This document shows positions 1-64,000 of a stretch of 64,000 nucleotides of DNA, in pieces. The position numbers and the translations under genes were made by a program. Each line of letters starts with the position of its first letter. Within the stretch, counting starts at the first letter, position 1. The DNA comes from Bolinopsis microptera (Eukaryota > Ctenophora > Tentaculata > Lobata > Bolinopsidae). The notes under the pieces are model-generated. The model saw only the letters and a list, made by a program, of their open reading frames with translations, did no database searches and was not told the DNA's origin. The stretch lies in contig NC_087075.1 of assembly GCF_026151205.1 (NCBI RefSeq), positions 1,481,911-1,545,910 on the forward strand. Direction: 5' to 3'.

Positions 1-626
1 GAAAAATGTTGTAAAATATCCGGATATATACTAATACTGATCCGGATATATACTAATACTGATCCGGATGTATTCAAATACTGATCCGGATGTTGCTAAA
101 TTTAAAAGCCGGTATTATTCCGGAACTTATTCCGTAGAAACCACGTGAAGGAGGGGAAAATGTTAAACTCGCACCAGATTAGCTATACTATTACTAGTAC
201 TATGATAATATGTTCCTATTAGCTGCAGATGACTTTTGGTTTGTGCACCCTGCCCTGAGAAGGACTTCAGGGCGAGTAGGGGACATGTGTTGCTACTAAG
301 TGGGCTAGCCCGGATAAACTAAATCAGGTACAGTTAGTTAATACCTGGTAGCCACGTTCAGAGGGATAATAGAGGGTAATAAAGGGCCCTCTGTAATTAC
401 AAACGGTAACAAATGAAGTTCAGATACTTCCCAGCTTTTTAGTTCATCATGCCAAAAGCTCCTGAGGGCACCCCTCAGGATGGTTTCGCATCACGAGACT
501 TGGAACCAACCATCATGAGGTTTGAAGGTAATAGTTCACTTTGTTACCACTTCTAATTGAGAGTTGAATCATTTTTCTCGGAATTCGCCCGACTCATATT
601 TCCTGGTATTTGCTGTGCAAACTTAG
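1..626. other. Gene-free stretch with short direct repeats
   Basis: The first 95 bases hold three to four imperfect copies of a 22-bp unit containing CTGATCCGGATATAT. I see no exon that can be supported in the rest. An open frame in phase with the zinc-finger exon runs back to 557, so the exon could start earlier than the acceptor chosen for it. Confidence 0.5.
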
Positions 627-1273
627 CTGACGTGACGAGTAACACAATGGTGGAGTGCAGATTCTGTCGGAAGCAGTTTAGGACTGACGCCGAGAAAAAG
701 GAACACGACAAAAAGTGCCAATCTGAGTAAGTGCAGGGTTTCATTTTATTTTCCAGTTTCATAGCCAGGAAATAGATAGTGCATAAATATATAGTGTATA
801 AATAGATAGTGCATAAAATCGGTATATTTGCATTACAGTCTTGCTCTTGCTGTACCGGCCCTGGCATGCAATATTCTCATTTTCTTGGAGAAATCTAGCA
901 TAATTCCAAGCTAGGAACTAGAAAACTTTGCTAATTAACAGTTCTTTAATCTAATTAATAAATTAAAGAACTGTTAATCAAGGAATTAAAGAACCGTAAA
1001 TTAAGGAATTAAGAACTGTTAATTAAGGGATTAAAGAATTGTTAATTAAGGGATTAAAGAATTGTAACTAATCTGCTCGTTTTCAGGCGCCACAAGTCGG
1101 ATAGGTTTGAACAATATGTACAGAGGTTGGGATACAGTAACCATAGAGACCTGGCTCAGGAAGCTATCAGGAAGTTGGGCCCCAACGCCTCCATTAACAG
1201 TCTGCTAGAATGCGTTATACAGATCGAGAAGAAGAGGAGTGGGGGGAGCACTGCGAATAAGGGGAGGAGATAA
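627..1273 (+). CDS. C-terminal two exons of a zinc-finger / UBA-like-domain protein
   Basis: Exon A is about 627-726 and exon B is 1087-1273. The donor AG|GTAAGT at 727 and the acceptor TTTTCAG|G at 1087 join in phase 2, and the frame then runs to TAA at 1271-1273. Exon A encodes a single zinc finger of the form C-x2-C-x12-H-x4-C (CRFCRKQF...HDKKC). It could begin at the TTAG acceptor ending at 626 or at the ATG at 647. Exon B encodes 61 residues with a small helical domain (FEQYVQRLGYSNHRDL, then IRKLGPNASINSLLECVI) and a basic tail ending KGRR. The LGY...KLG...N.LL pattern resembles the UBA-like domain of Regnase/N4BP1-type NYN ribonucleases, but no nuclease domain lies in the window, so that link is inference. 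Upstream exons are outside the window or not seen. The stop codon lies inside the first unit of the following tandem array. Confidence 0.65.
940..1076. repeat. 22-bp AT-rich intronic direct repeat
   Basis: Five or six imperfect copies of a unit containing GGATTAAAGAATTGTTAATTA fill the second half of the zinc-finger gene intron, just before the acceptor at 1087. Confidence 0.7.
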
Positions 1274-3440
1274 GCTGCCTACCCAGGAGATAAGCTGCCT
1301 ACTCAGGAGGAGATAAGCTGCCTACTCGGGAGGAGATAAGCTGCCTACTCAGGAGATAAGCTGCCTACTCAGGAGGAGATAAGCTGCCTACTCGGGAGAT
1401 AAGCTGCCTACTCAGGAGATAAGCTGCCTACTCAGGAGGAGATAAGCTGCCTACTCGGGAGGAGATAAGCTGCCTACTCAGGAGATAAGCTGCCTACCCA
1501 GGAGATAAGCTGCCTACTCAGGAGGAGATAAGCTGCCTACTCGGGAGATAAGCTGCCTACTCAGGAGATAAGCTGCCTACTCAGGAGGAGATAAGCTGCC
1601 TACTCGGGAGGAGATAAGCTGCCTACTCAGGAGATAAGCTGCCTACCCAGGAGGAGATAAGCTGCCTACTCGGGAGGAGATAAGCTGCCTACTCGGGAGG
1701 AGATAAGCTGCCTACTCAGGAGATAAGCTGCCTACTCAGGAGGAGATAAGCTGCCTACTCAGGAGATAAGCTGCCTACTCAGGAGGAGATAAGCTGCCTA
1801 CTCGGGAGGAGATAAGCTGCCTACTCAGGAGGAGATAAGCTGCCTACCCAGGAGATAAGCTGCCTACTCAGGAGGAGATAAGCTGCCTACTCAGGAGATA
1901 AGCTGCCTACTCAGGAGATAAGCTGCCTACTCAGGAGGAGATAAGCTGCCTACTCGGGAGGAGATAAGCTGCCTACTCAGGAGGAGATAAGCTGCCTACC
2001 CAGGAGATAAGCTGCCTACTCAGGAGGAGATAAGCTGCCTACTCGGGAGGAGATAAGCTGCCTACTCAGGAGATAAGCTGCCTACTCAGGAGGAGATAAG
2101 CTGCCTACTCGGGAGATAAGCTGCCTACTCAGGAGATAAGCTGCCTACTCAGGAGGAGATAAGCTGCCTACTCGGGAGGAGATAAGCTGCCTACTCAGGA
2201 GATAAGCTGCCTACCCAGGAGATAAGCTGCCTACTCAGGAGGAGATAAGCTGCCTACTCGGGAGATAAGCTGCCTACTCAGGAGATAAGCTGCCTACTCA
2301 GGAGGAGATAAGCTGCCTACTCAGGAGGAGATAAGCTGCCTACTCAGGAGGAGATAAGCTGCCTACCCAGGAGATAAGCTGCCTACTCAGGAGGAGATAA
2401 GCTGCCTACTCGGGAGATAAGCTGCCTACTCAGGAGGAGATAAGCTGCCTACTCGGGAGGAGATAAGCTGCCTACTCAGGAGGAGATAAGCTGCCTACTC
2501 AGGAGATAAGCTGCCTACCCAGGAGATAAGCTGCCTACTCAGGAGATAAGCTGCCTACTCAGGAGATAAGCTGCCTACTCGGGAGATAAGCTGCCTACTC
2601 AGGAGGAGATAAGCTGCCTACTCAGGAGATAAGCTGCCTACTCAGGAGGAGATAAGCTGCCTACTCAGGAGATAAGCTGCCTACCCAGGAGATAAGCTGC
2701 CTACTCAGGAGGAGATAAGCTGCCTACTCGGGAGGAGATAAGCTGCCTACTCAGGAGGAGATAAGCTGCCTACCCAGGAGATAAGCTGCCTACTCAGGAG
2801 GAGATAAGCTGCCTACTCGGGAGATAAGCTGCCTACCCAGGAGATAAGCTGCCTACTCAGGAGGAGATAAGCTGCCTACTCAGGAGATAAGCTGCCTACT
2901 CAGGAGGAGATAAGCTGCCTACTCGGGAGATAAGCTGCCTACCCAGGAGATAAGCTGCCTACTCAGGAGATAAGCTGCCTACTCAGGAGGAGATAAGCTG
3001 CCTACTCAGGAGATAAGCTGCCTACTCAGGAGGAGATAAGTTGCCTACCCAGGAGATAAGCTGCCTACTCAGGAGGAGATAAGTTGCCTACCCAGGAGAT
3101 AAGCTGCCTACTCAGGAGGAGATAAGCTGCCTACTCGGGAGATAAGCTGCCTACCCAGGAGATAAGCTGCCTACTCAGGAGGAGATAAGCTGCCTACTCG
3201 GGAGATAAGCTGCCTACCCAGGAGATAAGCTGCCTACCCAGGAGATAAGCTGCCTACTCGGGAGATAAGCTGCCTACTCAGGAGATAAGCTGCCTACTCG
3301 GGAGATAAGCTGCCTACCCAGGAGATAAGCTGCCTACCCAGGAGATAAGCTGCCTACCCAGGAGATAAGCTGCCTACTCGGGAGATAAGCTGCCTACTCG
3401 GGAGATAAGCTGCCTACTCGGGAGATAAGCTGCCTACTCA
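1261..3440. repeat. 20/23-bp minisatellite carrying a GATA motif in each unit
   Basis: About 100 tandem units of GGAGATAAGCTGCCTACTCA occur, many with an extra GGA (23 bp). T/C and A/G variants (ACTCAGG, ACTCGGG, ACCCAGG) are mixed along the array. The first unit includes the last codons and stop of the zinc-finger gene (GGAGGAGATAAG), so the array forms the start of its 3' untranslated region. Each unit holds AGATAAG, which matches the WGATAAR consensus of GATA factors. Whether that matters is not known. Confidence 0.95.
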
Positions 3441-4123
3441 GAAGGTAGACACCATTGTAAATATTATGGACTCCTTTCTTTGGACGAGGAGATGAAAGTG
3501 ACCCTCCCTGAGATTATTTGCGGAACGTTTTAATTTCGCAAGTTAATTTATTGTTGCGATTGTGACGTGTATTATATTTTCTCGGTAAATATTTAATTTT
3601 CTGAGAGCCGTCCCGGGTCGGTTGAATATTTGCTCCAGAAACCTGTTAAAGATGTAAAACGTAGTATTTGTTTATACATTTCTGGAATTTTGCTCATTTT
3701 GCATCTTTGGCGGGGGGGGGGGACGTGATCGCCACTCCACATTTATTTCAAATATTTTCGGGTTTTCCCCATGGCGAAAATGGCGAAATATTGAGATTTT
3801 CAGCCAATTTTTCCGAAATTTGATGGCAAAAATGGCGATGATGCCCCCACCATATTTGATTATGATTTATTGATTTATTTTTAATGGCGACAAGTCATTG
3901 AAATAGTTGAGTTAACCAAAAGTACTGAGTTAGCAACATCAGAGTGATTTTTAAAGATAATAATATTTCTAATTATTTATATAAACGAATTTGAATGTCG
4001 CATGATATTTATCGATAATTCCTTTTTGACAATTTCTTATAAAGTGTGTACTGCACACTATTCCTTACTCGGTTCTCTTATTCTCTCGTACTATTCCCAG
4101 ACAAGGTGAAGCTCCAATGGAAG
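3441..4123. other. Gene-free stretch
   Basis: AT-rich unique sequence with a short poly-G run near 3,712-3,722. I see no exon, RNA gene or element. Confidence 0.4.
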
Positions 4124-4262
4124 TGACCTCTATAATTACGCCCACGTGACCTATAATTACGCCCACGTGACCTATAATTACGCCCACGTGACCTATAATT
4201 ACGCCCACGTGACCTATAATTACACTCACATGATCCTAATTACGCCCACGTGCTGGTCACGT
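4124..4262. repeat. 21-bp repeat with CACGTG
   Basis: About six copies of a 21-bp unit containing TAATTACGCCCACGTGACC. Each copy has a CACGTG E-box palindrome or a one-base variant of it. Confidence 0.85.
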
Positions 4263-4876
4263 GGGGGTTGTTCTTTGTGCTCCATTTAGTGAAGGCGCTT
4301 CCGAGGAATGCCCCTTCCGAGGAATGCCCCTTCTCCAACTATTAAGGAGGAATGCCCCTTCTCCAACTTTAGCATTTACACGTACAACTAAACAGGTGGG
4401 CTCACAAGGTTTCAGCCTTGATAAACCTTACTGTAGCTCCCTGTTATAATACCTATAACATTGAAACTTATTGTTTGAACTATGGAAGAAATAATTAGCA
4501 TTTCCCAAGGAATGATAATGAGCTATTACCCATATTGATAAAAATATTAGCGTTTTTGCTGTTCATCAATTTCACTGAATAACTGTTACCCGAAATGGGG
4601 ACTCAAATATTTAATAAATACTGGTTTCAAGGATAAAAATCTTCCTTCCTCAATAGATTCTGGTCAAAATTGAACTACGGTAATATAATACAAAAAAATA
4701 AATAAATATAAATAAATCCTTCGGCTTCCTGTAATTGGCTGGTTGCACTTGTGTAACAATGTGGCTGTTGGAATAACCGAAGTAAAATAAGTGTCTTGAT
4801 AAAAAAAATACAGGGTAATAGCCTGTCCAAACTCAGGCTACATAACATCATGTGGGTGTTACAGTACTTACTAGTG
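4263..4876. other. Gene-free stretch
   Basis: It starts with three copies of GAGGAATGCCCCTTC (4,300-4,370) and continues as AT-rich unique sequence. No supportable gene. Confidence 0.4.
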
Positions 4877-5073
4877 GGACAACAACACGTGACAACAACA
4901 CGTGACAACAACACGTGACAACAACACGCGACAACAACACGTGACAACAACACGTGACAACAACACGTGACAACAACACGTGACAACAACACGTGACAAC
5001 AACACGTGACAACAACACGTGACAACAACACGTGACAACAACACGTGACAACAACACGTGACAACAACACGTG
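4877..5073. repeat. 12-bp CACGTG minisatellite
   Basis: About sixteen near-perfect copies of ACACGTGACAAC. One unit carries CACGCG. The open frames across it on the minus strand (Val/Cys/His-rich) are a product of the repeat, not genes. Confidence 0.95.
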
Positions 5074-5856
5074 ATCTTGTATCTTAGTGTTGTGTGTTAG
5101 TATATAATATAGTGTTTGTTCCAATTCGGAGCTTGGAGGTGTTATCACTACACCACAATTTGGATGTAGTTCTTCTATATGATATTATCAGAGTTACATG
5201 TTGTGTTAGTAAGTCAAGTAATCAGTTCAGAAAATTAATGTTGATTCAAAAATGTGCTTCACTGCTGGAAGAACTAAAGCATGAGAGAAATCACAATATA
5301 TTAAGCAGTAAAACTAATGACATTATCAGCCCCCCCCCCTCATGTTTAACTTCTGAATTATAAGTCAGGATCAAATGAGAAGCATGAATGAAATTTGTAC
5401 TTTTTACATATTACGTATATCTAATATTTATATAAAATTACATAACTTAGGAAAGTTTCAGTGCCGCTTATTATCATAAATACATATTTAATTTTTATCA
5501 CTTAATTTCCTACAAATACTCCTCATCCTGCTCCTCTGGGACGGCGTTATTAAAACTACACACTTTTACTAACAATAATACTGTAATAACGCTCTCAACA
5601 TTACTTGCATACCTATCACCTATCTTATTTCCAATTTTATTCCTTGTATTTACACATAATATATATATATGCGCAAAATATCAAATATTTTACTGAATGT
5701 GACACTATTGCTAGAGTAGCAGAGAGAAACTATCTGTTTCACAACTAATCTTAGTGTTAAACAGTGGGCTAGTTGGCTTGCACATAACACTATACCGGTA
5801 CTGTGTTTCAACACTAGTGTGAAAAATATCATATTGTTAGCTTTAGATGTGGTTAC
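5074..5856. other. Gene-free stretch
   Basis: AT-rich unique DNA with no recognisable coding potential. It ends with TTAGATGTGGTTACGGGAG directly in front of the first GTGAGT of the next array, so the tail of an exon here is possible but unproven. Confidence 0.4.
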
Positions 5857-8800
5857 GGGAGGTGAGTCAGGGTGGGAGGTGAGTCAGGGTGGGGGTGAGT
5901 CAGGGTGGGAGGTGAGTCAGGGTGGGAGGTGAGTCAGGGTGGGAGGTGAGTCAGGGTGGGAGTGAGTCAGGGTGGGAGGTGAGTCAGGGTGGGAGGTGAG
6001 TCAGGGTGGGAGGTGAGTCAGGGTGGGAGGTGAGTCAGGGTGGGAGGTGAGTCAGGGTGGGAGGTGAGTCAGGGTGGGAGGTGAGTCAGGGTGGGAGGTG
6101 AGTCAGGGTGGGGGGTGAGTCAGGGTGGGAGGTGAGTCAGGGTGGGGGTGAGTCAGGGTGGGGGTGAGTCAGGGTGGGAGATGAGTCAGGGTGGGAGGTG
6201 AGTCAGGGTGGGAGGTGAGCCAGGGTGGGAGGTGAGTCAGGGTGGGAGGTGAGTCAGGGTGGGAGGTGAGTCAGGGTGGGGGTGAGTCAGGGTGGCGGTG
6301 AGTCAGGGTGGGAGGTGAGTCAGGGTGGGAGGTGAGTCAGGGTGGGAGGTGAGTCAGGGTGGGAGGTGAGTCAGGGTGGGAGGTGAGTCAGGGTGGGAGT
6401 GAGTCAGGGTGGGTGGTGAGTCAGGGTGGGAGGTGAGTCAGGGTGGGAAGTGAGTCAGGGTGGGGGTGAGTCAGGGTGGGAGGTGAGTCAGGGTGGGAGG
6501 TGAGTCCGGGTGGGAGGTGAGTCAGGGTGGGATGTGAGTCAGGGTGGGAGTGAGTCAGGGTGGGTGGTGAGTCAGGGTGGGAGGTGAGTCAGGGTGGGAA
6601 GTGAGTCAGGGTGGGGTGAGTCAGTGTGGGAGGTGAGTCAGGGTGGGATGTGAGTCAGGGTGGGAGGTGAGTCAGGGTGGGAGGTGAGTCAGGGTGGGGG
6701 TGAGTCAGGGTGGGGGTGAGTCAGGGTGGGAGGTGAGTCAGGGTGGGGGTGAGTCAGGGTGGGAGGTGAGTCATGGTGGGGGTGAGTTAGGGTGGGAGGT
6801 GAGTCAGGGTGGGGTTGAGTCAGGGTGGGAGGTGAGTCAGGGTGGGAGCCGGGAGACGAGTCAGGGTGAGAGGTGAGTCAGGGTGGGAGGTGAGTCAGGG
6901 TGGAGGTGAGTCAGGGTGGGGGTGAGTCAGGGTTGTGGTGAGTCAGGGTGGAGGCGAGTCAGGGTGGGAGGCGAGTCAGGGTGGGAGGTGAGTCAGGGTG
7001 GGAGGTGAGTCAGGGTGGGAGGTGAGTCAGGGTGGGGGTGAGTCAGGGTGGAGGTGAGTCAGGGTGGGGGTTAGTCAGGGTGGGAGTGAGTCAGGGTGGG
7101 GGTGAGTCAGGGTGGGAGGTGAGTCAGGGTGGGAGGTGAGTCAGGGTGGGGGTGAGTCAGGGTGGGAGGTGAGTCAGGGTGGGTGGTGAGTCAGGGTGGG
7201 AGGTGAGTCAGGGTGGGAAGTGAGTCAGGGTGGGGGGTGAGTCAGGGTGGGAGCCGGGAGGTGAGTCAGGGTGAGAGGTGAGTCAGGGTGGGAGGTGAGT
7301 CAGGGTGGAGGTGAGTCAGGGTGGGGGTGAGTCAGGGTGGGAGGCGAGTCAGGGTGGGAGGTGAGTCAGGGTGGGAGGTGAGTCAGGGTGGGAGGTGAGT
7401 CAGGGTGGGGGTGAGTCAGGGTGGAGGTGAGTCAGGGTGGGGGTTAGTCAGGGTGGGAGTGAGTCAGGGTGGGGGTGAGTCAGGGTGGGAGGTGAGTCAG
7501 GGTGGGAGGTGAGTCAGGGTGGGGGTGAGTCAGGGTGGGAGGTGAGTCAGGGTGGGTGGTGAGTCAGGGTGGGATGTGAGTCAGGGTGGGAGTGAGTCAG
7601 GGTGGGTGGTGAGTCAGGGTGGGAGGTGAGTCAGGGTGGGAAGTGAGTCAGGGTGGGGTGAGTCAGGGTGGGAGGTGAGTCAGGGTGGGAGGTGAGTCAG
7701 GGTGGGAGGTGAGTCAGGGTGGGAGGTGAGTCAGGGTGGGGGTGAGACAGGGTGGGGGTGAGTCAGGGTGGGAGGTGAGTCAGGGTGGGGGTGAGTCAGG
7801 GTGGGAGGTGAGTCATGGTGGGGGTGAGTTAGGGTGGGAGGTGAGTCAGGGTGGGGTTGAGTCAGGGTGGGAGGTGAGTCAGGGTGGGAGCCGGGAGACG
7901 AGTCAGGGTGAGAGGTGAGTCAGGGTGGGAGGTGAGTCAGGGTGAAGGTGAGTCAGGGTGGGGGTGAGTCAGGGTGGGGGTGAGTCAGGGTGGGAGGTGA
8001 GTCAGGGTGGGAGGCGAGTCAGGGTGGGAGGTGAGTCAGGGTGGAGGTGAGTCAGGGTGGGGGTGAGTCAGGGTTGTGGTGAGTCAGGGTGGAGGCGAGT
8101 CAGGGTGGGAGGCGAGTCAGGGTGGGAGGTGAGTCAGGGTGGGAGGTGAGTCAGGGTGGGAGGTGAGTCAGGGTGGGGGTGAGTCAGGGTGGAGGTGAGT
8201 CAGGGTGGGGGTTAGTCAGGGTGGGAGTGAGTCAGGGTGGGGGTGAGTCAGGGTGGGAGGTGAGTCAGGGTGGGAGGTGAGTCAGGGTGGGGGTGAGTCA
8301 GGGTGGGAGGTGAGTCAGGGTGGGTGGTGAGTCAGGGTGGGAGGTGAGTCAGGGTGGGAAGTGAGTCAGGGTGGGGGGTGAGTCAGGGTGGGAGCCGGGA
8401 GGTGAGTCAGGGTGAGAGGTGAGTCAGGGTGGGAGGTGAGTCAGGGTGGAGGTGAGTCAGGGTGGGGGTGAGTCAGGGTTGTGGTGAGTCAGGGTGGAGG
8501 CGAGTCAGGGTGGGAGGCGAGTCAGGGTGGGAGGTGAGTCAGGGTGGGAGGTGAGTCAGGGTGGGAGGTGAGTCAGGGTGGTGGTGAGTCAGGGTGGAGG
8601 TGAGTCAGGGTGGGGGTTAGTCAGGGTGGGAGTGAGTCAGGGTGGGGGTGAGTCAGGGTGGGAGGTGAGTCAGGGTGGGAGGTGAGTCAGGGTGGGGGTG
8701 AGTCAGGGTGGGAGGTGAGTCAGGGTGGGTGGTGAGTCAGGGTGGGATGTGAGTCAGGGTGGGAGTGAGTCAGGGTGGGTGGTGAGTCAGGGTGGGAGGT

Positions 8801-10776
8801 GAGTCAGGGTGGGAAGTGAGTCAGGGTGGGGTGAGTCAGGGTGGGAGGTGAGTCAGGGTGGGAGGTGAGTCAGGGTGGGAGGTGAGTCAGGGTGGGAGGT
8901 GAGTCAGGGTGGGGGTGAGTCAGGGTGGGGGTGAGTCAGGGTGGGAGGTGAGTCAGGGTGGGGGTGAGTCAGGGTGGGAGGTGAGTCATGGTGGGGGTGA
9001 GTTAGGGTGGGAGGTGAGTCAGGGTGGGGTTGAGTCAGGGTGGGAGGTGAGTCAGGGTGGGAGCCGGGAGACGAGTCAGGGTGAGAGGTGAGTCAGGGTG
9101 GGAGGTGAGTCAGGGTGAAGGTGAGTCAGGGTGGGAGGTGAGTCAGGGTGAAGGTGAGTCAGGGTGGGGGTGAGTCAGGGTGGGAGGTGAGTCAGGGTGG
9201 GAGGCGAGTCAGGGTGGGAGGTGAGTCAGGGTGAGAGGTGAGTCAGGGTGGGAGGTGAGTCAGGGTGAAGGTGAGTCAGGGTGGGAGGTGAGTCAGGGTG
9301 AAGGTGAGTCAGGGTGGGGGTGAGTCAGGGTGGGAGGTGAGTCAGGGTGGGAGGCGAGTCAGGGTGGGAGGTGAGTCAGGGTGGAGGTGAGTCAGGGTGG
9401 GAGGTGAGTCAGGGTGGGGGTGAGTCAGGGTGGAGGTGAGTCAGGGTGGGAGGTGAGTCAGGGTGAAGGTGAGTCAGGGTGGGAGGTGAGTCAGGGTGAA
9501 GGTGAGTCAGGGTGGGGGTGAGTCAGGGTGGGAGGTGAGTCAGGGTGGGAGGCGAGTCAGGGTGGGAGGTGAGTCAGGGTGGAGGTGAGTCAGGGTGGGA
9601 GGTGAGTCAGGGTGGGGGTGAGTCAGGGTGGAGGTGAGTCAGGGTGGGGGTGAGTTAGGGTGGAGGTGAGTCAGGGTTGGAGGTGAGTCAGGGTGGAGGT
9701 GAGTCAGGGTGGGAGGTGAGTCAGGGTGGAGGCGAGTCAGGGTGGGAGGCGAGTCAGGGTGGGAGGTGAGTCAGGGTGGGAGGTGAGTCAGGGTGGGAGG
9801 TGAGTCAGGGTGGGGGTGAGTCAGGGTGGAGGTGAGTCAGGGTGGGGGTTAGTCAGGGTGGGAGTGAGTCAGGGTGGGGGTGAGTCAGGGTGGGAGGTGA
9901 GTCAGGGTGGGAGGTGAGTCAGGGTGGGGGTGAGTCAGGGTGGGAGGTGAGTCAGGGTGGGTGGTGAGTCAGGGTGGGAGGTGAGTCAGGGTGGGAAGTG
10001 AGTCAGGGTGGGGGGTGAGTCAGGGTGGGAGCCGGGAGGTGAGTCAGGGTGAGAGGTGAGTCAGGGTGGGAGGTGAGTCAGGGTGTAGGTGAGTCAGGGT
10101 TGGAGGTGAGTCAGGGTGGGGGGTGAGTCAGGGTGGGAGGTGAGTCAGGGTGGGAGGTGAGTCAGGGTGTAGGTGAGTCAGGGTGGGGGTGAGTCAGGGT
10201 GGGGGTGAGTCAGGGTGGGAGGTGAGTCAGGGTGGGAGGTGAGTCAGGGTGGGAGGTGAGTCAGGGTGGGGGTGAGTCAGGGTGGGGGTGAGTCAGGGTG
10301 GGAGGTGAGTCAGGGTGGGAGGTGAGTCAGGGTGGGAGGTGAGTCAGGGTGGGAGGTGAGTCAGGGTGGAGGTGAGTCAGGGTGGGGGTGAGTCAGGGTT
10401 GTGGTGAGTCAGGGTGGAGGCGAGTCAGGGTGGGAGGCGAGTCAGGGTGGGAGGTGAGTCAGGGTGGGAGGTGAGTCAGGGTGGGAGGTGAGTCAGGGTG
10501 GTGGTGAGTCAGGGTGGAGGTGAGTCAGGGTGGGGGTTAGTCAGGGTGGGAGTGAGTCAGGGTGGGGGTGAGTCAGGGTGGGAGGTGAGTCAGGGTGGGA
10601 GGTGAGTCAGGGTGGGAGTGAGTCAGGGTGGGAGTGAGTCAGGGTGGGAGGTGAGTCAGGGTGGGGGTGAGTCAGGGTGGAGGTGAGTCAGGTTGGGAGG
10701 TGAGTCAGGGTGGGAGTGAGTCAGGGTGGGAGGTGAGTCAGGGTGGGGGTGAGTCAGGGTGGGGGTGAGTCTGGGT
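5857..10776. repeat. 4.9-kb minisatellite of 17-bp unit GTGAGTCAGGGTGGGAG
   Basis: Roughly 290 units of GTGAGTCAGGGTGGGAG with 15-18-bp variants (GGGGGTGAGTC, GGAAGTGAGTC, GGAGCCGGGAG). Every unit holds TGAGTCA (the AP-1/TRE consensus), the donor consensus AG|GTGAGT, and G-runs. There is higher-order structure: the same run of variant units, marked by GAGTCATGG, GAGTTAGGG and GAGCCGGGAGACG, recurs at about 6,694, 7,736 and 8,909. The near-identical 60-codon open frames there are by-products of this. Confidence 0.97.
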
Positions 10777-11719
10777 AACTCGTGTAATACCTAAACTGTT
10801 ATTCATTTAACTTGAGCAACTACACTCTACAGTGTTTCTGTTCACCTGTGTGTCTAATCTTGAAAAGAAGATCTTGATAGAGATAGCCTACATTACTTGA
10901 CAGTACCGTACACGTAGCTGAACTGATTCATTATACACTGAGTTGAGGCTTCAGCTAACTCTGCTTACATAGCTTCCTGCTTTTGAATGTATCGTAGATT
11001 ATTGTCCATTTACTCATTAAATTCTATCAAGCAGTAAGCACAGTACTAATGAGAAGTAATTATCTGCTCAACTAATTTTATCGATTAAATTAAGTAAGCC
11101 AGGAACGCTATGTTGTAATATCGAGATTATTGGTAGCGCAGACAGCGGGTTATTATCAGGGGGATGCCCCCGTTATTATCAGGGGGATGCCCCCGTTATT
11201 ATCAGGGGGATGCCCCCGTTATTATCAGGGGGTGCCCCCGTTATTATCAGGGGGGATGCCCCCGTTATTATTGCACGTGTTTCCTTTTCAATTCCTCAGA
11301 AGCGATAAGCACCCCACTGTAGTACTGTAGTAGCACTTCATCGGTATTTTAGGAATAACCAGCCATGCGTCCTGGTTACGCGTTTTAATCGGCCTGGTTG
11401 ATGGAGTGTGTAACTTTTGTAATATCGAATATATATATATATATTTGAGACATTCAGTGAAACAGTAAAACACGAAATTCACATTAAGCTATCGATTGTG
11501 TAATCTTTACATGTCTCATTCTGAAAGCAAGTTTATTAAAATAACTGTTCTATGAAGTAAATTAAAAACATGACAAAAATAGATCAATACTGAGATGGGA
11601 AATTTGTGAGTAAGTCTCATTCAATCATAAGATATAAACAAAAGATGCAGAGGTGAAAGTAAACATCAAAATGCAAGTGTCTGTGGAAAGATTAAATATT
11701 AAAGCATATCATATAAAGG
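10777..11719. other. Gene-free stretch with a palindromic short repeat
   Basis: Unique AT-rich DNA surrounds five copies of a 25-bp unit at 11,148-11,268 that contains GGGGGATGCCCCC, a short self-complementary sequence. No exon of the downstream PEDS1 gene was found here. Confidence 0.5.
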
Positions 11720-12753
11720 TCAATTTTTTATTTCATTAAGAGCACTACGTTTATTAAGTCCTCCAAAATCACTGAGGGTCATAAGCTGGTTTTGCCAAAA
11801 TGATTCTCTTTCTTTAGCAACCCTACTTCTATCTTCTAAGGTTAAACATTTTATAAAATCTAGCTTTTCAAAAATAATAACCTCTATCTGATCGGATAAC
11901 TCATTGTCAAACGTTTTTAAGGGCTCTTTGGTAAGATTATGAAACTGGTTATCGTTAAAATTGTTAACTGTGCTTCCTACTGAAGCACGTCTGCAGACTT
12001 TATCCCTTACTAGATAGCACACCCCTACTGTGTTGCAGTCTAGTTGTCCAATGATGTTAACAGTGTACCCCGAGTGGTAGCTCTGAGCTGTTTTTGATTC
12101 ACAAATATACATTCTACAGGCTTTACATCTGGAGTTACAATGATAACATCCCCCCTCTTCTATACTAGTAGGCAGAGCCACATTTTCAGTGTTAGAGTTT
12201 AAAGCTATAACATTACTATCTTCATGATACTTACGATCTTCTGAAAGTTTACTCGGAACTAAAGTTTCTTTGATAGTTTTATTACCACGATATGAAACAA
12301 ATACTTTACTAGGCTGGATCACAGACTTTAAAAGGGGGTCAAGGATAGGCCAAGGATAAATTTATTCTTGTTAACTATTTTACCAATTGGAGGTAAGTTA
12401 GGGTCAAAATCACAAACTAAAGGAAAACATCTTTCACTCTTCTTACTATTAGAGCTTGTAAGGTTTTTAGAAATCAGATCATCCCGTTTAAGTAACTCAA
12501 CTTTCTCAAAGGATTTATGGATAAGATCTTTATTGTAATTCCTATCTTCTAGATATTCACTGAATTCAATTTTACATTTCAAATACTCTTCTTCCTCTGA
12601 ACAGTTTTTGAACACTCGATGTGCTACTCCATATGGAATATTCTCTGCTATGTGTGTAGGGTGGCAGGATTGTGGGAGTAAATAGCTATGGGCATCACTA
12701 TATATTATAGTATATATACTATAACATATATAGCTGTCCCCCAGATAACACAC
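11720..12753 (-). pseudogene. Penelope-like retroelement fragment (GIY-YIG endonuclease end), frameshifted
   Basis: Read on the minus strand, 12,753-12,328 and 12,322-11,720 form one broken coding stretch. The first part (141 codons) carries HSYLLPQSCHPTHIAENIPYG and PLVCDFDPNLPPI, typical of the region after the reverse transcriptase in Penelope-like elements. The second (200 codons) has a Cys-rich knuckle (GCYHCNSRCKAC, residues 58-69), then a GIY-YIG-like core (GVCYLV...ASVGST, residues 100-118), and ends near FWQNQLMTLSDFGGLN. An 11-bp tandem duplication near 12,340-12,360 (ATCCTTGGCCT then ATCCTTGACCC) shifts the frame between the two parts. The reverse transcriptase is missing, so the copy is 5'-truncated near 12,720. 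Assignment to the Penelope group is by motif pattern; another GIY-YIG retroelement is possible. Confidence 0.65.
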
Positions 12754-13319
12754 AGTTAAATCAGAGAGGTATTTTCATGCATCATTCTATTTTTAGACAG
12801 AACAATGTTCAATGTTGGTAAGATTTAAGTTGTTATACCTAGTTACAATTGTCTTTTGGTGTACTACAAGTTACTGTCTATAATAAGGGGTTGGTAGATA
12901 ATTGCCCAATTGACATCGGTTGACTGAGTAATTAGTATGGCCTTGGATCGATGTCGAAGATATTTCATGCTTATGACGTTGCGCGCGTTGACATGAATGT
13001 TGTGGAAATTTTCATCGACATCGCTAATTATAACGTGCATAAGCCGCGCAATATCGTCTGATGCCTGAATTGGTGGAAGTTCGAGTGCCGGTAATTCCCC
13101 GTGATTTGATATCTAGAGCCGAAGTGACACTGGGTTGTGTCGATATGTTGTCTTGTGATTCTAGAGATATGGAATATACGTCAGAGACTAATTTTCCTAT
13201 CACTTATCAGTTAACCCAACCAGAAATTTGGTAAAATAAGTGAAACTTCTCTGACGCACCGCAAAATGAAACCTGTATTCTGGCTGTATCTTCAGAGTGC
13301 TATAAACTGTGTATTTCAG
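12754..13319. other. Intron or flank of PEDS1, no exon seen
   Basis: Unique sequence. I looked for the upstream PEDS1 exons, which should encode the membrane segments and first His motifs, and did not find them. The ATG at 13,266 lies just before the acceptor and is probably intronic. Confidence 0.4.
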
Positions 13320-13450
13320 TGGAGTCACATGATAAGTGGAGTGCCGAAGTGGGTGAAAGTGCTGCAGGATGCCCACATCATAATGCCGCGCCCCCACCAC
13401 CACATCCATCACATCTCCCCTCACGAGACTTACTTCTGTATCACTGGCGG
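13320..13450 (+). CDS. PEDS1: PEDS1/TMEM189 (Kua) exon with catalytic His motifs
   Basis: Plasmanylethanolamine desaturase makes the vinyl-ether bond of plasmalogens in the endoplasmic reticulum membrane. It is a multi-pass, His-box di-iron enzyme related to plant FAD4. The exon starts after TATTTCAG and ends at GG|GTAAGT (phase 2). It encodes WSHMISGVPKWVKVLQDAH, then PRPHHHIHHISPHETYFC. This matches the family's C-terminal core, with its paired HH motifs and the PHETYFCIT-G-WLNYPLE block, which continues in the next exon at 20,813. The N-terminal exons were not located. The intron that follows is 7.4 kb and carries a complete LINE in the same orientation plus two tandem arrays. Identification is strong because three exons join in phase to reproduce the family C-terminus. 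Confidence 0.9.
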
Positions 13451-13649
13451 GTAAGTACAAACTACAATATTTAGTGATATCATTTCTGTTATTTTTTCAA
13501 ATCTATATTTTTACGGTCATGAAATGAGTATACTTCGTTTAATCAATTGATTGATCGAATAAATATTCTGCGTCGAATATGATATTGCCGCTTATATTAA
13601 CTCTATACTGTGGGCCCTGCCCGTCTCAAATGCGCGGAAATATTGTGGC

Positions 13650-14017
13650 AAAAGCCACTGTCAGTATAATCATTATATCTTTATAAAAGCCACTATCAGT
13701 ATAATCATTATATCTTTATAAAAGCCACTATCAGAATATTCATTATATCTTTATAAAAGCCACTATCAGTATAATCAGTATATCTTTATAAAAGCCACTA
13801 TCAGTATATCTTTATAAAAGCCACTATCAGTATAATCATTATATCTTTATAAAAGCCACTATCAGTATAATCATTATATCTTTATAAAAGCCACTATCAG
13901 TATAATCAGTACATCTTTATAAAAGCCACTATCAGTATATCTTTATAAAAGCCACTATCAGTATAATCATTATATCTTTGTAAAAGCCACTATCAGTATA
14001 ATCATTATATCTTTATG
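13650..14017. repeat. 33-34-bp intronic minisatellite
   Basis: About eleven copies of a unit reading AAAAGCCACTATCAGTATAA followed by TCATTATATCTTTAT, some shortened by loss of the middle. It lies in the PEDS1 intron just upstream of the LINE. Confidence 0.93.
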
Positions 14018-14256
14018 TGAAATGAGGATGGCCACGTGAGAGAAGTTGAATATACAGTAGTATATCTAACTTCAGTTTTAATACTTTCAACACTACTATA
14101 TAACAAATAATTTTTGGTCCCAATGTCAAAGCGATAGAAGAGACTATGACGTGACCGTTTGTATCCTAAGCAACGCATCTACTTCCTGGGCTACAGTATT
14201 GACTTCGCCATTTTCTCCTCCCTCACCGCCATCTTCTCCTCCCTCTTTCCTTCACT

Positions 14257-15639
14257 ATGGATCTGAATTCTGTTACCAATGTTTTAAACTCGTTTTCATT
14301 AAAAGAGCTGAAAGCTCTTAAGGCCAGTGTTGAGAATGTCATGAAACTTAAGAGGGATTCTGTTAAATGCGAGGACTTCTTGGAGTTGCATTCAGATTTT
14401 GTTCAAAACAAGAGTGTTCAACATGGTACGTTGATGTCTGAACTTGAAACACTTATGGCCAAGCAAACTGCTGTGAAAACTGCCACAAAGTGGCTCACTT
14501 CCACTGGAGAAGAATATGTATGGTCTTCCTCAAATGGACACACCACGACTAAGGAGCCAATCGATATTTTAAATTATCCTGGGATATCAGAGCTTATGCA
14601 TGATATCAACTCCAAGTTTGGCTGCAAGCTAAACTCATGCCTAGCAAGCATGTACAAGTCTGGTTCTTGTGCAACTAGGTACCACAACGACGACGAGGTG
14701 TCTCTTGACCAGTCGCAAGGTATTTATGTAGTTTCATTTGGAGCTGAGAGGACCCTCGACATAATTCCAGAAAATGGGGATAAGCGATGTAACAGTAAAT
14801 GCCATATCACCCCAAAGGACTGTAGTTTGTATATTATGAAACCGGGGTGTCAGGAATATTGTCTTCACAAGGTTCGTGCAGAGAGATCAGCTAAGGAGAC
14901 TCGGTATAGCTTATCTTTTCGCTGCCAGATACCGAAGACAGATACAAATGTAGTCAGGGTGCAGAATGTCTTCACTACAATTCCTATGCCGCCCACCACC
15001 ACCTCAACACCAACCCTCTACTACCGAAATGCTCCAAGAAAACCGAAGAGCAGGAAAACCACTGTCCTGTTTGGTACGTCAATGACAAAATTCGTACGGA
15101 CAAATAGGTTGGGATTCCGGGGAAGAAAAGTAATCAATGTGTCCCAAGGTGGTGCAAAAATTAGAGACATCACTGAAAATATTCAGCATTTTCATAAAAC
15201 TCATGCAGCTGCAGAAGCTGACGATATTGAAAAGATTATATTGAGTGTTGGTACAAATGACATAAAACATTCTAAGTATGGGGTTCAGTTCCTTAGGAAG
15301 TATCTTAATGACTTAATTGACACCACTAAGCAGTTATTTCCCGCTGCAATTATAATTATCCAATGTTGTCTTCCTATTAAGTGTTTATATTCCTACATAG
15401 CAAAGAATGTTCTAGATTTTAATAATCTACTTAAAGACTTATGCCTAAATAATAATTGCGTGTTCTTAGACTGTTTCTCAGACTTTTTAACTCGAGACTT
15501 TAGATCCTGTAATGAACTTCTATACCATGATTGGCTTCATCTCAACATGAGAGGAGTAGGTTTACTGTCCACTTGGCTTAAGTTTGTTGTAAACCAACAC
15601 AGTTTTGACAGGGTTGTAAATAATCTTCTGGGAATTTAA
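14257..15639 (+). CDS. LINE ORF1: AlkB-like dioxygenase fused to SGNH esterase
   Basis: The 460-residue protein has three parts. Residues about 10-75 are helical and charged, probably coiled coil. Residues about 85-225 match AlkB-family 2-oxoglutarate/Fe(II) dioxygenases: LNSCLASMYKSG (125-136), then RYHNDDE giving the HxD pair H143/D145, SFGAERT (160-166), LYIMKPG (191-197), the second iron ligand H204 in CLHKV, and RYSLSFR giving R216 and R222 with the family's R-x5-R spacing. A Pro/Thr-rich linker (240-265) follows. Residues 266-445 are an SGNH hydrolase: GTS with S275, QGG near 298, VGTND with N334, and HDWLH with D425 and H428. Esterase-bearing ORF1s are known in CR1-type LINEs. AlkB domains repair or demethylate nucleic acids, so a role in RNA demethylation or protection of the element RNA is inference. 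All catalytic positions look intact. Confidence 0.85.
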   Translation: MDLNSVTNVLNSFSLKELKALKASVENVMKLKRDSVKCEDFLELHSDFVQNKSVQHGTLMSELETLMAKQTAVKTATKWLTSTGEEYVWSSSNGHTTTKEPIDILNYPGISELMHDINSKFGCKLNSCLASMYKSGSCATRYHNDDEVSLDQSQGIYVVSFGAERTLDIIPENGDKRCNSKCHITPKDCSLYIMKPGCQEYCLHKVRAERSAKETRYSLSFRCQIPKTDTNVVRVQNVFTTIPMPPTTTSTPTLYYRNAPRKPKSRKTTVLFGTSMTKFVRTNRLGFRGRKVINVSQGGAKIRDITENIQHFHKTHAAAEADDIEKIILSVGTNDIKHSKYGVQFLRKYLNDLIDTTKQLFPAAIIIIQCCLPIKCLYSYIAKNVLDFNNLLKDLCLNNNCVFLDCFSDFLTRDFRSCNELLYHDWLHLNMRGVGLLSTWLKFVVNQHSFDRVVNNLLGI

Positions 15640-15736
15640 ATCTTTGATCTTTTCTTTCATTTAATATTTTGATTAAGACGTTGCGCCTAAAATTAAAACT
15701 CAAACAAATCTCTGATTTAATCTTTTTCTCAATTTT

Positions 15737-18700
15737 ATGCCTCCTATTTCAGGTACATTCGGTCACTGCCCATTTTCCCATATGTTAGACAATGAATCGT
15801 TTAGACTTAGAATAGGTCTTTTTGCATGCAAAAGGCCTCGTACACAGTCAAGAAATGCACATATACATATCAACACGTTTATACCTAACAAAATTTACAC
15901 ATTTAAGTCTCCATGCACCCCACACATCAACTACAATTATCATAATCATATGTTTCTCTTCTATTCTCTTATCATGACTTACTTTCTCCCAATTCTTCTC
16001 TCCACGACTAGGTCCATGAACACTGTACTCCCCCTAGATTCTAATATTCATTCCTCTCTACTCCTTGACAGCCCACGTTATCTTATACCATTTCTTGCTT
16101 GCTCCCACATCAAACTTTTCTTTGTAATCATCTCCTCATGGTTTATAAGAAATGTTCTTCTCCCTGGTAAGATGAATAGAGCCAAGTATTCCAGCCGCCT
16201 CAGGCGTCTAGTCTCTTTATTCATTCTTTGGGTTTTCTCTCTTAACTTTCTTTTGATAACTCTTGTTAATCCTTCTATGCTTAATCCAGGTCCCAACTCC
16301 ATATCTGTACTCTACCAAAATGTCCAAGGTCTTATTCCTTTCAGTAACCTAAGCTCCTCCCATCCCCTTCTTGATGGTAATAAGATTTCCGAACTTCAAT
16401 CCTTTGCTAACATAGAGCAGCCTGACATAATTGCCCTAAATGAGACTTGGCTCAAAAAATCTATTTCTAGCAACGAAATCTTTCCTTCTTCTCAATATGA
16501 AATCTTCCGCAATGACCGCACGAGAAAGACTCATCCTCAAGATCCTAATAACCCTAAAAAGTTTAGGGAAAATGGAGGTGGTGTTCTTTTGGCTGTTCGG
16601 TCTGATCTCGATGCCACTACAACCCGACTACCAGTTAGCCTAGGTGCAGAAATGCTTGCCGTTAAAATTGCTTTTCCTAACAAAGAGAGTATTGTAATCT
16701 GTACTTGTTATAGAGTAGGAACTCTTGGGTTACCTAATCATGATGTCATAGTTAGTTATATTCGCAAGCTAGTTTCCAAAAAGAATCCCCCTAAAATCTA
16801 TGTTATTGGTGATTTTAATCTCCCCCATACAGACTGGCTATCTTCATCCAGTACCGTACCTATTGAGCAATCCTTCATAGATTCTTTCAGTGATCTTTCT
16901 CTCTCCCAGTTGATCACATCACCCACCCATAAAAGTGGTAATACATTAGACATTCTTCTCAGTAATTATGATAACACAATCGATAACTTGAATGTCTGTG
17001 ATCCTCATTCCGTGTGCAAATCTGATCATTTTCCTGTCACTTTTTCAATTAAAAGCTCCTTTTCCCGCAAGAAAACTCCTAAACGTAAAATCTATAATTA
17101 TAAGAAAGCAAACTGGGACATGATTAATCGTGAATTATGCTCGATTAATTGGCAAGTCCTAGAATGCCTAGATCCTGATTCGTCTTGGAAGTTAGTTAAA
17201 GACTGCATTATGAATTTAGTTGATATACATATTCCTAAAGTAACTATTAAATCAGAGTTTCAACCCCCGTGGTTCGATAGTGAACTTTTTTCCTCATGCC
17301 GTAAAAAAGATAGACTCAGAGCTAAATTTAAAATTTCTGGTTCTATTTCTGATGAGTTAAAGTTTGTTACTAGCCGTAAAGATTTTAAGAGGCTTTCATC
17401 AGCCAAAATAAGAGACAATCTTTTCAATAGTGATGATCCAGCGCTTATAACTAAGAAGTTTTGGTCACATGTTAAGTATAAATCTAACTCCTGCCGTATT
17501 CCTAATTGTGTTAGTTATTCTGGACAGCTTCGGTTCAAACCCAAAGCTCAAGCTGAACTTTTCAATTCTTTCTTTTATAACCAGTTTTCGGATCCTTCAC
17601 TTTATGACACTGACATCTCCTATGTCAATGATGTTGATTTTGATATTGACTTCGATCATCGGGATGTTCGTAAGCTTCTTTCAAATATTAATTCAAATAA
17701 AGCCCAGGGACCAGATGGCATACACGGTAAAATTCTCAAAAATTGTTCCGTAGGTTTAGCTTACCCTCTAACATGCATTTTTCGTGGATCTTACAACAGC
17801 GGCTACATTCCACAAGAATGGAAACTTGCAAATGTTGTCCCAATATTTAAGAAAGGTAAGAAAAGTGAGGTTGAAAACTATAGACCAATATCCCTTACTT
17901 GTTTAGTCATGAAAGTTTTTGAGCGCATTGTTAAACGTAAACTGCTTTCTTTGACTAGTACCCTTCTTGATCCCAGGCAGCATGGTTTTCTAGAGCACAA
18001 GTCATGCACAACCAATATGGTTGACTTTTGTGATAGCCTGGCATTGTCTCTTAACGAAAACATCATCAATCATGTTGTGTATTTTGATTTTGCTAAGGCA
18101 TTTGATTCTGTAAATCATGATATCCTTCTTCATAAGCTAAAGACCTTATATAACATTGATGGTACACTTCTCAAATTTCTTACCAATTACCTTCAAGGCC
18201 GTTACCAAAGAGTGGTTATTGGTAATGAGATGTCATCTACCCTCTCAGTTAATTCTGGTGTCCCCCAGGGCTCTATTCTTGGTCCCTTACTTTTTGTATT
18301 GTTTATCAATGATATTCCTCTTGGCCTTTCGGATAATACTGATATTGTTTTGTATGCCGATGATACAAAAATCTGGCGTAAAATACATTCATCTTCTGAT
18401 AATACTAATTTACAAATGGATATAGACTATCTCTCTGACTGGGCACTAAGAAACAAAATGCGATTCCATCCAGCAAAATGTAAAGTGCTTATTGTTTCAG
18501 GAAAACCATCTTTATCTCCTCCATTCGCATATAATCTTGATGGCTCTCCTCTTGTGTATGTAGAGTTAGAAAAAGATCTTGGAGTCGATGTTACTCCTAA
18601 GCTTAGTTGGAATAGTCAGTGCGACAGAATTTATACTAAGGCCTGCCAACAACTTGGTATGGTCAGAAGAGATGGCCATATTGTCATTGATCAGAAACGT

Positions 18701-19252
18701 CGCCGGGCGCTTTACCTCTCCCTGGTTCGTAGCCAATTCGAAAATTGTTCCATAATCTGGCGCCCTTGTAATAAATCACTTAGTGATAAATTAGAAAGTC
18801 TCCAAAAGAGAGCTATTAAATGGATTCTGTCTGAAGAGGGCCGCAGTTATCCACCTGAGCAATATGTCAAAAAGTGCAAGCTTGTCGACATTCTCCCTTT
18901 GTCTCAAAAGTTTGACTTGAATGATCTTATTTTTTTCCACAAAGTTCTTAACAATTTAATTCCTGTATCGCTGCCTCACTATCTCTCTTTATATCAGGGC
19001 ACTTCTCGACTAAGACGTTGCCACCTCGACAGTCTGTCTATTGTGTCATCAATTTTACCTAAGTTAAGTCAGAATTCACACACCACATGTACCTCAAATA
19101 GCCCACTGGCAAAATCATTTTTCTACAGAACCCATATACTGTGGAATGGACTCCCTTTACAGGTAAGACAGATTGTGTCTACTAGTCTTTTCAAAGCTGA
19201 GGTCACTAAGCATCTCTGGAAATGTTTATTGGACAGTGAAACAACAGTCTAG
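15737..19252 (+). CDS. LINE ORF2: APE endonuclease and reverse transcriptase
   Basis: This is the 1,171-residue replicase for target-primed reverse transcription. Residues 1-180 are an unusual leader with several hydrophobic stretches and no recognised domain; the real start could be a later Met such as M181. The endonuclease spans about 187-432: YQNVQG (N195), NETWL (E236), GDFN (358-361) and SDH (429-431). The reverse transcriptase spans about 680-950: FKKGKKSEVENYRPISL, motif A FDFAKAFD (D784/D790), motif B GVPQGSILGPL (from 841) and motif C YADD (873-876). The C-terminal region (QKRAIKWIL...FFYRTHILWNGLP...) is also found in two decayed fragments elsewhere in the window (27.7 kb and 49.0 kb). 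All key residues are present, so the element may be active. Confidence 0.95.
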   Translation: MPPISGTFGHCPFSHMLDNESFRLRIGLFACKRPRTQSRNAHIHINTFIPNKIYTFKSPCTPHINYNYHNHMFLFYSLIMTYFLPILLSTTRSMNTVLPLDSNIHSSLLLDSPRYLIPFLACSHIKLFFVIISSWFIRNVLLPGKMNRAKYSSRLRRLVSLFILWVFSLNFLLITLVNPSMLNPGPNSISVLYQNVQGLIPFSNLSSSHPLLDGNKISELQSFANIEQPDIIALNETWLKKSISSNEIFPSSQYEIFRNDRTRKTHPQDPNNPKKFRENGGGVLLAVRSDLDATTTRLPVSLGAEMLAVKIAFPNKESIVICTCYRVGTLGLPNHDVIVSYIRKLVSKKNPPKIYVIGDFNLPHTDWLSSSSTVPIEQSFIDSFSDLSLSQLITSPTHKSGNTLDILLSNYDNTIDNLNVCDPHSVCKSDHFPVTFSIKSSFSRKKTPKRKIYNYKKANWDMINRELCSINWQVLECLDPDSSWKLVKDCIMNLVDIHIPKVTIKSEFQPPWFDSELFSSCRKKDRLRAKFKISGSISDELKFVTSRKDFKRLSSAKIRDNLFNSDDPALITKKFWSHVKYKSNSCRIPNCVSYSGQLRFKPKAQAELFNSFFYNQFSDPSLYDTDISYVNDVDFDIDFDHRDVRKLLSNINSNKAQGPDGIHGKILKNCSVGLAYPLTCIFRGSYNSGYIPQEWKLANVVPIFKKGKKSEVENYRPISLTCLVMKVFERIVKRKLLSLTSTLLDPRQHGFLEHKSCTTNMVDFCDSLALSLNENIINHVVYFDFAKAFDSVNHDILLHKLKTLYNIDGTLLKFLTNYLQGRYQRVVIGNEMSSTLSVNSGVPQGSILGPLLFVLFINDIPLGLSDNTDIVLYADDTKIWRKIHSSSDNTNLQMDIDYLSDWALRNKMRFHPAKCKVLIVSGKPSLSPPFAYNLDGSPLVYVELEKDLGVDVTPKLSWNSQCDRIYTKACQQLGMVRRDGHIVIDQKRRRALYLSLVRSQFENCSIIWRPCNKSLSDKLESLQKRAIKWILSEEGRSYPPEQYVKKCKLVDILPLSQKFDLNDLIFFHKVLNNLIPVSLPHYLSLYQGTSRLRRCHLDSLSIVSSILPKLSQNSHTTCTSNSPLAKSFFYRTHILWNGLPLQVRQIVSTSLFKAEVTKHLWKCLLDSETTV

Positions 19253-19677
19253 CCTAGTCTCTTTGCTCCCCATATTATTATTATTTTTGTTTTATTAATT
19301 TTTTTTATCTACCTTCCTATACTTTCAACATCATATCACACTTCACCCGCACACCTTCTCACACATTAATGACCGTTTCAGACCTGTATCTAATGTATCT
19401 GGAATTTGACGTATTGAAATACCAATTTTGACTCTTTATCCACAGTTATTCACCATGGATTTGTTTGTTATTAAATAGTTTTTCATAAATTTTTGGATTT
19501 AGATTAATTCGATGTAATGGGTCCAAGTTACTGCGGACATAGTTCACTATGTGTTTACCGTGTTTGGGTGCCCATCATATTTTACAGATGGGGGCGATAT
19601 TTTGAACGATTCTATTTTATATTCATCTATTGCTGTACTCTGTAAAATTTGAAAAGTATTTAATAAAAAACGGGTGG

Positions 19678-20475
19678 GCGACAATTGACCCCAGTGTAAT
19701 TACATAGGGGTCAATTGTCGGGGGGTCAATTGTCGGGGGGTCAATTTTCGTACTAAACCCTAGATTTCGCGACAATTGACCCCAGTGTAATTACATAGGG
19801 GTCAATTGTCGGGGGGTCAATTGTCGGGGGGTCAATTTTCGTACTAAACCCTAGATTTCGCGACAATTGACCCCAGTGTAATTACATAGGGGTCAATTGT
19901 CGGGGGGTCAATTGTCGGGGGGTCAATTTTCGTACTAAACCCTAGATTTCGCGACAATTGACCCCAGTGTAATTACATAGGGGTCAATTGTCGGGGGGTC
20001 AATTGTCGGGGGTCAATTTTCGTACTAAACCCTAGATTTCGCGACAATTGACCCCAGTGTAATTACATAGGGGTCAATTGTCGGGGGGTCAATTGTCGGG
20101 GGGTCAATTTTCGTACTAAACCCTAGATTTCGCGACAATTGACCCCAGTGTAATTACATAGGGGTCAATTGTCGGGGGGTCAATTGTCGGGGGGTCAATT
20201 TTCGTACTAAACCCTAGATTTCGCGACAATTGACCCCAGTGTAATTACATAGGGGTCAATTGTCGGGGGGTCAATTGTCGGGGGGTCAATTTTCGTACTA
20301 AACCCTAGATTTCGCGACAATTGACCCCAGTGTAATTACATAGGGGTCAATTGTCGGGGGGTCAATTGTCGGGGGGTCAATTTTCGTACTAAACCCTAGA
20401 TTTCGCGACAATTGACCCCAGTGTAATTACATAGGGGTCAATTGTCGGGGGGTCAATTGTCGGGGGGTCAATTGT
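19678..20475. repeat. 91-bp hairpin-bearing satellite
   Basis: About nine near-identical 91-bp units. Each contains CGACAATTGACCCC and, 14 bases on, its reverse complement GGGGTCAATTGTCG, followed by two more GGGGTCAATT blocks and GTACTAAACCCTAGATTTCG. Each unit can therefore fold into a perfect stem. The array sits between the LINE 3' end and the penultimate PEDS1 exon. Copies differ by single bases only, which suggests recent expansion or homogenisation. Confidence 0.97.
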
Positions 20476-20812
20476 CGCGGTACCATATCTAACAATAGTT
20501 CGTTATACAAAGTCGGCTAACTTTGGCGAAGGCTTCAGCGTCTTTAATTTTAACCATTTTAAAGGCTTCACTGTCTTTAATTCATCGCAACCCGTCTTTG
20601 AATTTGCTGGTAGAAGTAATGTCAGTGTGTTAAATGTGCTTTATTACATCCGATCTATTTCGAGACTTGTAGTTGTTGTGGCGTCTTTAATTTTTCAATT
20701 TTGAAGCCTTGCCGTCTTTAATTTTGTTCATTTGAAGGCTTTGTCTTTATAACTTGCGTCTTTATAAAACAAACTAAGTGTATCTAACCAATAAATAATT
20801 ATTGTCTTGCAG

Positions 20813-20883
20813 GTGGTTGAACTATCCGTTGGAGAAGATTCAGTTTTTCCAGACTCTCGAATTTATAATCGAGGCTTTAACAG
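20813..20883 (+). CDS. PEDS1: PEDS1 penultimate exon
   Basis: The acceptor TCTTGCAG|G joins in phase 2 to the exon ending at 13,450 and gives GWLNYPLEKIQFFQTLEFII and then EALT, ending at donor G|GTAATA in phase 1. WLNYPLE directly continues the family signature begun in the previous exon. Confidence 0.9.
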
Positions 20884-21174
20884 GTAATAAATTCATAACC
20901 AAGTCAGGTAATTTCATATGCAGTATGCACTTGTGACATTTTCGCAGTTCTAATGAGAACCACCATAGTTACCATAGTTACCATGGTTACTGTCAGCCAC
21001 AACTTACCAATACACATTAGAAAGTCTTTATTTTACATCCTGTTATTTAATCTGCATTAACGTGAGGTCTCAACTTGTGGACATTAGCTAACTGTACTGA
21101 CGTACTGTGTCAAGTGTGTTAAATTAGCTTACTGTGTTAACTGTGTTAACTGTGTTAACTGACCACAATTTCAG

Positions 21175-21218
21175 CGCACAAACCCCGATCTGACGACCAG
21201 AAGTGGCTGAAAGGTTAA
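21175..21218 (+). CDS. PEDS1: PEDS1 terminal exon
   Basis: The acceptor ATTTCAG|C joins in phase 1 and encodes AHKPRSDDQKWLKG before TAA at 21,216-21,218. The KPR-x-DD-x-KW tail fits the C-terminus of animal PEDS1 proteins. Confidence 0.88.
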
Positions 21219-23116
21219 TGAGTACAACACCCCTGTTACCATGGTTACACCCCCCCCCCCCCCCCCCCCACTAGAGTACAACACAGAACACTACACTGTT
21301 ACCATGGTTACACCCCCTCTGGAGTACAACACCCCTGTTACCATGGTTACATTACCACAAGAGTACAACACTACTCTGTTACCATGGTTACACCCCCACT
21401 TTCGCAGTGACCAAACTAAAACTTATGCCACGATATATAGAACATTCTAGCATATTATAATATTAGTACAGTAGTACTGTAGTACTGTAGTAAGAGTAGA
21501 GGATGTCTCTCTTTGTATTCCACGCTAAATTAATTAATTGAGCGTGATTGGGGTTGAGCTGTAGTATAGTGGGGGGGGGGGGGTGGTGTAGTCAGGCACG
21601 TAGCCAGGGGGGGCAGAGGGCCTGGGGAAAAATTGAACCCCAGAAAAAAAAAGCCCCCTAGTCCCCATGGTCGCCTGGTAACTGTGCTGTGTTTATGACT
21701 GCAGTCTGTACTGTTTAAACGGCAGGCAATTGACTTCAGCATTTCGTAAATTATTCCCAAATCCCACTATACAATTACATGTACTTATTCCATTCAATGT
21801 GGTAAGTACTGAGTTCGGTAGGGACTGGTAAGACATTTTGGCATTTGCTTAGTGCTTAATTTAGTTTATTGCTGTCCTACAAATTTCTTTAATTAATATG
21901 CCAAATGTCGTCTAAAACACCCTATTTCTCAAATTTTTTCCGGGGGGCCTCTGTATTTGGAAGTTTGGAGAAGCGTCCTCAATTTATTAAACAAGCGTAA
22001 AGAGTTGCAGTAATTAATAATTAGCGGTAATTAATAATTAGCAGTAATTAATAATCAATAATTACTAAATGCGAGATGGGTTATCAATATTGGGTTCTTT
22101 GGTGATAATAATGTTTTTTTTGATAAGTTTCCTAAATTTGTATGTATAGTTGTTAACTATAGGTTACTAGTTGGGTTTAATTATATTGTGAACGGTTATT
22201 CTCATAGCGTAATTTTAAAACATATCCCTTCAATTTGATCGTGATTAATTAAAATTGTGATCATATCTTTCGTTTACCATTGTTTAAAAGATAATTTAGT
22301 ATTTACTTACTTTTAGTTGTTCGTTTATTTGTAAATATAATTACGGATGATTTGTGTTTATTGTGTTGCCAATTTTCACTAATTTGTAGATCTGTCGTTA
22401 ATTTACTGAGAATATTGATACGAAGAATTAATTAATTAAGAATTAATTGTACATACATAAAGTTTGTATCCTCCAGTTACATTTGAAGGTGCTTTCGTAA
22501 CACTAACACTATTGATTACAGTATGATATTTAGCAAAATTTCGTTTTACATCAAAAATTCGCATTTTTATTGTTTTTCGATTTCGAAAATTCACCCAAAA
22601 TGTCACATAATGCGACAGAAGTAACATCATTTCCCAATAACCGATTTCATGCATTGATTACCATTTAAAACAACATGTTTTCAACATATTGAGCAGGCAG
22701 CAGCAGCAACTGCAGACATCACTGTTCATTTTGTTTCGTGTCCTATAATTGGTACTCTCGGAATTACTATAATAGTCTAATTGGTCGGTAATTACTCTAA
22801 TTGGTTGGTAATTACTCTAATTGGTTGGTAATTACTCTAATTAGTTGGTAATTACTCTAATTGGTTGTGACTGGGTGGTGAGAGTATCTTTGTTTAACAG
22901 CGATGAAGTACTGATATCTGGATAGATGAAGTCTCCAGGAAATATTTCGTTCACAGCATTAAATTCTCTGAAATATCAACAATTTGGTAAAATTGAACAC
23001 GGTGACGAAAAGTATTTCGCAATACAATACACGTATTTACTAGCTATAGTATTAGTTTTACTAAGCTAGATCATAAAACTAACCTTACTGAGAGGGCTTG
23101 TTAGCCTATTACCTTA
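21219..23116. other. Intergenic stretch between PEDS1 and the pentraxin-like gene
   Basis: 21,230-21,400 holds GTTACCATGGTTAC repeated four times at about 35-60-bp spacing, with a poly-C tract between. Near 21,590 the motif CACGTAGCCAGGGGGG resembles end sequences of DNA transposons common in invertebrates, but I could not find the other end. 22,740-22,866 holds five copies of a 21-bp unit with GGTAATTACTCTAATTGGTT. No gene seen. Confidence 0.5.
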
Positions 23117-24235
23117 TTACATAGCAGTGTTGCTATGGAAACAGTAACCACCTACTGTTAATATCGTAACAGCAGCCGTCAAAGTGAGAGTAGAACTGAA
23201 AGAGGAAGAGGCAGAAGAAGTAGCCTCCTTTAAAAGAAATTGGGTGTGATTCAGAGTTGCGGAGACATTCTGTAGTTCAACATCGGTACTCTTCAGTTCG
23301 ACTGCAGTTTCTTTGAGTCTTGTCTCTTTTTCGAGCAGCTCTTTTTCAGTGCTATTCAGTTTGTTCGCCGTGCTATTCAGATCTGATTTCGATCGCTCCA
23401 GTTGTAGCACGGTACTATTGAGTTTCTGTTCTTTAATTTCCAAGTTATATCGGCAGTTTCCTTTTTCCAGCTTAGTCCCAGCCAATTCCTCTCCAGTGCT
23501 ATTCAGTTCCTTTATATAACCGCAGTCTGTCTTGTACTCTACAATATTCCCAAACCTTGATTGCAACAGAAAGTCCTCCCACCTGATTCCTATAAGTTCA
23601 GCGTATGTTTCCTCTAAATCTGAGCACCTGTCCCTTGCCATTTCCTGGATAACGCTATGTTTCAACTTAGTGCTGAACATATTGAGTTTGTAGATCTCCC
23701 CTCCAAACATTATCGTTTGCGTTCTCAGTTGAGGTGATGTCCAGAATTTCTGCATTGAACCCAGAACTATAGCTCCTCCCTGCTTCAACACCCTCCCAGG
23801 AGAAGTGGGCAGAGTATTCACCAGTTCACCATTCACATACACCTCTCTATTCTCTGTAGCGTTACTCCAGGCCACACATGTGTGGAACCAGGTTCCCGGG
23901 GGTACATTATACTCGCTCCGTACATCTGCGTTGTAGTTGAAAGTTCTGGTTTGCTTACCTTCGTCTGTCATTGTAATCTCATAAGGGGAGCTCCTCAGAT
24001 AGTAAGAGAACCAAGTTGGGAGATCTAGATGGTTCTGTAACTTCTTTATCCAGGCACACACAGTAAACTGTGTAATGAAGGGGGACATGTCAGGGTCCTG
24101 GTAGTACACAAACTCGTGGGGGCTGTGCCAGAACCAAAGTGCGTTATAACGCCGTGGTGAACCTCCTTCAATGCTGTGTAGTAGTAGGAATACAGTGGAC
24201 AAGGAGATCAGAACCTCCTTCAGGCTTACAATCAT
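23117..24235 (-). CDS. Secreted or anchored pentraxin/LamG-like protein with glycosylated coiled coil
   Basis: Single-exon gene of 372 codons. Residues 1-24 form a signal peptide. Residues about 30-220 are a concanavalin/pentraxin-like jelly roll: FTVCAWIK with C60, GTWFHTCVAW with C120 (the usual pentraxin cysteine pair), YVNGELV and GGAIVLGS. A charged coiled coil spans about 240-340, in which the tripeptide NST recurs (N245, N273, N287, N294), with further sequons at N323 and N329. A Ser-rich linker and a hydrophobic C-terminus (about 350-366) suggest a GPI or membrane anchor. Such a protein would act outside the cell as a lectin or recognition molecule; that role is inferred from the fold. 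No intron is apparent, which is unusual beside its intron-rich neighbours and could mean a lineage-specific or retrocopied gene. Confidence 0.85.
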   Translation of the reverse strand: MIVSLKEVLISLSTVFLLLHSIEGGSPRRYNALWFWHSPHEFVYYQDPDMSPFITQFTVCAWIKKLQNHLDLPTWFSYYLRSSPYEITMTDEGKQTRTFNYNADVRSEYNVPPGTWFHTCVAWSNATENREVYVNGELVNTLPTSPGRVLKQGGAIVLGSMQKFWTSPQLRTQTIMFGGEIYKLNMFSTKLKHSVIQEMARDRCSDLEETYAELIGIRWEDFLLQSRFGNIVEYKTDCGYIKELNSTGEELAGTKLEKGNCRYNLEIKEQKLNSTVLQLERSKSDLNSTANKLNSTEKELLEKETRLKETAVELKSTDVELQNVSATLNHTQFLLKEATSSASSSFSSTLTLTAAVTILTVGGYCFHSNTAM

Positions 24236-25208
24236 AGCCTTACAGTAACTGTAATGTTAACTTAATGATATTTGGTACAAGACAAACTGAAAGAATGAAA
24301 GCCCACTATTGAAATTTGAAACTAAAAAGGTTCAATGACTATCAAATTTAAACTAACTTAAAGTTTTGGACTTCAATAGAACGAAGCAAAACAAATGATT
24401 AAATCGGTAAATCAAATTAAATAAACTATTAGTATATTATATTAGTATATTAGTATATTAGTATATTATTACATAGACCATATTACTGATACAACTACTA
24501 CTACTATTATACTTATACTACTTTGTACTAAAATTACTACAACGCACAGTTGACAGTTTCACGCTAGTTATATGGCCTGACATCAAGCTGCCTGGCTATG
24601 AAGTGCACTACTGCATCTTCAGAACACTTTAATATGTTATGTGTGGTGCTATATACTTATATAACATCAGCCCTACTTTACAGTGTCCTTATTGTAGAGC
24701 TTCTTGAAGCAGTAGAAAAACTAACTGCACTGTCGAGCAAGGACTCTAATTGTATCAGCTCCCTCCCTCTAGCTACCTCCTGTATCAAGATGACCGGTGG
24801 CTTGGGCGTTAGATGAGACCATCATTTACACGTTAAAATTAATATCATTTGACTGTTGACATATTTCATTTATATATTTAACATTTCTAAAACGTAGAGG
24901 CTACTACCTTACTACTTCTAAAACTAGGGCAGCAGAAAAACCATAGTTGGTTAGTACGCACATAACATACTTTTAAAGCACCACGCACTTAACGTACTTT
25001 TAAGGCAAAATTGCAAACTTTTAGTTGTCTTAAATAGTGTATTTCATAATTCTTTAAATAGCAAATGTATTTCCAAAAGTGACTGGCAAATACATTCGTG
25101 GAAATCTGAGCTGCTCAATATAGAACTATAACCTTATCGGACCTTATTTGAACGGACTTGAACGCTGGAGGTCCTAGCGTTCTTGACACACGCTGCATGC
25201 AACCCCTT
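24236..25208. other. Gene-free stretch upstream of the pentraxin-like gene
   Basis: AT-rich DNA that should hold the promoter of the minus-strand gene. I could not single out a TATA box or other site with confidence. ATTAGTAT repeats occur near 24,430-24,470. Confidence 0.4.
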
Positions 25209-25281
25209 TTGATCGCGCGCGAAGCGCGCGCGGCCGGCCGCTCTCTCGGCCGGCCGGCGTGCACGCTTCGCGTGCACGAGA
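25209..25281. repeat. Three consecutive GC-rich hairpins
   Basis: Three perfect inverted repeats follow one another: CGCGCGC around GAA, CGGCCGGCCG around CTCTCT, and GTGCACG around CTTCG. They lie at the edge of the GC-rich foldback region, against AT-rich flanks. Confidence 0.85.
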
Positions 25282-25318
25282 GGTATACAACGTGTAGCAA
25301 TAGCGTTCATATTAATGT

Positions 25319-25426
25319 CTTGTCATACGTTTTATGACCCGCCGCGCACGAGTGCGCGGCTCCCCCTGTATCGTCGAAACTCTACAGGGGTAGTGAAGCG
25401 ACGATGAGGGTCACCACGTGATACAA
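25319..25426 (+). mobile_element. Short copy of a foldback element
   Basis: It starts with CTTGTCATACGTT and continues TATGACCCGCCGCGCACGAG, matching one arm of the palindromic element at 29,612-29,832, and ends with CACGTGATACAA. It is a single arm or a shortened relative. Confidence 0.7.
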
Positions 25427-26429
25427 TTAATGTCCGTTTAAATAAAGTCCGTCCGTTTGAGATTTTTTCCATATGTATTCTATTGCGAACTCATGTTTAG
25501 GATACGACAACTTTTAAATTTCAGTTAATTGTAATTTCTATCATCGGATTCGGACTGAATTGTAGGTTTACAACCTACCAAGACGCGCGCCGAGTTGGAC
25601 TCGTCGTCGGTCCAATATATGGAACAGATATTTTACGAGTATCACCCGTGAAGGACTGAACTATATCATTATCATTGGATCAATGAAAACGAGTTATTAT
25701 ACAATTTATCATGCCATAACTATAAGTATGATCATTTTTATGGCATGATCATTTTTTGATCTTTGACTTCCTCGTTCACTTCTTTGGAATTATTATTTAC
25801 CTCCACATCTGTAAAAGTTTACACTGAAATGCAGGGCGAGCGATTTAGTGAGCGCGCCCAGTGAAGGGTGTTCATAAAAATAAGCCACACCGATTGAAAA
25901 TATGATTGAATGACACTCAATGACAGTGGCAAGTGGACAGGTTGACCATTGTTAATGATTTGGCCCGGCGCGCGCTACTTCGTAGCACTTGCCGTCGGGC
26001 CATTACAGAAGAAAGCGGCGCGCGCTACTTCGAAGAAATTTAGACGAGTAACATCTGTCAAGTGGACAGGCTAAGCTGTAAGCACCTTTCAGTTAACGAG
26101 TACAGTGATACTCGTAAAATATTTGTTTGATCATGATACATGTTATTGTTAGTGTTACGTATTTGCGCGCGAAAAGTGGCATGCATGATGCAACGTATGT
26201 CAAATATTTTTCAACGTACGAGTCCTGCATCTCGGCGCGCGCGTCCCGGTAGGTTATAAACATACATTAAAACCCTTTCCGCAATCCAGGTCCTGGGTAA
26301 ACCAGGAGATATAACGGATAAAATTAAAAGAAAAGAAGAAAATGTCTAAGTGGACATCATCAGCAAATGACTTGGCTATCGGTTTCGGGGGCCGAGGTAT
26401 GTAAACAAATAACGTGTAGTAACATTGTT
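25427..26429. other. Foldback debris, no gene
   Basis: Scattered GC-rich segments such as GGCGCGCGCTACTTCG (near 25,970 and 26,020) recur at 30.6 and 31.4 kb in other contexts. They are probably broken pieces of the foldback family. No coding sequence is supported. Confidence 0.5.
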
Positions 26430-26722
26430 TGTAGTGCGATGCATTACTGGGTCGCGCGCGCATCCAATAAAGCTTCTCGCAACCACAACCTTCTGCAGAT
26501 CGGCGAGATGCGAAGGATTGACATCGTGAATCAATAACATTGTACATGTATTTACTCCTTGGTACTGGCGCCTCTTTTGTTAATTTTCCCGAATATTATA
26601 CAATTACAATATACTTTTAATGCATATAATAATATGTTTTTGAGATCCTTCGCATCTCCCCGATCTGCATACGGTGGTTGCGAGAAGATGCGCGGCGCGG
26701 CCCAGTAGTGCATCGCGCTACA
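26430..26722. mobile_element. Foldback element with about 85-bp arms
   Basis: The left arm begins TGTAGTGCGATGCATTACTG and runs through AGATCGGCGAGATGCGAAGGAT. The right arm near 26,640-26,722 is its imperfect reverse complement, ending CATCGCGCTACA. About 120 AT-rich bases lie between. The arms are related to those at 29,945-30,354, so this is a repeated, non-coding family. Confidence 0.75.
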
Positions 26723-27149
26723 ACTCATGAGACATGAGGGTAAAGGAAATATTTCTACGAACATAGTGATGAGTAGTGTCTGCTTTATCATTTATACTCG
26801 GACGATGAGCCCTCGGTCCCCACAAAAGATAATCTTTAGAATTATAGTTAAGACTAGTAGTACAATTTGTGTTAACAGAACTCATGGTCAGTCTATAAAA
26901 CACATGAAAAGCATGCAGTGTTGAGTGTGCTCCATATCCCTTAGTCTCTAGCTTTGTTATCAAAACACGTGATTCGATAACGTGATGTTATCTCATTGTA
27001 AACAGGGTTTATTGTTTGATTACGTGTAGTATAGTAAAAAAGTATTAACACAAGTTAACTAATAATATTATGTATTATATACTACAGCAGTATGCATAAG
27101 TGTATATGATAGAATAGGTCTGATGACAGCAGGTATGATGATTGATGAT
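26723..27149. other. Gene-free stretch
   Basis: Unique AT-rich sequence between a foldback element and a LINE remnant. No gene or RNA seen. Confidence 0.4.
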
Positions 27150-28090
27150 TTTTTTTATTTCAAAATTCAAATAAACTTTACATCAATGTATTACAGTTAT
27201 ATTCAATAAAAAGACCACAATATCTCCTGTGAAGCAAAAACATGGAAAAAGAGAGCTAGAAAAATATTCATGATACTCAACACTACCAGACTCAGCTGGA
27301 GTGAGAAACAAATTGTAAAAACATCAACGTAAAATTTATTTCGGCTGAACCAAAACACGGTGGTAAGACCATAATAACATTGGTGCCGACCCTACATAAA
27401 ATCATTAATAAATAATCAAGAGAACAAATTTAAATGTATACGATACCTTCTTGCTACTACTCCACAAACTTACACGACATAACAACAAAATAACATAATT
27501 AAATAATATTATAATAAAACAATCTACAATCTAGCCACTCACGTACTGCGTGACGCGCTTGTTTCGGGTTGTTTCATAAAAGAAAAAACGGCGCGTTCTA
27601 CTGCAGGTGCGAGGGGCAAATTATAGAGAGTATGACATTCATAAAGTAAAATATATATATAATAATATTCCATGATGGGCCATCTAATCAGGCCAGCATA
27701 CGTCAGAAGACCAGAGAAATTCAGTTAGCTTTGTTTTGAAAATAGAAATTTTCTCAGTCTGTCTAACATAGGCTGGCAGTGCATTCCACAGAAGCATTGT
27801 TCTATAAAAGAAGCTGTTTCTGAAACTATCGCAGTTTGGTTTAACAAANNNNNNNNNNNNNNNNNNNNNNNNNNNNNNNNNNNNNNNNNNNNNNNNNNNN
27901 NNNNNNNNNNNNNNNNNNNNNNNNNNNNNNNNNNNNNNNNNNNNNNNNGTTTTAGGGAGCCAATAGTGACAACACACTTTTTGTGGTGTAATAAACCAGT
28001 AAAATTGGTAAATCCAAGATTTCTATACTTTTCCTTTTTTCTTTTTTCTATAAGACCCGTTCTTATCAACTTATAAATGCGCCCTGAGTA
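27150..28090 (-). pseudogene. 5'-truncated LINE remnant interrupted by an assembly gap
   Basis: On the minus strand the peptide FRNSFFYRTMLLWNALPAYV, followed by RQTEKISIFKTKLTEFLW (27,684-27,848), aligns by eye with the ORF2 C-terminus of the complete LINE at 14-19.7 kb. A second piece lies on the other side of the gap (27,949-28,069, ...RKKEKYRNLGFTNFTGLLHH). An AT-rich tail runs down to a T-run at about 27,150, which would be the poly-A-like 3' end. It is related to, but clearly diverged from, the intact copy. Confidence 0.75.
27849..27948. other. Assembly gap of 100 N
   Basis: Exactly 100 N, the conventional size for a scaffold gap of unknown length. Open frames that cross it have no meaning. 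Confidence 1.
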
Positions 28091-29611
28091 ATCAGTCCTG
28101 TCACTAAATTTCTTACATAACAGTATTCAAAGTATATAAAATAAATACTGCAGACATGCTGTATGACTAATAGAAAACACACTCACCGCATAAATATTCA
28201 CTACTCAATTATAATATGCAGAAGGATCATCATATACCAGGTAGTGGAAGAGGGCACAATTAAAATGTAGCATCTTACACAAAGTATTTTACAGAGGTAA
28301 TATCTGCTACAGAAGAACTGTGCTGCTTTGGTGGAATCATAATCAGACATCGTGTACTTCATAGCAAAGACTTTTCCAGTACTATTTTAATGGTTCTAAT
28401 AAAAGAACTTGTAACAATTTTTGTGGCAGACAAATTGATTTATGATTGTGATTAATAACAAATTTTGTATTAGTGATCACATATATGCGCATTGTACTTT
28501 TGATTTCAGTGGCATAACAACTGGCAATATAAGTAAACGTTAATCATTTACTAACATAATTACACATAGGGGTGGTTCACATATGTAATCACTGAGGGGG
28601 AGGGAAGTGGTTTCTAAATGATTACACTAATGTAATTTTAACACAATAGCTATGAGTAAAACTGATTACGGAAGGGGGAGGAGGGTTAAAGATTGGCCAA
28701 AAAGTCAATGAAACAATATAATAAGTTTCCAATGAAACAGTAAGTTTTACTTTACACTCCTTTAATCATAAATAAAATAATAAATAAAACCACGAATTAG
28801 TTAACTTGAAATATTCTTTTGTGATTGTATATAATTTTTTATTAAACTTTATTTGGTTGTCAGTATTTTTACTATGGCAAGTGGTCGAATTTAGTGAGAC
28901 AGGGTCAGTTTCTATTGTCATAGAAAAATTTCTACGTAATATTTGACCAACCCCTAAGGCTCAATGACAGGATTTGAGGAGACTAAAATTATAAATGGTT
29001 TCATTCCATAGGAATGAATTTAAGTTGAAACATGTTCTTAAGTGAGTGGTAAAAACAAAAAACTATTCTTAAACTGATATGTAGTATGTCACAGAGATAA
29101 TACATGTAATTGCGTAGTCAGTACTGTTACTATTTGGTCACCGCCCTCCCTCCAATGAAATTTGTTGGAGCCCCTACACAAATTTTCTTAAATCCTAAAA
29201 AAGAAAAAAGGTAGGTCTCTTTTTTGGCACTCTGTAAAAAGACTTGAAATTCGGGCAGAAAGTACAGTGCGCCTAAGTTGTTGACAAGCATGTCATGTAT
29301 ACGCATTCTTTCTCCTTCATCTTACTATATATAAAGCGAGACGATATATATGGATCAGTACCATTTTACTGACACCACGGCATCAACTTTAACGCGACTT
29401 TTCGCAAAAACCGTAAAAGATATACAACTGAAACATTTTTGACTGGGCTTCAAATCAGCATGAAGAAATAAAAAATTGGCCAAGAAATAAGAGTTTTAGA
29501 GCCCAAAATTTGGACCTCCAACATCCAAGTGGTGTCAAAAACGCCAATTAAATAGGTAATAATTATTTTAGTCTCTTGAGTCTTGACACCATTTTATATA
29601 TTAGGGTTATA
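28091..29611. other. Gene-free stretch
   Basis: AT-rich unique DNA with no exon, RNA gene or clear repeat that I can support. Confidence 0.4.
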
Positions 29612-29832
29612 CTTGTCATACGTTATATGACCCGCCGCGCACGAGTGCGCAGCTCCCCCTGTATCGTCAGGATGATAGTGAAACGACCGTGGGGGTCACG
29701 ACGTGATACAAGTTTATACGGGTTCCTGTTGTATCACGTGGTGACCCCCACGGTCGCTTCACTGTAGCGTCTTCGACGCTACAGGGGGAGCCGCGCACTT
29801 CGTGCGCGGCGGGTCATACAACGTATGACAAG
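29612..29832. mobile_element. Palindromic foldback MITE
   Basis: The whole 221 bases fold on themselves. The left end CTTGTCATACGTTATATGAC and the right end GTCATACAACGTATGACAAG are complementary, as are the inner CCGCCGCGCAC and GTGCGCGGCGG and the central GACCCCCACGGTCG blocks. There is no coding capacity. A partial copy lies at 25,319. It is a non-autonomous DNA element, and its mobilising transposase is unknown. Confidence 0.85.
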
Positions 29833-29944
29833 GTTCCTGCTAGTTATAGTAAAAGCTCTTACGGGAATTCGCTGCTCGTTAACGGGTGATACTCGTAAAA
29901 TATTTGTTTCAAATATTACCGTCGACGAGTCCAACTCGGTGCTT

Positions 29945-30354
29945 GTAGCGCGATGCGTTACTGTGCCGCGCCGCGCACTCAATGAGGCTTCTCGCTAGAT
30001 CGGGGAGATGCGCTACTGTGCCGCGCCGAGCTGCGATAAATTGACATCGTCAATTAAACTTTGTGCGTGTCTTAATAAGTTATAAACCTGCATGGCAAGA
30101 CAAAGTTTAATGTCTGAACGCAACTATGTACGTTCAACGTTTTGCTACTGATAAATAACCTGCCCTGAGGTATGAAAGTAATTTCGATCAGTGTATTTTT
30201 GGACGCTGATGCCAAACACCGCATCGTCTTTCATAACGTTAATTGACGATGTCAATTCATCGCAGCTCGGCGCGGCACAGTAGCGCATCTCGCCGATCTA
30301 GCGAGAGAAGCCTCATTGAGTGCGTGGTGCGTCACAGTAACGCATCGCGCTACA
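29945..30354. mobile_element. Foldback element with about 110-bp arms
   Basis: The left arm, from TGTAGCGCGATGCGTTACTG through CTTCTCGCTAGATCGG to AATTGACATCGTCAATTAA, is mirrored at 30,235-30,354. About 180 bases lie between the arms. The arms share sequence with the element at 26,430. Confidence 0.8.
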
Positions 30355-31229
30355 ATTCATAACGTTGCTCTATCCAAAACCCTTGCGCTTTCAATTTCAG
30401 TAGCGCGCGCCCGGCGCCCACCTCCCGGTGGTAAACATGAGCGCGCCCACGGTGTGCTGTGGCACGAAAGCACGTGGTTAGGTGATCCGGTGAACTCATG
30501 ACGTAGCGTAAGGTTTGCTTTTGTAGTGCGATGCATTACTGGGCCGCGCCGTGCATTTGACGGATGGTACTGATCGTTTGAATTTCTTCGAAGTAGTGCG
30601 CGTCGCTTTCTTCTCGAAATGCCCGAGGAAAGTGCTACGAAGTAGCGCGCGCCGGGCTAGTCCATTAACAATGAAGAAGCCTAGCCGTATATCAAATAAT
30701 GTTCTCGCTAGATCGGCAGGATGCACTACTTTAACCAAAGCCCTCGCGCTTGCAGTAGCGCGCGCCCGCCGAACCATTTAATTTTTGAAACAAACGCGTC
30801 ATGCATCCTATCCACTTAACCGTGTGCTTTCGCGCCACTCCGGGCTCTTCACAAGGAAGAGGATAGGGAGCTGCGGGCGCGTTATAACAGCAAGTGCAAG
30901 GGCTCTGGATAAAGCAACGTCATGCAGCTTATGCGTAGATTCTTAATTACCTGGGGAAGTGGGGACCCCAGGCAATTATATTTATGTTCATAATCATAAT
31001 ATAGAATAAAGATTTGGCGGAATGACAGGCTAAGCGCTGCCAAGTAACGTAAATTCATGTGTCATCAGTCATGGCTGTGTGAAACATAAAATATAAATGC
31101 TTCCCTGGAAAAAAATTATTTTGGTCACCTGACAAGCATTAAAACATGAATTTAGTTGTTTAGGGCCGGCTCGGGTTATATTAGGATTAAAGTTTGTTGC
31201 ATGCATGTCCATTGTTAATGAACTAGCCC
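30355..31229. other. Foldback family fragments
   Basis: Pieces of the same GC-rich family recur here: GTAGTGCGATGCATTACTGG near 30,523, AGTAGCGCGCGCCGGGCTAG near 30,640 and CCTGGGGAAGTGGGGACCCC near 30,950. Open frames on both strands here are GC-rich shadows, not genes. Confidence 0.6.
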
Positions 31230-31606
31230 GGCGCTTACCTGGGGACCTCAGGCTATCATGTTCATAAACATATTTTAGAGATTAGGCAGAATGAAAGGCT
31301 GAGCGCGGCCCAGTAACAATCGTAAAAGTAAGTGCAGTGTGTATGTTGACGGATGTTACTCGTCTAAATTTCTTCGAAGTAGCGCGCTGCTTTCTTTTCT
31401 AAATGTTAGCTCGAGTGAAGTGCTTCTAAGTAGCGCGCGCTGAGCTAGCCCATTAACATGACAATGGACAATGTGTATTGTGAAAATACTTGTGAGCAGG
31501 CAAAGTTTATTTTACTGGGCGGCGCTCAGCCTGTCATTCCACCTAATCTCTATGAATATGATTATGAACATAAATATAATTAAGCCTGAGGTCCCCAGGT
31601 AAAGTT
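31230..31606. mobile_element. Nested foldback element
   Basis: The outer arms (TTACCTGGGGACCTCAGGCT... and its reverse complement ending CCCCAGGTAAAG) are about 95 bases each. Between them sits a second inverted pair built on the GAAGTAGCGCGC motif. Half-copies of the outer arm also occur near 30,945. Confidence 0.75.
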
Positions 31607-31678
31607 TATCACAAGTACGCCTTTGTAGGACTAGTCTGGTTGGCCGCCTCTATTTTACACTATATACGTATACAATTA

Positions 31679-32113
31679 TATGAGGCAGAGGCAGAGGCAG
31701 AGGCAGAGGCAGAGGCAGAGGCAGAGGCAGAGGCAGAGGCAGAGGCAGAGGCAGAGGCAGAGGCAGAGGCAGAGGCAGAGGCAGAGGCAGAGGCAGAGGC
31801 AGAGGCAGAGGCAGAGGCAGAGGCAGAGGCAGAGGCAGAGGCAGAGGCAGAGGCAGAGGCAGAGGCAGAGGCAGAGGCAGAGGCAGAGGCAGAGGCAGAG
31901 GCAGAGGCAGAGGCAGAGGCAGAGGCAGAGGCAGAGGCAGAGGCAGAGGCAGAGGCAGAGGCAGAGGCAGAGGCAGAGGCAGAGGCAGAGGCAGAGGCAG
32001 AGGCAGAGGCAGAGGCAGAGGCAGAGGCAGAGGCAGAGGCAGAGGCAGAGGCAGAGGCAGAGGCAGAGGCAGAGGCAGAGGCAGAGGCAGAGGCAGAGGC
32101 AGAGGCAGAGGCA
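31679..32113. repeat. (GAGGCA)n perfect hexanucleotide array
   Basis: About 72 uninterrupted copies of GAGGCA. The unit contains no stop in several frames, so long Glu-Ala, Arg-Gln and Pro-Leu open frames appear. They have no other coding signal and I do not call them genes. Confidence 0.98.
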
Positions 32114-32571
32114 ATTTATATTAGCATTACAGATGATGGAATTGGATGAAACATACTATACGTGCTGTATGTTTCAGTTATAATTGTTCGGCATAGTAGA
32201 TACTTGTTATTAATTCCTTTTTGGTTGCTACCGCAACACAGCAACAAATGCGTCAGCTTCAGGAAGTCGTGGCACCATTACTGCAAGCCTTAACGACTAT
32301 TAATTGCATAGTTGTCTAACACGTCATTTTAGGTTTCCGATTAAAAGGGCTACATTTATTAGCTTCGTCTGGTTGAACGTTTTCAGAAGTGACTGTCATT
32401 TTTATCACTTTCAAATCGCAATGTTTTTGTTCTATGTTTATTAAATTAATTGGCCTCACCTCTCACTCGTAATGAAATAAAGTGTAAAGGTCCCAACACA
32501 TGTTTCATCGACAAAAGAACTTAAAATAATGCCTGTAAAGTTTAAAAAATAGTTTCCCGGCAGTCGTCCAG
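32114..32571. other. Gene-free stretch between two arrays
   Basis: Unique sequence with no recognisable gene. Confidence 0.4.
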
Positions 32572-35405
32572 TTTACATTACAAGGTTTACAAGGTTTATG
32601 AAATAGCGAACTTCACCACTACTACTACTCTACATTACACGGTTTATAAAATAGCGAACTTCACCACTACTACTCTACATTACAAGGTTTATGAAATAAC
32701 GAACTTCACCACTACTACTCTACATTACAAGGTTTATAAAATAACGAACTTCACCACTACTACTCTACATTACAAGGTTTATGAAATAACGAACTTCACC
32801 ACTACTACTCTACATTACACGGTTTATAAAATAACGAACTTCACCACTACTACTCTACATTACAAGGTTTATAAAATAACGAACTTCACCACTACTACTC
32901 TACATTACAAGGTTTATAAAATAACGAACTTCACTACTACTACTCTACATTACAAGGTTTATAAAATAACGAACTTCACCACTACTACTCTACATTACAA
33001 GGTTTATAAAATAACGAACTTCACCACTACTACTCTACATTACAAGGTTTATAAAATAACTAACTTCACCACTACTACTCTCCATTACAAGGTTTACAAA
33101 ATAACTAACTTCACCACTACTACTCTCCATTACAAGGTTTATAAAATAACTAACTTCACCACTACTACTCTACATTACAAGGTTTATAAAATAACTAACT
33201 TCACCACTACTACTACTCTCCATTACAAGGTTTATAAAATAACTAACTTCACCACTACTACTCTACATTACAAGGTTTATAAAATAACTAACTTCACCAC
33301 TACTACTCTCCATTACAAGGTTTACAAAATAACTAACTTCACCACTACTACTACTCTACATTACAAGGTTTATAAAATAACTAACTTCACCACTACTACT
33401 CTCCATTACAAGGTTTATAAAATAACGAACTTCACCACTACTACTCTCCATTACAAGGTTTATAAAATAACTAACTTCACCACTACTACTCTACATTACA
33501 AGGTTTATAAAATAACTAACTTCACCACTACTACTCTCCATTACAAGGTTTATAAAATAACGAACTTCACCACTACTACTTAACATTACAAGGTTTACAA
33601 GGTTTATAAAATAACGAACGTCACCACTACTACTCTACATTACAAGGTTTATAAAATAACGAACTTCACCACTACTACTCTACATTACAAGGTTTATAAA
33701 ATAACGAACTTCACCCTACTACTCTACATTACAAGGTTTATAAAATAACGAACGTCACCACTACTACTCTACATTACAAGGTTTATAAAATAACGAAGTT
33801 CACCACTACTACTCTACATTACAAGGTTTATAAAATAACGAACTTCACCCTACTACTCTACATTACAAGGTTTATAAAATAACGATCTTCACCACTACTA
33901 CTCTACATTACAAGGTTTATAAAATAACGAACTTCACCACTACTACTCTACATTACAAGGTTTATAAAATAACGATCTTCACCACTACTACTCTACATTA
34001 CAAGGTTTATAAAATAACGAACTTCACCCTACTACTCTACATTACAAGGTTTATAAAATAACGATCTTCACCACTACTACTCTACATTACAAGGTTTATA
34101 AAATAACGAACTTCACCACTACTACTCTACATTACAAGGTTTATAAAATAACGATCTTCACCACTACTACTCTACATTACAAGGTTTATAAAATAACGAA
34201 CTTCACCACTACTACTCTACATTACAAGGTTTATAAAATAACGATCTTCACCACTACTACTCTACATTACAAGGTTTATAAAATAACGAACTTCACCACT
34301 ACTACTCTACATTACAAGGTTTATAAAATAACGAACTTCACCACTACTACTCTACATTACAAGGTTTATAAAATAACGAACTTCACCACTACTACTCTAC
34401 ATTACAAGGTTTATAAAATAACGAACTTCACCACTACTACTCTACATTACAAGGTTTATAAAATAACGATCTTCACCACTACTACTCTACATTACAAGGT
34501 TTATAAAATAACTAACTTCACCACTACTACTCTACATTACAAGGTTTATAAAATAACGAACTTCACCACTACTACTACTCTACATTACAAGGTTTACAAG
34601 GTTTATAAAATAACGAACTTCACCACTACTACTTTACATTACAAGGTTTATAAAATAACGAACTTCACCACTACTACTTAACATTACAAGGTTTACAAGG
34701 TTTATAAAATAACGAACTTCACCACTACTACTCTAGATTACAAGGTTTATAAAATAACGAACTTCACCACTACTACTCTACATTACAAGGTTTATAAAAT
34801 AACGAACTTCACCACTACTACTCTACATTACAAGGTTTATAAAATAACGAACTTCACCACTACTACTCTACATTACAAGGTTTATAAAATAACGAACTTC
34901 ACCACTACTACTCTACATTACAAGGTTTACAAGGTTTATAAAATAACGAACTTCACCACTACTACTCTACATTACAAGGTTTATAAAATAACGAACTTCA
35001 CCACTACTACTCTACATTACAAGGTTTACAAGGTTTATAAAATAACGAACTTCACCACTACTACTCTACATTACAAGGTTTATAAAATAACGAACTTCAC
35101 CACTAATACTCTACATTACAAGGTTTATAAAATAACGAACTTCACCACTACTACTCTACATTACAAGGTTTATAAAATAACGAACTTCACCACTACTACT
35201 CTACATTACAAGGTTTATAAAATAACGAACCTCACCACTACTACTCTACATTACAAGGTTTATAAAATAACGAACTTCACCACTACTACTCTACATTACA
35301 AGGTTTATAAAATAACGAACTTCACCACTACTACTCTCCATTACAAGGTTTATAAAATAACGAACTTCACCACTACTACTCTACATTACGTTAAGGTTTA
35401 CACTA
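32572..35405. repeat. 45-bp minisatellite, 2.8 kb
   Basis: About 62 units reading ACATTACAAGGTTTATAAAA then TAACGAACTTCACCACTACTACTCT in two steps. Variants include GATC for GAAC, TAAC for CGAAC, an extra ACT triplet, and a 9-bp doubling of AAGGTTTAC. Variant types are clustered: CTAAC variants sit at about 33.06-33.5 kb and GATC variants at about 33.9-34.5 kb, showing block-wise spread. Confidence 0.96.
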
Positions 35406-38003
35406 CTACTCCCACACTACTTTGCTAACTAAGTGCACGTTGTAATGTTCTCACAGCAGGTATTTACCCCTCGGAACGATCAGCAAATGACAGCAGGATG
35501 ACCTGTCTAATAAGTTACTAGGTACTATTTCAAACTGTGTGCCAGCTGCCCAGTAATCCTGTCCGTAGTGCTACTTGCTGCTGTCTAATGTACTTTCAGT
35601 TCTCCTGGACGCACTGCCGCACTGTTTCGTGTTATTAAAGTTATACGGCTCATTGTGCATGTATAATTATTGTATATGTGTACAATGTACAATATACATT
35701 GTACTATGTACATATCTGTTAGGCCTGTCGGTATAGTGACGATTTAGAATTATAATGACAGTGGCACCCGTTTTGGAAGTGGAAGACGTAATTTTAATTC
35801 TTTGATGTGTTTACGGTTCAGATCGATATTATGATCGGTGTAATAATTTCAAGTTTGACGTAGTATTTAGTAAAGAACTGTACTCGTTTTGGCGGGAAGA
35901 AAGAACTGAGAATATTGGGTTTAAGGTATCACAACCATACAGAACATGGTATATTAAATAATGCAGCCTTGTCTATCATTTGCACAACATTTATCTACAT
36001 ATTATATATATATAACTATTGTGCGGTACATAACGTTTATATATATTTCTTATTATAGAACTGATTAATCTGTACTTTCAGACGAAACTCGCCGGTCTGA
36101 AAGCTGGTAACCTAAGCCCGCTTAGCGTTGTTAAATGTTTAAAGCTTCTATCATGGTCATCAAGATAAATGGTAACGACTAGTAAACACTTTGATCGCAT
36201 CCCCATTATATGTGTATATCCAGGTACATCACATTTATTCTTCAGAATATAATGCGGTGTATCTGGATACATTATCATTATCTGTAACTCTTTATATCTA
36301 TCAATATTCCCGGCGCGGTGGCACCAAAGTCTCAATTCTAGTTTTCCTCTTTGCACTGATCTGGTGCATATCGTTAGTGAGGTCCCGGCTTATTCCCGAT
36401 CATACAAATGCATGTGCCATAGTCAATGTTATTTGTGTCTATTATACATGTATACTGTACTTGTAAAGTATCATTTTGCGAGTTTAGATTGTAGAAAGTT
36501 TGAATCTGTAAACAACACGGCAATGAAGACTTGAGTTCAGATTTCTGTCCGGTTTAGTCAATTCTTATCTGAGTCTAATTATACTTATATTATTTGAACA
36601 TCTTTAGGTTCTTTTGCGAAAACGCAAAAACTAGTGCTGGATGGCGACAACTAGCGCTGGATAGCGCTAGTTGTCGCCATCCAGCGCTAGTCGTCGCGTG
36701 TCTTTTCTCTCATATACATTATTTGGCGTTGAGCCAGTTACCGGGAGTTTCTGGATATAAATTTCCAAGAAAACTCCTTTAGCGATCTGTTTTAGCGATC
36801 TATTTTAATATCTGTTTAGCGATCTCCTTTAACATCTGTTTAGCGATCTCCTTTAAACGTCCTTTATAAAGGACCGTCTCCTTCTAACGTTTAATTGGAA
36901 TGTCGCCAAAGGATGTCTGAAAATCTTCATAATTTTTTAAATAGCGACGGCTTTCTAAACATTGGCGGCAACATTCCAGTTTTGAACTAAGATTTAGAGA
37001 GCACGTTTAAATCAATCTACATCACATAAAAACAGGTTTCAACGTTTTTCATCCTTCTCAGTACTTATCCTTCTTTGCTTTTCTCAGCTCTTGATTTTTA
37101 ATATCTCGATTAAAGAAGTTTAATCGCTTTTTAAACATTTTCAATCCTTGATGCCAAATTATTTTCATGATTTTGATTTAATCGATCGTTATCTAGTTCT
37201 TCTCGGATTTTTTGGACCAAATACGGTTTGATAGAAGAATGGATGACATTAAGTTTTACTACTAGGTGTTGATCATTACTTATAATAGTTCAGAATGAAA
37301 TTTTACAATGGCTGAAAAGATTTCAACAATGATGTTTCTCCAGAAGTAAACAGGATTGAAAGAGGAAGGTGAGTGAAGATGTTTTTGGTTCACAATTACA
37401 GATCAATAGAACTGGATGCTGGCGGGGGGGGGGGGGGGGGGGGGGGGTGGGGGGGGGCCAAGTTTAATATCTGTTCTCACACTTGACAGTGATTCTGAAT
37501 TTGTTATAATTCAATGCTGGAATCTAAGTCATGTGCCAGAAAAAAATATGGTTCACCTCCCTGCGCTAGTACCCATATTTATAAAGTTATAAGCTACCTC
37601 CGTCCTCCAATAATAACAAAGTAACCATCTAGCTTTCTTACTTCCGCAGTTCAGACAAAGCGAACAATAAAGTACCTAACCACGTGACAAAGTCACGTGA
37701 CAAAGCCACGAGTGTTGTTGGTTGGAGCAGGATACCAACTCTGTAAAGTTGTAAACTGCAAAGTAAAGGTGCTTTTTTCTTATTAGTTTCTTTATGTTAC
37801 TGTTTGTGCAAACTTGCTGAAACTTTTAGAAGATTCAAGATTCTGACTTTTTTGTGCTACCCCCATTTCAGTTGTCTTCCATTTCGTTTCAGTACTTTGC
37901 TTTAAACATTAACCATTCCCTGAAAATCAAAGTTAAAGCAGAGAAACTAAAAGAAGAGCAGCAGCAGTGTGGGAGGTGTGGGATGGCTGCTGGAGAGTAG
38001 GAG
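35406..38003. other. Gene-free stretch
   Basis: Unique, mostly AT-rich. It contains the hairpin at 36,631, a short GCGATCT-type repeat at 36,780-36,860, a poly-G tract at 37,423-37,457 and two CACGTGACAAAG copies at 37,681-37,705. The last few hundred bases should hold the promoter and 5' UTR of the gene starting at 38,004. No exon upstream of that was recognised. Confidence 0.45.
36631..36690. repeat. Near-perfect 60-bp hairpin
   Basis: CTAGTGCTGGATGGCGACAA at the left and TTGTCGCCATCCAGCGCTAG at the right form 28-bp arms with one mismatch around a 4-base loop. It stands alone and could be a small foldback element or a structured RNA. Nothing else supports either. Confidence 0.8.
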
Positions 38004-41000
38004 ATGGACCTTCACGATCACCTGGCTCATCTCTTTAGGTAATACATCACCTGGCTCATCTCTTTAGGTAATACATCACCTGGCTCATCTCTTTAGGTAA
38101 TAAATCACCTGGCTCATCTCTTTAGGTAATACATCACCTGGCTCATCTCTTTAGGTAATACATCACCTGGCTCATCTCTTTAGGTAATACATCACCTGGC
38201 TCATCTCTTTAGGTAATACATCACCTGGCTCATCTCTTTAGGTAATACATCACCTGGCTCATTTCTTTAGGTAATACATCACCTGGCTCATCTCTTTAGG
38301 TAATACATTACCTGGCTCATCTCTTTAGGTAATACATCACCTGGCTCATCTCTTTAGGTAATACATCACCTGGCTCATCTCTTTAGGTAATACATTACCT
38401 GGCTCATCTCTTTAGGTAATACATCACCTGGCTCATCTCTTTAGGTAATACATCACCTGGCTCATCTCTTTAGGTAATACATCACCTGGCTCATCTCTTT
38501 AGGTAATAGATCTGGATACTAGTGCTCTTCTAACTTAGCAGCAAATCTTAACAATCTATTCTTACTCTCCAAAGTGTGACATTCTCTAAGAAGCCTCTAA
38601 GATAGTCTCTAGTCTCACTAAGAAGCCTCTAAGATAGTCTCTAGTCTCACTAAGAAGTCTCTAAGATAGTCTCTAGTCTCACTAAGAAGCCTCTAAGATA
38701 GTCTCTAGTCTCACTAAGAAGCCTCTAAGATAGTCTCTAGTCTCACTAAGAAGCCTCTAAGATAGTCTCTAGTCTCACTAAGAAGCCTCTAAGATAGTCT
38801 CTAGTCTCACTAAGAAGTCTCTAAGATAGTCTCTAGTCTCACTAAGAAGCCTCTAAGATAGTTTATAGTCTCACTAAGAAGCCTCTAAGATAGTCTCTAG
38901 TCTCACTAAGAAGCCTCTAAGATAGTCTCTAGTCTCACTAAGAAGCCTCTAAGATAGTCTCTAGTCTCACTAAGAAGTCTCTAAGATAGTCTCTAGTCTC
39001 ACTAAGAAGTCTCTAAGATAGTCTCTAGTCTCACTAAGAAGCCTCTAAGATAGTCTCTAGTCTCACTAAGAAGCCTCTAAGATAGTCTCTAGTCTCACTA
39101 AGAAGCCTCTAAGATAGTCTCTAGAGTCTAGTCTCACTGAGAAGCATCTAAGATAGTCTCTAGTCTCACTAAGAAGCCTCTAAGATAGTCTTTAGTCTCA
39201 CTAAGAAGCCTCTAAGATAGTCTCTAGTCTCACTAAGAAGCCTCTAAGATAGTCTCTAGTCTCACTAAGAAGCCTCTAAGATAGTCTCTAGAGTCTAGTC
39301 TCACTGAGAAGCATCTAAGATAGTCTCTAGTCTCACTAAGAAGTCTCTAAGATAGTCTCTAGTCTCACTAAGAAGCCTCTAAGATAGTCTCTAGTCTCAC
39401 TAAGAAGCCTCTAAGATAGTCTCTAGTCTCACTAAGAAGCCTCTAAGATAGTCTCTAGTCTCACCAAGAAGCCTCTAAGATAGTTTATAGTCTCACTAAG
39501 AAGCCTCTAAGATAGTCTCTAGTCTCACTAAGAAGCCTCTAAGATAGTCTCTAGTCTCACTAAGAAGCCTCTAAGATAGTCTCTAGTCTCACTAAGAAGC
39601 CTCTAAGATAGTCTCTAGTCTCACTAAGAAGCCTCTAAGATAGTCTCTAGTCTCACTAAGAAGCCTCTAAGATAGTTTATAGTCTCGCTAAGAAGCCTCT
39701 AAGATAGTCTCTAGTCTCACTAAGAAGCCTCTAAGATAGTCTCTAGTCTCACTAAGAAGCCTCTAAGATAGTCTCTAGTCTCACTAAGAAGCCTCTAAGA
39801 TAGTCTCTAGTCTCACTAAGAAGCCTCTAAGATAGTCTCTAGTCTCACTAAGAAGCCTCTAAGATAGTCTCTAGTCTCACTAAGAAGCCTCTAAGATAGT
39901 CTCTAGTCTCACTAAGAAGCCTCTAAGATAGTCTCTAGTCTCACTAAGAAGCCTCTAAGATAGTCTCTAGAGTCTAGTCTCACTGAGAAGCATCTAAGAT
40001 AGTCTCTAGTCTCACTAAGAAGTCTCTAAGATAGTCTCTAGTCTCACTAAGAAGCCTCTAAGATAGTCTCTAGTCTCACTAAGAAGCCTCTAAGATAGTC
40101 TCTAGTCTCACTAAGAAGCCTCTAAGATAGTCTCTAGTCTCACTAAGAAGCCTCTAAGATAGTTTATAGTCTCACTAAGAAGCCTCTAAGATAGTCTCTA
40201 GTCTCACTAAGAAGCCTCTAAGATAGTCTCTAGTCTCACTAAGAAGCCTCTAAGATAGTTTATAGTCTCACTAAGAAGCCTCTAAGATAGTCTCTAGTCT
40301 CACTAAGAAGCCTCTAAGATAGTCTCTAGTCTCACTAAGAAGCCTCTAAGATAGTCTTTAGTCTCACTAAGAAGCCTCTAAGATAGTCTCTAGTCTCACT
40401 AAGAAGCCTCTAAGATAGTCTCTAGTCTCACTAAGAAGCCTCTAAGATAGTCTCTAGAGTCTAGTCTCACTGAGAAGCATCTAAGATAGTCTCTAGTCTC
40501 ACTAAGAAGTCTCTAAGATAGTCTCTAGTCTCACTAAGAAGCCTCTAAGATAGTCTCTAGTCTCACTAAGAAGGCTCTAAGATAGTCTCTAGTCTCGCTA
40601 AGAAGCCTCTAAGATAGTCTCTAGTCTCACTAAGAAGCCTCTAAGATAGTCTCTAGTCTCACTAAGAAGCCTCTAAGATAGTTTATAGTCTCACTAAGAA
40701 GCCTCTAAGATAGTCTCTAGTCTCACTAAGAAGCCTCTAAGATAGTCTCTAGTCTCACTAAGAAGCCTCTAAGATAGTCTCTAGTCTCGCTAAGAAGCCT
40801 CTAAGATAGTCTCTAGTCTCACTAAGAAGCCTCTAAGATAGTCTCTAGTCTCACTAAGAAGCCTCTAAGATAGTCTCTAGTCTCACTAAGAAGCCTCTAA
40901 GATAGTCTCTAGTCTCACTAAGAAGCCTCTAAGATAGTCTCTAGTCTCACTAAGAAGCCTCTAAGATATTCTCTAGTCTCACTAAGAAGTCTGTTATTTG

Positions 41001-41076
41001 TCAGGACGGTATACGAGGAGGAGGCGCGGAGGATCAGCTCTGTTGACTTTATAGAACTACTGGACAACACCACCAG
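38004..41076 (+). CDS. First two exons of an unknown gene, intron built of minisatellites
   Basis: Exon 1 (38,004-38,038) starts at ATGGACC and encodes MDLHDHLAHLF, ending in AG|GTAATA. Exon 2 (41,005-41,076) follows TTTGTCAG and encodes RTVYEEEARRISSVDFIELL, then DNTT, ending AG|GTTCAG. The phase-2 join gives one continuous, acidic, helical-looking N-terminus. I do not recognise the family. The 2,966-bp intron consists almost entirely of two arrays (29-bp and 32-bp units), and the first of these repeats the end of exon 1 with its donor. If the first donor is not used, the frame meets TAA at once. Later exons were not found with certainty; a CTCCAG acceptor at about 41,940 is a candidate for the third. 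Confidence 0.5.
38018..38509. repeat. 29-bp minisatellite copying an exon end plus donor site
   Basis: About 17 units. Each begins GTAATACATCACCTGG and ends CTCATCTCTTTAG, so a unit runs from GT to AG. The first CACCTGG...TTTAG is the coding end of exon 1 of the gene at 38,004; the rest lie in its intron. Confidence 0.97.
38587..40990. repeat. 32-bp minisatellite, 2.4 kb
   Basis: About 75 units of TCTCTAGTCTCACTAAGAAG followed by CCTCTAAGATAG. Recurring variants (AGTTTATAG, AAGTCTC, and a TCTCTAGAG insertion followed by CTGAGAAGCATC) appear in the same order several times, indicating duplication of larger blocks. It ends 14 bases before the acceptor of exon 2 at 41,005. Confidence 0.97.
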
Positions 41077-42372
41077 GTTCAGTTATCATATTTGTTTATT
41101 AAAGTTGTTATTATAACGAGGTGACTGCCAAGGACGATCTACCATAATCCAATTTCCTTTTATATTTGAGGTGAGATTACTAAAGTCGTTCAATTTTGTG
41201 AATAGTTCACGGCACAGGAGTTAGTATTTTCATCTGATAAGGGTGGAGGGGGTGGGTGTGGGTGGAAAGGGTCCCTGATTAGGGTCCCTTCTTACAAAAG
41301 TTTTGTATAATTACTTCTGATGAGCTTTAATCATGGACGCATGATCGTACTAAAATTAACTACGCAGTACAGTTATTATATCTGCCATTATCTTAAAGGG
41401 AAAGTCAGTGAATCTAATGACTGTGTAATTGTTGTGTGATCGTGAAGAAGATTAAAGAACATCTAAGAAAATTATATACAATTTTTTTAAATCAAAGAAA
41501 ATTAATTTTTTTAAAACTTAAAGGCAAGATTAGACTTGGGCGTTGTTTTTACAATCCCGTATTTAGAACGTTTATTTGATAATAACGTGTAATTTAAGTG
41601 AAGTGTTAGCAAATGGAAAATGATCGTACTGAAATAAAGTTGTAACTGATCCTACTATACTAATAGTCATTATTTGAATCCCATAATTAAAAACTATAAT
41701 CCATGGACGTTGATTAAAGCTTTCATTTCCAAACTTGGCTCAAAGTCACTCATAAACTTTTTAAAACTTACACAGACAGTTCAAGATATTAACCCACCAC
41801 TTGCTGCCCTGATTAGTCCATATTTCGATTCCGAAGAGCGCCGATTTCCGCACACTCTGACTTTAACTTTAAGTCATTAGATATTTACTTATGACCGATA
41901 GTTATTCTATTTCTGGTAGTATTTGTCTTTGTCTCCAGCAGATTGCACGTTATCAGTTGTCCTTCTCCGAAAGTTCGCTCCGCTTATATATGGCCGAGTC
42001 TACAAACACCAGTCTAAAATACTCTTATCACCCCTGATAAATATCAGAGTGGTAATAACCTACTAAACACCGTCAGATTTAACCGATCAATACATTCTAA
42101 TGATCCCATATTCCAATCTAAATCTTCACTTTTAAACAATCCACCATATCCATTAAACCCTCGTACAGAACAGTGGATCACTCTCAAAACCCCGCAAGCA
42201 ACCCTGGACTGCATAAACCAGGCTCACTTGCCCGGATTGCTTGCGGAGGATTGGATTTACATCCCAACATTGACACATACCCCCGGGAGTGGGCTGATTA
42301 GTGTGCCTCATTATCCTTATCTCTATAAACGGTTATAGCTCCTCTTTATAGTTATCGGCTTCATCTGCCTTG
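41077..42372. other. Gene-poor stretch
   Basis: AT-rich. An open frame at 41,674-41,880 (68 codons) shows no known motif. A possible acceptor at about 41,940 opens about 30 codons. Near 42,195-42,250 GCAAGCAA and TTGCTTGC form a loose inverted pair. None is strong enough to call. Confidence 0.4.
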
Positions 42373-45300
42373 TGCTGGCTTGCAGTTCTGATGTTGTTGT
42401 ACCAGTTAACCTGATAGCTTGTAAGCTTGGTACCTGAGCACTGTCAGCAGTGTGTTGTGATGTGTTGTACCAGTTAACCTGATAGCTTGGTACCTGAGCA
42501 CTGTCAGCAGTGTGTTCTGGTGTTGTTGTACCAGTTAACCTGATAGCTTGGTACCTGAGCACTGTCAGCAGTGTGTTCTGGTGTTGTTGTACCAGTTAAC
42601 CTGATAGCTTGGTACCTGAGCACTGTCAGCAGTGTGTTCTGATGTTGTTGTACCAGTTAACCTGATAGCTTGTAAGCTTGGTACCTGAGCACTGTCAGCA
42701 GTGTGTTCTGATGTTGTTGTACCAGTTAACCTGATAGCTTGGTACCTGAGCACTGTCAGCAGTGTGTTCTGATGTTGTTGTACCAGTTAACCTGATAGCT
42801 TGGTACCTGAGCACTGTCAGCAGTGTGTTCTGATGTTGTTGTACCAGTTAACCTGATAGCTTGGTACCTGAGCACTGTCAGCAGTGTGTTCTGATGTTGT
42901 TGTACCAGTTAACCTGATAGCTTGGTACCTGAGCACTGTCAGCAGTGTGTTCTGATGTTGTTGTACCAGTTAACCTGATAGCTTGGTACCTGAGCACTGT
43001 CAGCAGTGTGTTCTGATGTTGTTGTACCAGTTAACCTGATAGCTTGGTACCTGAGCACTGTCAGCAGTGTGTTCTGATGTTGTTGTACCAATTAACCTGA
43101 TAGCTTGGTACCAGAGCACTGTCAGCAGTGTGTTCTGATGTTGTTGTACCAGTTAACCTGATAGCTTGGTACCAGAGCACTGTCAGCAGTGTGTTCTGAT
43201 GTTGTTGTACCAGTTAACCTGATAGCTTGGTACCAGAGCACTGTCAGCAGTGTGTTCTGATGTTGTTGTACCAGTTAACCTGATAGCTTGGTACCTGAGC
43301 ACTGTCAGCAGTGTGTTCTGATGTTGTTGTACCAATTAACCTGATAGCTTGGTACCTGCGCACTGTCAGCAGTGTGTTCTGATGTTGTTGTACCAGTTAA
43401 CCTGATAGCTTGGTACCTGAGCACTGTCAGCAGTGTGTTCTGATGTTGTTGTACCAATTAACCTGATAGCTTGGTACCTGAGCACTGTCAGCAGTGTGTT
43501 CTGGTGTTGTTGTACCAGTTAACCTGATAGCTTGGTACCTGAGCACTGTCAGCAGTGTGTTCTGATGTTGTTGTACCAATTAACCTGATAGCTTGGTACC
43601 TGCGCACTGTCAGCAGTGTGTTCTGATGTTGTTGTACCAATTAACCTGATAGCTTGGTACCAGAGCACTGTCAGCAGTGTGTTCTGATGTTGTTGTACCA
43701 GTTAACCTGATAGCTTGGTACCAGAGCACTGTCAGCAGTGTGTTCTGATGTTGTTGTACCAGTTAACCTGATAGCTTGGTACCTGAGCACTGTCAGCAGT
43801 GTGTTCTGATGTTGTTGTACCAATTAACCTGATAGCTTGGTACCTGCGCACTGTCAGCAGTGTGTTCTGATGTTGTTGTACCAGTTAACCTGATAGCTTG
43901 GTACCTGAGCACTGTCAGCAGTGTGTTCTGATGTTGTTGTACCAATTAACCTGATAGCTTGGTACCTGAGCACTGTCAGCAGTGTGTTCTGGTGTTGTTG
44001 TACCAGTTAACCTGATAGCTTGGTACCTGAGCACTGTCAGCAGTGTGTTCTGATGTTGTTGTACCAATTAACCTGATAGCTTGGTACCTGCGCACTGTCA
44101 GCAGTGTGTTCTGATGTTGTTGTACCAGTTAACCTGATAGCTTGGTACCTGAGCACTGTCAGCAGTGTGTTCTGATGTTGTTGTACCTGAGCACTGTCAG
44201 CAGTGTGTTCTGATGTTGTTGTACCTGAGCACTGTCAGCAGTGTGTTCTGATGTTGTTGTACCTGAGCACTGTCAGCAGTGTGTTCTGATGTTGTTGTAC
44301 CTGAGCACTGTCAGCAGTGTGTTCTGATGTTGTTGTACCAATTAACCTGATAGCTTGGTACCAGAGCACTGTCAGCAGTGTGTTCTGATGTTGTTGTACC
44401 AGTTAACCTGATAGCTTGGTACCAGAGCACTGTCAGCAGTGTGTTCTGATGTTGTTGTACCAGTTAACCTGATAGCTTGGTACCTGAGCACTGTCAGCAG
44501 TGTGTTCTGATGTTGTTGTACCAATTAACCTGATAGCTTGGTACCTGCGCACTGTCAGCAGTGTGTTCTGATGTTGTTGTACCAGTTAACCTGATAGCTT
44601 GGTACCTGAGCACTGTCAGCAGTGTGTTCTGATGTTGTTGTACCAATTAACCTGATAGCTTGGTACCTGAGCACTGTCAGCAGTGTGTTCTGGTGTTGTT
44701 GTACCAGTTAACCTGATAGCTTGGTACCTGAGCACTGTCAGCAGTGTGTTCTGATGTTGTTGTACCAATTAACCTGATAGCTTGGTACCTGCGCACTGTC
44801 AGCAGTGTGTTCTGATGTTGTTGTACCAGTTAACCTGATAGCTTGGTACCTGAGCACTGTCAGCAGTGTGTTCTGATGTTGTTGTACCTGAGCACTGTCA
44901 GCAGTGTGTTCTGATGTTGTTGTACCTGAGCACTGTCAGCAGTGTGTTCTGATGTTGTTGTACCTGAGCACTGTCAGCAGTGTGTTCTGATGTGTTGTTG
45001 TACCTGAGCACTGTCAGCAGTGTGTTCTGATGTTGTTGTACCAGTTAACCTGATAGCTTGTAAGCTTGGTACCTGAGCACTGTCAGCAGTGTGTTCTGAT
45101 GTTGTTGTACCTGAGCACTGTCAGCAGTGTGTTCTGATGTTGTTGTACCTGAGCACTGTCAGCAGTGTGTTCTGATGTTGTTGTACCTGAGCACTGTCAG
45201 CAGTGTGTTCTGATGTTGTTGTACCTGAGCACTGTCAGCAGTGTGTTCTGATGTGTTGTTGTACCTGAGCACTGTCAGCAGTGTGTTCTGATGTTGTTGT

Positions 45301-46103
45301 ACCAGTTAACCTGATAGCTTGTAAGCTTGGTACCTGAGCACTGTCAGCAGTGTGTTCTGATGTTGTTGTACCAGTTAACCTGATAGCTTGTAAGCTTGGT
45401 ACCTGAGCACTGTCAGCAGTGTGTTGTGATGTGTTGTACCTGAGCACTGTCAGCAGTGTGTTCTGATGTTGTTGTACCTGAGCACTGTCAGCAGTGTGTT
45501 CTGATGTTGTTGTACCTGAGCACTGTCAGCAGTGTGTTCTGATGTTGTTGTACCTGAGCACTGTCAGCAGTGTGTTCTGATGTTGTTGTACCTGAGCACT
45601 GTCAGCAGTGTGTTCTGATGTTGTTGTACCTGAGCACTGTCAGCAGTGTGTTCTGATGTTGTTGTACCTGAGCACTGTCAGCAGTGTGTTCTGATGTGTT
45701 GTTGTACCTGAGCACTGTCAGCAGTGTGTTCTGATGTTGTTGTACCAGTTAACCTGATAGCTTGTAAGCTTGGTACCTGAGCACTGTCAGCAGTGTGTTC
45801 TGATGTTGTTGTACCAGTTAACCTGATAGCTTGTAAGCTTGGTACCTGAGCACTGTCAGCAGTGTGTTGTGATGTGTTGTTGTACCTGAGCACTGTCAGC
45901 AGTGTGTTCTGATGTTGTTGTACCAGTTAACCTGATAGCTTGTAAGCTTGGTACCTGAGCACTGTCAGCAGTGTGTTCTGATGTTGTTGTACCAGTTAAC
46001 CTGATAGCTTGTAAGCTTGGTACCTGAGCACTGTCAGCAGTGTGTTCTGATGTTGTTGTACCAATTAACCTGATAGCTTGGTACCTGAGCACTGTCAGCA
46101 GTG
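42373..46103. repeat. 61-bp minisatellite with 38-bp and 69-bp variants, 3.7 kb
   Basis: The unit contains CCAGTTAACCTGATAGCTTG, GTACCTGAGCACTGTCAGCA and GTGTGTTCTGATGTTGTTGTA-type blocks. Many units lack the CCAGTTAACCTGATAGC block (38 bp) and others double GCTTGTAAGCTTG (69 bp). A five- to six-unit pattern of variants repeats between 43.3 and 44.9 kb. Minus-strand open frames through it are repeat products. Confidence 0.96.
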
Positions 46104-46274
46104 TGGACTGGCCGGTTTGGTGGCCATATTTGTGGGGTTTTGTTGTAAATTTGTGATAAATGAAGAGTTTCCATAATCAATTTGCCATGCGTTAGAGCGG
46201 CTGGTTTACTTTTTACGATTAGTAAATTATACGCAAGCGATCAGACTAATGCCATATCGAGTATCGACAGTAAA
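46104..46274. other. Short unique spacer
   Basis: Unique sequence between the 61-bp and 8-bp arrays, with no coding signal. Confidence 0.4.
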
Positions 46275-46515
46275 GTGATGTCAGTGTGTCAGTGTGTCAG
46301 TGTGTCAGTGTGTCAGTGTGTCAGTGTGTCAGTGTGTCAGTGTGTCAGTGTGTCAGTGTGTCAGTGTGTCAGTGTGTCAGTGTGTCAGTGTGTCAGTGTG
46401 TCAGTTTGTCAGTATGTCAGTATGTCAGTATGTTAGTGTGACAGTGTGTCAGTGCGTCAGTGTGTTAGTGTGTCAGTGCGTCAGTGTGTTAGTGTGTTAG
46501 TGTGTCAGTGTTTCA
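46275..46515. repeat. 8-bp array (GTGTCAGT)n
   Basis: About 30 units, perfect at the left and decaying to the right (TATGTCAG, TGCGTCAG, GTGTTAG). Confidence 0.96.
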
Positions 46516-46760
46516 CTGGTAACAGGTCACAGTAGAATAGTGTAGTTGTTTCACTTTATATATTGACATTTTTACCATTTTTCTGCTGACTATTCTGTTC
46601 GCATAAACTGTTGAAGTGCCTGTAAGTTAAATTGCAGGATTTTAAGTAAAATTATAAACAACAATATTGGGAGACAAATCAATGCAACAAAAATATATAC
46701 ACTTTTTGTTGCACAAAATAAATGGTGAAATTTATCAACTGATATGACAGGCGGCATGAC

Positions 46761-49700
46761 ATGAGCACAAGTTCAACATCTGACCATGATAAACTGAGGC
46801 TGCCAATACGGACTCCTCCCCTCAGGGACACGGTAAATACTGACAACTTTATTTCTACTAACATTTTATGAAGCAGAGGTAAATATATATAAACAGTCTG
46901 TTTAATATTTCATTCATGCTTCTTAATGCTAAAATATTTTTCCTGGGAACTGAGATTTGAGCAGCATCGCAAGCCTTTGCTTTAGAAACTTAAATAAGCT
47001 TAACCATTTAATTAAGTTAACCAGCTGTAAAACTATTCGATAGTTACAAATCAGCACTTAGCCTTTCCTTTCAGAGATTTTCTTTCCGAGTTGACGAAGA
47101 ATCAGATGAGGGTGCAGCTTCGTCCGTAGACAGATCTTCAGTCAGCGACCACGTCCCCAGCCATGGTAGTTATAATAATGGGGGGGGGGGGGGGGGGACC
47201 ACGTCCCCAGCCATGGTAGTTATAATAAAGGGGGGGGGGGAACCACGCCCCAGCCATGGTAGTTATAATAAAGGGGGAGGGGGACCACGCCCCAGCCATG
47301 GTAGTTATAATAAAGGGGGGGGGGGGACCACGTCCCCAGCCATGGTAGTTATAATAATGGGGGGGGGGGGGAACCACGCCCCAGCCATGGTAGTTATAAT
47401 AAAGGGGGAGGGGGACCACGCCCCAGCCATGGTAGTTATAATAAAGGGGGGGGGGGACCACGTCCCCAGCTATGGTAGTTATAATAAAGGGGGGGGGGAC
47501 CACGTCCCCAGCTATGGTAGTTATAATAATGGGGGGGGGGGACCACGTCCCAGCCATTGTAGTTATAATTATGGGGTGGGGGGGGACCACGTCCCCAGCC
47601 ATGGTAGTTATAATAATGGGGGGGGGGGGGACCACGTCCCCAGCTATGGTAATAATTTCTTCTTGATACGTAGCTGTGATGTTAGTTGAGGTTTGAAATA
47701 TGCAAGAATATGAGATATTGCTACTGTGATTTCCCTTAGGTTCCTATGATTCTGGCATGGATGTGAGACTCGATTCAAGAGTCCTCTTTAGTCCGACTCA
47801 AGACAAAAGAGATGCGTCCGGTCATAATTTACAAAAACCGGGTCATCTTATCTTAGACTTAAGAGGTTATAAATTTAACTTTGTAGAAGGTGAATTCTTT
47901 GATATTATCATTTTACAGAGTAGCATTTAGATATTAAGGCTTTAATTCGCACGCTTAGTAGTTATGAATATTCTATAAATCCACCTCACACAGATGAAGA
48001 TGAAGAAGAGACAACTTTAACCCGGGAGGCGTATCTTGATGATCCCGACTATAGTCCTCTTTACTCAGTGTCTGTTATTATGGACATGATCGAAAAAGAA
48101 CATGAACTATATCGAAACAGTGAGGTACGTGTGGATTTGTGCTACTACTACTTCTACTAGTTAATATTAATGATTCTTTACAGATAGCCAAAAGAAAGCA
48201 GAACAGGCGTCACAATATAATGCCTAGTTAATATTAATGATTCTTTACAGATAGCCAAAAGAAAGCAGAACAGGCGTCACAATATAATACCTAGTTAATA
48301 TTAATGATTCTTACAGATAGCCAAAAGAAAGCAGAACAGGCGTCACAATATAATACCTAGTTAATATTAATGATTCTTACAGATAGCCAAAAGAAAGCAG
48401 AACAGGCGTCACAATATAATACCTAGTTAATATTAATGATTCTTACAGATAGCCAAAAGAAAGCAGAACAGGCGTCACAATATAATACCTAGTTAATATT
48501 AATGATTCTTACAGATAGCCAAAAGAAAGCAGAACAGGCGTCACAATATAATGCCTATACAAACTCCGGTTATTTACTGTGATGAAACAAGTAAGTAAAA
48601 TACTTATATGTATAATAGTAAGTAAAATATAAAAACTTATCTATTTAATCGGGAGGTCATACCAGACACTCAGTCTCCAGAACACACAGTGTCTGAGTCA
48701 CTCATACACCGTGTGTGTTCTGGAGAAAAAGCTTCTCTTAAAAGAGTGTGCCCTTGCTTCCACCAGGGGTGTAGGGGTGCTTCCTTCACAGTACACTTCA
48801 CGGAAACATTGTCGCCTTTGATTGATTTCAGGCATTCAAGATGTATCAAACTCATTATATCTCGTCGGTCGCCTTATGTTTGAACTTGATTAGTGGCTGT
48901 GATCAGGGTTAAGTAAAATGGGAGATTCAGTACTGAGTACAGATTGATCATTGTTTAGTTGATGAAATAAAAATAGGTCTCCGTCTATATATTCGAACTT
49001 CAGCTCCAATGGCATCAGGTCTAACTCTCTTAACCTAGTCAAATACTCACTGTCATTATAGTGATGATCCTGTTCGCCAAGGATCCACTTTCCAGCTCTG
49101 TTTTTCAACTTAATTAAAACAACACTTATTGGCTTCCAGACAACACTGCACTTTTTAAGAAGGCTTCTAATTAGTGCTCGATAGAATGCCCTCTTTTGTT
49201 TACGGTCCTTCGTTAAACATAAACGTGACTATGTTCTCCTCTCACTTTAGGTCTGTTTTATAAAGACCCCAAGGTCGTTTTCACTTTGGACGAAATGTGC
49301 ACTTTCATCCAGGGTGAAGACAAAAAGCTGAAAGGAGAAACACTCAAAATCTTCGTTTCGCTTATTTTGTTAGAAATATAGAGCACTTTGCATTTATTGA
49401 GTTGAAATTTTATTTTGTTTCTTACCCCCCAGCATTCCAGTGCATTTATGACTGCTTGTAAGATCTCATGGCCTCTCCATCGGCATATAGGGAATTTTTT
49501 AAACCTTCACTTACGCACTCAACAGCGTACCCTCAATTTCAAATTCGATTTCAATTACTTTATGATGACATTATGTTTAACCTTATCGGGCCTAATCAAC
49601 AAGTTTTCCGGCTCTAAGTACGGCCACAAGAGCCGAATTTGGAAAATTAGGGTCGGAAAAACTAGGGCCGTTTAGATGGTCTGGATTTATTTCTGACTTC

Positions 49701-52700
49701 TCTGATTTAAACAAGGAAACTCATGCCCTTGAAATTATGAACATGAAAAAATAGCAGCAATCCGAGAAAGCATGCAAACAAACGCACACTCATATTTGAT
49801 ATAAAGGTAGGTACTTAATCAATATACCTTATTGGACATAATTGTCACGGACAAGTTAATTATTCACGCTCACGAACACCCAAAAATGTCCAAAAAATTT
49901 TGACAATTTTTGGTTATTTTTTTCACGGACCAAATTTTTCACGGACATAATTATTCACGCTCACGAACACCCAAAAAGGTCCAAAAAATTGTGACAATTT
50001 TTGGTTATTTTTTTACTCTTTTTCTGAACTCTAGAATGTGACTGAGGAGTGATCATATTTGTCCTAGTATACCAATAAGCTAATATAGTAATCAGCTACA
50101 CACATATCTACGCATATGTAGGGACACACACACTAAAAGTAATGGAAATAATTACCGTACTTTATTGTTCAGTGTTCACATAAATATGTCTTGTAAGGTA
50201 CACTAAAATTAAAAGAAATAATTACCGGACTTTATTGTTCACGGACCTCAATGCCACAGAGATTATTTTCACGGAAAAAATTATTCACGCTAAGGTCTTC
50301 AGCGTGAAAGTAATGTCCGTGATAATTGTGACTGATGAGGTATACACTTATTACTTAATGATAACCAATATAAGGTATCGCATAAACCTTACGGCGCATC
50401 TATAGGTCTTCATCAGGACTGTAGAGTGATTTAGCACGCTTCATCAAACTTATTGCTTATTAATATTTGCAGCAGAAGATCGCGCGAGAAGAGAAATACT
50501 GTTCGAGGATATGTACTCTGCTAGTGATAGTGAGGGGGAGCAGCCACAATCATCCCTCTCCTCCCGAGACAGGTGTGTACGTGTGTACGTGGTATGACGT
50601 CACATCACGTGGTGTGACGTCACATCACGTGGTGTGACGTCACACCACGTGATAGTGATGATTGGTGAAGTTATCCGCCAGGAACAGGTTCGGCTTCCAA
50701 TTCTAATTCTCAGTAAATATTAAATTATCACGTGGTGTGACGTCACATCACGTGGTGTGACGTCACATCACGTGGTGTGACGTCACATGATTGGTGAAGT
50801 TATCCGCCAGGAAAAGGTTCGGCTTCCAATTCTAATTCTCAGTAAATATTAAACTTTAAATTTTACCTTCGTTTTATTTCACAATGTTTTGTTTTTCATA
50901 TTTTGTTTTTGTACGTAACTTTAACTTCGTGTTCAAGTTTAATTGTTGTATTGTTCACAAATTTTTTGGGACAAATTTTCAAAGGATTTAAGTGAAATTT
51001 TAGGTTTTGAAAAACTTTTCCCGCTACTAGAGTACAGTATTTAAGTAAGTTAGTAAGTAAAAAAATTGAAAAAATTAAATTTTTAAAAACCAAATAAAAT
51101 TTTAAAAAAAAATCGTTTATAATTTAAAGTTTAGTACAGAATCCTTTGATGTCAAAAAACAAACGTAAAATTACAAAAAAATAAACCCCGGACAAAACTG
51201 AATTTTTTAAATTTTTTTCCTTGGGTTTAAATTTTTTGTTCCAAAGTACAAGAAGGAATAAAACAGGCCCCAATTTTAAACCCGTTAAGTTTGGTAATGA
51301 GAAGCCGTAAAATTTTAATTTAGGCTATAGGCACTGTTTGTAGAAAAAGAAAAACAGCCCGCCCCTTTAAAAAACACTAAAAATTTCACCCACAACGGGA
51401 GAAATTTGGGTGGACTAAAAGGACACAAAATTCTATATAAAAAAAAAAAAAAAAAAACAACTTTTAAGGCCTTGCCCTAGTAGTATAGCTCTTACTAAAT
51501 AGCAGTAAAGTTTTCAAAAATTAGAAATTTCTTCGCGTTCATTTTTTGGGAAAGGGGATCATTGAAAAGGAGGGGTCTTTAAACGCCACGGATAAGTTTT
51601 TTTTTAAAAGGGGTTTTTCCCCTGTAACTAACCAAAACCCCTTTGTTTTTAAGGATTTAGGAACATATGCTGAACTCAAAATTTCCCCGCCCATTACATT
51701 GCCCTTTTAGTTCAAAAAAAATTTGGGGGGTACATTGTGAAAACCTCACAAAATAGTTGAAATAAATTCGCTTAAAAAAATAAAACCCTTAAAACTTAAA
51801 AGAATTCAGTCTTTTTTTAAATCTTCCCACAACTTACTGCATGTAAAGGGGTTAAAAACTTTTAAAATTTTTTCTGTTTTCCCGACCCCGTTCGTTTTTG
51901 ATTTTACCCAAACCCGTTTTTTGGTTGAAATTGGTATTAACTGGTAAAGGAAGCTTTAAAAAAGGGGAAAAAAGATAAAGAAAGTTAGCGCCAATAAAGA
52001 AAAATTTTTAATTAGGCCAAAAAAGTGAAATTTTAAAATTGCCCCAAATAAAAGGTTTTTAATTATTAAAAAAATTGCCCCCAAAAAAGGGGGAAAATTT
52101 ATTTGGAAACCAAAATTTTAAGGGGTTTTAATTCATTTTTTAGCGGCCCCAAAAAATTTAATTTGGCATTTATGGGGGGCCAAAAAAAAGGGGAAATTGG
52201 GGGCCCAATTTAAATTTTTTTAATTGGAAAATGGAAGGAAAAATTTCCCATTACCCCAAGATAAACGGTGTTGAAGGGAAGATTTTTTGGGGGGAAAAAA
52301 ACCTCTCCGCAAAAAAAAATTTTTTTTTTTAAAAAAAAAATTTTTAAAAATTTTTAAAAGGGGCCCCCCCCGGGGGGAAATTTTTTAAAAAAAAAATTTT
52401 TGGGGGGTTTTTTTTTAAAAAAAAAAAAAATTTTTTAGATAAAATTTTTAATTTTAAAAAAATTTTTTTTTTTAAAAAAAAAATTAAAAAAAAATTTTTC
52501 CTTTTTTCCCTTTTGGGGGGCCCTTTTCAAAAAAAAAAAAAAAAACCAAAAAAAAAAAATTTAAAAATATTAAAAATTTAGAAAAAAATTTTAAAAATAA
52601 TTTTAATTTTAAATTTTTTTTAAAAAAAAAAAAAATATAATTTTAAAAATTTTTTTAATTTAAAAAATTTTTAAAATAAATAAATAAGGGATTTTTTAAA

Positions 52701-53619
52701 AAAAAATTTAAAATTTTTTAAAATAATTTTCCCAAAAAAAATAAAATATGCAAAAATTTTTATTTTAAAAAATTTTAAAAAGGGGGGAAAAAAAAATTTT
52801 TTTTTTTTGGGGGGGGGGGAAAAAAATTTAAAAATTTAAATTTTTTTTAAAAAAAATTTTTTTTAATTTTTTCAAAAAATTTTTTTTTTTTTTTTTTTTT
52901 AAAAAAATAATTTTAAAAAGGGTTTCCCTTTTTAAAAGGGTTTTTAATTAAAATTTTTGGGTTTTTTTTTTAAAAAAAAAATTTTTTTAAAAAGGGGGGT
53001 TTTTTTTTTAAAAAAGGGGTTTTTTTAAGGGGGGAAAAAAAAAATTTTTAAACCAAAAATTTTAAAAAACCCTTTTTTTTAAATTTTAAAAAAAAATTTT
53101 TTTTAAAAAAAAAATTTTTAAAAAAAATTTTTTAAAAAATTTTTAAAAAAAAAAATTTTTAAATTTTTTTTCCCCCAATTTTTTTAAAAATTTTTTTTTA
53201 AAAAAAATTTGGTTTTTTTTTTGTTCCCTTTAAAAAAAAATTTTTTTTTTTAAAAAAAAATTTTCAAAATTAAAAAATTTTAAAAAAAAAAAAAAATTTT
53301 TTTTAAAAAAAAATTTAAAAAAATTTTAAAAAAAATTTTTTTTTTTTAAAATTTTTTCCCCCAAAAATTTTAAAAAAAAATTAAAAAAATAATTTTTTTA
53401 AAAAAAAAGGGGGGGGAAAAAAAAAAAAAAACAAAACCAAAAAAATTTTTTTTAAAAAAAAATTTTTTTTCCCTTTTTTTTTTTTTAAAAAAAAAGGAAC
53501 CTTTTTAAAAAAAGGGGGGTTCCCCCGGGCCCGGGGGGTTTTTTTTTGGGGGGGGGGGGAAAAAATTTTTTTGGGAAAGGGGGTTTGGGTTTTTTAAAAA
53601 GGGGGAATTGGGGGGTTTT

Positions 53620-53656
<37 letters not shown>

Positions 53657-56600
53657 TTTTTTTTGGGGGGGGGGGGAAAAGGGCGGTTTTAAATTTTTTG
53701 GGGGGGGGGGGGGGGGCCCTTTTTTGGGGGGGGGCGGGGTTTTTGGGGGTTTTGGGGGGGGGAAAAGGGGGGGGGGGGGGGGGAACCCCGGGGGGTTTTT
53801 TAAAAAAAAGGGGGGGGGTTTTTTTCCCGGGGGGGGTTTTGGGGGGGGGGTTTTTGGGGGAAAAAAAAAAAATTTAAAAGGGGGGGGGTGGGTTTTTGGG
53901 GGGTTTTTTTAATTTTTTTAAAATTTTTCTTTTCCCCTTTTCCCCCGGCTTCCCCCCTCCCCAAAAAAAAGGGCCCTTTTAAAAAAAATTTTTTTCCCCT
54001 TTTTTTAAAAAAGGGGTTTTAAAATTTTTTGGGGTTTTTTAAAAAAAAAAATTTTTTTGGGTTTAAAAAAAACCCTTTTTTTTTTTAAAAAAATTCATTT
54101 GGGAAAAAAAATTTTTTTTAAAAAAAAAAAAAAAGCCAAAAAAAAATCCAAAAAATTGGGAAAAAAAAACCCCTTTTAAAAACCCCCCCTTTTTCCCCAA
54201 ACCCCCCCCGGGGGTTTTTTTTTTTTAAAAAAAAAAAAGAAACCCCCAAAAACCCAAAAAAAACTAAAAAACCCCCTTTTTTAAAGGGGGGTTTTTTCCC
54301 CCCCCCTTTTGGGGGGGGGGGGGAAAAAAAAATTTTTTTTTTTAAAAAATTTTTTTTGGGGGGGAAAAAAAAAAATTTTTTTTTTCCCTTAAAAAAGGGG
54401 GGGTTTTAAAAAGGGGGGTTTTTTTTAATTTAAAAGGGTTTTTTTTTCCCCCAAAATTTTTTTTCTAAAAAAAAATTTTAAAATTTTAAATTTTTCCCCC
54501 CCCCCCTTTTTTTAAAAAATTTTTTTTAAACCCCCTTTTTTAAAAAAACCCCCCCTTTTAAAAAAATTTTTATTTTAAAAAAATTTGGGCCCCCAAATTT
54601 TTTTTTTAAATTTTTTTTCCCAAAAAAAAAAAACCCCCCAAAATTTGGGGGTTTTTTTTTTTTTTCCCAATTTTTTTTTTAATTTTTTGGGGGGTTTTTT
54701 TTTTTCTTTTTTAATTTTTCCCTTTTTTTAAAAAAATTTTCCTTTTTTCCCCAATTTTTTTTTTTTCCCTTTTTTAAAAAAAAAAAATGGGAAAAAAAAA
54801 TTTTTTTAAAAACCCTTTTTCCCCCAAAAAAAAAAAATTTCCCCCTTTTTTAAAAAAAATTTAAAAATTTTGGTTTTTTTCCCTTTTTTGGGGGGGAAAA
54901 AAAAATTTTAAAATTTTTGGAAAAAAACCCCTTTCCCCTTGGGAAAAAAAAATTTTTTTTAAAAATTTTTTTAAAACCCCCCAAAAAAAATTTTTTTTTT
55001 TTTTCCCCTTTTTTTTAAATTTTCCCCCTTTTAAACCCCTTTTTTTTTCCCCAAAAAAAAACCAAAAAAATTTTAAAAAAAAAGGGCCCAAAATTTTTTG
55101 ACGAAAAATTTGGAAAAAAAAAAGGGTTTTTTTTTTATTTTAAAGGAAAAAGGGGGGGGGGGGGGGGGTTTTTTTTAAAAAAAAAAAGAAAAAAAAAAAA
55201 TAAATTAAAATTTTTTTTTGGGAAAAAAAATTTTTTTTTTTTTAAAAAAAAAAATTTTTTTTTTTTTTTAAATTTTCTTTTTTTTTTTTAAATTTTTTAA
55301 AAAAAAAAATTTTTTTTTTTTTAATTTTTTTTTTTTTAACCCCCGGGGGCCCCCCCAAAAAAAAATTTTTTTCCCTTAAAATGAATTTTTAAAAAAAAAA
55401 AAAAAGGGGAAAAAAATTTTAAAAAAAAAAAAACCCTTTTTTTCCCGTAAAAACCAAAAATTTTGGGGCTTGGAAAATTTTTTTAAATTTTTTTTTAAAA
55501 ATTTTTTCCCCCCCAAAAAAAAAATTTTTTTTTGGAAAAAAAAAAAAAAACCCCAAAAAAAATTTAAAAAAAAAAAAATTTGGGAAAAAAAAAAGGGGGG
55601 AAATTTTTTTTAAAAAAAGGGGCCCCCCCCCCCCAAAAAAAAATTTTTTAAAAAAAAAAAAAAATTTAAAAATTTTTTTTTAAAAAAAACCAAAAATGGG
55701 CCCCCCAAATTTTTTTTTGGGGGTTTTGGGGGGCCCCCTTTTCCCAAAAAAAATTTTTTTGGGGAATTTAAAAGGGGGAAATTTTTTTTAAAAAAAAAAC
55801 CAATTTTGGGGTTTTTTTTTTTTTTTTAAAGGGGTTTTTTTTTTTAATTTTTTAAAAAGGGGGGCCCCCCCGGGGGGGGGGGGGAAAAAAAAGGGGGGGG
55901 GGGGGGCCCCCCCCCCCCCCCGGAAAAAGGGGGGGGGAAAAATTTTTTTTCCCCCCCCCCCCGGAAAAAATTTTTTAAAAAAAGGGTTTTTTTTAAAAAA
56001 AACCCCCAAAAGGCCCCCAAAAAAATTTTTGGGGGGGGGGCCCCCCCCGGGAAAAAAAAACCATTTTTAAAAAGGGGGGGCCCCCCGGGGAAAAAAACCA
56101 ATTTCCCCTTTTGGGGCCCGGGCCCCCGGGGGAAAAAAAAAAATAAATTTAAAAAACCGGGCCCCCCCCTTTCCCCCCTGGAAAAACCCCAAAAATTTTA
56201 ATTTTTTAAAAATTTTAAAAAATTTTCCCCTTTCCCCGGGGTTTTTTTTTTCCCCCAAAAAAAAACCCTTTTTTCCCCCCCGGGGGAAAAAAAAAAAAAA
56301 AAAAACCCCTTTTTTCCCCCAAAAAGGGGTTTTAAATTTTAAAATTTGGCCCTTTCCAATTTAAAACCCTTTTCCAAAATTTAAAAAAAAAAAAATTTAA
56401 AAATTTTTTTTTTAAAAAAAAAAAAAAAAAAAACCCCCAAAAAAAAAAAAAAATTTTTTTTAAATTTTTTTTTAACCCAAAACCAAAAAAAAAGGGAAAT
56501 TTTTTTTTAAAACCCCCCCCAAAAAAAACCCCAAAAAATTAAAAAAAAAAAAAAAAAACCCCCCAAAAAATTTCCCCCCTTTTTTCCCTTTTTTTTTTTT

Positions 56601-57027
56601 TAAATTTTTTTTTTAAAAAATTTTTAAAAATTTTTTAAATTCCCCAGGGGTTTTTAAAACCCCCCTTAAAAATTTTTTAAAAAAAATTTTTTTTTTTTTT
56701 TTTTTTCCCCCCCCCCCAAAAATTTTTTTTTTCCCCTTTTAAAAAAATTTTTTTTTTTTCCCAAAAAAAACCCATCCCTTCCTTGGGGCCGAAATTTTTT
56801 TTCCCTTTTTTGCCCTTTTAAAATTTTTGGGGGGGCCCCAAAAAATTTTAAAAAAAACCCTTTTTTTTTAAAAAATTTTTTGTTTTACCTTTTTTCCCCC
56901 CCCCTTTTTTTTTTTCAGCTTTTTGGAAAATGTTTCAGGAACATCCTACCAACCTCACTTGGGGTACCTAAAGAGAATTTCATTCTTGCAATCATCGCCA
57001 AAAACTTTTAGATCAGACCAGAAGTGA
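46761..57027 (+). CDS. Eight-exon gene, acidic protein of unknown function (284 aa model)
   Basis: Exons: 46,761-46,832; 47,075-47,165; 47,740-47,889; 47,931-48,124; 48,515-48,590; 49,251-49,313; 50,473-50,572; 56,919-57,027. All have GT/AG ends and every phase joins, giving 855 bases from ATG to TGA. Peptide landmarks: MSTSSTSDHDKLRLPIRTPP; RFSFRVDEESDEGAASS; SYDSGMDVRLDSRVLFSPTQ; an acidic run DEDEEETT; DDPDYSPLYSVSVIMDMIEK; KRKQNRRHNIMPIQTP; VVFTLDEMCTFIQ; REILFEDMYSASDSEGEQ; and the end LGYLKRISFLQSS...DQK. It is rich in Ser and acidic residues with short helical stretches, has no signal peptide, and matches no domain I know. Exon 3 could instead stop at 47,865, eight codons shorter and in the same phase. 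Exon 4 uses the only nearby acceptor that keeps the frame. Exon 2's donor and exon 5's acceptor are each embedded in tandem arrays, intron 6 holds a MITE and a LINE tail lies in intron 5. Intron 7 contains the corrupted sequence at 51-57 kb, which makes exon 8 the least certain. Confidence 0.7.
47142..47650. repeat. 40-bp minisatellite repeating an exon-intron junction
   Basis: About twelve units of ACCACGTCCCCAGCCATGG then TAGTTATAATAATGGGG with G-runs of 8 to 15. The first unit spans the end of exon 2 of the gene at 46,761 and its donor CATG|GTAGTT; the last ends TATG|GTAATA. Every unit thus repeats a possible donor in the same phase. Open frames on both strands are products of the array. 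Confidence 0.93.
48170..48562. repeat. 66-bp tandem repeat of a splice acceptor and exon start (six copies)
   Basis: Copies of ATTCTTACAG|ATAGCCAAAAG start their exon part at 48,184, 48,251, 48,317, 48,383, 48,449 and 48,515. The first five run into ATGCCTAGTTAA or ATACCTAGTTAA (in-frame stop), while the sixth continues into a full exon with donor at 48,591. Only the last acceptor keeps the reading frame of the gene open. Confidence 0.93.
48890..49215 (-). pseudogene. LINE ORF2 C-terminal fragment
   Basis: The minus strand encodes KRAFYRALIRSLLKKCSVVW and, after a few codons, LKNRAGKWILGEQDHHYNDS and LKFEYIDGDLFLFHQLNN. These align by eye with residues after the reverse transcriptase in the complete LINE (RALYLSLVRSQFENCSIIW, KRAIKWIL, FDLNDLIFFHKVLNN). 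It is short, lies in intron 5 of the eight-exon gene in antisense, and has no other domains. Confidence 0.75.
49825..50342 (-). mobile_element. TIR-bearing MITE, copy A
   Basis: It begins TACCTTATTGGACATAATTG and ends GTGACTGATGAGGTA, matching the terminal inverted repeats of the 390-bp copy at 61,081 in reverse orientation. The interior shares TCTAGAATGTGACTGAGGAG and CACTAAAAGTAATGGAAATA (reverse complements in copy B). It is longer than copy B because an internal block with ATTATTCACGCTCACGAACA is duplicated. TA lies at both ends, consistent with a TA target site as used by Tc1/mariner transposases (inference). Confidence 0.8.
50573..50790. repeat. CACGTG/TGACGTCA repeat abutting a donor site
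   Basis: Directly after the exon 7 donor of the eight-exon gene, GTGTGTACGTG leads into two blocks of a 20-bp unit GTGGTGTGACGTCACATCAC, separated by a 60-70-bp unique segment that is itself repeated (around 50,662 and 50,791). Each unit carries CACGTG and the CRE-like TGACGTCA. Confidence 0.9.
51100..56910. other. Corrupted homopolymer-run sequence (probable assembly artefact)
   Basis: From about 51,100 ordinary AT-rich sequence grades into text made almost only of runs of A, T, G or C. The worst part is 52,260-56,900. Nearly every base sits in a run of three or more, unlike any biological low-complexity class. It returns to normal sequence abruptly at about 56,915. Open frames in it (Gly-, Lys- and Phe-rich) should be ignored. 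It probably stands for a few kb of real intron 7 that could not be resolved. Confidence 0.9.
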
Positions 57028-57885
57028 GAAATAAAACGAATCGATGTAAAATCTCAACATTTCTTCTCAAACCCACGTGATTTAATTTAAAGCTTTGGAT
57101 TCTATTTACAGTAAAGCCTTAGCTTATCAAAAGTATAACAATAAACTAACCTTTACATAGCTTAATTAAGGATATATAAGTATAACAATAAACTAATTAC
57201 ACCTACGTAGGTACACACCCACTAATAAATAACATCGGAATAAACCTACTCTTTACATGAGGTTACACAATACACTGAAATGAAGCGTCATTTTTGAGAG
57301 GAAAATTGTTAAACCTACATCCCACGTGATTCCAAATCTTTTGACACAAGTAAAATGGCACAAAAGCAATCACGAAATAAAGCAAAAAGTGTCAGCGACT
57401 ATGGTATATACGCGCCGCGCGAACGTGCGTTGTACTATCTTTTGTCTGTGTAGATTGTAGGATCATTGTTTTGTAGACCACATGATATGCTGCAGTACTG
57501 TTGCTCCGTGTAGTTACACAGGGCGCTGTTGCGTAGCTACTGGTTGCGGATATTTAGGTTTTTTATCTGATTATTGGAATGCCCCGATTTTATGTTGTAA
57601 GGTTTTGTGTTCGTTTAACCCGAACCGGGTCAAATCTCCATTTTACTTCATTTCATCCATTTTATATTTGAGAGTTATTATTTGTTGCCACATACAATAA
57701 ACTACACAGTGTGTTACGTGTGGACTCAGCACTGGTATGTAGTAACTAGTAGTTGCTTTGATCAAAGTTAATTATTTGCCTGGGTCCAGTGCCTCATAGG
57801 ATCATGTTAAATTAAATGCTAAAACATCTTTAGTGTTGCCTTTATCAGCAAGTTTTGGTCCGTTGGATTCCCTCAGCGCAGTCTT
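57028..57885. other. Gene-poor stretch with a candidate small ORF
   Basis: ATG at 57,355 in good context (AAAATGGCA) opens 32 codons to 57,453, reading MAQKQSRNKAKSVSDYGIYA and then PRERALYYLLSV. It could be a small protein or a start exon (possible donor TATG|GTATAT). There is no recognised family, so it is left uncalled. Confidence 0.3.
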
Positions 57886-58085
57886 TGGATTGTTATTGAT
57901 AAATACTTCTCGATTGTTTGGAGTGTTATTGATAAATGCTTTTCAACTGTTTGGATTGTTATTGATAAATGCTTCTCGACTGTTTGGAGTGTTATTGATA
58001 AATGCTTCTCGACTGTTTGGAGTGTTATTGATAAATGCTTCTCGACTGTTTGGAGTGTTATTGATAAATGCTTCTCGACTGTTTA
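57886..58085. repeat. 33-bp repeat, six copies
   Basis: Units of GTTATTGATAAATGCTTCTC then GACTGTTTGGAGT in tandem. The open frame through it is repeat-derived. Confidence 0.93.
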
Positions 58086-59055
58086 ACCTCGCTCACATCT
58101 AATCTTAAGTTTGGCTTAATATCAGTTCTAACTTAACCTCTTAAACACTGTCATGATTGTTCACATTAAACTCTACTGTAGGAATCCTTACTAACATTTA
58201 ATGATGAATGAACAATGAATATTGGACTAGTAATATAACTTACTTTTATTCTTCAGAGTTATTAATATTGTGTTACCTTAGTGCTTTAGTGTTAATATAA
58301 CAGCATATACTGAGACTAATAATCTATATTAATATTGTGGAAACGTTGAGCAATAGGACTTCACATTAAGCTGATATAATTACGGGTAATGTGGCAAAAA
58401 TGTTACGTAGAGTTAGTGGTAACTTAGTCCATGAGTATATAAATATTTAATAAACAGAAGCTCTATTATGTATACTTGATAAATTTACAGCTGTGAAGGT
58501 TAACCTTCACAGCTGACTGATAGAATATCGTACTCGTTCTAGGTACGGTAGACAACTCCTGCCTCAGTCCTTATTTCTATAACAATGCTTTCCTTGATCA
58601 CGAGGACAGAGGTTTGCTTTGTGTTATAATTATTGTAATAACAGGGCAGTTCGAATAGCGTTCATTAATTTTTGACACCATAACATAAAGTGACAATTAA
58701 ATAGCACGTTGTGTGTTCTGTTCACCTTGTGTTACACTTACACGAGTTTATTACCATTAACGTTATGTGTAAAATCGAAACCTAACACAAGGTTTTTTAA
58801 ATTTTGAAACTTTATAAACACCAGCTATCTGTAAGTATAAACAATGTTAGGACTTTGTGGCGCAATCACATTGATAATATAACGTGGATGTCCTGCAGAC
58901 AGTATACAACAGATAACTGATTATCTGCCGAGTCTCTAGACTGGAGGCTAAAAGCACACGTGGTATGACACATCACGTGTTGCAAAGAATGAGCGTGCGG
59001 TGTGATTACAGATTCAGCCTTTTTGTTAGGGTCAGACCGGTCTGAACAATAAACT
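58086..59055. other. Gene-free stretch
   Basis: AT-rich. The only structure seen is a perfect 26-bp palindrome at 58,489-58,514 (AGCTGTGAAGGTT and its complement). No gene supported. Confidence 0.45.
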
Positions 59056-59214
59056 GTGTTACACTATGTTACACTGTTACACTGTTACACTGTTACACTG
59101 TTACACTGTTACACTGTTACACTGTTACACTGTTACACTGTTACACTGTTACACTGTTACACTGTTACACTGTTACACTGTTACACTGTTACACTGTTAC
59201 ACTGTTACACTGTA
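59056..59214. repeat. 8-bp array (GTTACACT)n
   Basis: About 19 nearly perfect units. The Leu/His/Tyr-rich open frames across it are not genes. Confidence 0.97.
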
Positions 59215-60213
59215 CAGTGTACCAAAGAGTGGCATGTCTGCCAATGATAGTGCAAATATGTCGTACACTTTACTCTATGCGGTAGATAATATCTTGCAGT
59301 AGTTATCTTAATAGAATAAGCCTCATAATAACCAAGCAGTCCTTCATTCCCACAGCTCATAGCTACAATACTTTCATTACCATATAGCTACAATATACTC
59401 TCATTTTCATAATTTCGCAACGCCTTTCAAAAGCGCATAGTTTTCTTTGTAGTTGTTCGCACAATTCACGCTCGAGTAACTGAATAATTATTACATTACG
59501 TATGATTATTTAAAATACATTATTTCCGTTCTCCAGCAATAACCGCCATTTTAAGTTTCTAAGCTCTATCAACATATAATATTACCACAGTACACGTTGC
59601 CACAATACATTTATACACTGGTACACAATCGTGTTTATTGTCGTGTTGATCAGACCCAGTCTATTGTTACCTCCCCGCCACCAGCTACCTGGTCCTTGCA
59701 GGGAGTTAATCCACAGCTGCTTCCTCATCAGATAGTGGAATTAATAGCGAGTTTACTTGAAGTTAGAGGTTTTATTTATATATCATTAGTTTTTGAAGTC
59801 ATAGGTTTTATTTATATATCATTAGTTTTTGAAGTTATAGGTTTTATTTATATATCATTAGTTTTTGAAGTTGTGACGCGAGAAGTTTCATTTATCTATC
59901 ATTAGTTTTTGAAGTTATAGCTACTTATTAGGTTAAGTAGGCTGGTCCGTGGCCTAACAGTTGAAACGGTCTGGATATTCACTGTGGAGGATCTACTTTG
60001 TTCCAACTTTGGCTTATTTTGTTTCTTGTCATTATTTTTTATTGTCCAGGTCCTCCGACTAATCTGTTGTTATCAGACTTGTTATCTGCAAAAACTGCAT
60101 TGTAATCCTCTACTACTACTCACCGTAGTAAGGACAACTGTTTACGAAACCAGGCTCTCACTCTCACGTAGCGAGTTTAATGACAATGTGAGTGGCTAAA
60201 TTAAATAGTTGGG
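59215..60213. other. Possible exon followed by a 36-bp GT...AG repeat
   Basis: 59,702-59,768 could be an exon: after CCTTGCAG it encodes GVNPQLLPHQIVELIASLLE and VR, ending AGAG|GTTTTA. From 59,769 a 36-bp unit beginning GTTTTATTTATATATC and ending GAAGTCATAG repeats about three to four times to 59,920. The rest is unique without clear genes. The exon is tentative. Confidence 0.35.
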
Positions 60214-60297
60214 ATGGGGCGGCGGCGTCGCAGACTCAAGACAATCCCTTTACTTGACCCGAATCCAGCTAGGCATCTCATCAGGAAGCGAACTGAG
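60214..60297 (+). CDS. Start-codon exon of an unknown gene (28 codons)
   Basis: ATGGGGCGGCGGCGTCGC opens 28 codons (MGRRRRRLKTIPLLDPNP, then ARHLIRKRTE) that end exactly at GAG|GTAAAT. The very basic N-terminus suggests a nuclear or nucleolar protein, but I do not recognise the family. The last 50 or so exon bases plus donor are then repeated five more times downstream with one coding change (CCAGCT to CCATCT). The next true exon was not found before the window end. Confidence 0.5.
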
Positions 60298-60835
60298 GTA
60301 AATAGTGGGTTACACGTGGGTTACACGTGTGTATAATCACGTGGGTTACACGTGTGTATAATCCCTTTAAATGACCCGAATCCATCTAGGCATCTCATCA
60401 GGAAGCGAACTGAGGTAAATAGTGGGTTACACGTGGGTTACACGTGTGTATTATCACGTGGGTTACACGTGTGTATAATCCCTTTACTTGACCCGAATCC
60501 ATCTAGGCATCTCATCAGGAAGCGAACTGAGGTAAATAGTGGGTATAATCACGTGTGTATTATCACGTGGGTTACACGTGTGTATAATCCCTTTACTTGA
60601 CCCGAATCCATCTAGGCATCTCATCAGGAAGCGAACTGAGGTAAATAGTGGGTATAATCACGTGGGTTACACGTGTGTATTATCACGTGGGTTACACGTG
60701 TGTATAATCCCTTTACTTGACCCGAATCCATCTAGGCATCTTATCAGGAAGCGAACTGAGGTAAATAGTGGGTATTATCACGTGTGTATAATCCATCTAG
60801 GCATCTCATCAGGAAGCGAACTGAGGTAAATTATT
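60241..60835. repeat. About 110-120-bp repeat of exon end plus donor
   Basis: Six copies, the last shortened, of CCCGAATCCATCTAGGCATC...GAACTGAG|GTAAATAGTGGG. They are separated by varying numbers of GGGTTACACGTG and TATAATCACGTG blocks. Each long unit starts at GT and ends at AG. The CACGTG blocks form a smaller nested repeat. Confidence 0.93.
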
Positions 60836-61080
60836 TATCGGTTCTTATTTGGGTGGACCAAACTGTGAGCAGCCTTAATTATATAAGCGGGGCTGAATTT
60901 ATGAGAATTGCTCAAAGAAATAGTTGGCCTCCAACGGGTTTAATTTTTAACTGGGTAATCATTAGTAATCATTAGTAATCATTAGTAATCATTAGTAATC
61001 ATTAGTAATCATTAGTAATCATTATAACTCGTTCGCCATCAAACACTTTTTGATCTGTTGAGAGACTTATTGAGTTCACC
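60836..61080. other. Spacer with 10-bp repeat
   Basis: 60,955-61,022 holds seven copies of ATTAGTAATC. The remainder is unique and non-coding as far as I can see. Confidence 0.6.
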
Positions 61081-61470
61081 TACCTTATCGGTCATAAATA
61101 TCACGGACATTCACGCTGAAGACCTTAGCGTGAATAATTGTGTCCGTGAAAATAATGTCCGTGGCATTAAGGTCCGTGAACAATAAAGTCCGGTAATTAT
61201 TTCCATTACTTTTAGTGTGTGTGTCCCTGCATATGCATAGATATGTGTGTAGCCGATTACTATATTAGCTTATTAGTATACTAGGACAAATATTATCACT
61301 CCTCAGTCACATTCTAGAGTTCGGAAAAAGAGTAAAACACTTATTACAAAATCAACACAAACCCTCACAATGTTTTGGAAACTTTTGGGCGGTCATGAGC
61401 GTGAATATTTATGTCCGTGAAAAACTTTTCTGTGAAAAACTTTTCCGTGATGATTATGACCGATAAGGTA
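61081..61470 (+). mobile_element. TIR-bearing MITE, copy B
   Basis: 390 bases bounded by TACCTTATCGGTCATAA and its reverse complement TTATGACCGATAAGGTA (one base off), with TA at each edge. The interior has several CACGGAC/GTCCGTG inverted motifs and no ORF. A second, longer copy lies at 49,825 in opposite orientation. Non-autonomous DNA transposon. Confidence 0.85.
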
Positions 61471-61734
61471 TGTCACAAGTGTGTTCGAGTATACGTACAC
61501 TATAATACACTTCAGTCAACTTAGTCGATCAGTACTAACTACTAACCAGTAAGTAGTAACCAGTACTAGTAACTAGTAACTACTAACAAGTAGGCTACCT
61601 TTACAAATGTCTCGCGTCTGATGAGGTTTACAAATACTTATAGAGATTGTAAAGTTTACAAATTACATACTAGCTTGTCGGATAATGAGAGATTTGGAGA
61701 TTGTAAAGCTGACAGTTCTGTCATATATAATAAT
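61471..61734. other. Spacer
   Basis: CAGTACTA/AGTAACTA short repeats near 61,530-61,590, with no gene. Confidence 0.4.
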
Positions 61735-61905
61735 ACGGATAGTTCAATTGTGTGGAAATGTGATGGTTCGATTGTGTGGAAATGTGATGGTTTGATTGTG
61801 TGGAAATGCGATTGTGTGGAAATGTGATGGTTTGATTGTGTGGAAATGTGATGGTTTGATTGTGTGAAAATGCGATTGTGTGGAAATGTGATGGTTAGAT
61901 AGTCT
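61735..61905. repeat. 24-bp repeat
   Basis: About six imperfect copies of ATTGTGTGGAAATGTGATGG with short linkers. Confidence 0.88.
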
Positions 61906-62097
61906 AACCCTGATTTACCAGGGATATTGGGGATACTACCCTTGTAAATCGGGGTTTTGATTTACATCGGTGTGATAGTGCGATAGTGTGATCACATCAT
62001 GGAGCTGCTGTTGGTGTGTATGCCACAAGTCTCATGAGTTCCTGAGACTCACCATAAAGCTCACTCAACCTTTGTTCAAATACCACCAACATTCACA

Positions 62098-63475
62098 TGA
62101 TCACGTGGTGTGATCACGAGGTGTGATAACGAGGTGTGATAACGAGGTGTGATCACGAGGTGTGATGACGAGGTGTGATCACGTGGTGTGATCACGTGGT
62201 GTAATCATGTGGTGTGATCACGTGGTGTGATCACGTGGTGTAATCATGTGGTGTGATCACGAGGTGTGATCACGAGGTGTGATCACGAGGTGTGATCACG
62301 AGGTGTTATGACGTGGTGTGATGACATGGTGTGATCATGTGGTGTGATCACGTGGTGTGATCACGTGGTGTGATCACGTGGTGTGATCACGTGGTGTGAT
62401 CACGAGGTGTGATCACGAGGTGTGATGACATGGTGTGATGACGAGGTGTGAACTGTGATCATGTGGTGTGATCACATGGTGTGATCACGAGGTGTGATGA
62501 CGTGGTGTGATCACGAGGTGTGATCACGAGGTGTGATCACGAGGTGTGATCACGTGGTGTGATCACGTGGTGTGATCACGAGGTGTGATCACGAGGTGTG
62601 ATCACGTGGTGTGATCACGTGGTGTGATCACGAGGTGTGATCACGAGGTGTGATCACGAGGTGTGATCACGATGTGTGATCACGAGGTGTGATGACGTGT
62701 TGTGATGACGTGGTGTGATCACGAGGTGTGATCACGAGGTGTGATCACGCGGTGTGATCACGAGGTGTGATCACGAGGTGTGATCACGAGGTGTGATGAC
62801 ATGGTGTGATCATGTGGTGTGATCACGTGGTGTGATCACGTGGTGTGATGACTTGGTGTGATCACGAGGTGTGATCACGAGGTGTGATCACGAGGTGTTA
62901 TGACGTGGTGTGATGACATGGTGTGATCATGTGGTGTGATCGCGTGGTGTGATCATGTGGTGTGATCACGAGATGTGATCACGAGGTGTGATCATGTGGT
63001 GTGATGACGTGTTGTGATGACGTGGTGTGATCATGTGGTGTGATGACGTGGTGTGATGACGAGGTGTGATCACGATGTGTGATCACGTGGTATGATCACG
63101 AGGTGTGATCACGAGGTGTGATCACGAGGTGTGATCACGATGTGTGATCACGAGGTGTGATGATGTGTTGTGATGACGTGGTGTGATCACGAGGTGTGAT
63201 GACGTGGTGTGATGACGTGGTGTGATCACGATGTGTGATCACGAGGTGTGATGACGTGTTGTGATGACGTGGTGTGATCATGTGGTGTGATGACGTGGTG
63301 TGATGACGAGGTGTGATCACGATGTGTGATGACGAGGTGTGATCACGAGGTGTGATGACGATGTGTGATCACGAGGTGTGATGACGTGTTGTGATGACGT
63401 GGTGTGATGACGTGGTGTGATCACGAGGTGTGATCACGATGTGTGATGACGAGGTGTGATGAGGTGGTATCACGT
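62098..63475. repeat. 13-bp minisatellite (CACGTGGTGTGAT)n, 1.4 kb
   Basis: About 105 units of CACGTGGTGTGAT or CACGAGGTGTGAT. TGATCACG and TGATGACG versions are mixed, so many units hold CACGTG, GTGATCAC, or both. Blocks of variants recur, for example around 62.9-63.4 kb. Minus-strand Thr/Ser/His open frames are repeat products. Confidence 0.96.
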
Positions 63476-64000
63476 GTGATCACATGCGTACCACGTGGTA
63501 TCCGGTAACTGTAGTTACAGTCACTTTAGTTGAAAATATTCGGGGCGGGTCAATTAGTTGCTCCAGTAACCTTAAAATACTTGTCTTGAGTGCTCTCTAT
63601 CACGCGCACATTGCACATGTCTCCATGAGTAGACACTAGACATTGTGGTATTTGAAGTGTAATGCTGCATAGAGTGCTTAAATGTATTTACACAGTACGG
63701 TACCGTCATTAATACTCATAACAGTAATATTAAGAGGACATATAGTTATTATGAAATGGAATTATCTGCAATTGTACTAATTTAAAAATGATGACGCGTT
63801 TTGTTAATCTCTACTATAATTCAAAAGATTCTTTCTGATGTACGACCGCCCACGTGCAAATCAGACGAGAAATAGGAATTTAGGTAACAACCAAAAGGTT
63901 CCATAGCAACGGTGTTTTAATGCACACATGCACGTGCAAAGATTGTTTTAACGTCATTTTGATCGGTTTTGTGGTAATTACGTTGTGTTTAAAGTGTTTT
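63476..64000. other. Gene-free window end with an X-box-like site
   Basis: Unique AT-rich DNA. GGTTCCATAGCAAC at 63,897-63,910 matches the RFX X-box pattern (two half-sites about AT). No exon seen. Confidence 0.4.

Follow-up and report, generated by a model that had tools for sequence, protein, structure and literature searches.

Does the first open reading frame of a LINE in the ctenophore Bolinopsis microptera encode, besides the esterase familiar from such proteins, a second enzyme acting on nucleic acid? An earlier note on this DNA had described ORF1 as uniting an AlkB-type dioxygenase with an SGNH esterase and had named the residues on which either activity would depend. The reading frame is indeed present and intact in the window (the whole stretch of 64,000 nucleotides analysed here, contig NC_087075.1), and the segment L125-G136, H143/D145, H204, R216/R222 with their R-x5-R spacing, S275, N334, D425 and H428 all stand at the numbers given for them. 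Papers are cited below by PMC accession.

Layout of the element

The element is an intact two-ORF LINE, that is, a non-LTR retrotransposon whose ORF2 encodes an endonuclease and a reverse transcriptase (Table 1). ORF1 precedes this ORF2 on the same strand, an arrangement seen in this window only. At a threshold of E 1, Pfam detects no RNase H family in ORF2, and endonuclease plus reverse transcriptase without RNase H is the ORF2 composition of the CR1/L2-like Jockey superfamily, in which I would probably place the element, an assignment made by general resemblance only. A search for repeats common to both element ends gave no convincing target-site duplication; among the matches listed, the end-to-end ones span 8-12 bases only and none lies at plausible ends. 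For ORF2, 2340 relatives score 1e-10 or better, the nearest being 96% identical, and 25 among the best 120 of these are 70-80% identical.

Table 1. Features of the LINE, with positions in the 64,000-nt window
Feature	Position	Strand	Description and basis
ORF1, 460 aa	14257..15639	+	N-terminal helices - AlkB-type 2OG/Fe(II) dioxygenase - disordered linker - SGNH hydrolase; ORF list and predicted structure
ORF1 residues 1-35	14257..14361	+	helices 3-11 and 15-34 (DSSP of the model); poorly conserved
AlkB domain, ORF1 residues 36-226	14362..14934	+	predicted Fe ligands H143, D145, H204; predicted 2OG arginines R216, R222; E147 opposite ABH2 Glu175
Low-confidence linker, ORF1 residues 233-258	14953..15030	+	pLDDT <50 in the model
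SGNH hydrolase domain, ORF1 residues 265-448	15049..15600	+	S275, G299, N334, D425, H428
ORF1-ORF2 gap, 97 bases	15640..15736	+	ORFs in different frames; coordinates
ORF2, 1171 aa, intact	15737..19252	+	endonuclease and reverse transcriptase; Pfam RVT_1 1.2e-28, Exo_endo_phos_2 8e-13
3' UTR and approximate 3' end AATAAAAAA	19253..19670	+	just before the 91-bp tandem array; sequence, repeat search

Two enzyme domains in ORF1

With ORF1 alone as query, Pfam gives a clear GDSL_2 match (6.4e-12) and a weak one for the AlkB part, where 2OG-FeII_Oxy scores 0.0043, under the cut-off, and PF13532 is absent from the list; the AlkB claim therefore needed better tests. As a single sequence searched against PDB chains with phmmer, ORF1 matches ALKBH3 at E 2.7e-9, and a profile of 92 family proteins (ORF1 and its relatives, see below) finds ALKBH3 (3.5e-19), ALKBH2 (2.2e-17) and the zebrafish LINE esterase 4c1b (4.6e-13). 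The predicted structure of ORF1 holds both an AlkB domain, with its double-stranded beta-helix, and an SGNH domain, at a pTM of 0.53 that leaves the relative placement of the domains uncertain. Profiles and predicted structure thus bear out the fusion of the two enzymes in one LINE ORF1, and the double-stranded beta-helix, whose absence would have spoken against the AlkB assignment, is there. One detail of the earlier description has to be revised: the AlkB domain is real, but residues 125-222 are too narrow a frame for it, as the model extends it to the bounds in Table 1. Judged by sequence and by the model, the resemblance to AlkB is beyond chance. The best matches of the domain by phmmer, profile and fold comparison are ALKBH2/3, not ALKBH5; I call it an AlkB-family domain with an ALKBH2/3-like fold and not a member of ALKBH2/3, because the base-pocket residues of ABH2 are not kept. 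The two helices at the N-terminus of the model (residues 3-11 and 15-34) fall in a stretch that could possibly serve in self-association.

The SGNH domain carries its catalytic residues, as the esterase ORF1s of LINEs (Type IV) do. Over the rows of the family alignment with a letter at the site, the serine S275 is kept in 90/91, N334 in 90/90 and H428 in 88/88, and the aspartate D425 is not strict (71/87). Most probably it functions like its counterparts in other esterase ORF1s. The Pfam model OSK (Oskar) is matched by 14 of the 92 ORF1-family proteins at 0.01 or better (best 2e-8). Oskar binds RNA, and a possible link between LINE ORF1s and Oskar may deserve a look. Oskar has also been named as a non-catalytic SGNH protein.(PMC3905857)

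Conservation in the family

A search with ORF1 returned 91 relatives at E 1e-3 or better, of which 72 cover at least 90% of the query, with identities from 96% down to 25%. As the full ORF1 served as query, proteins with both domains were favoured, and the 91 relatives therefore do not give the share of SGNH ORF1s that are without AlkB. At E 0.01 or better, Pfam recognises PF13532 (AlkB type) in 67 and GDSL_2 in 90 of the 92 proteins. Profiles built from the family itself find AlkB in 91/92 (absent from P0047, 261 aa) and SGNH likewise in 91/92 (absent from P0063, 257 aa), so that the relatives do not lack the AlkB segment, which would have marked it as a chance insertion; this detection is not independent evidence, because the tested proteins other than P0077, which was left out, helped to build the profiles. 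P0077 itself (706 aa) has two AlkB domains in tandem (2e-30 and 4e-34) followed by SGNH, the first AlkB domain with the HxDxE motif and the second with a Cys at the Glu position. For P0086, the automatic annotation already carries both domain names.

The HxD...H and R-x5-R residues are nearly invariant: H143 is kept in 86/86 rows with letters, D145 in 86/86, H204 in 91/91, R216 in 90/91 and R222 in 91/91, and E147, which follows the HxD motif, in 85/86. Of the 191 columns of the domain, 14 reach a conservation of 97% or more, and all six AlkB residues are among these (P 4.8e-8). Eighty rows have a letter at each of the nine named catalytic sites of both domains, and 63 of them are intact throughout; of the remaining 17, 16 differ at D425 (one of them also at S275) and one at R216.

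Trees of the AlkB and the SGNH domains, made from 77 full-length rows with 15 shorter or gapped rows left out, have 36 of 74 splits in common, whereas 200 label shuffles give 0.26 on average and never more than 2. Pairwise identities in the two domains are correlated at 0.85. By both results the domains have largely travelled together, and much of the non-matching half of the splits may reflect poor resolution. Computation thus shows both folds, the conservation of both active sites over the 91 relatives and a joint descent of the domains.

Residues 78-230 alone retrieved 22 proteins from 47 candidates, all already among the ORF1 relatives, and no host relative turned up at the sensitivity of this word-based search. 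Four scans of viral contigs (three with ORF1 queries, one with ORF2) gave no confirmed relative, genome contigs gave two bacterial SGNH matches only, and plasmids no match at 1e-8.

Base pocket and substrate

In the profile alignment E147 falls opposite Glu175 of ABH2, an acidic residue after HxD as in the ALKBH2/3 type. In ABH2 this glutamate contacts m1A and m3C, and its replacement by Ala abolishes activity; activity is lost without Phe124 just as without Glu175.(PMC12295762) The same alignment places Phe124, Tyr122 and Arg110 of ABH2 opposite K99, T97 and G84, so that the base pocket of ABH2 is not reproduced, and the position of K99 holds K in 53, N in 16 and H in 13 of 86 rows. As the pocket differs and Phe124 is needed in ABH2, an assignment to m1A/m3C is not secure. 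Y87 is kept in 81/82 family rows and the position of W89 is aromatic in 81/82; these two may do the work of the base pocket in another way. Phe102 of ABH2 inserts into duplex DNA. Its position is Ala in ORF1, with an aromatic residue nearby in 2/81 family rows, which suggests that the substrates would be single-stranded. Editing of methylation on the element's own RNA or on host nucleic acid, as had been put forward for this ORF1, may be possible for the predicted enzyme.

Proposed role and alternative explanations

The reading that I favour, to which I give just short of an even chance, is that an ORF1p with AlkB and SGNH domains binds the RNA of its own element and removes methyl groups of the m1A/m3C type that would block reverse transcription, its esterase acting with lipids or membranes, and that fuller copies result. 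I infer catalysis from the conserved residues, and the substrate is a guess. Binding would be in cis; the AlkB domain would oxidatively strip N-methyls from the Watson-Crick face, be they natural or derived from damage, which would otherwise halt reverse transcription or cause it to miscode; the esterase would come into play during RNP assembly, in line with proposals made for other SGNH ORF1ps; and target-primed reverse transcription, before or during which the template would be cleaned, would yield more complete copies. m1A and m3C hinder reverse transcriptases, and a LINE that copies several kilobases of its own RNA would profit from an RNA-bound demethylase. With an R2 reverse transcriptase, AlkB treatment removed m1A and m3C and raised the capture of most 3' tRNA halves, its effect on the capture of intact tRNA being modest.(PMC12140624) For esterase ORF1s, a function involving lipids or membranes has been put forward.(PMC3905857; PMC4120745) More broadly, and with somewhat less than an even chance, a diverse LINE lineage might carry an enzyme that cleans its RNA template, its ORF1p being a repair chaperone beyond a nucleic-acid chaperone.

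The main rival is m6A erasure, in which the AlkB domain would demethylate the transcripts of the element and let them escape host RNA surveillance, as proposed for an orchid Ty3/Gypsy element; I consider this unlikely. ORF1p is expected on element RNA by analogy with other ORF1ps, and a different target base is possible because the stacking residue of the ABH2 type is not kept. However, the nearest folds and sequences are those of ALKBH2/3 rather than ALKBH5, and ALKBH5 is not known to have the acidic residue that the family keeps at E147 in 85/86 rows. The AlkB protein of the orchid Gypsy element has been found to bind RNA and to take the methyl group off m6A in vitro (PMC9289625), but in human L1 it is m6A that promotes and ALKBH5 that suppresses retrotransposition.(PMC7873242)

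Alternatively, the substrate could be DNA, with alkyl lesions or methyl marks being cleared from target DNA, from nascent cDNA or from the genomic copies of the element, which seems improbable to me. ALKBH2/3 act on DNA and the fold match to the dsDNA enzyme ABH2 is equally high, but no aromatic residue lies near the ABH2 Phe102 position in 79/81 rows, and ORF1ps are proteins of the RNA side in known LINEs. Knockout of Alkbh1 in mouse ES cells leads to more N6-methyladenine and other repressive marks on young L1s (PMC4982230), so that an element could benefit from the removal of a DNA mark; this mark and ALKBH1 are also treated in PMC6015446.

It is distinctly improbable that the AlkB fold is mainly a module for binding nucleic acid in place of the RRM/CTD that other ORF1ps have, its catalysis being incidental. 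AlkB folds do bind nucleic acid, and esterase ORF1ps have been described as having no defined RNA-binding domain (PMC3905857), but the columns with the metal and 2OG residues belong to the best conserved in the domain, over proteins down to about 25% identity, and binding alone needs no such conservation.

That ORF1 is a host gene or part of another mobile element, preceding ORF2 by coincidence, is very unlikely. The distant relatives P0075, P0077 and P0078 do have longest contigs of 14-60 kb; against this, ORF1 and the intact EN-RT ORF2 share a strand in this window and are only 97 bases apart, with ORF1 first; SGNH ORF1s are a known LINE type, the LINE ORF1 esterase 4c1b is among the relatives of the profile, and for 19 of the 91 ORF1 relatives the longest contig measures 5-7 kb, roughly the length of a LINE. 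Linkage of ORF1 and ORF2 judged by coinciding sizes of longest contigs, comparing the 91 ORF1 relatives with the best 120 of 2340 ORF2 relatives, gave 3 coincidences against a null mean of 1.2, which is not significant (P about 0.13). Finally, a functionless chance similarity or recent capture in one copy, for which the sub-threshold Pfam score of the query might speak, has practically no probability in view of 91 relatives with nearly all the same layout, a near-invariant active site and matching domain trees; mere chance resemblance was rejected on family, fold and active-site conservation.

Relation to known systems

Esterase ORF1s are known in CR1, L2 and RTEX elements (PMC3905857, PMC4120745), and related esterases in Penelope-like elements.(PMC5408684) Like Type IV ORF1s such as that of zebrafish ZfL2-1 (4c1b), the present ORF1 has a C-terminal SGNH domain with an S/N/D-x-x-H site and is followed by an EN-RT ORF2 (PMC3905857, PMC4120745); unlike these, which are described as combining a coiled coil with the esterase, it carries a full AlkB domain after the N-terminal helices and ahead of the esterase. 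By term search, neither paper mentions AlkB in its main text. I rate this ORF1 as Type IV-like, with a further enzyme that is conserved.

AlkB has been described from RNA viruses and from a single LTR lineage.(PMC9289625) The latter, the Ogre-like Ty3/Gypsy element of Phalaenopsis, likewise encodes an AlkB protein with intact iron and 2OG sites, but there an LTR element carries, as a separate ORF, a recently captured plant ALKBH5 homolog (PMC9289625), whereas here a LINE carries an ALKBH2/3-like domain fused to an esterase in a divergent family. Plant RNA viruses and giant viruses have AlkB domains of the same fold, which are among the top BFVD matches but sit in viral polyproteins or single genes, not in a LINE ORF1. 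Human ALKBH3 and ALKBH2 agree in fold, in iron and 2OG residues and in the HxDxE motif, but are host repair enzymes, and the base pocket of ABH2 is not kept here. Capture of an SGNH gene by a retroelement also occurred in the bdelloid Vesta (GDSL ORF3) and Athena (GDSL), which are LTR or Penelope-like elements (PMC5408684); a term search of the main text of that paper finds no mention of AlkB.

The earlier impression that such a fusion is not a standard LINE layout agrees with the literature searched, since no such layout was found in the papers listed. By title and start of abstract, no report of AlkB in a LINE or other non-LTR element was found among the best-ranked matches, bioRxiv preprints, most subscription papers and Repbase being outside the scope of this search. 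The orchid Gypsy paper (PMC9289625) alone came close, and the AlkB homologs mentioned in PMC6015446, PMC4982230 and PMC6327408 are host genes. Within that literature, this would be the first type of non-LTR retrotransposon described as encoding a nucleic-acid dioxygenase. Its conservation over a divergent family sets the trait apart from a curiosity of a single copy. It raises a testable question, namely whether base methylation of retrotransposon RNA limits LINE copying and whether elements have evolved their own answer, and it could supply a natural pair of reverse transcriptase and demethylase for the sequencing of modified RNA.

Genomic surroundings

The element lies in sense within an intron of a lipid-desaturase gene (Pfam Lipid_desat 2.2e-15), which I take to be PEDS1/TMEM189-like; one flanking exon is at 13320-13451 and the next likely begins at about 20814, the latter by motif search only. 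A 35-bp minisatellite (11 copies at 13650-14016) is found just ahead of the element, and a 91-bp minisatellite (19678-20477, 8.8 copies, 99% alike) begins directly at its apparent 3' end. Elsewhere in the window, 48701-49461 and 27711-27815 (-) hold decayed remnants of distantly related LINE ORF2s, and 23117-24235 (-) is an ORF of 372 aa with a Laminin_G_3/pentaxin domain. Long tandem arrays, (GAGGCA)72 among them, are abundant in the window (5857-10776, 1264-3439, 31682-32113, 32587-35389, 38586-40989 and 42385-46105).
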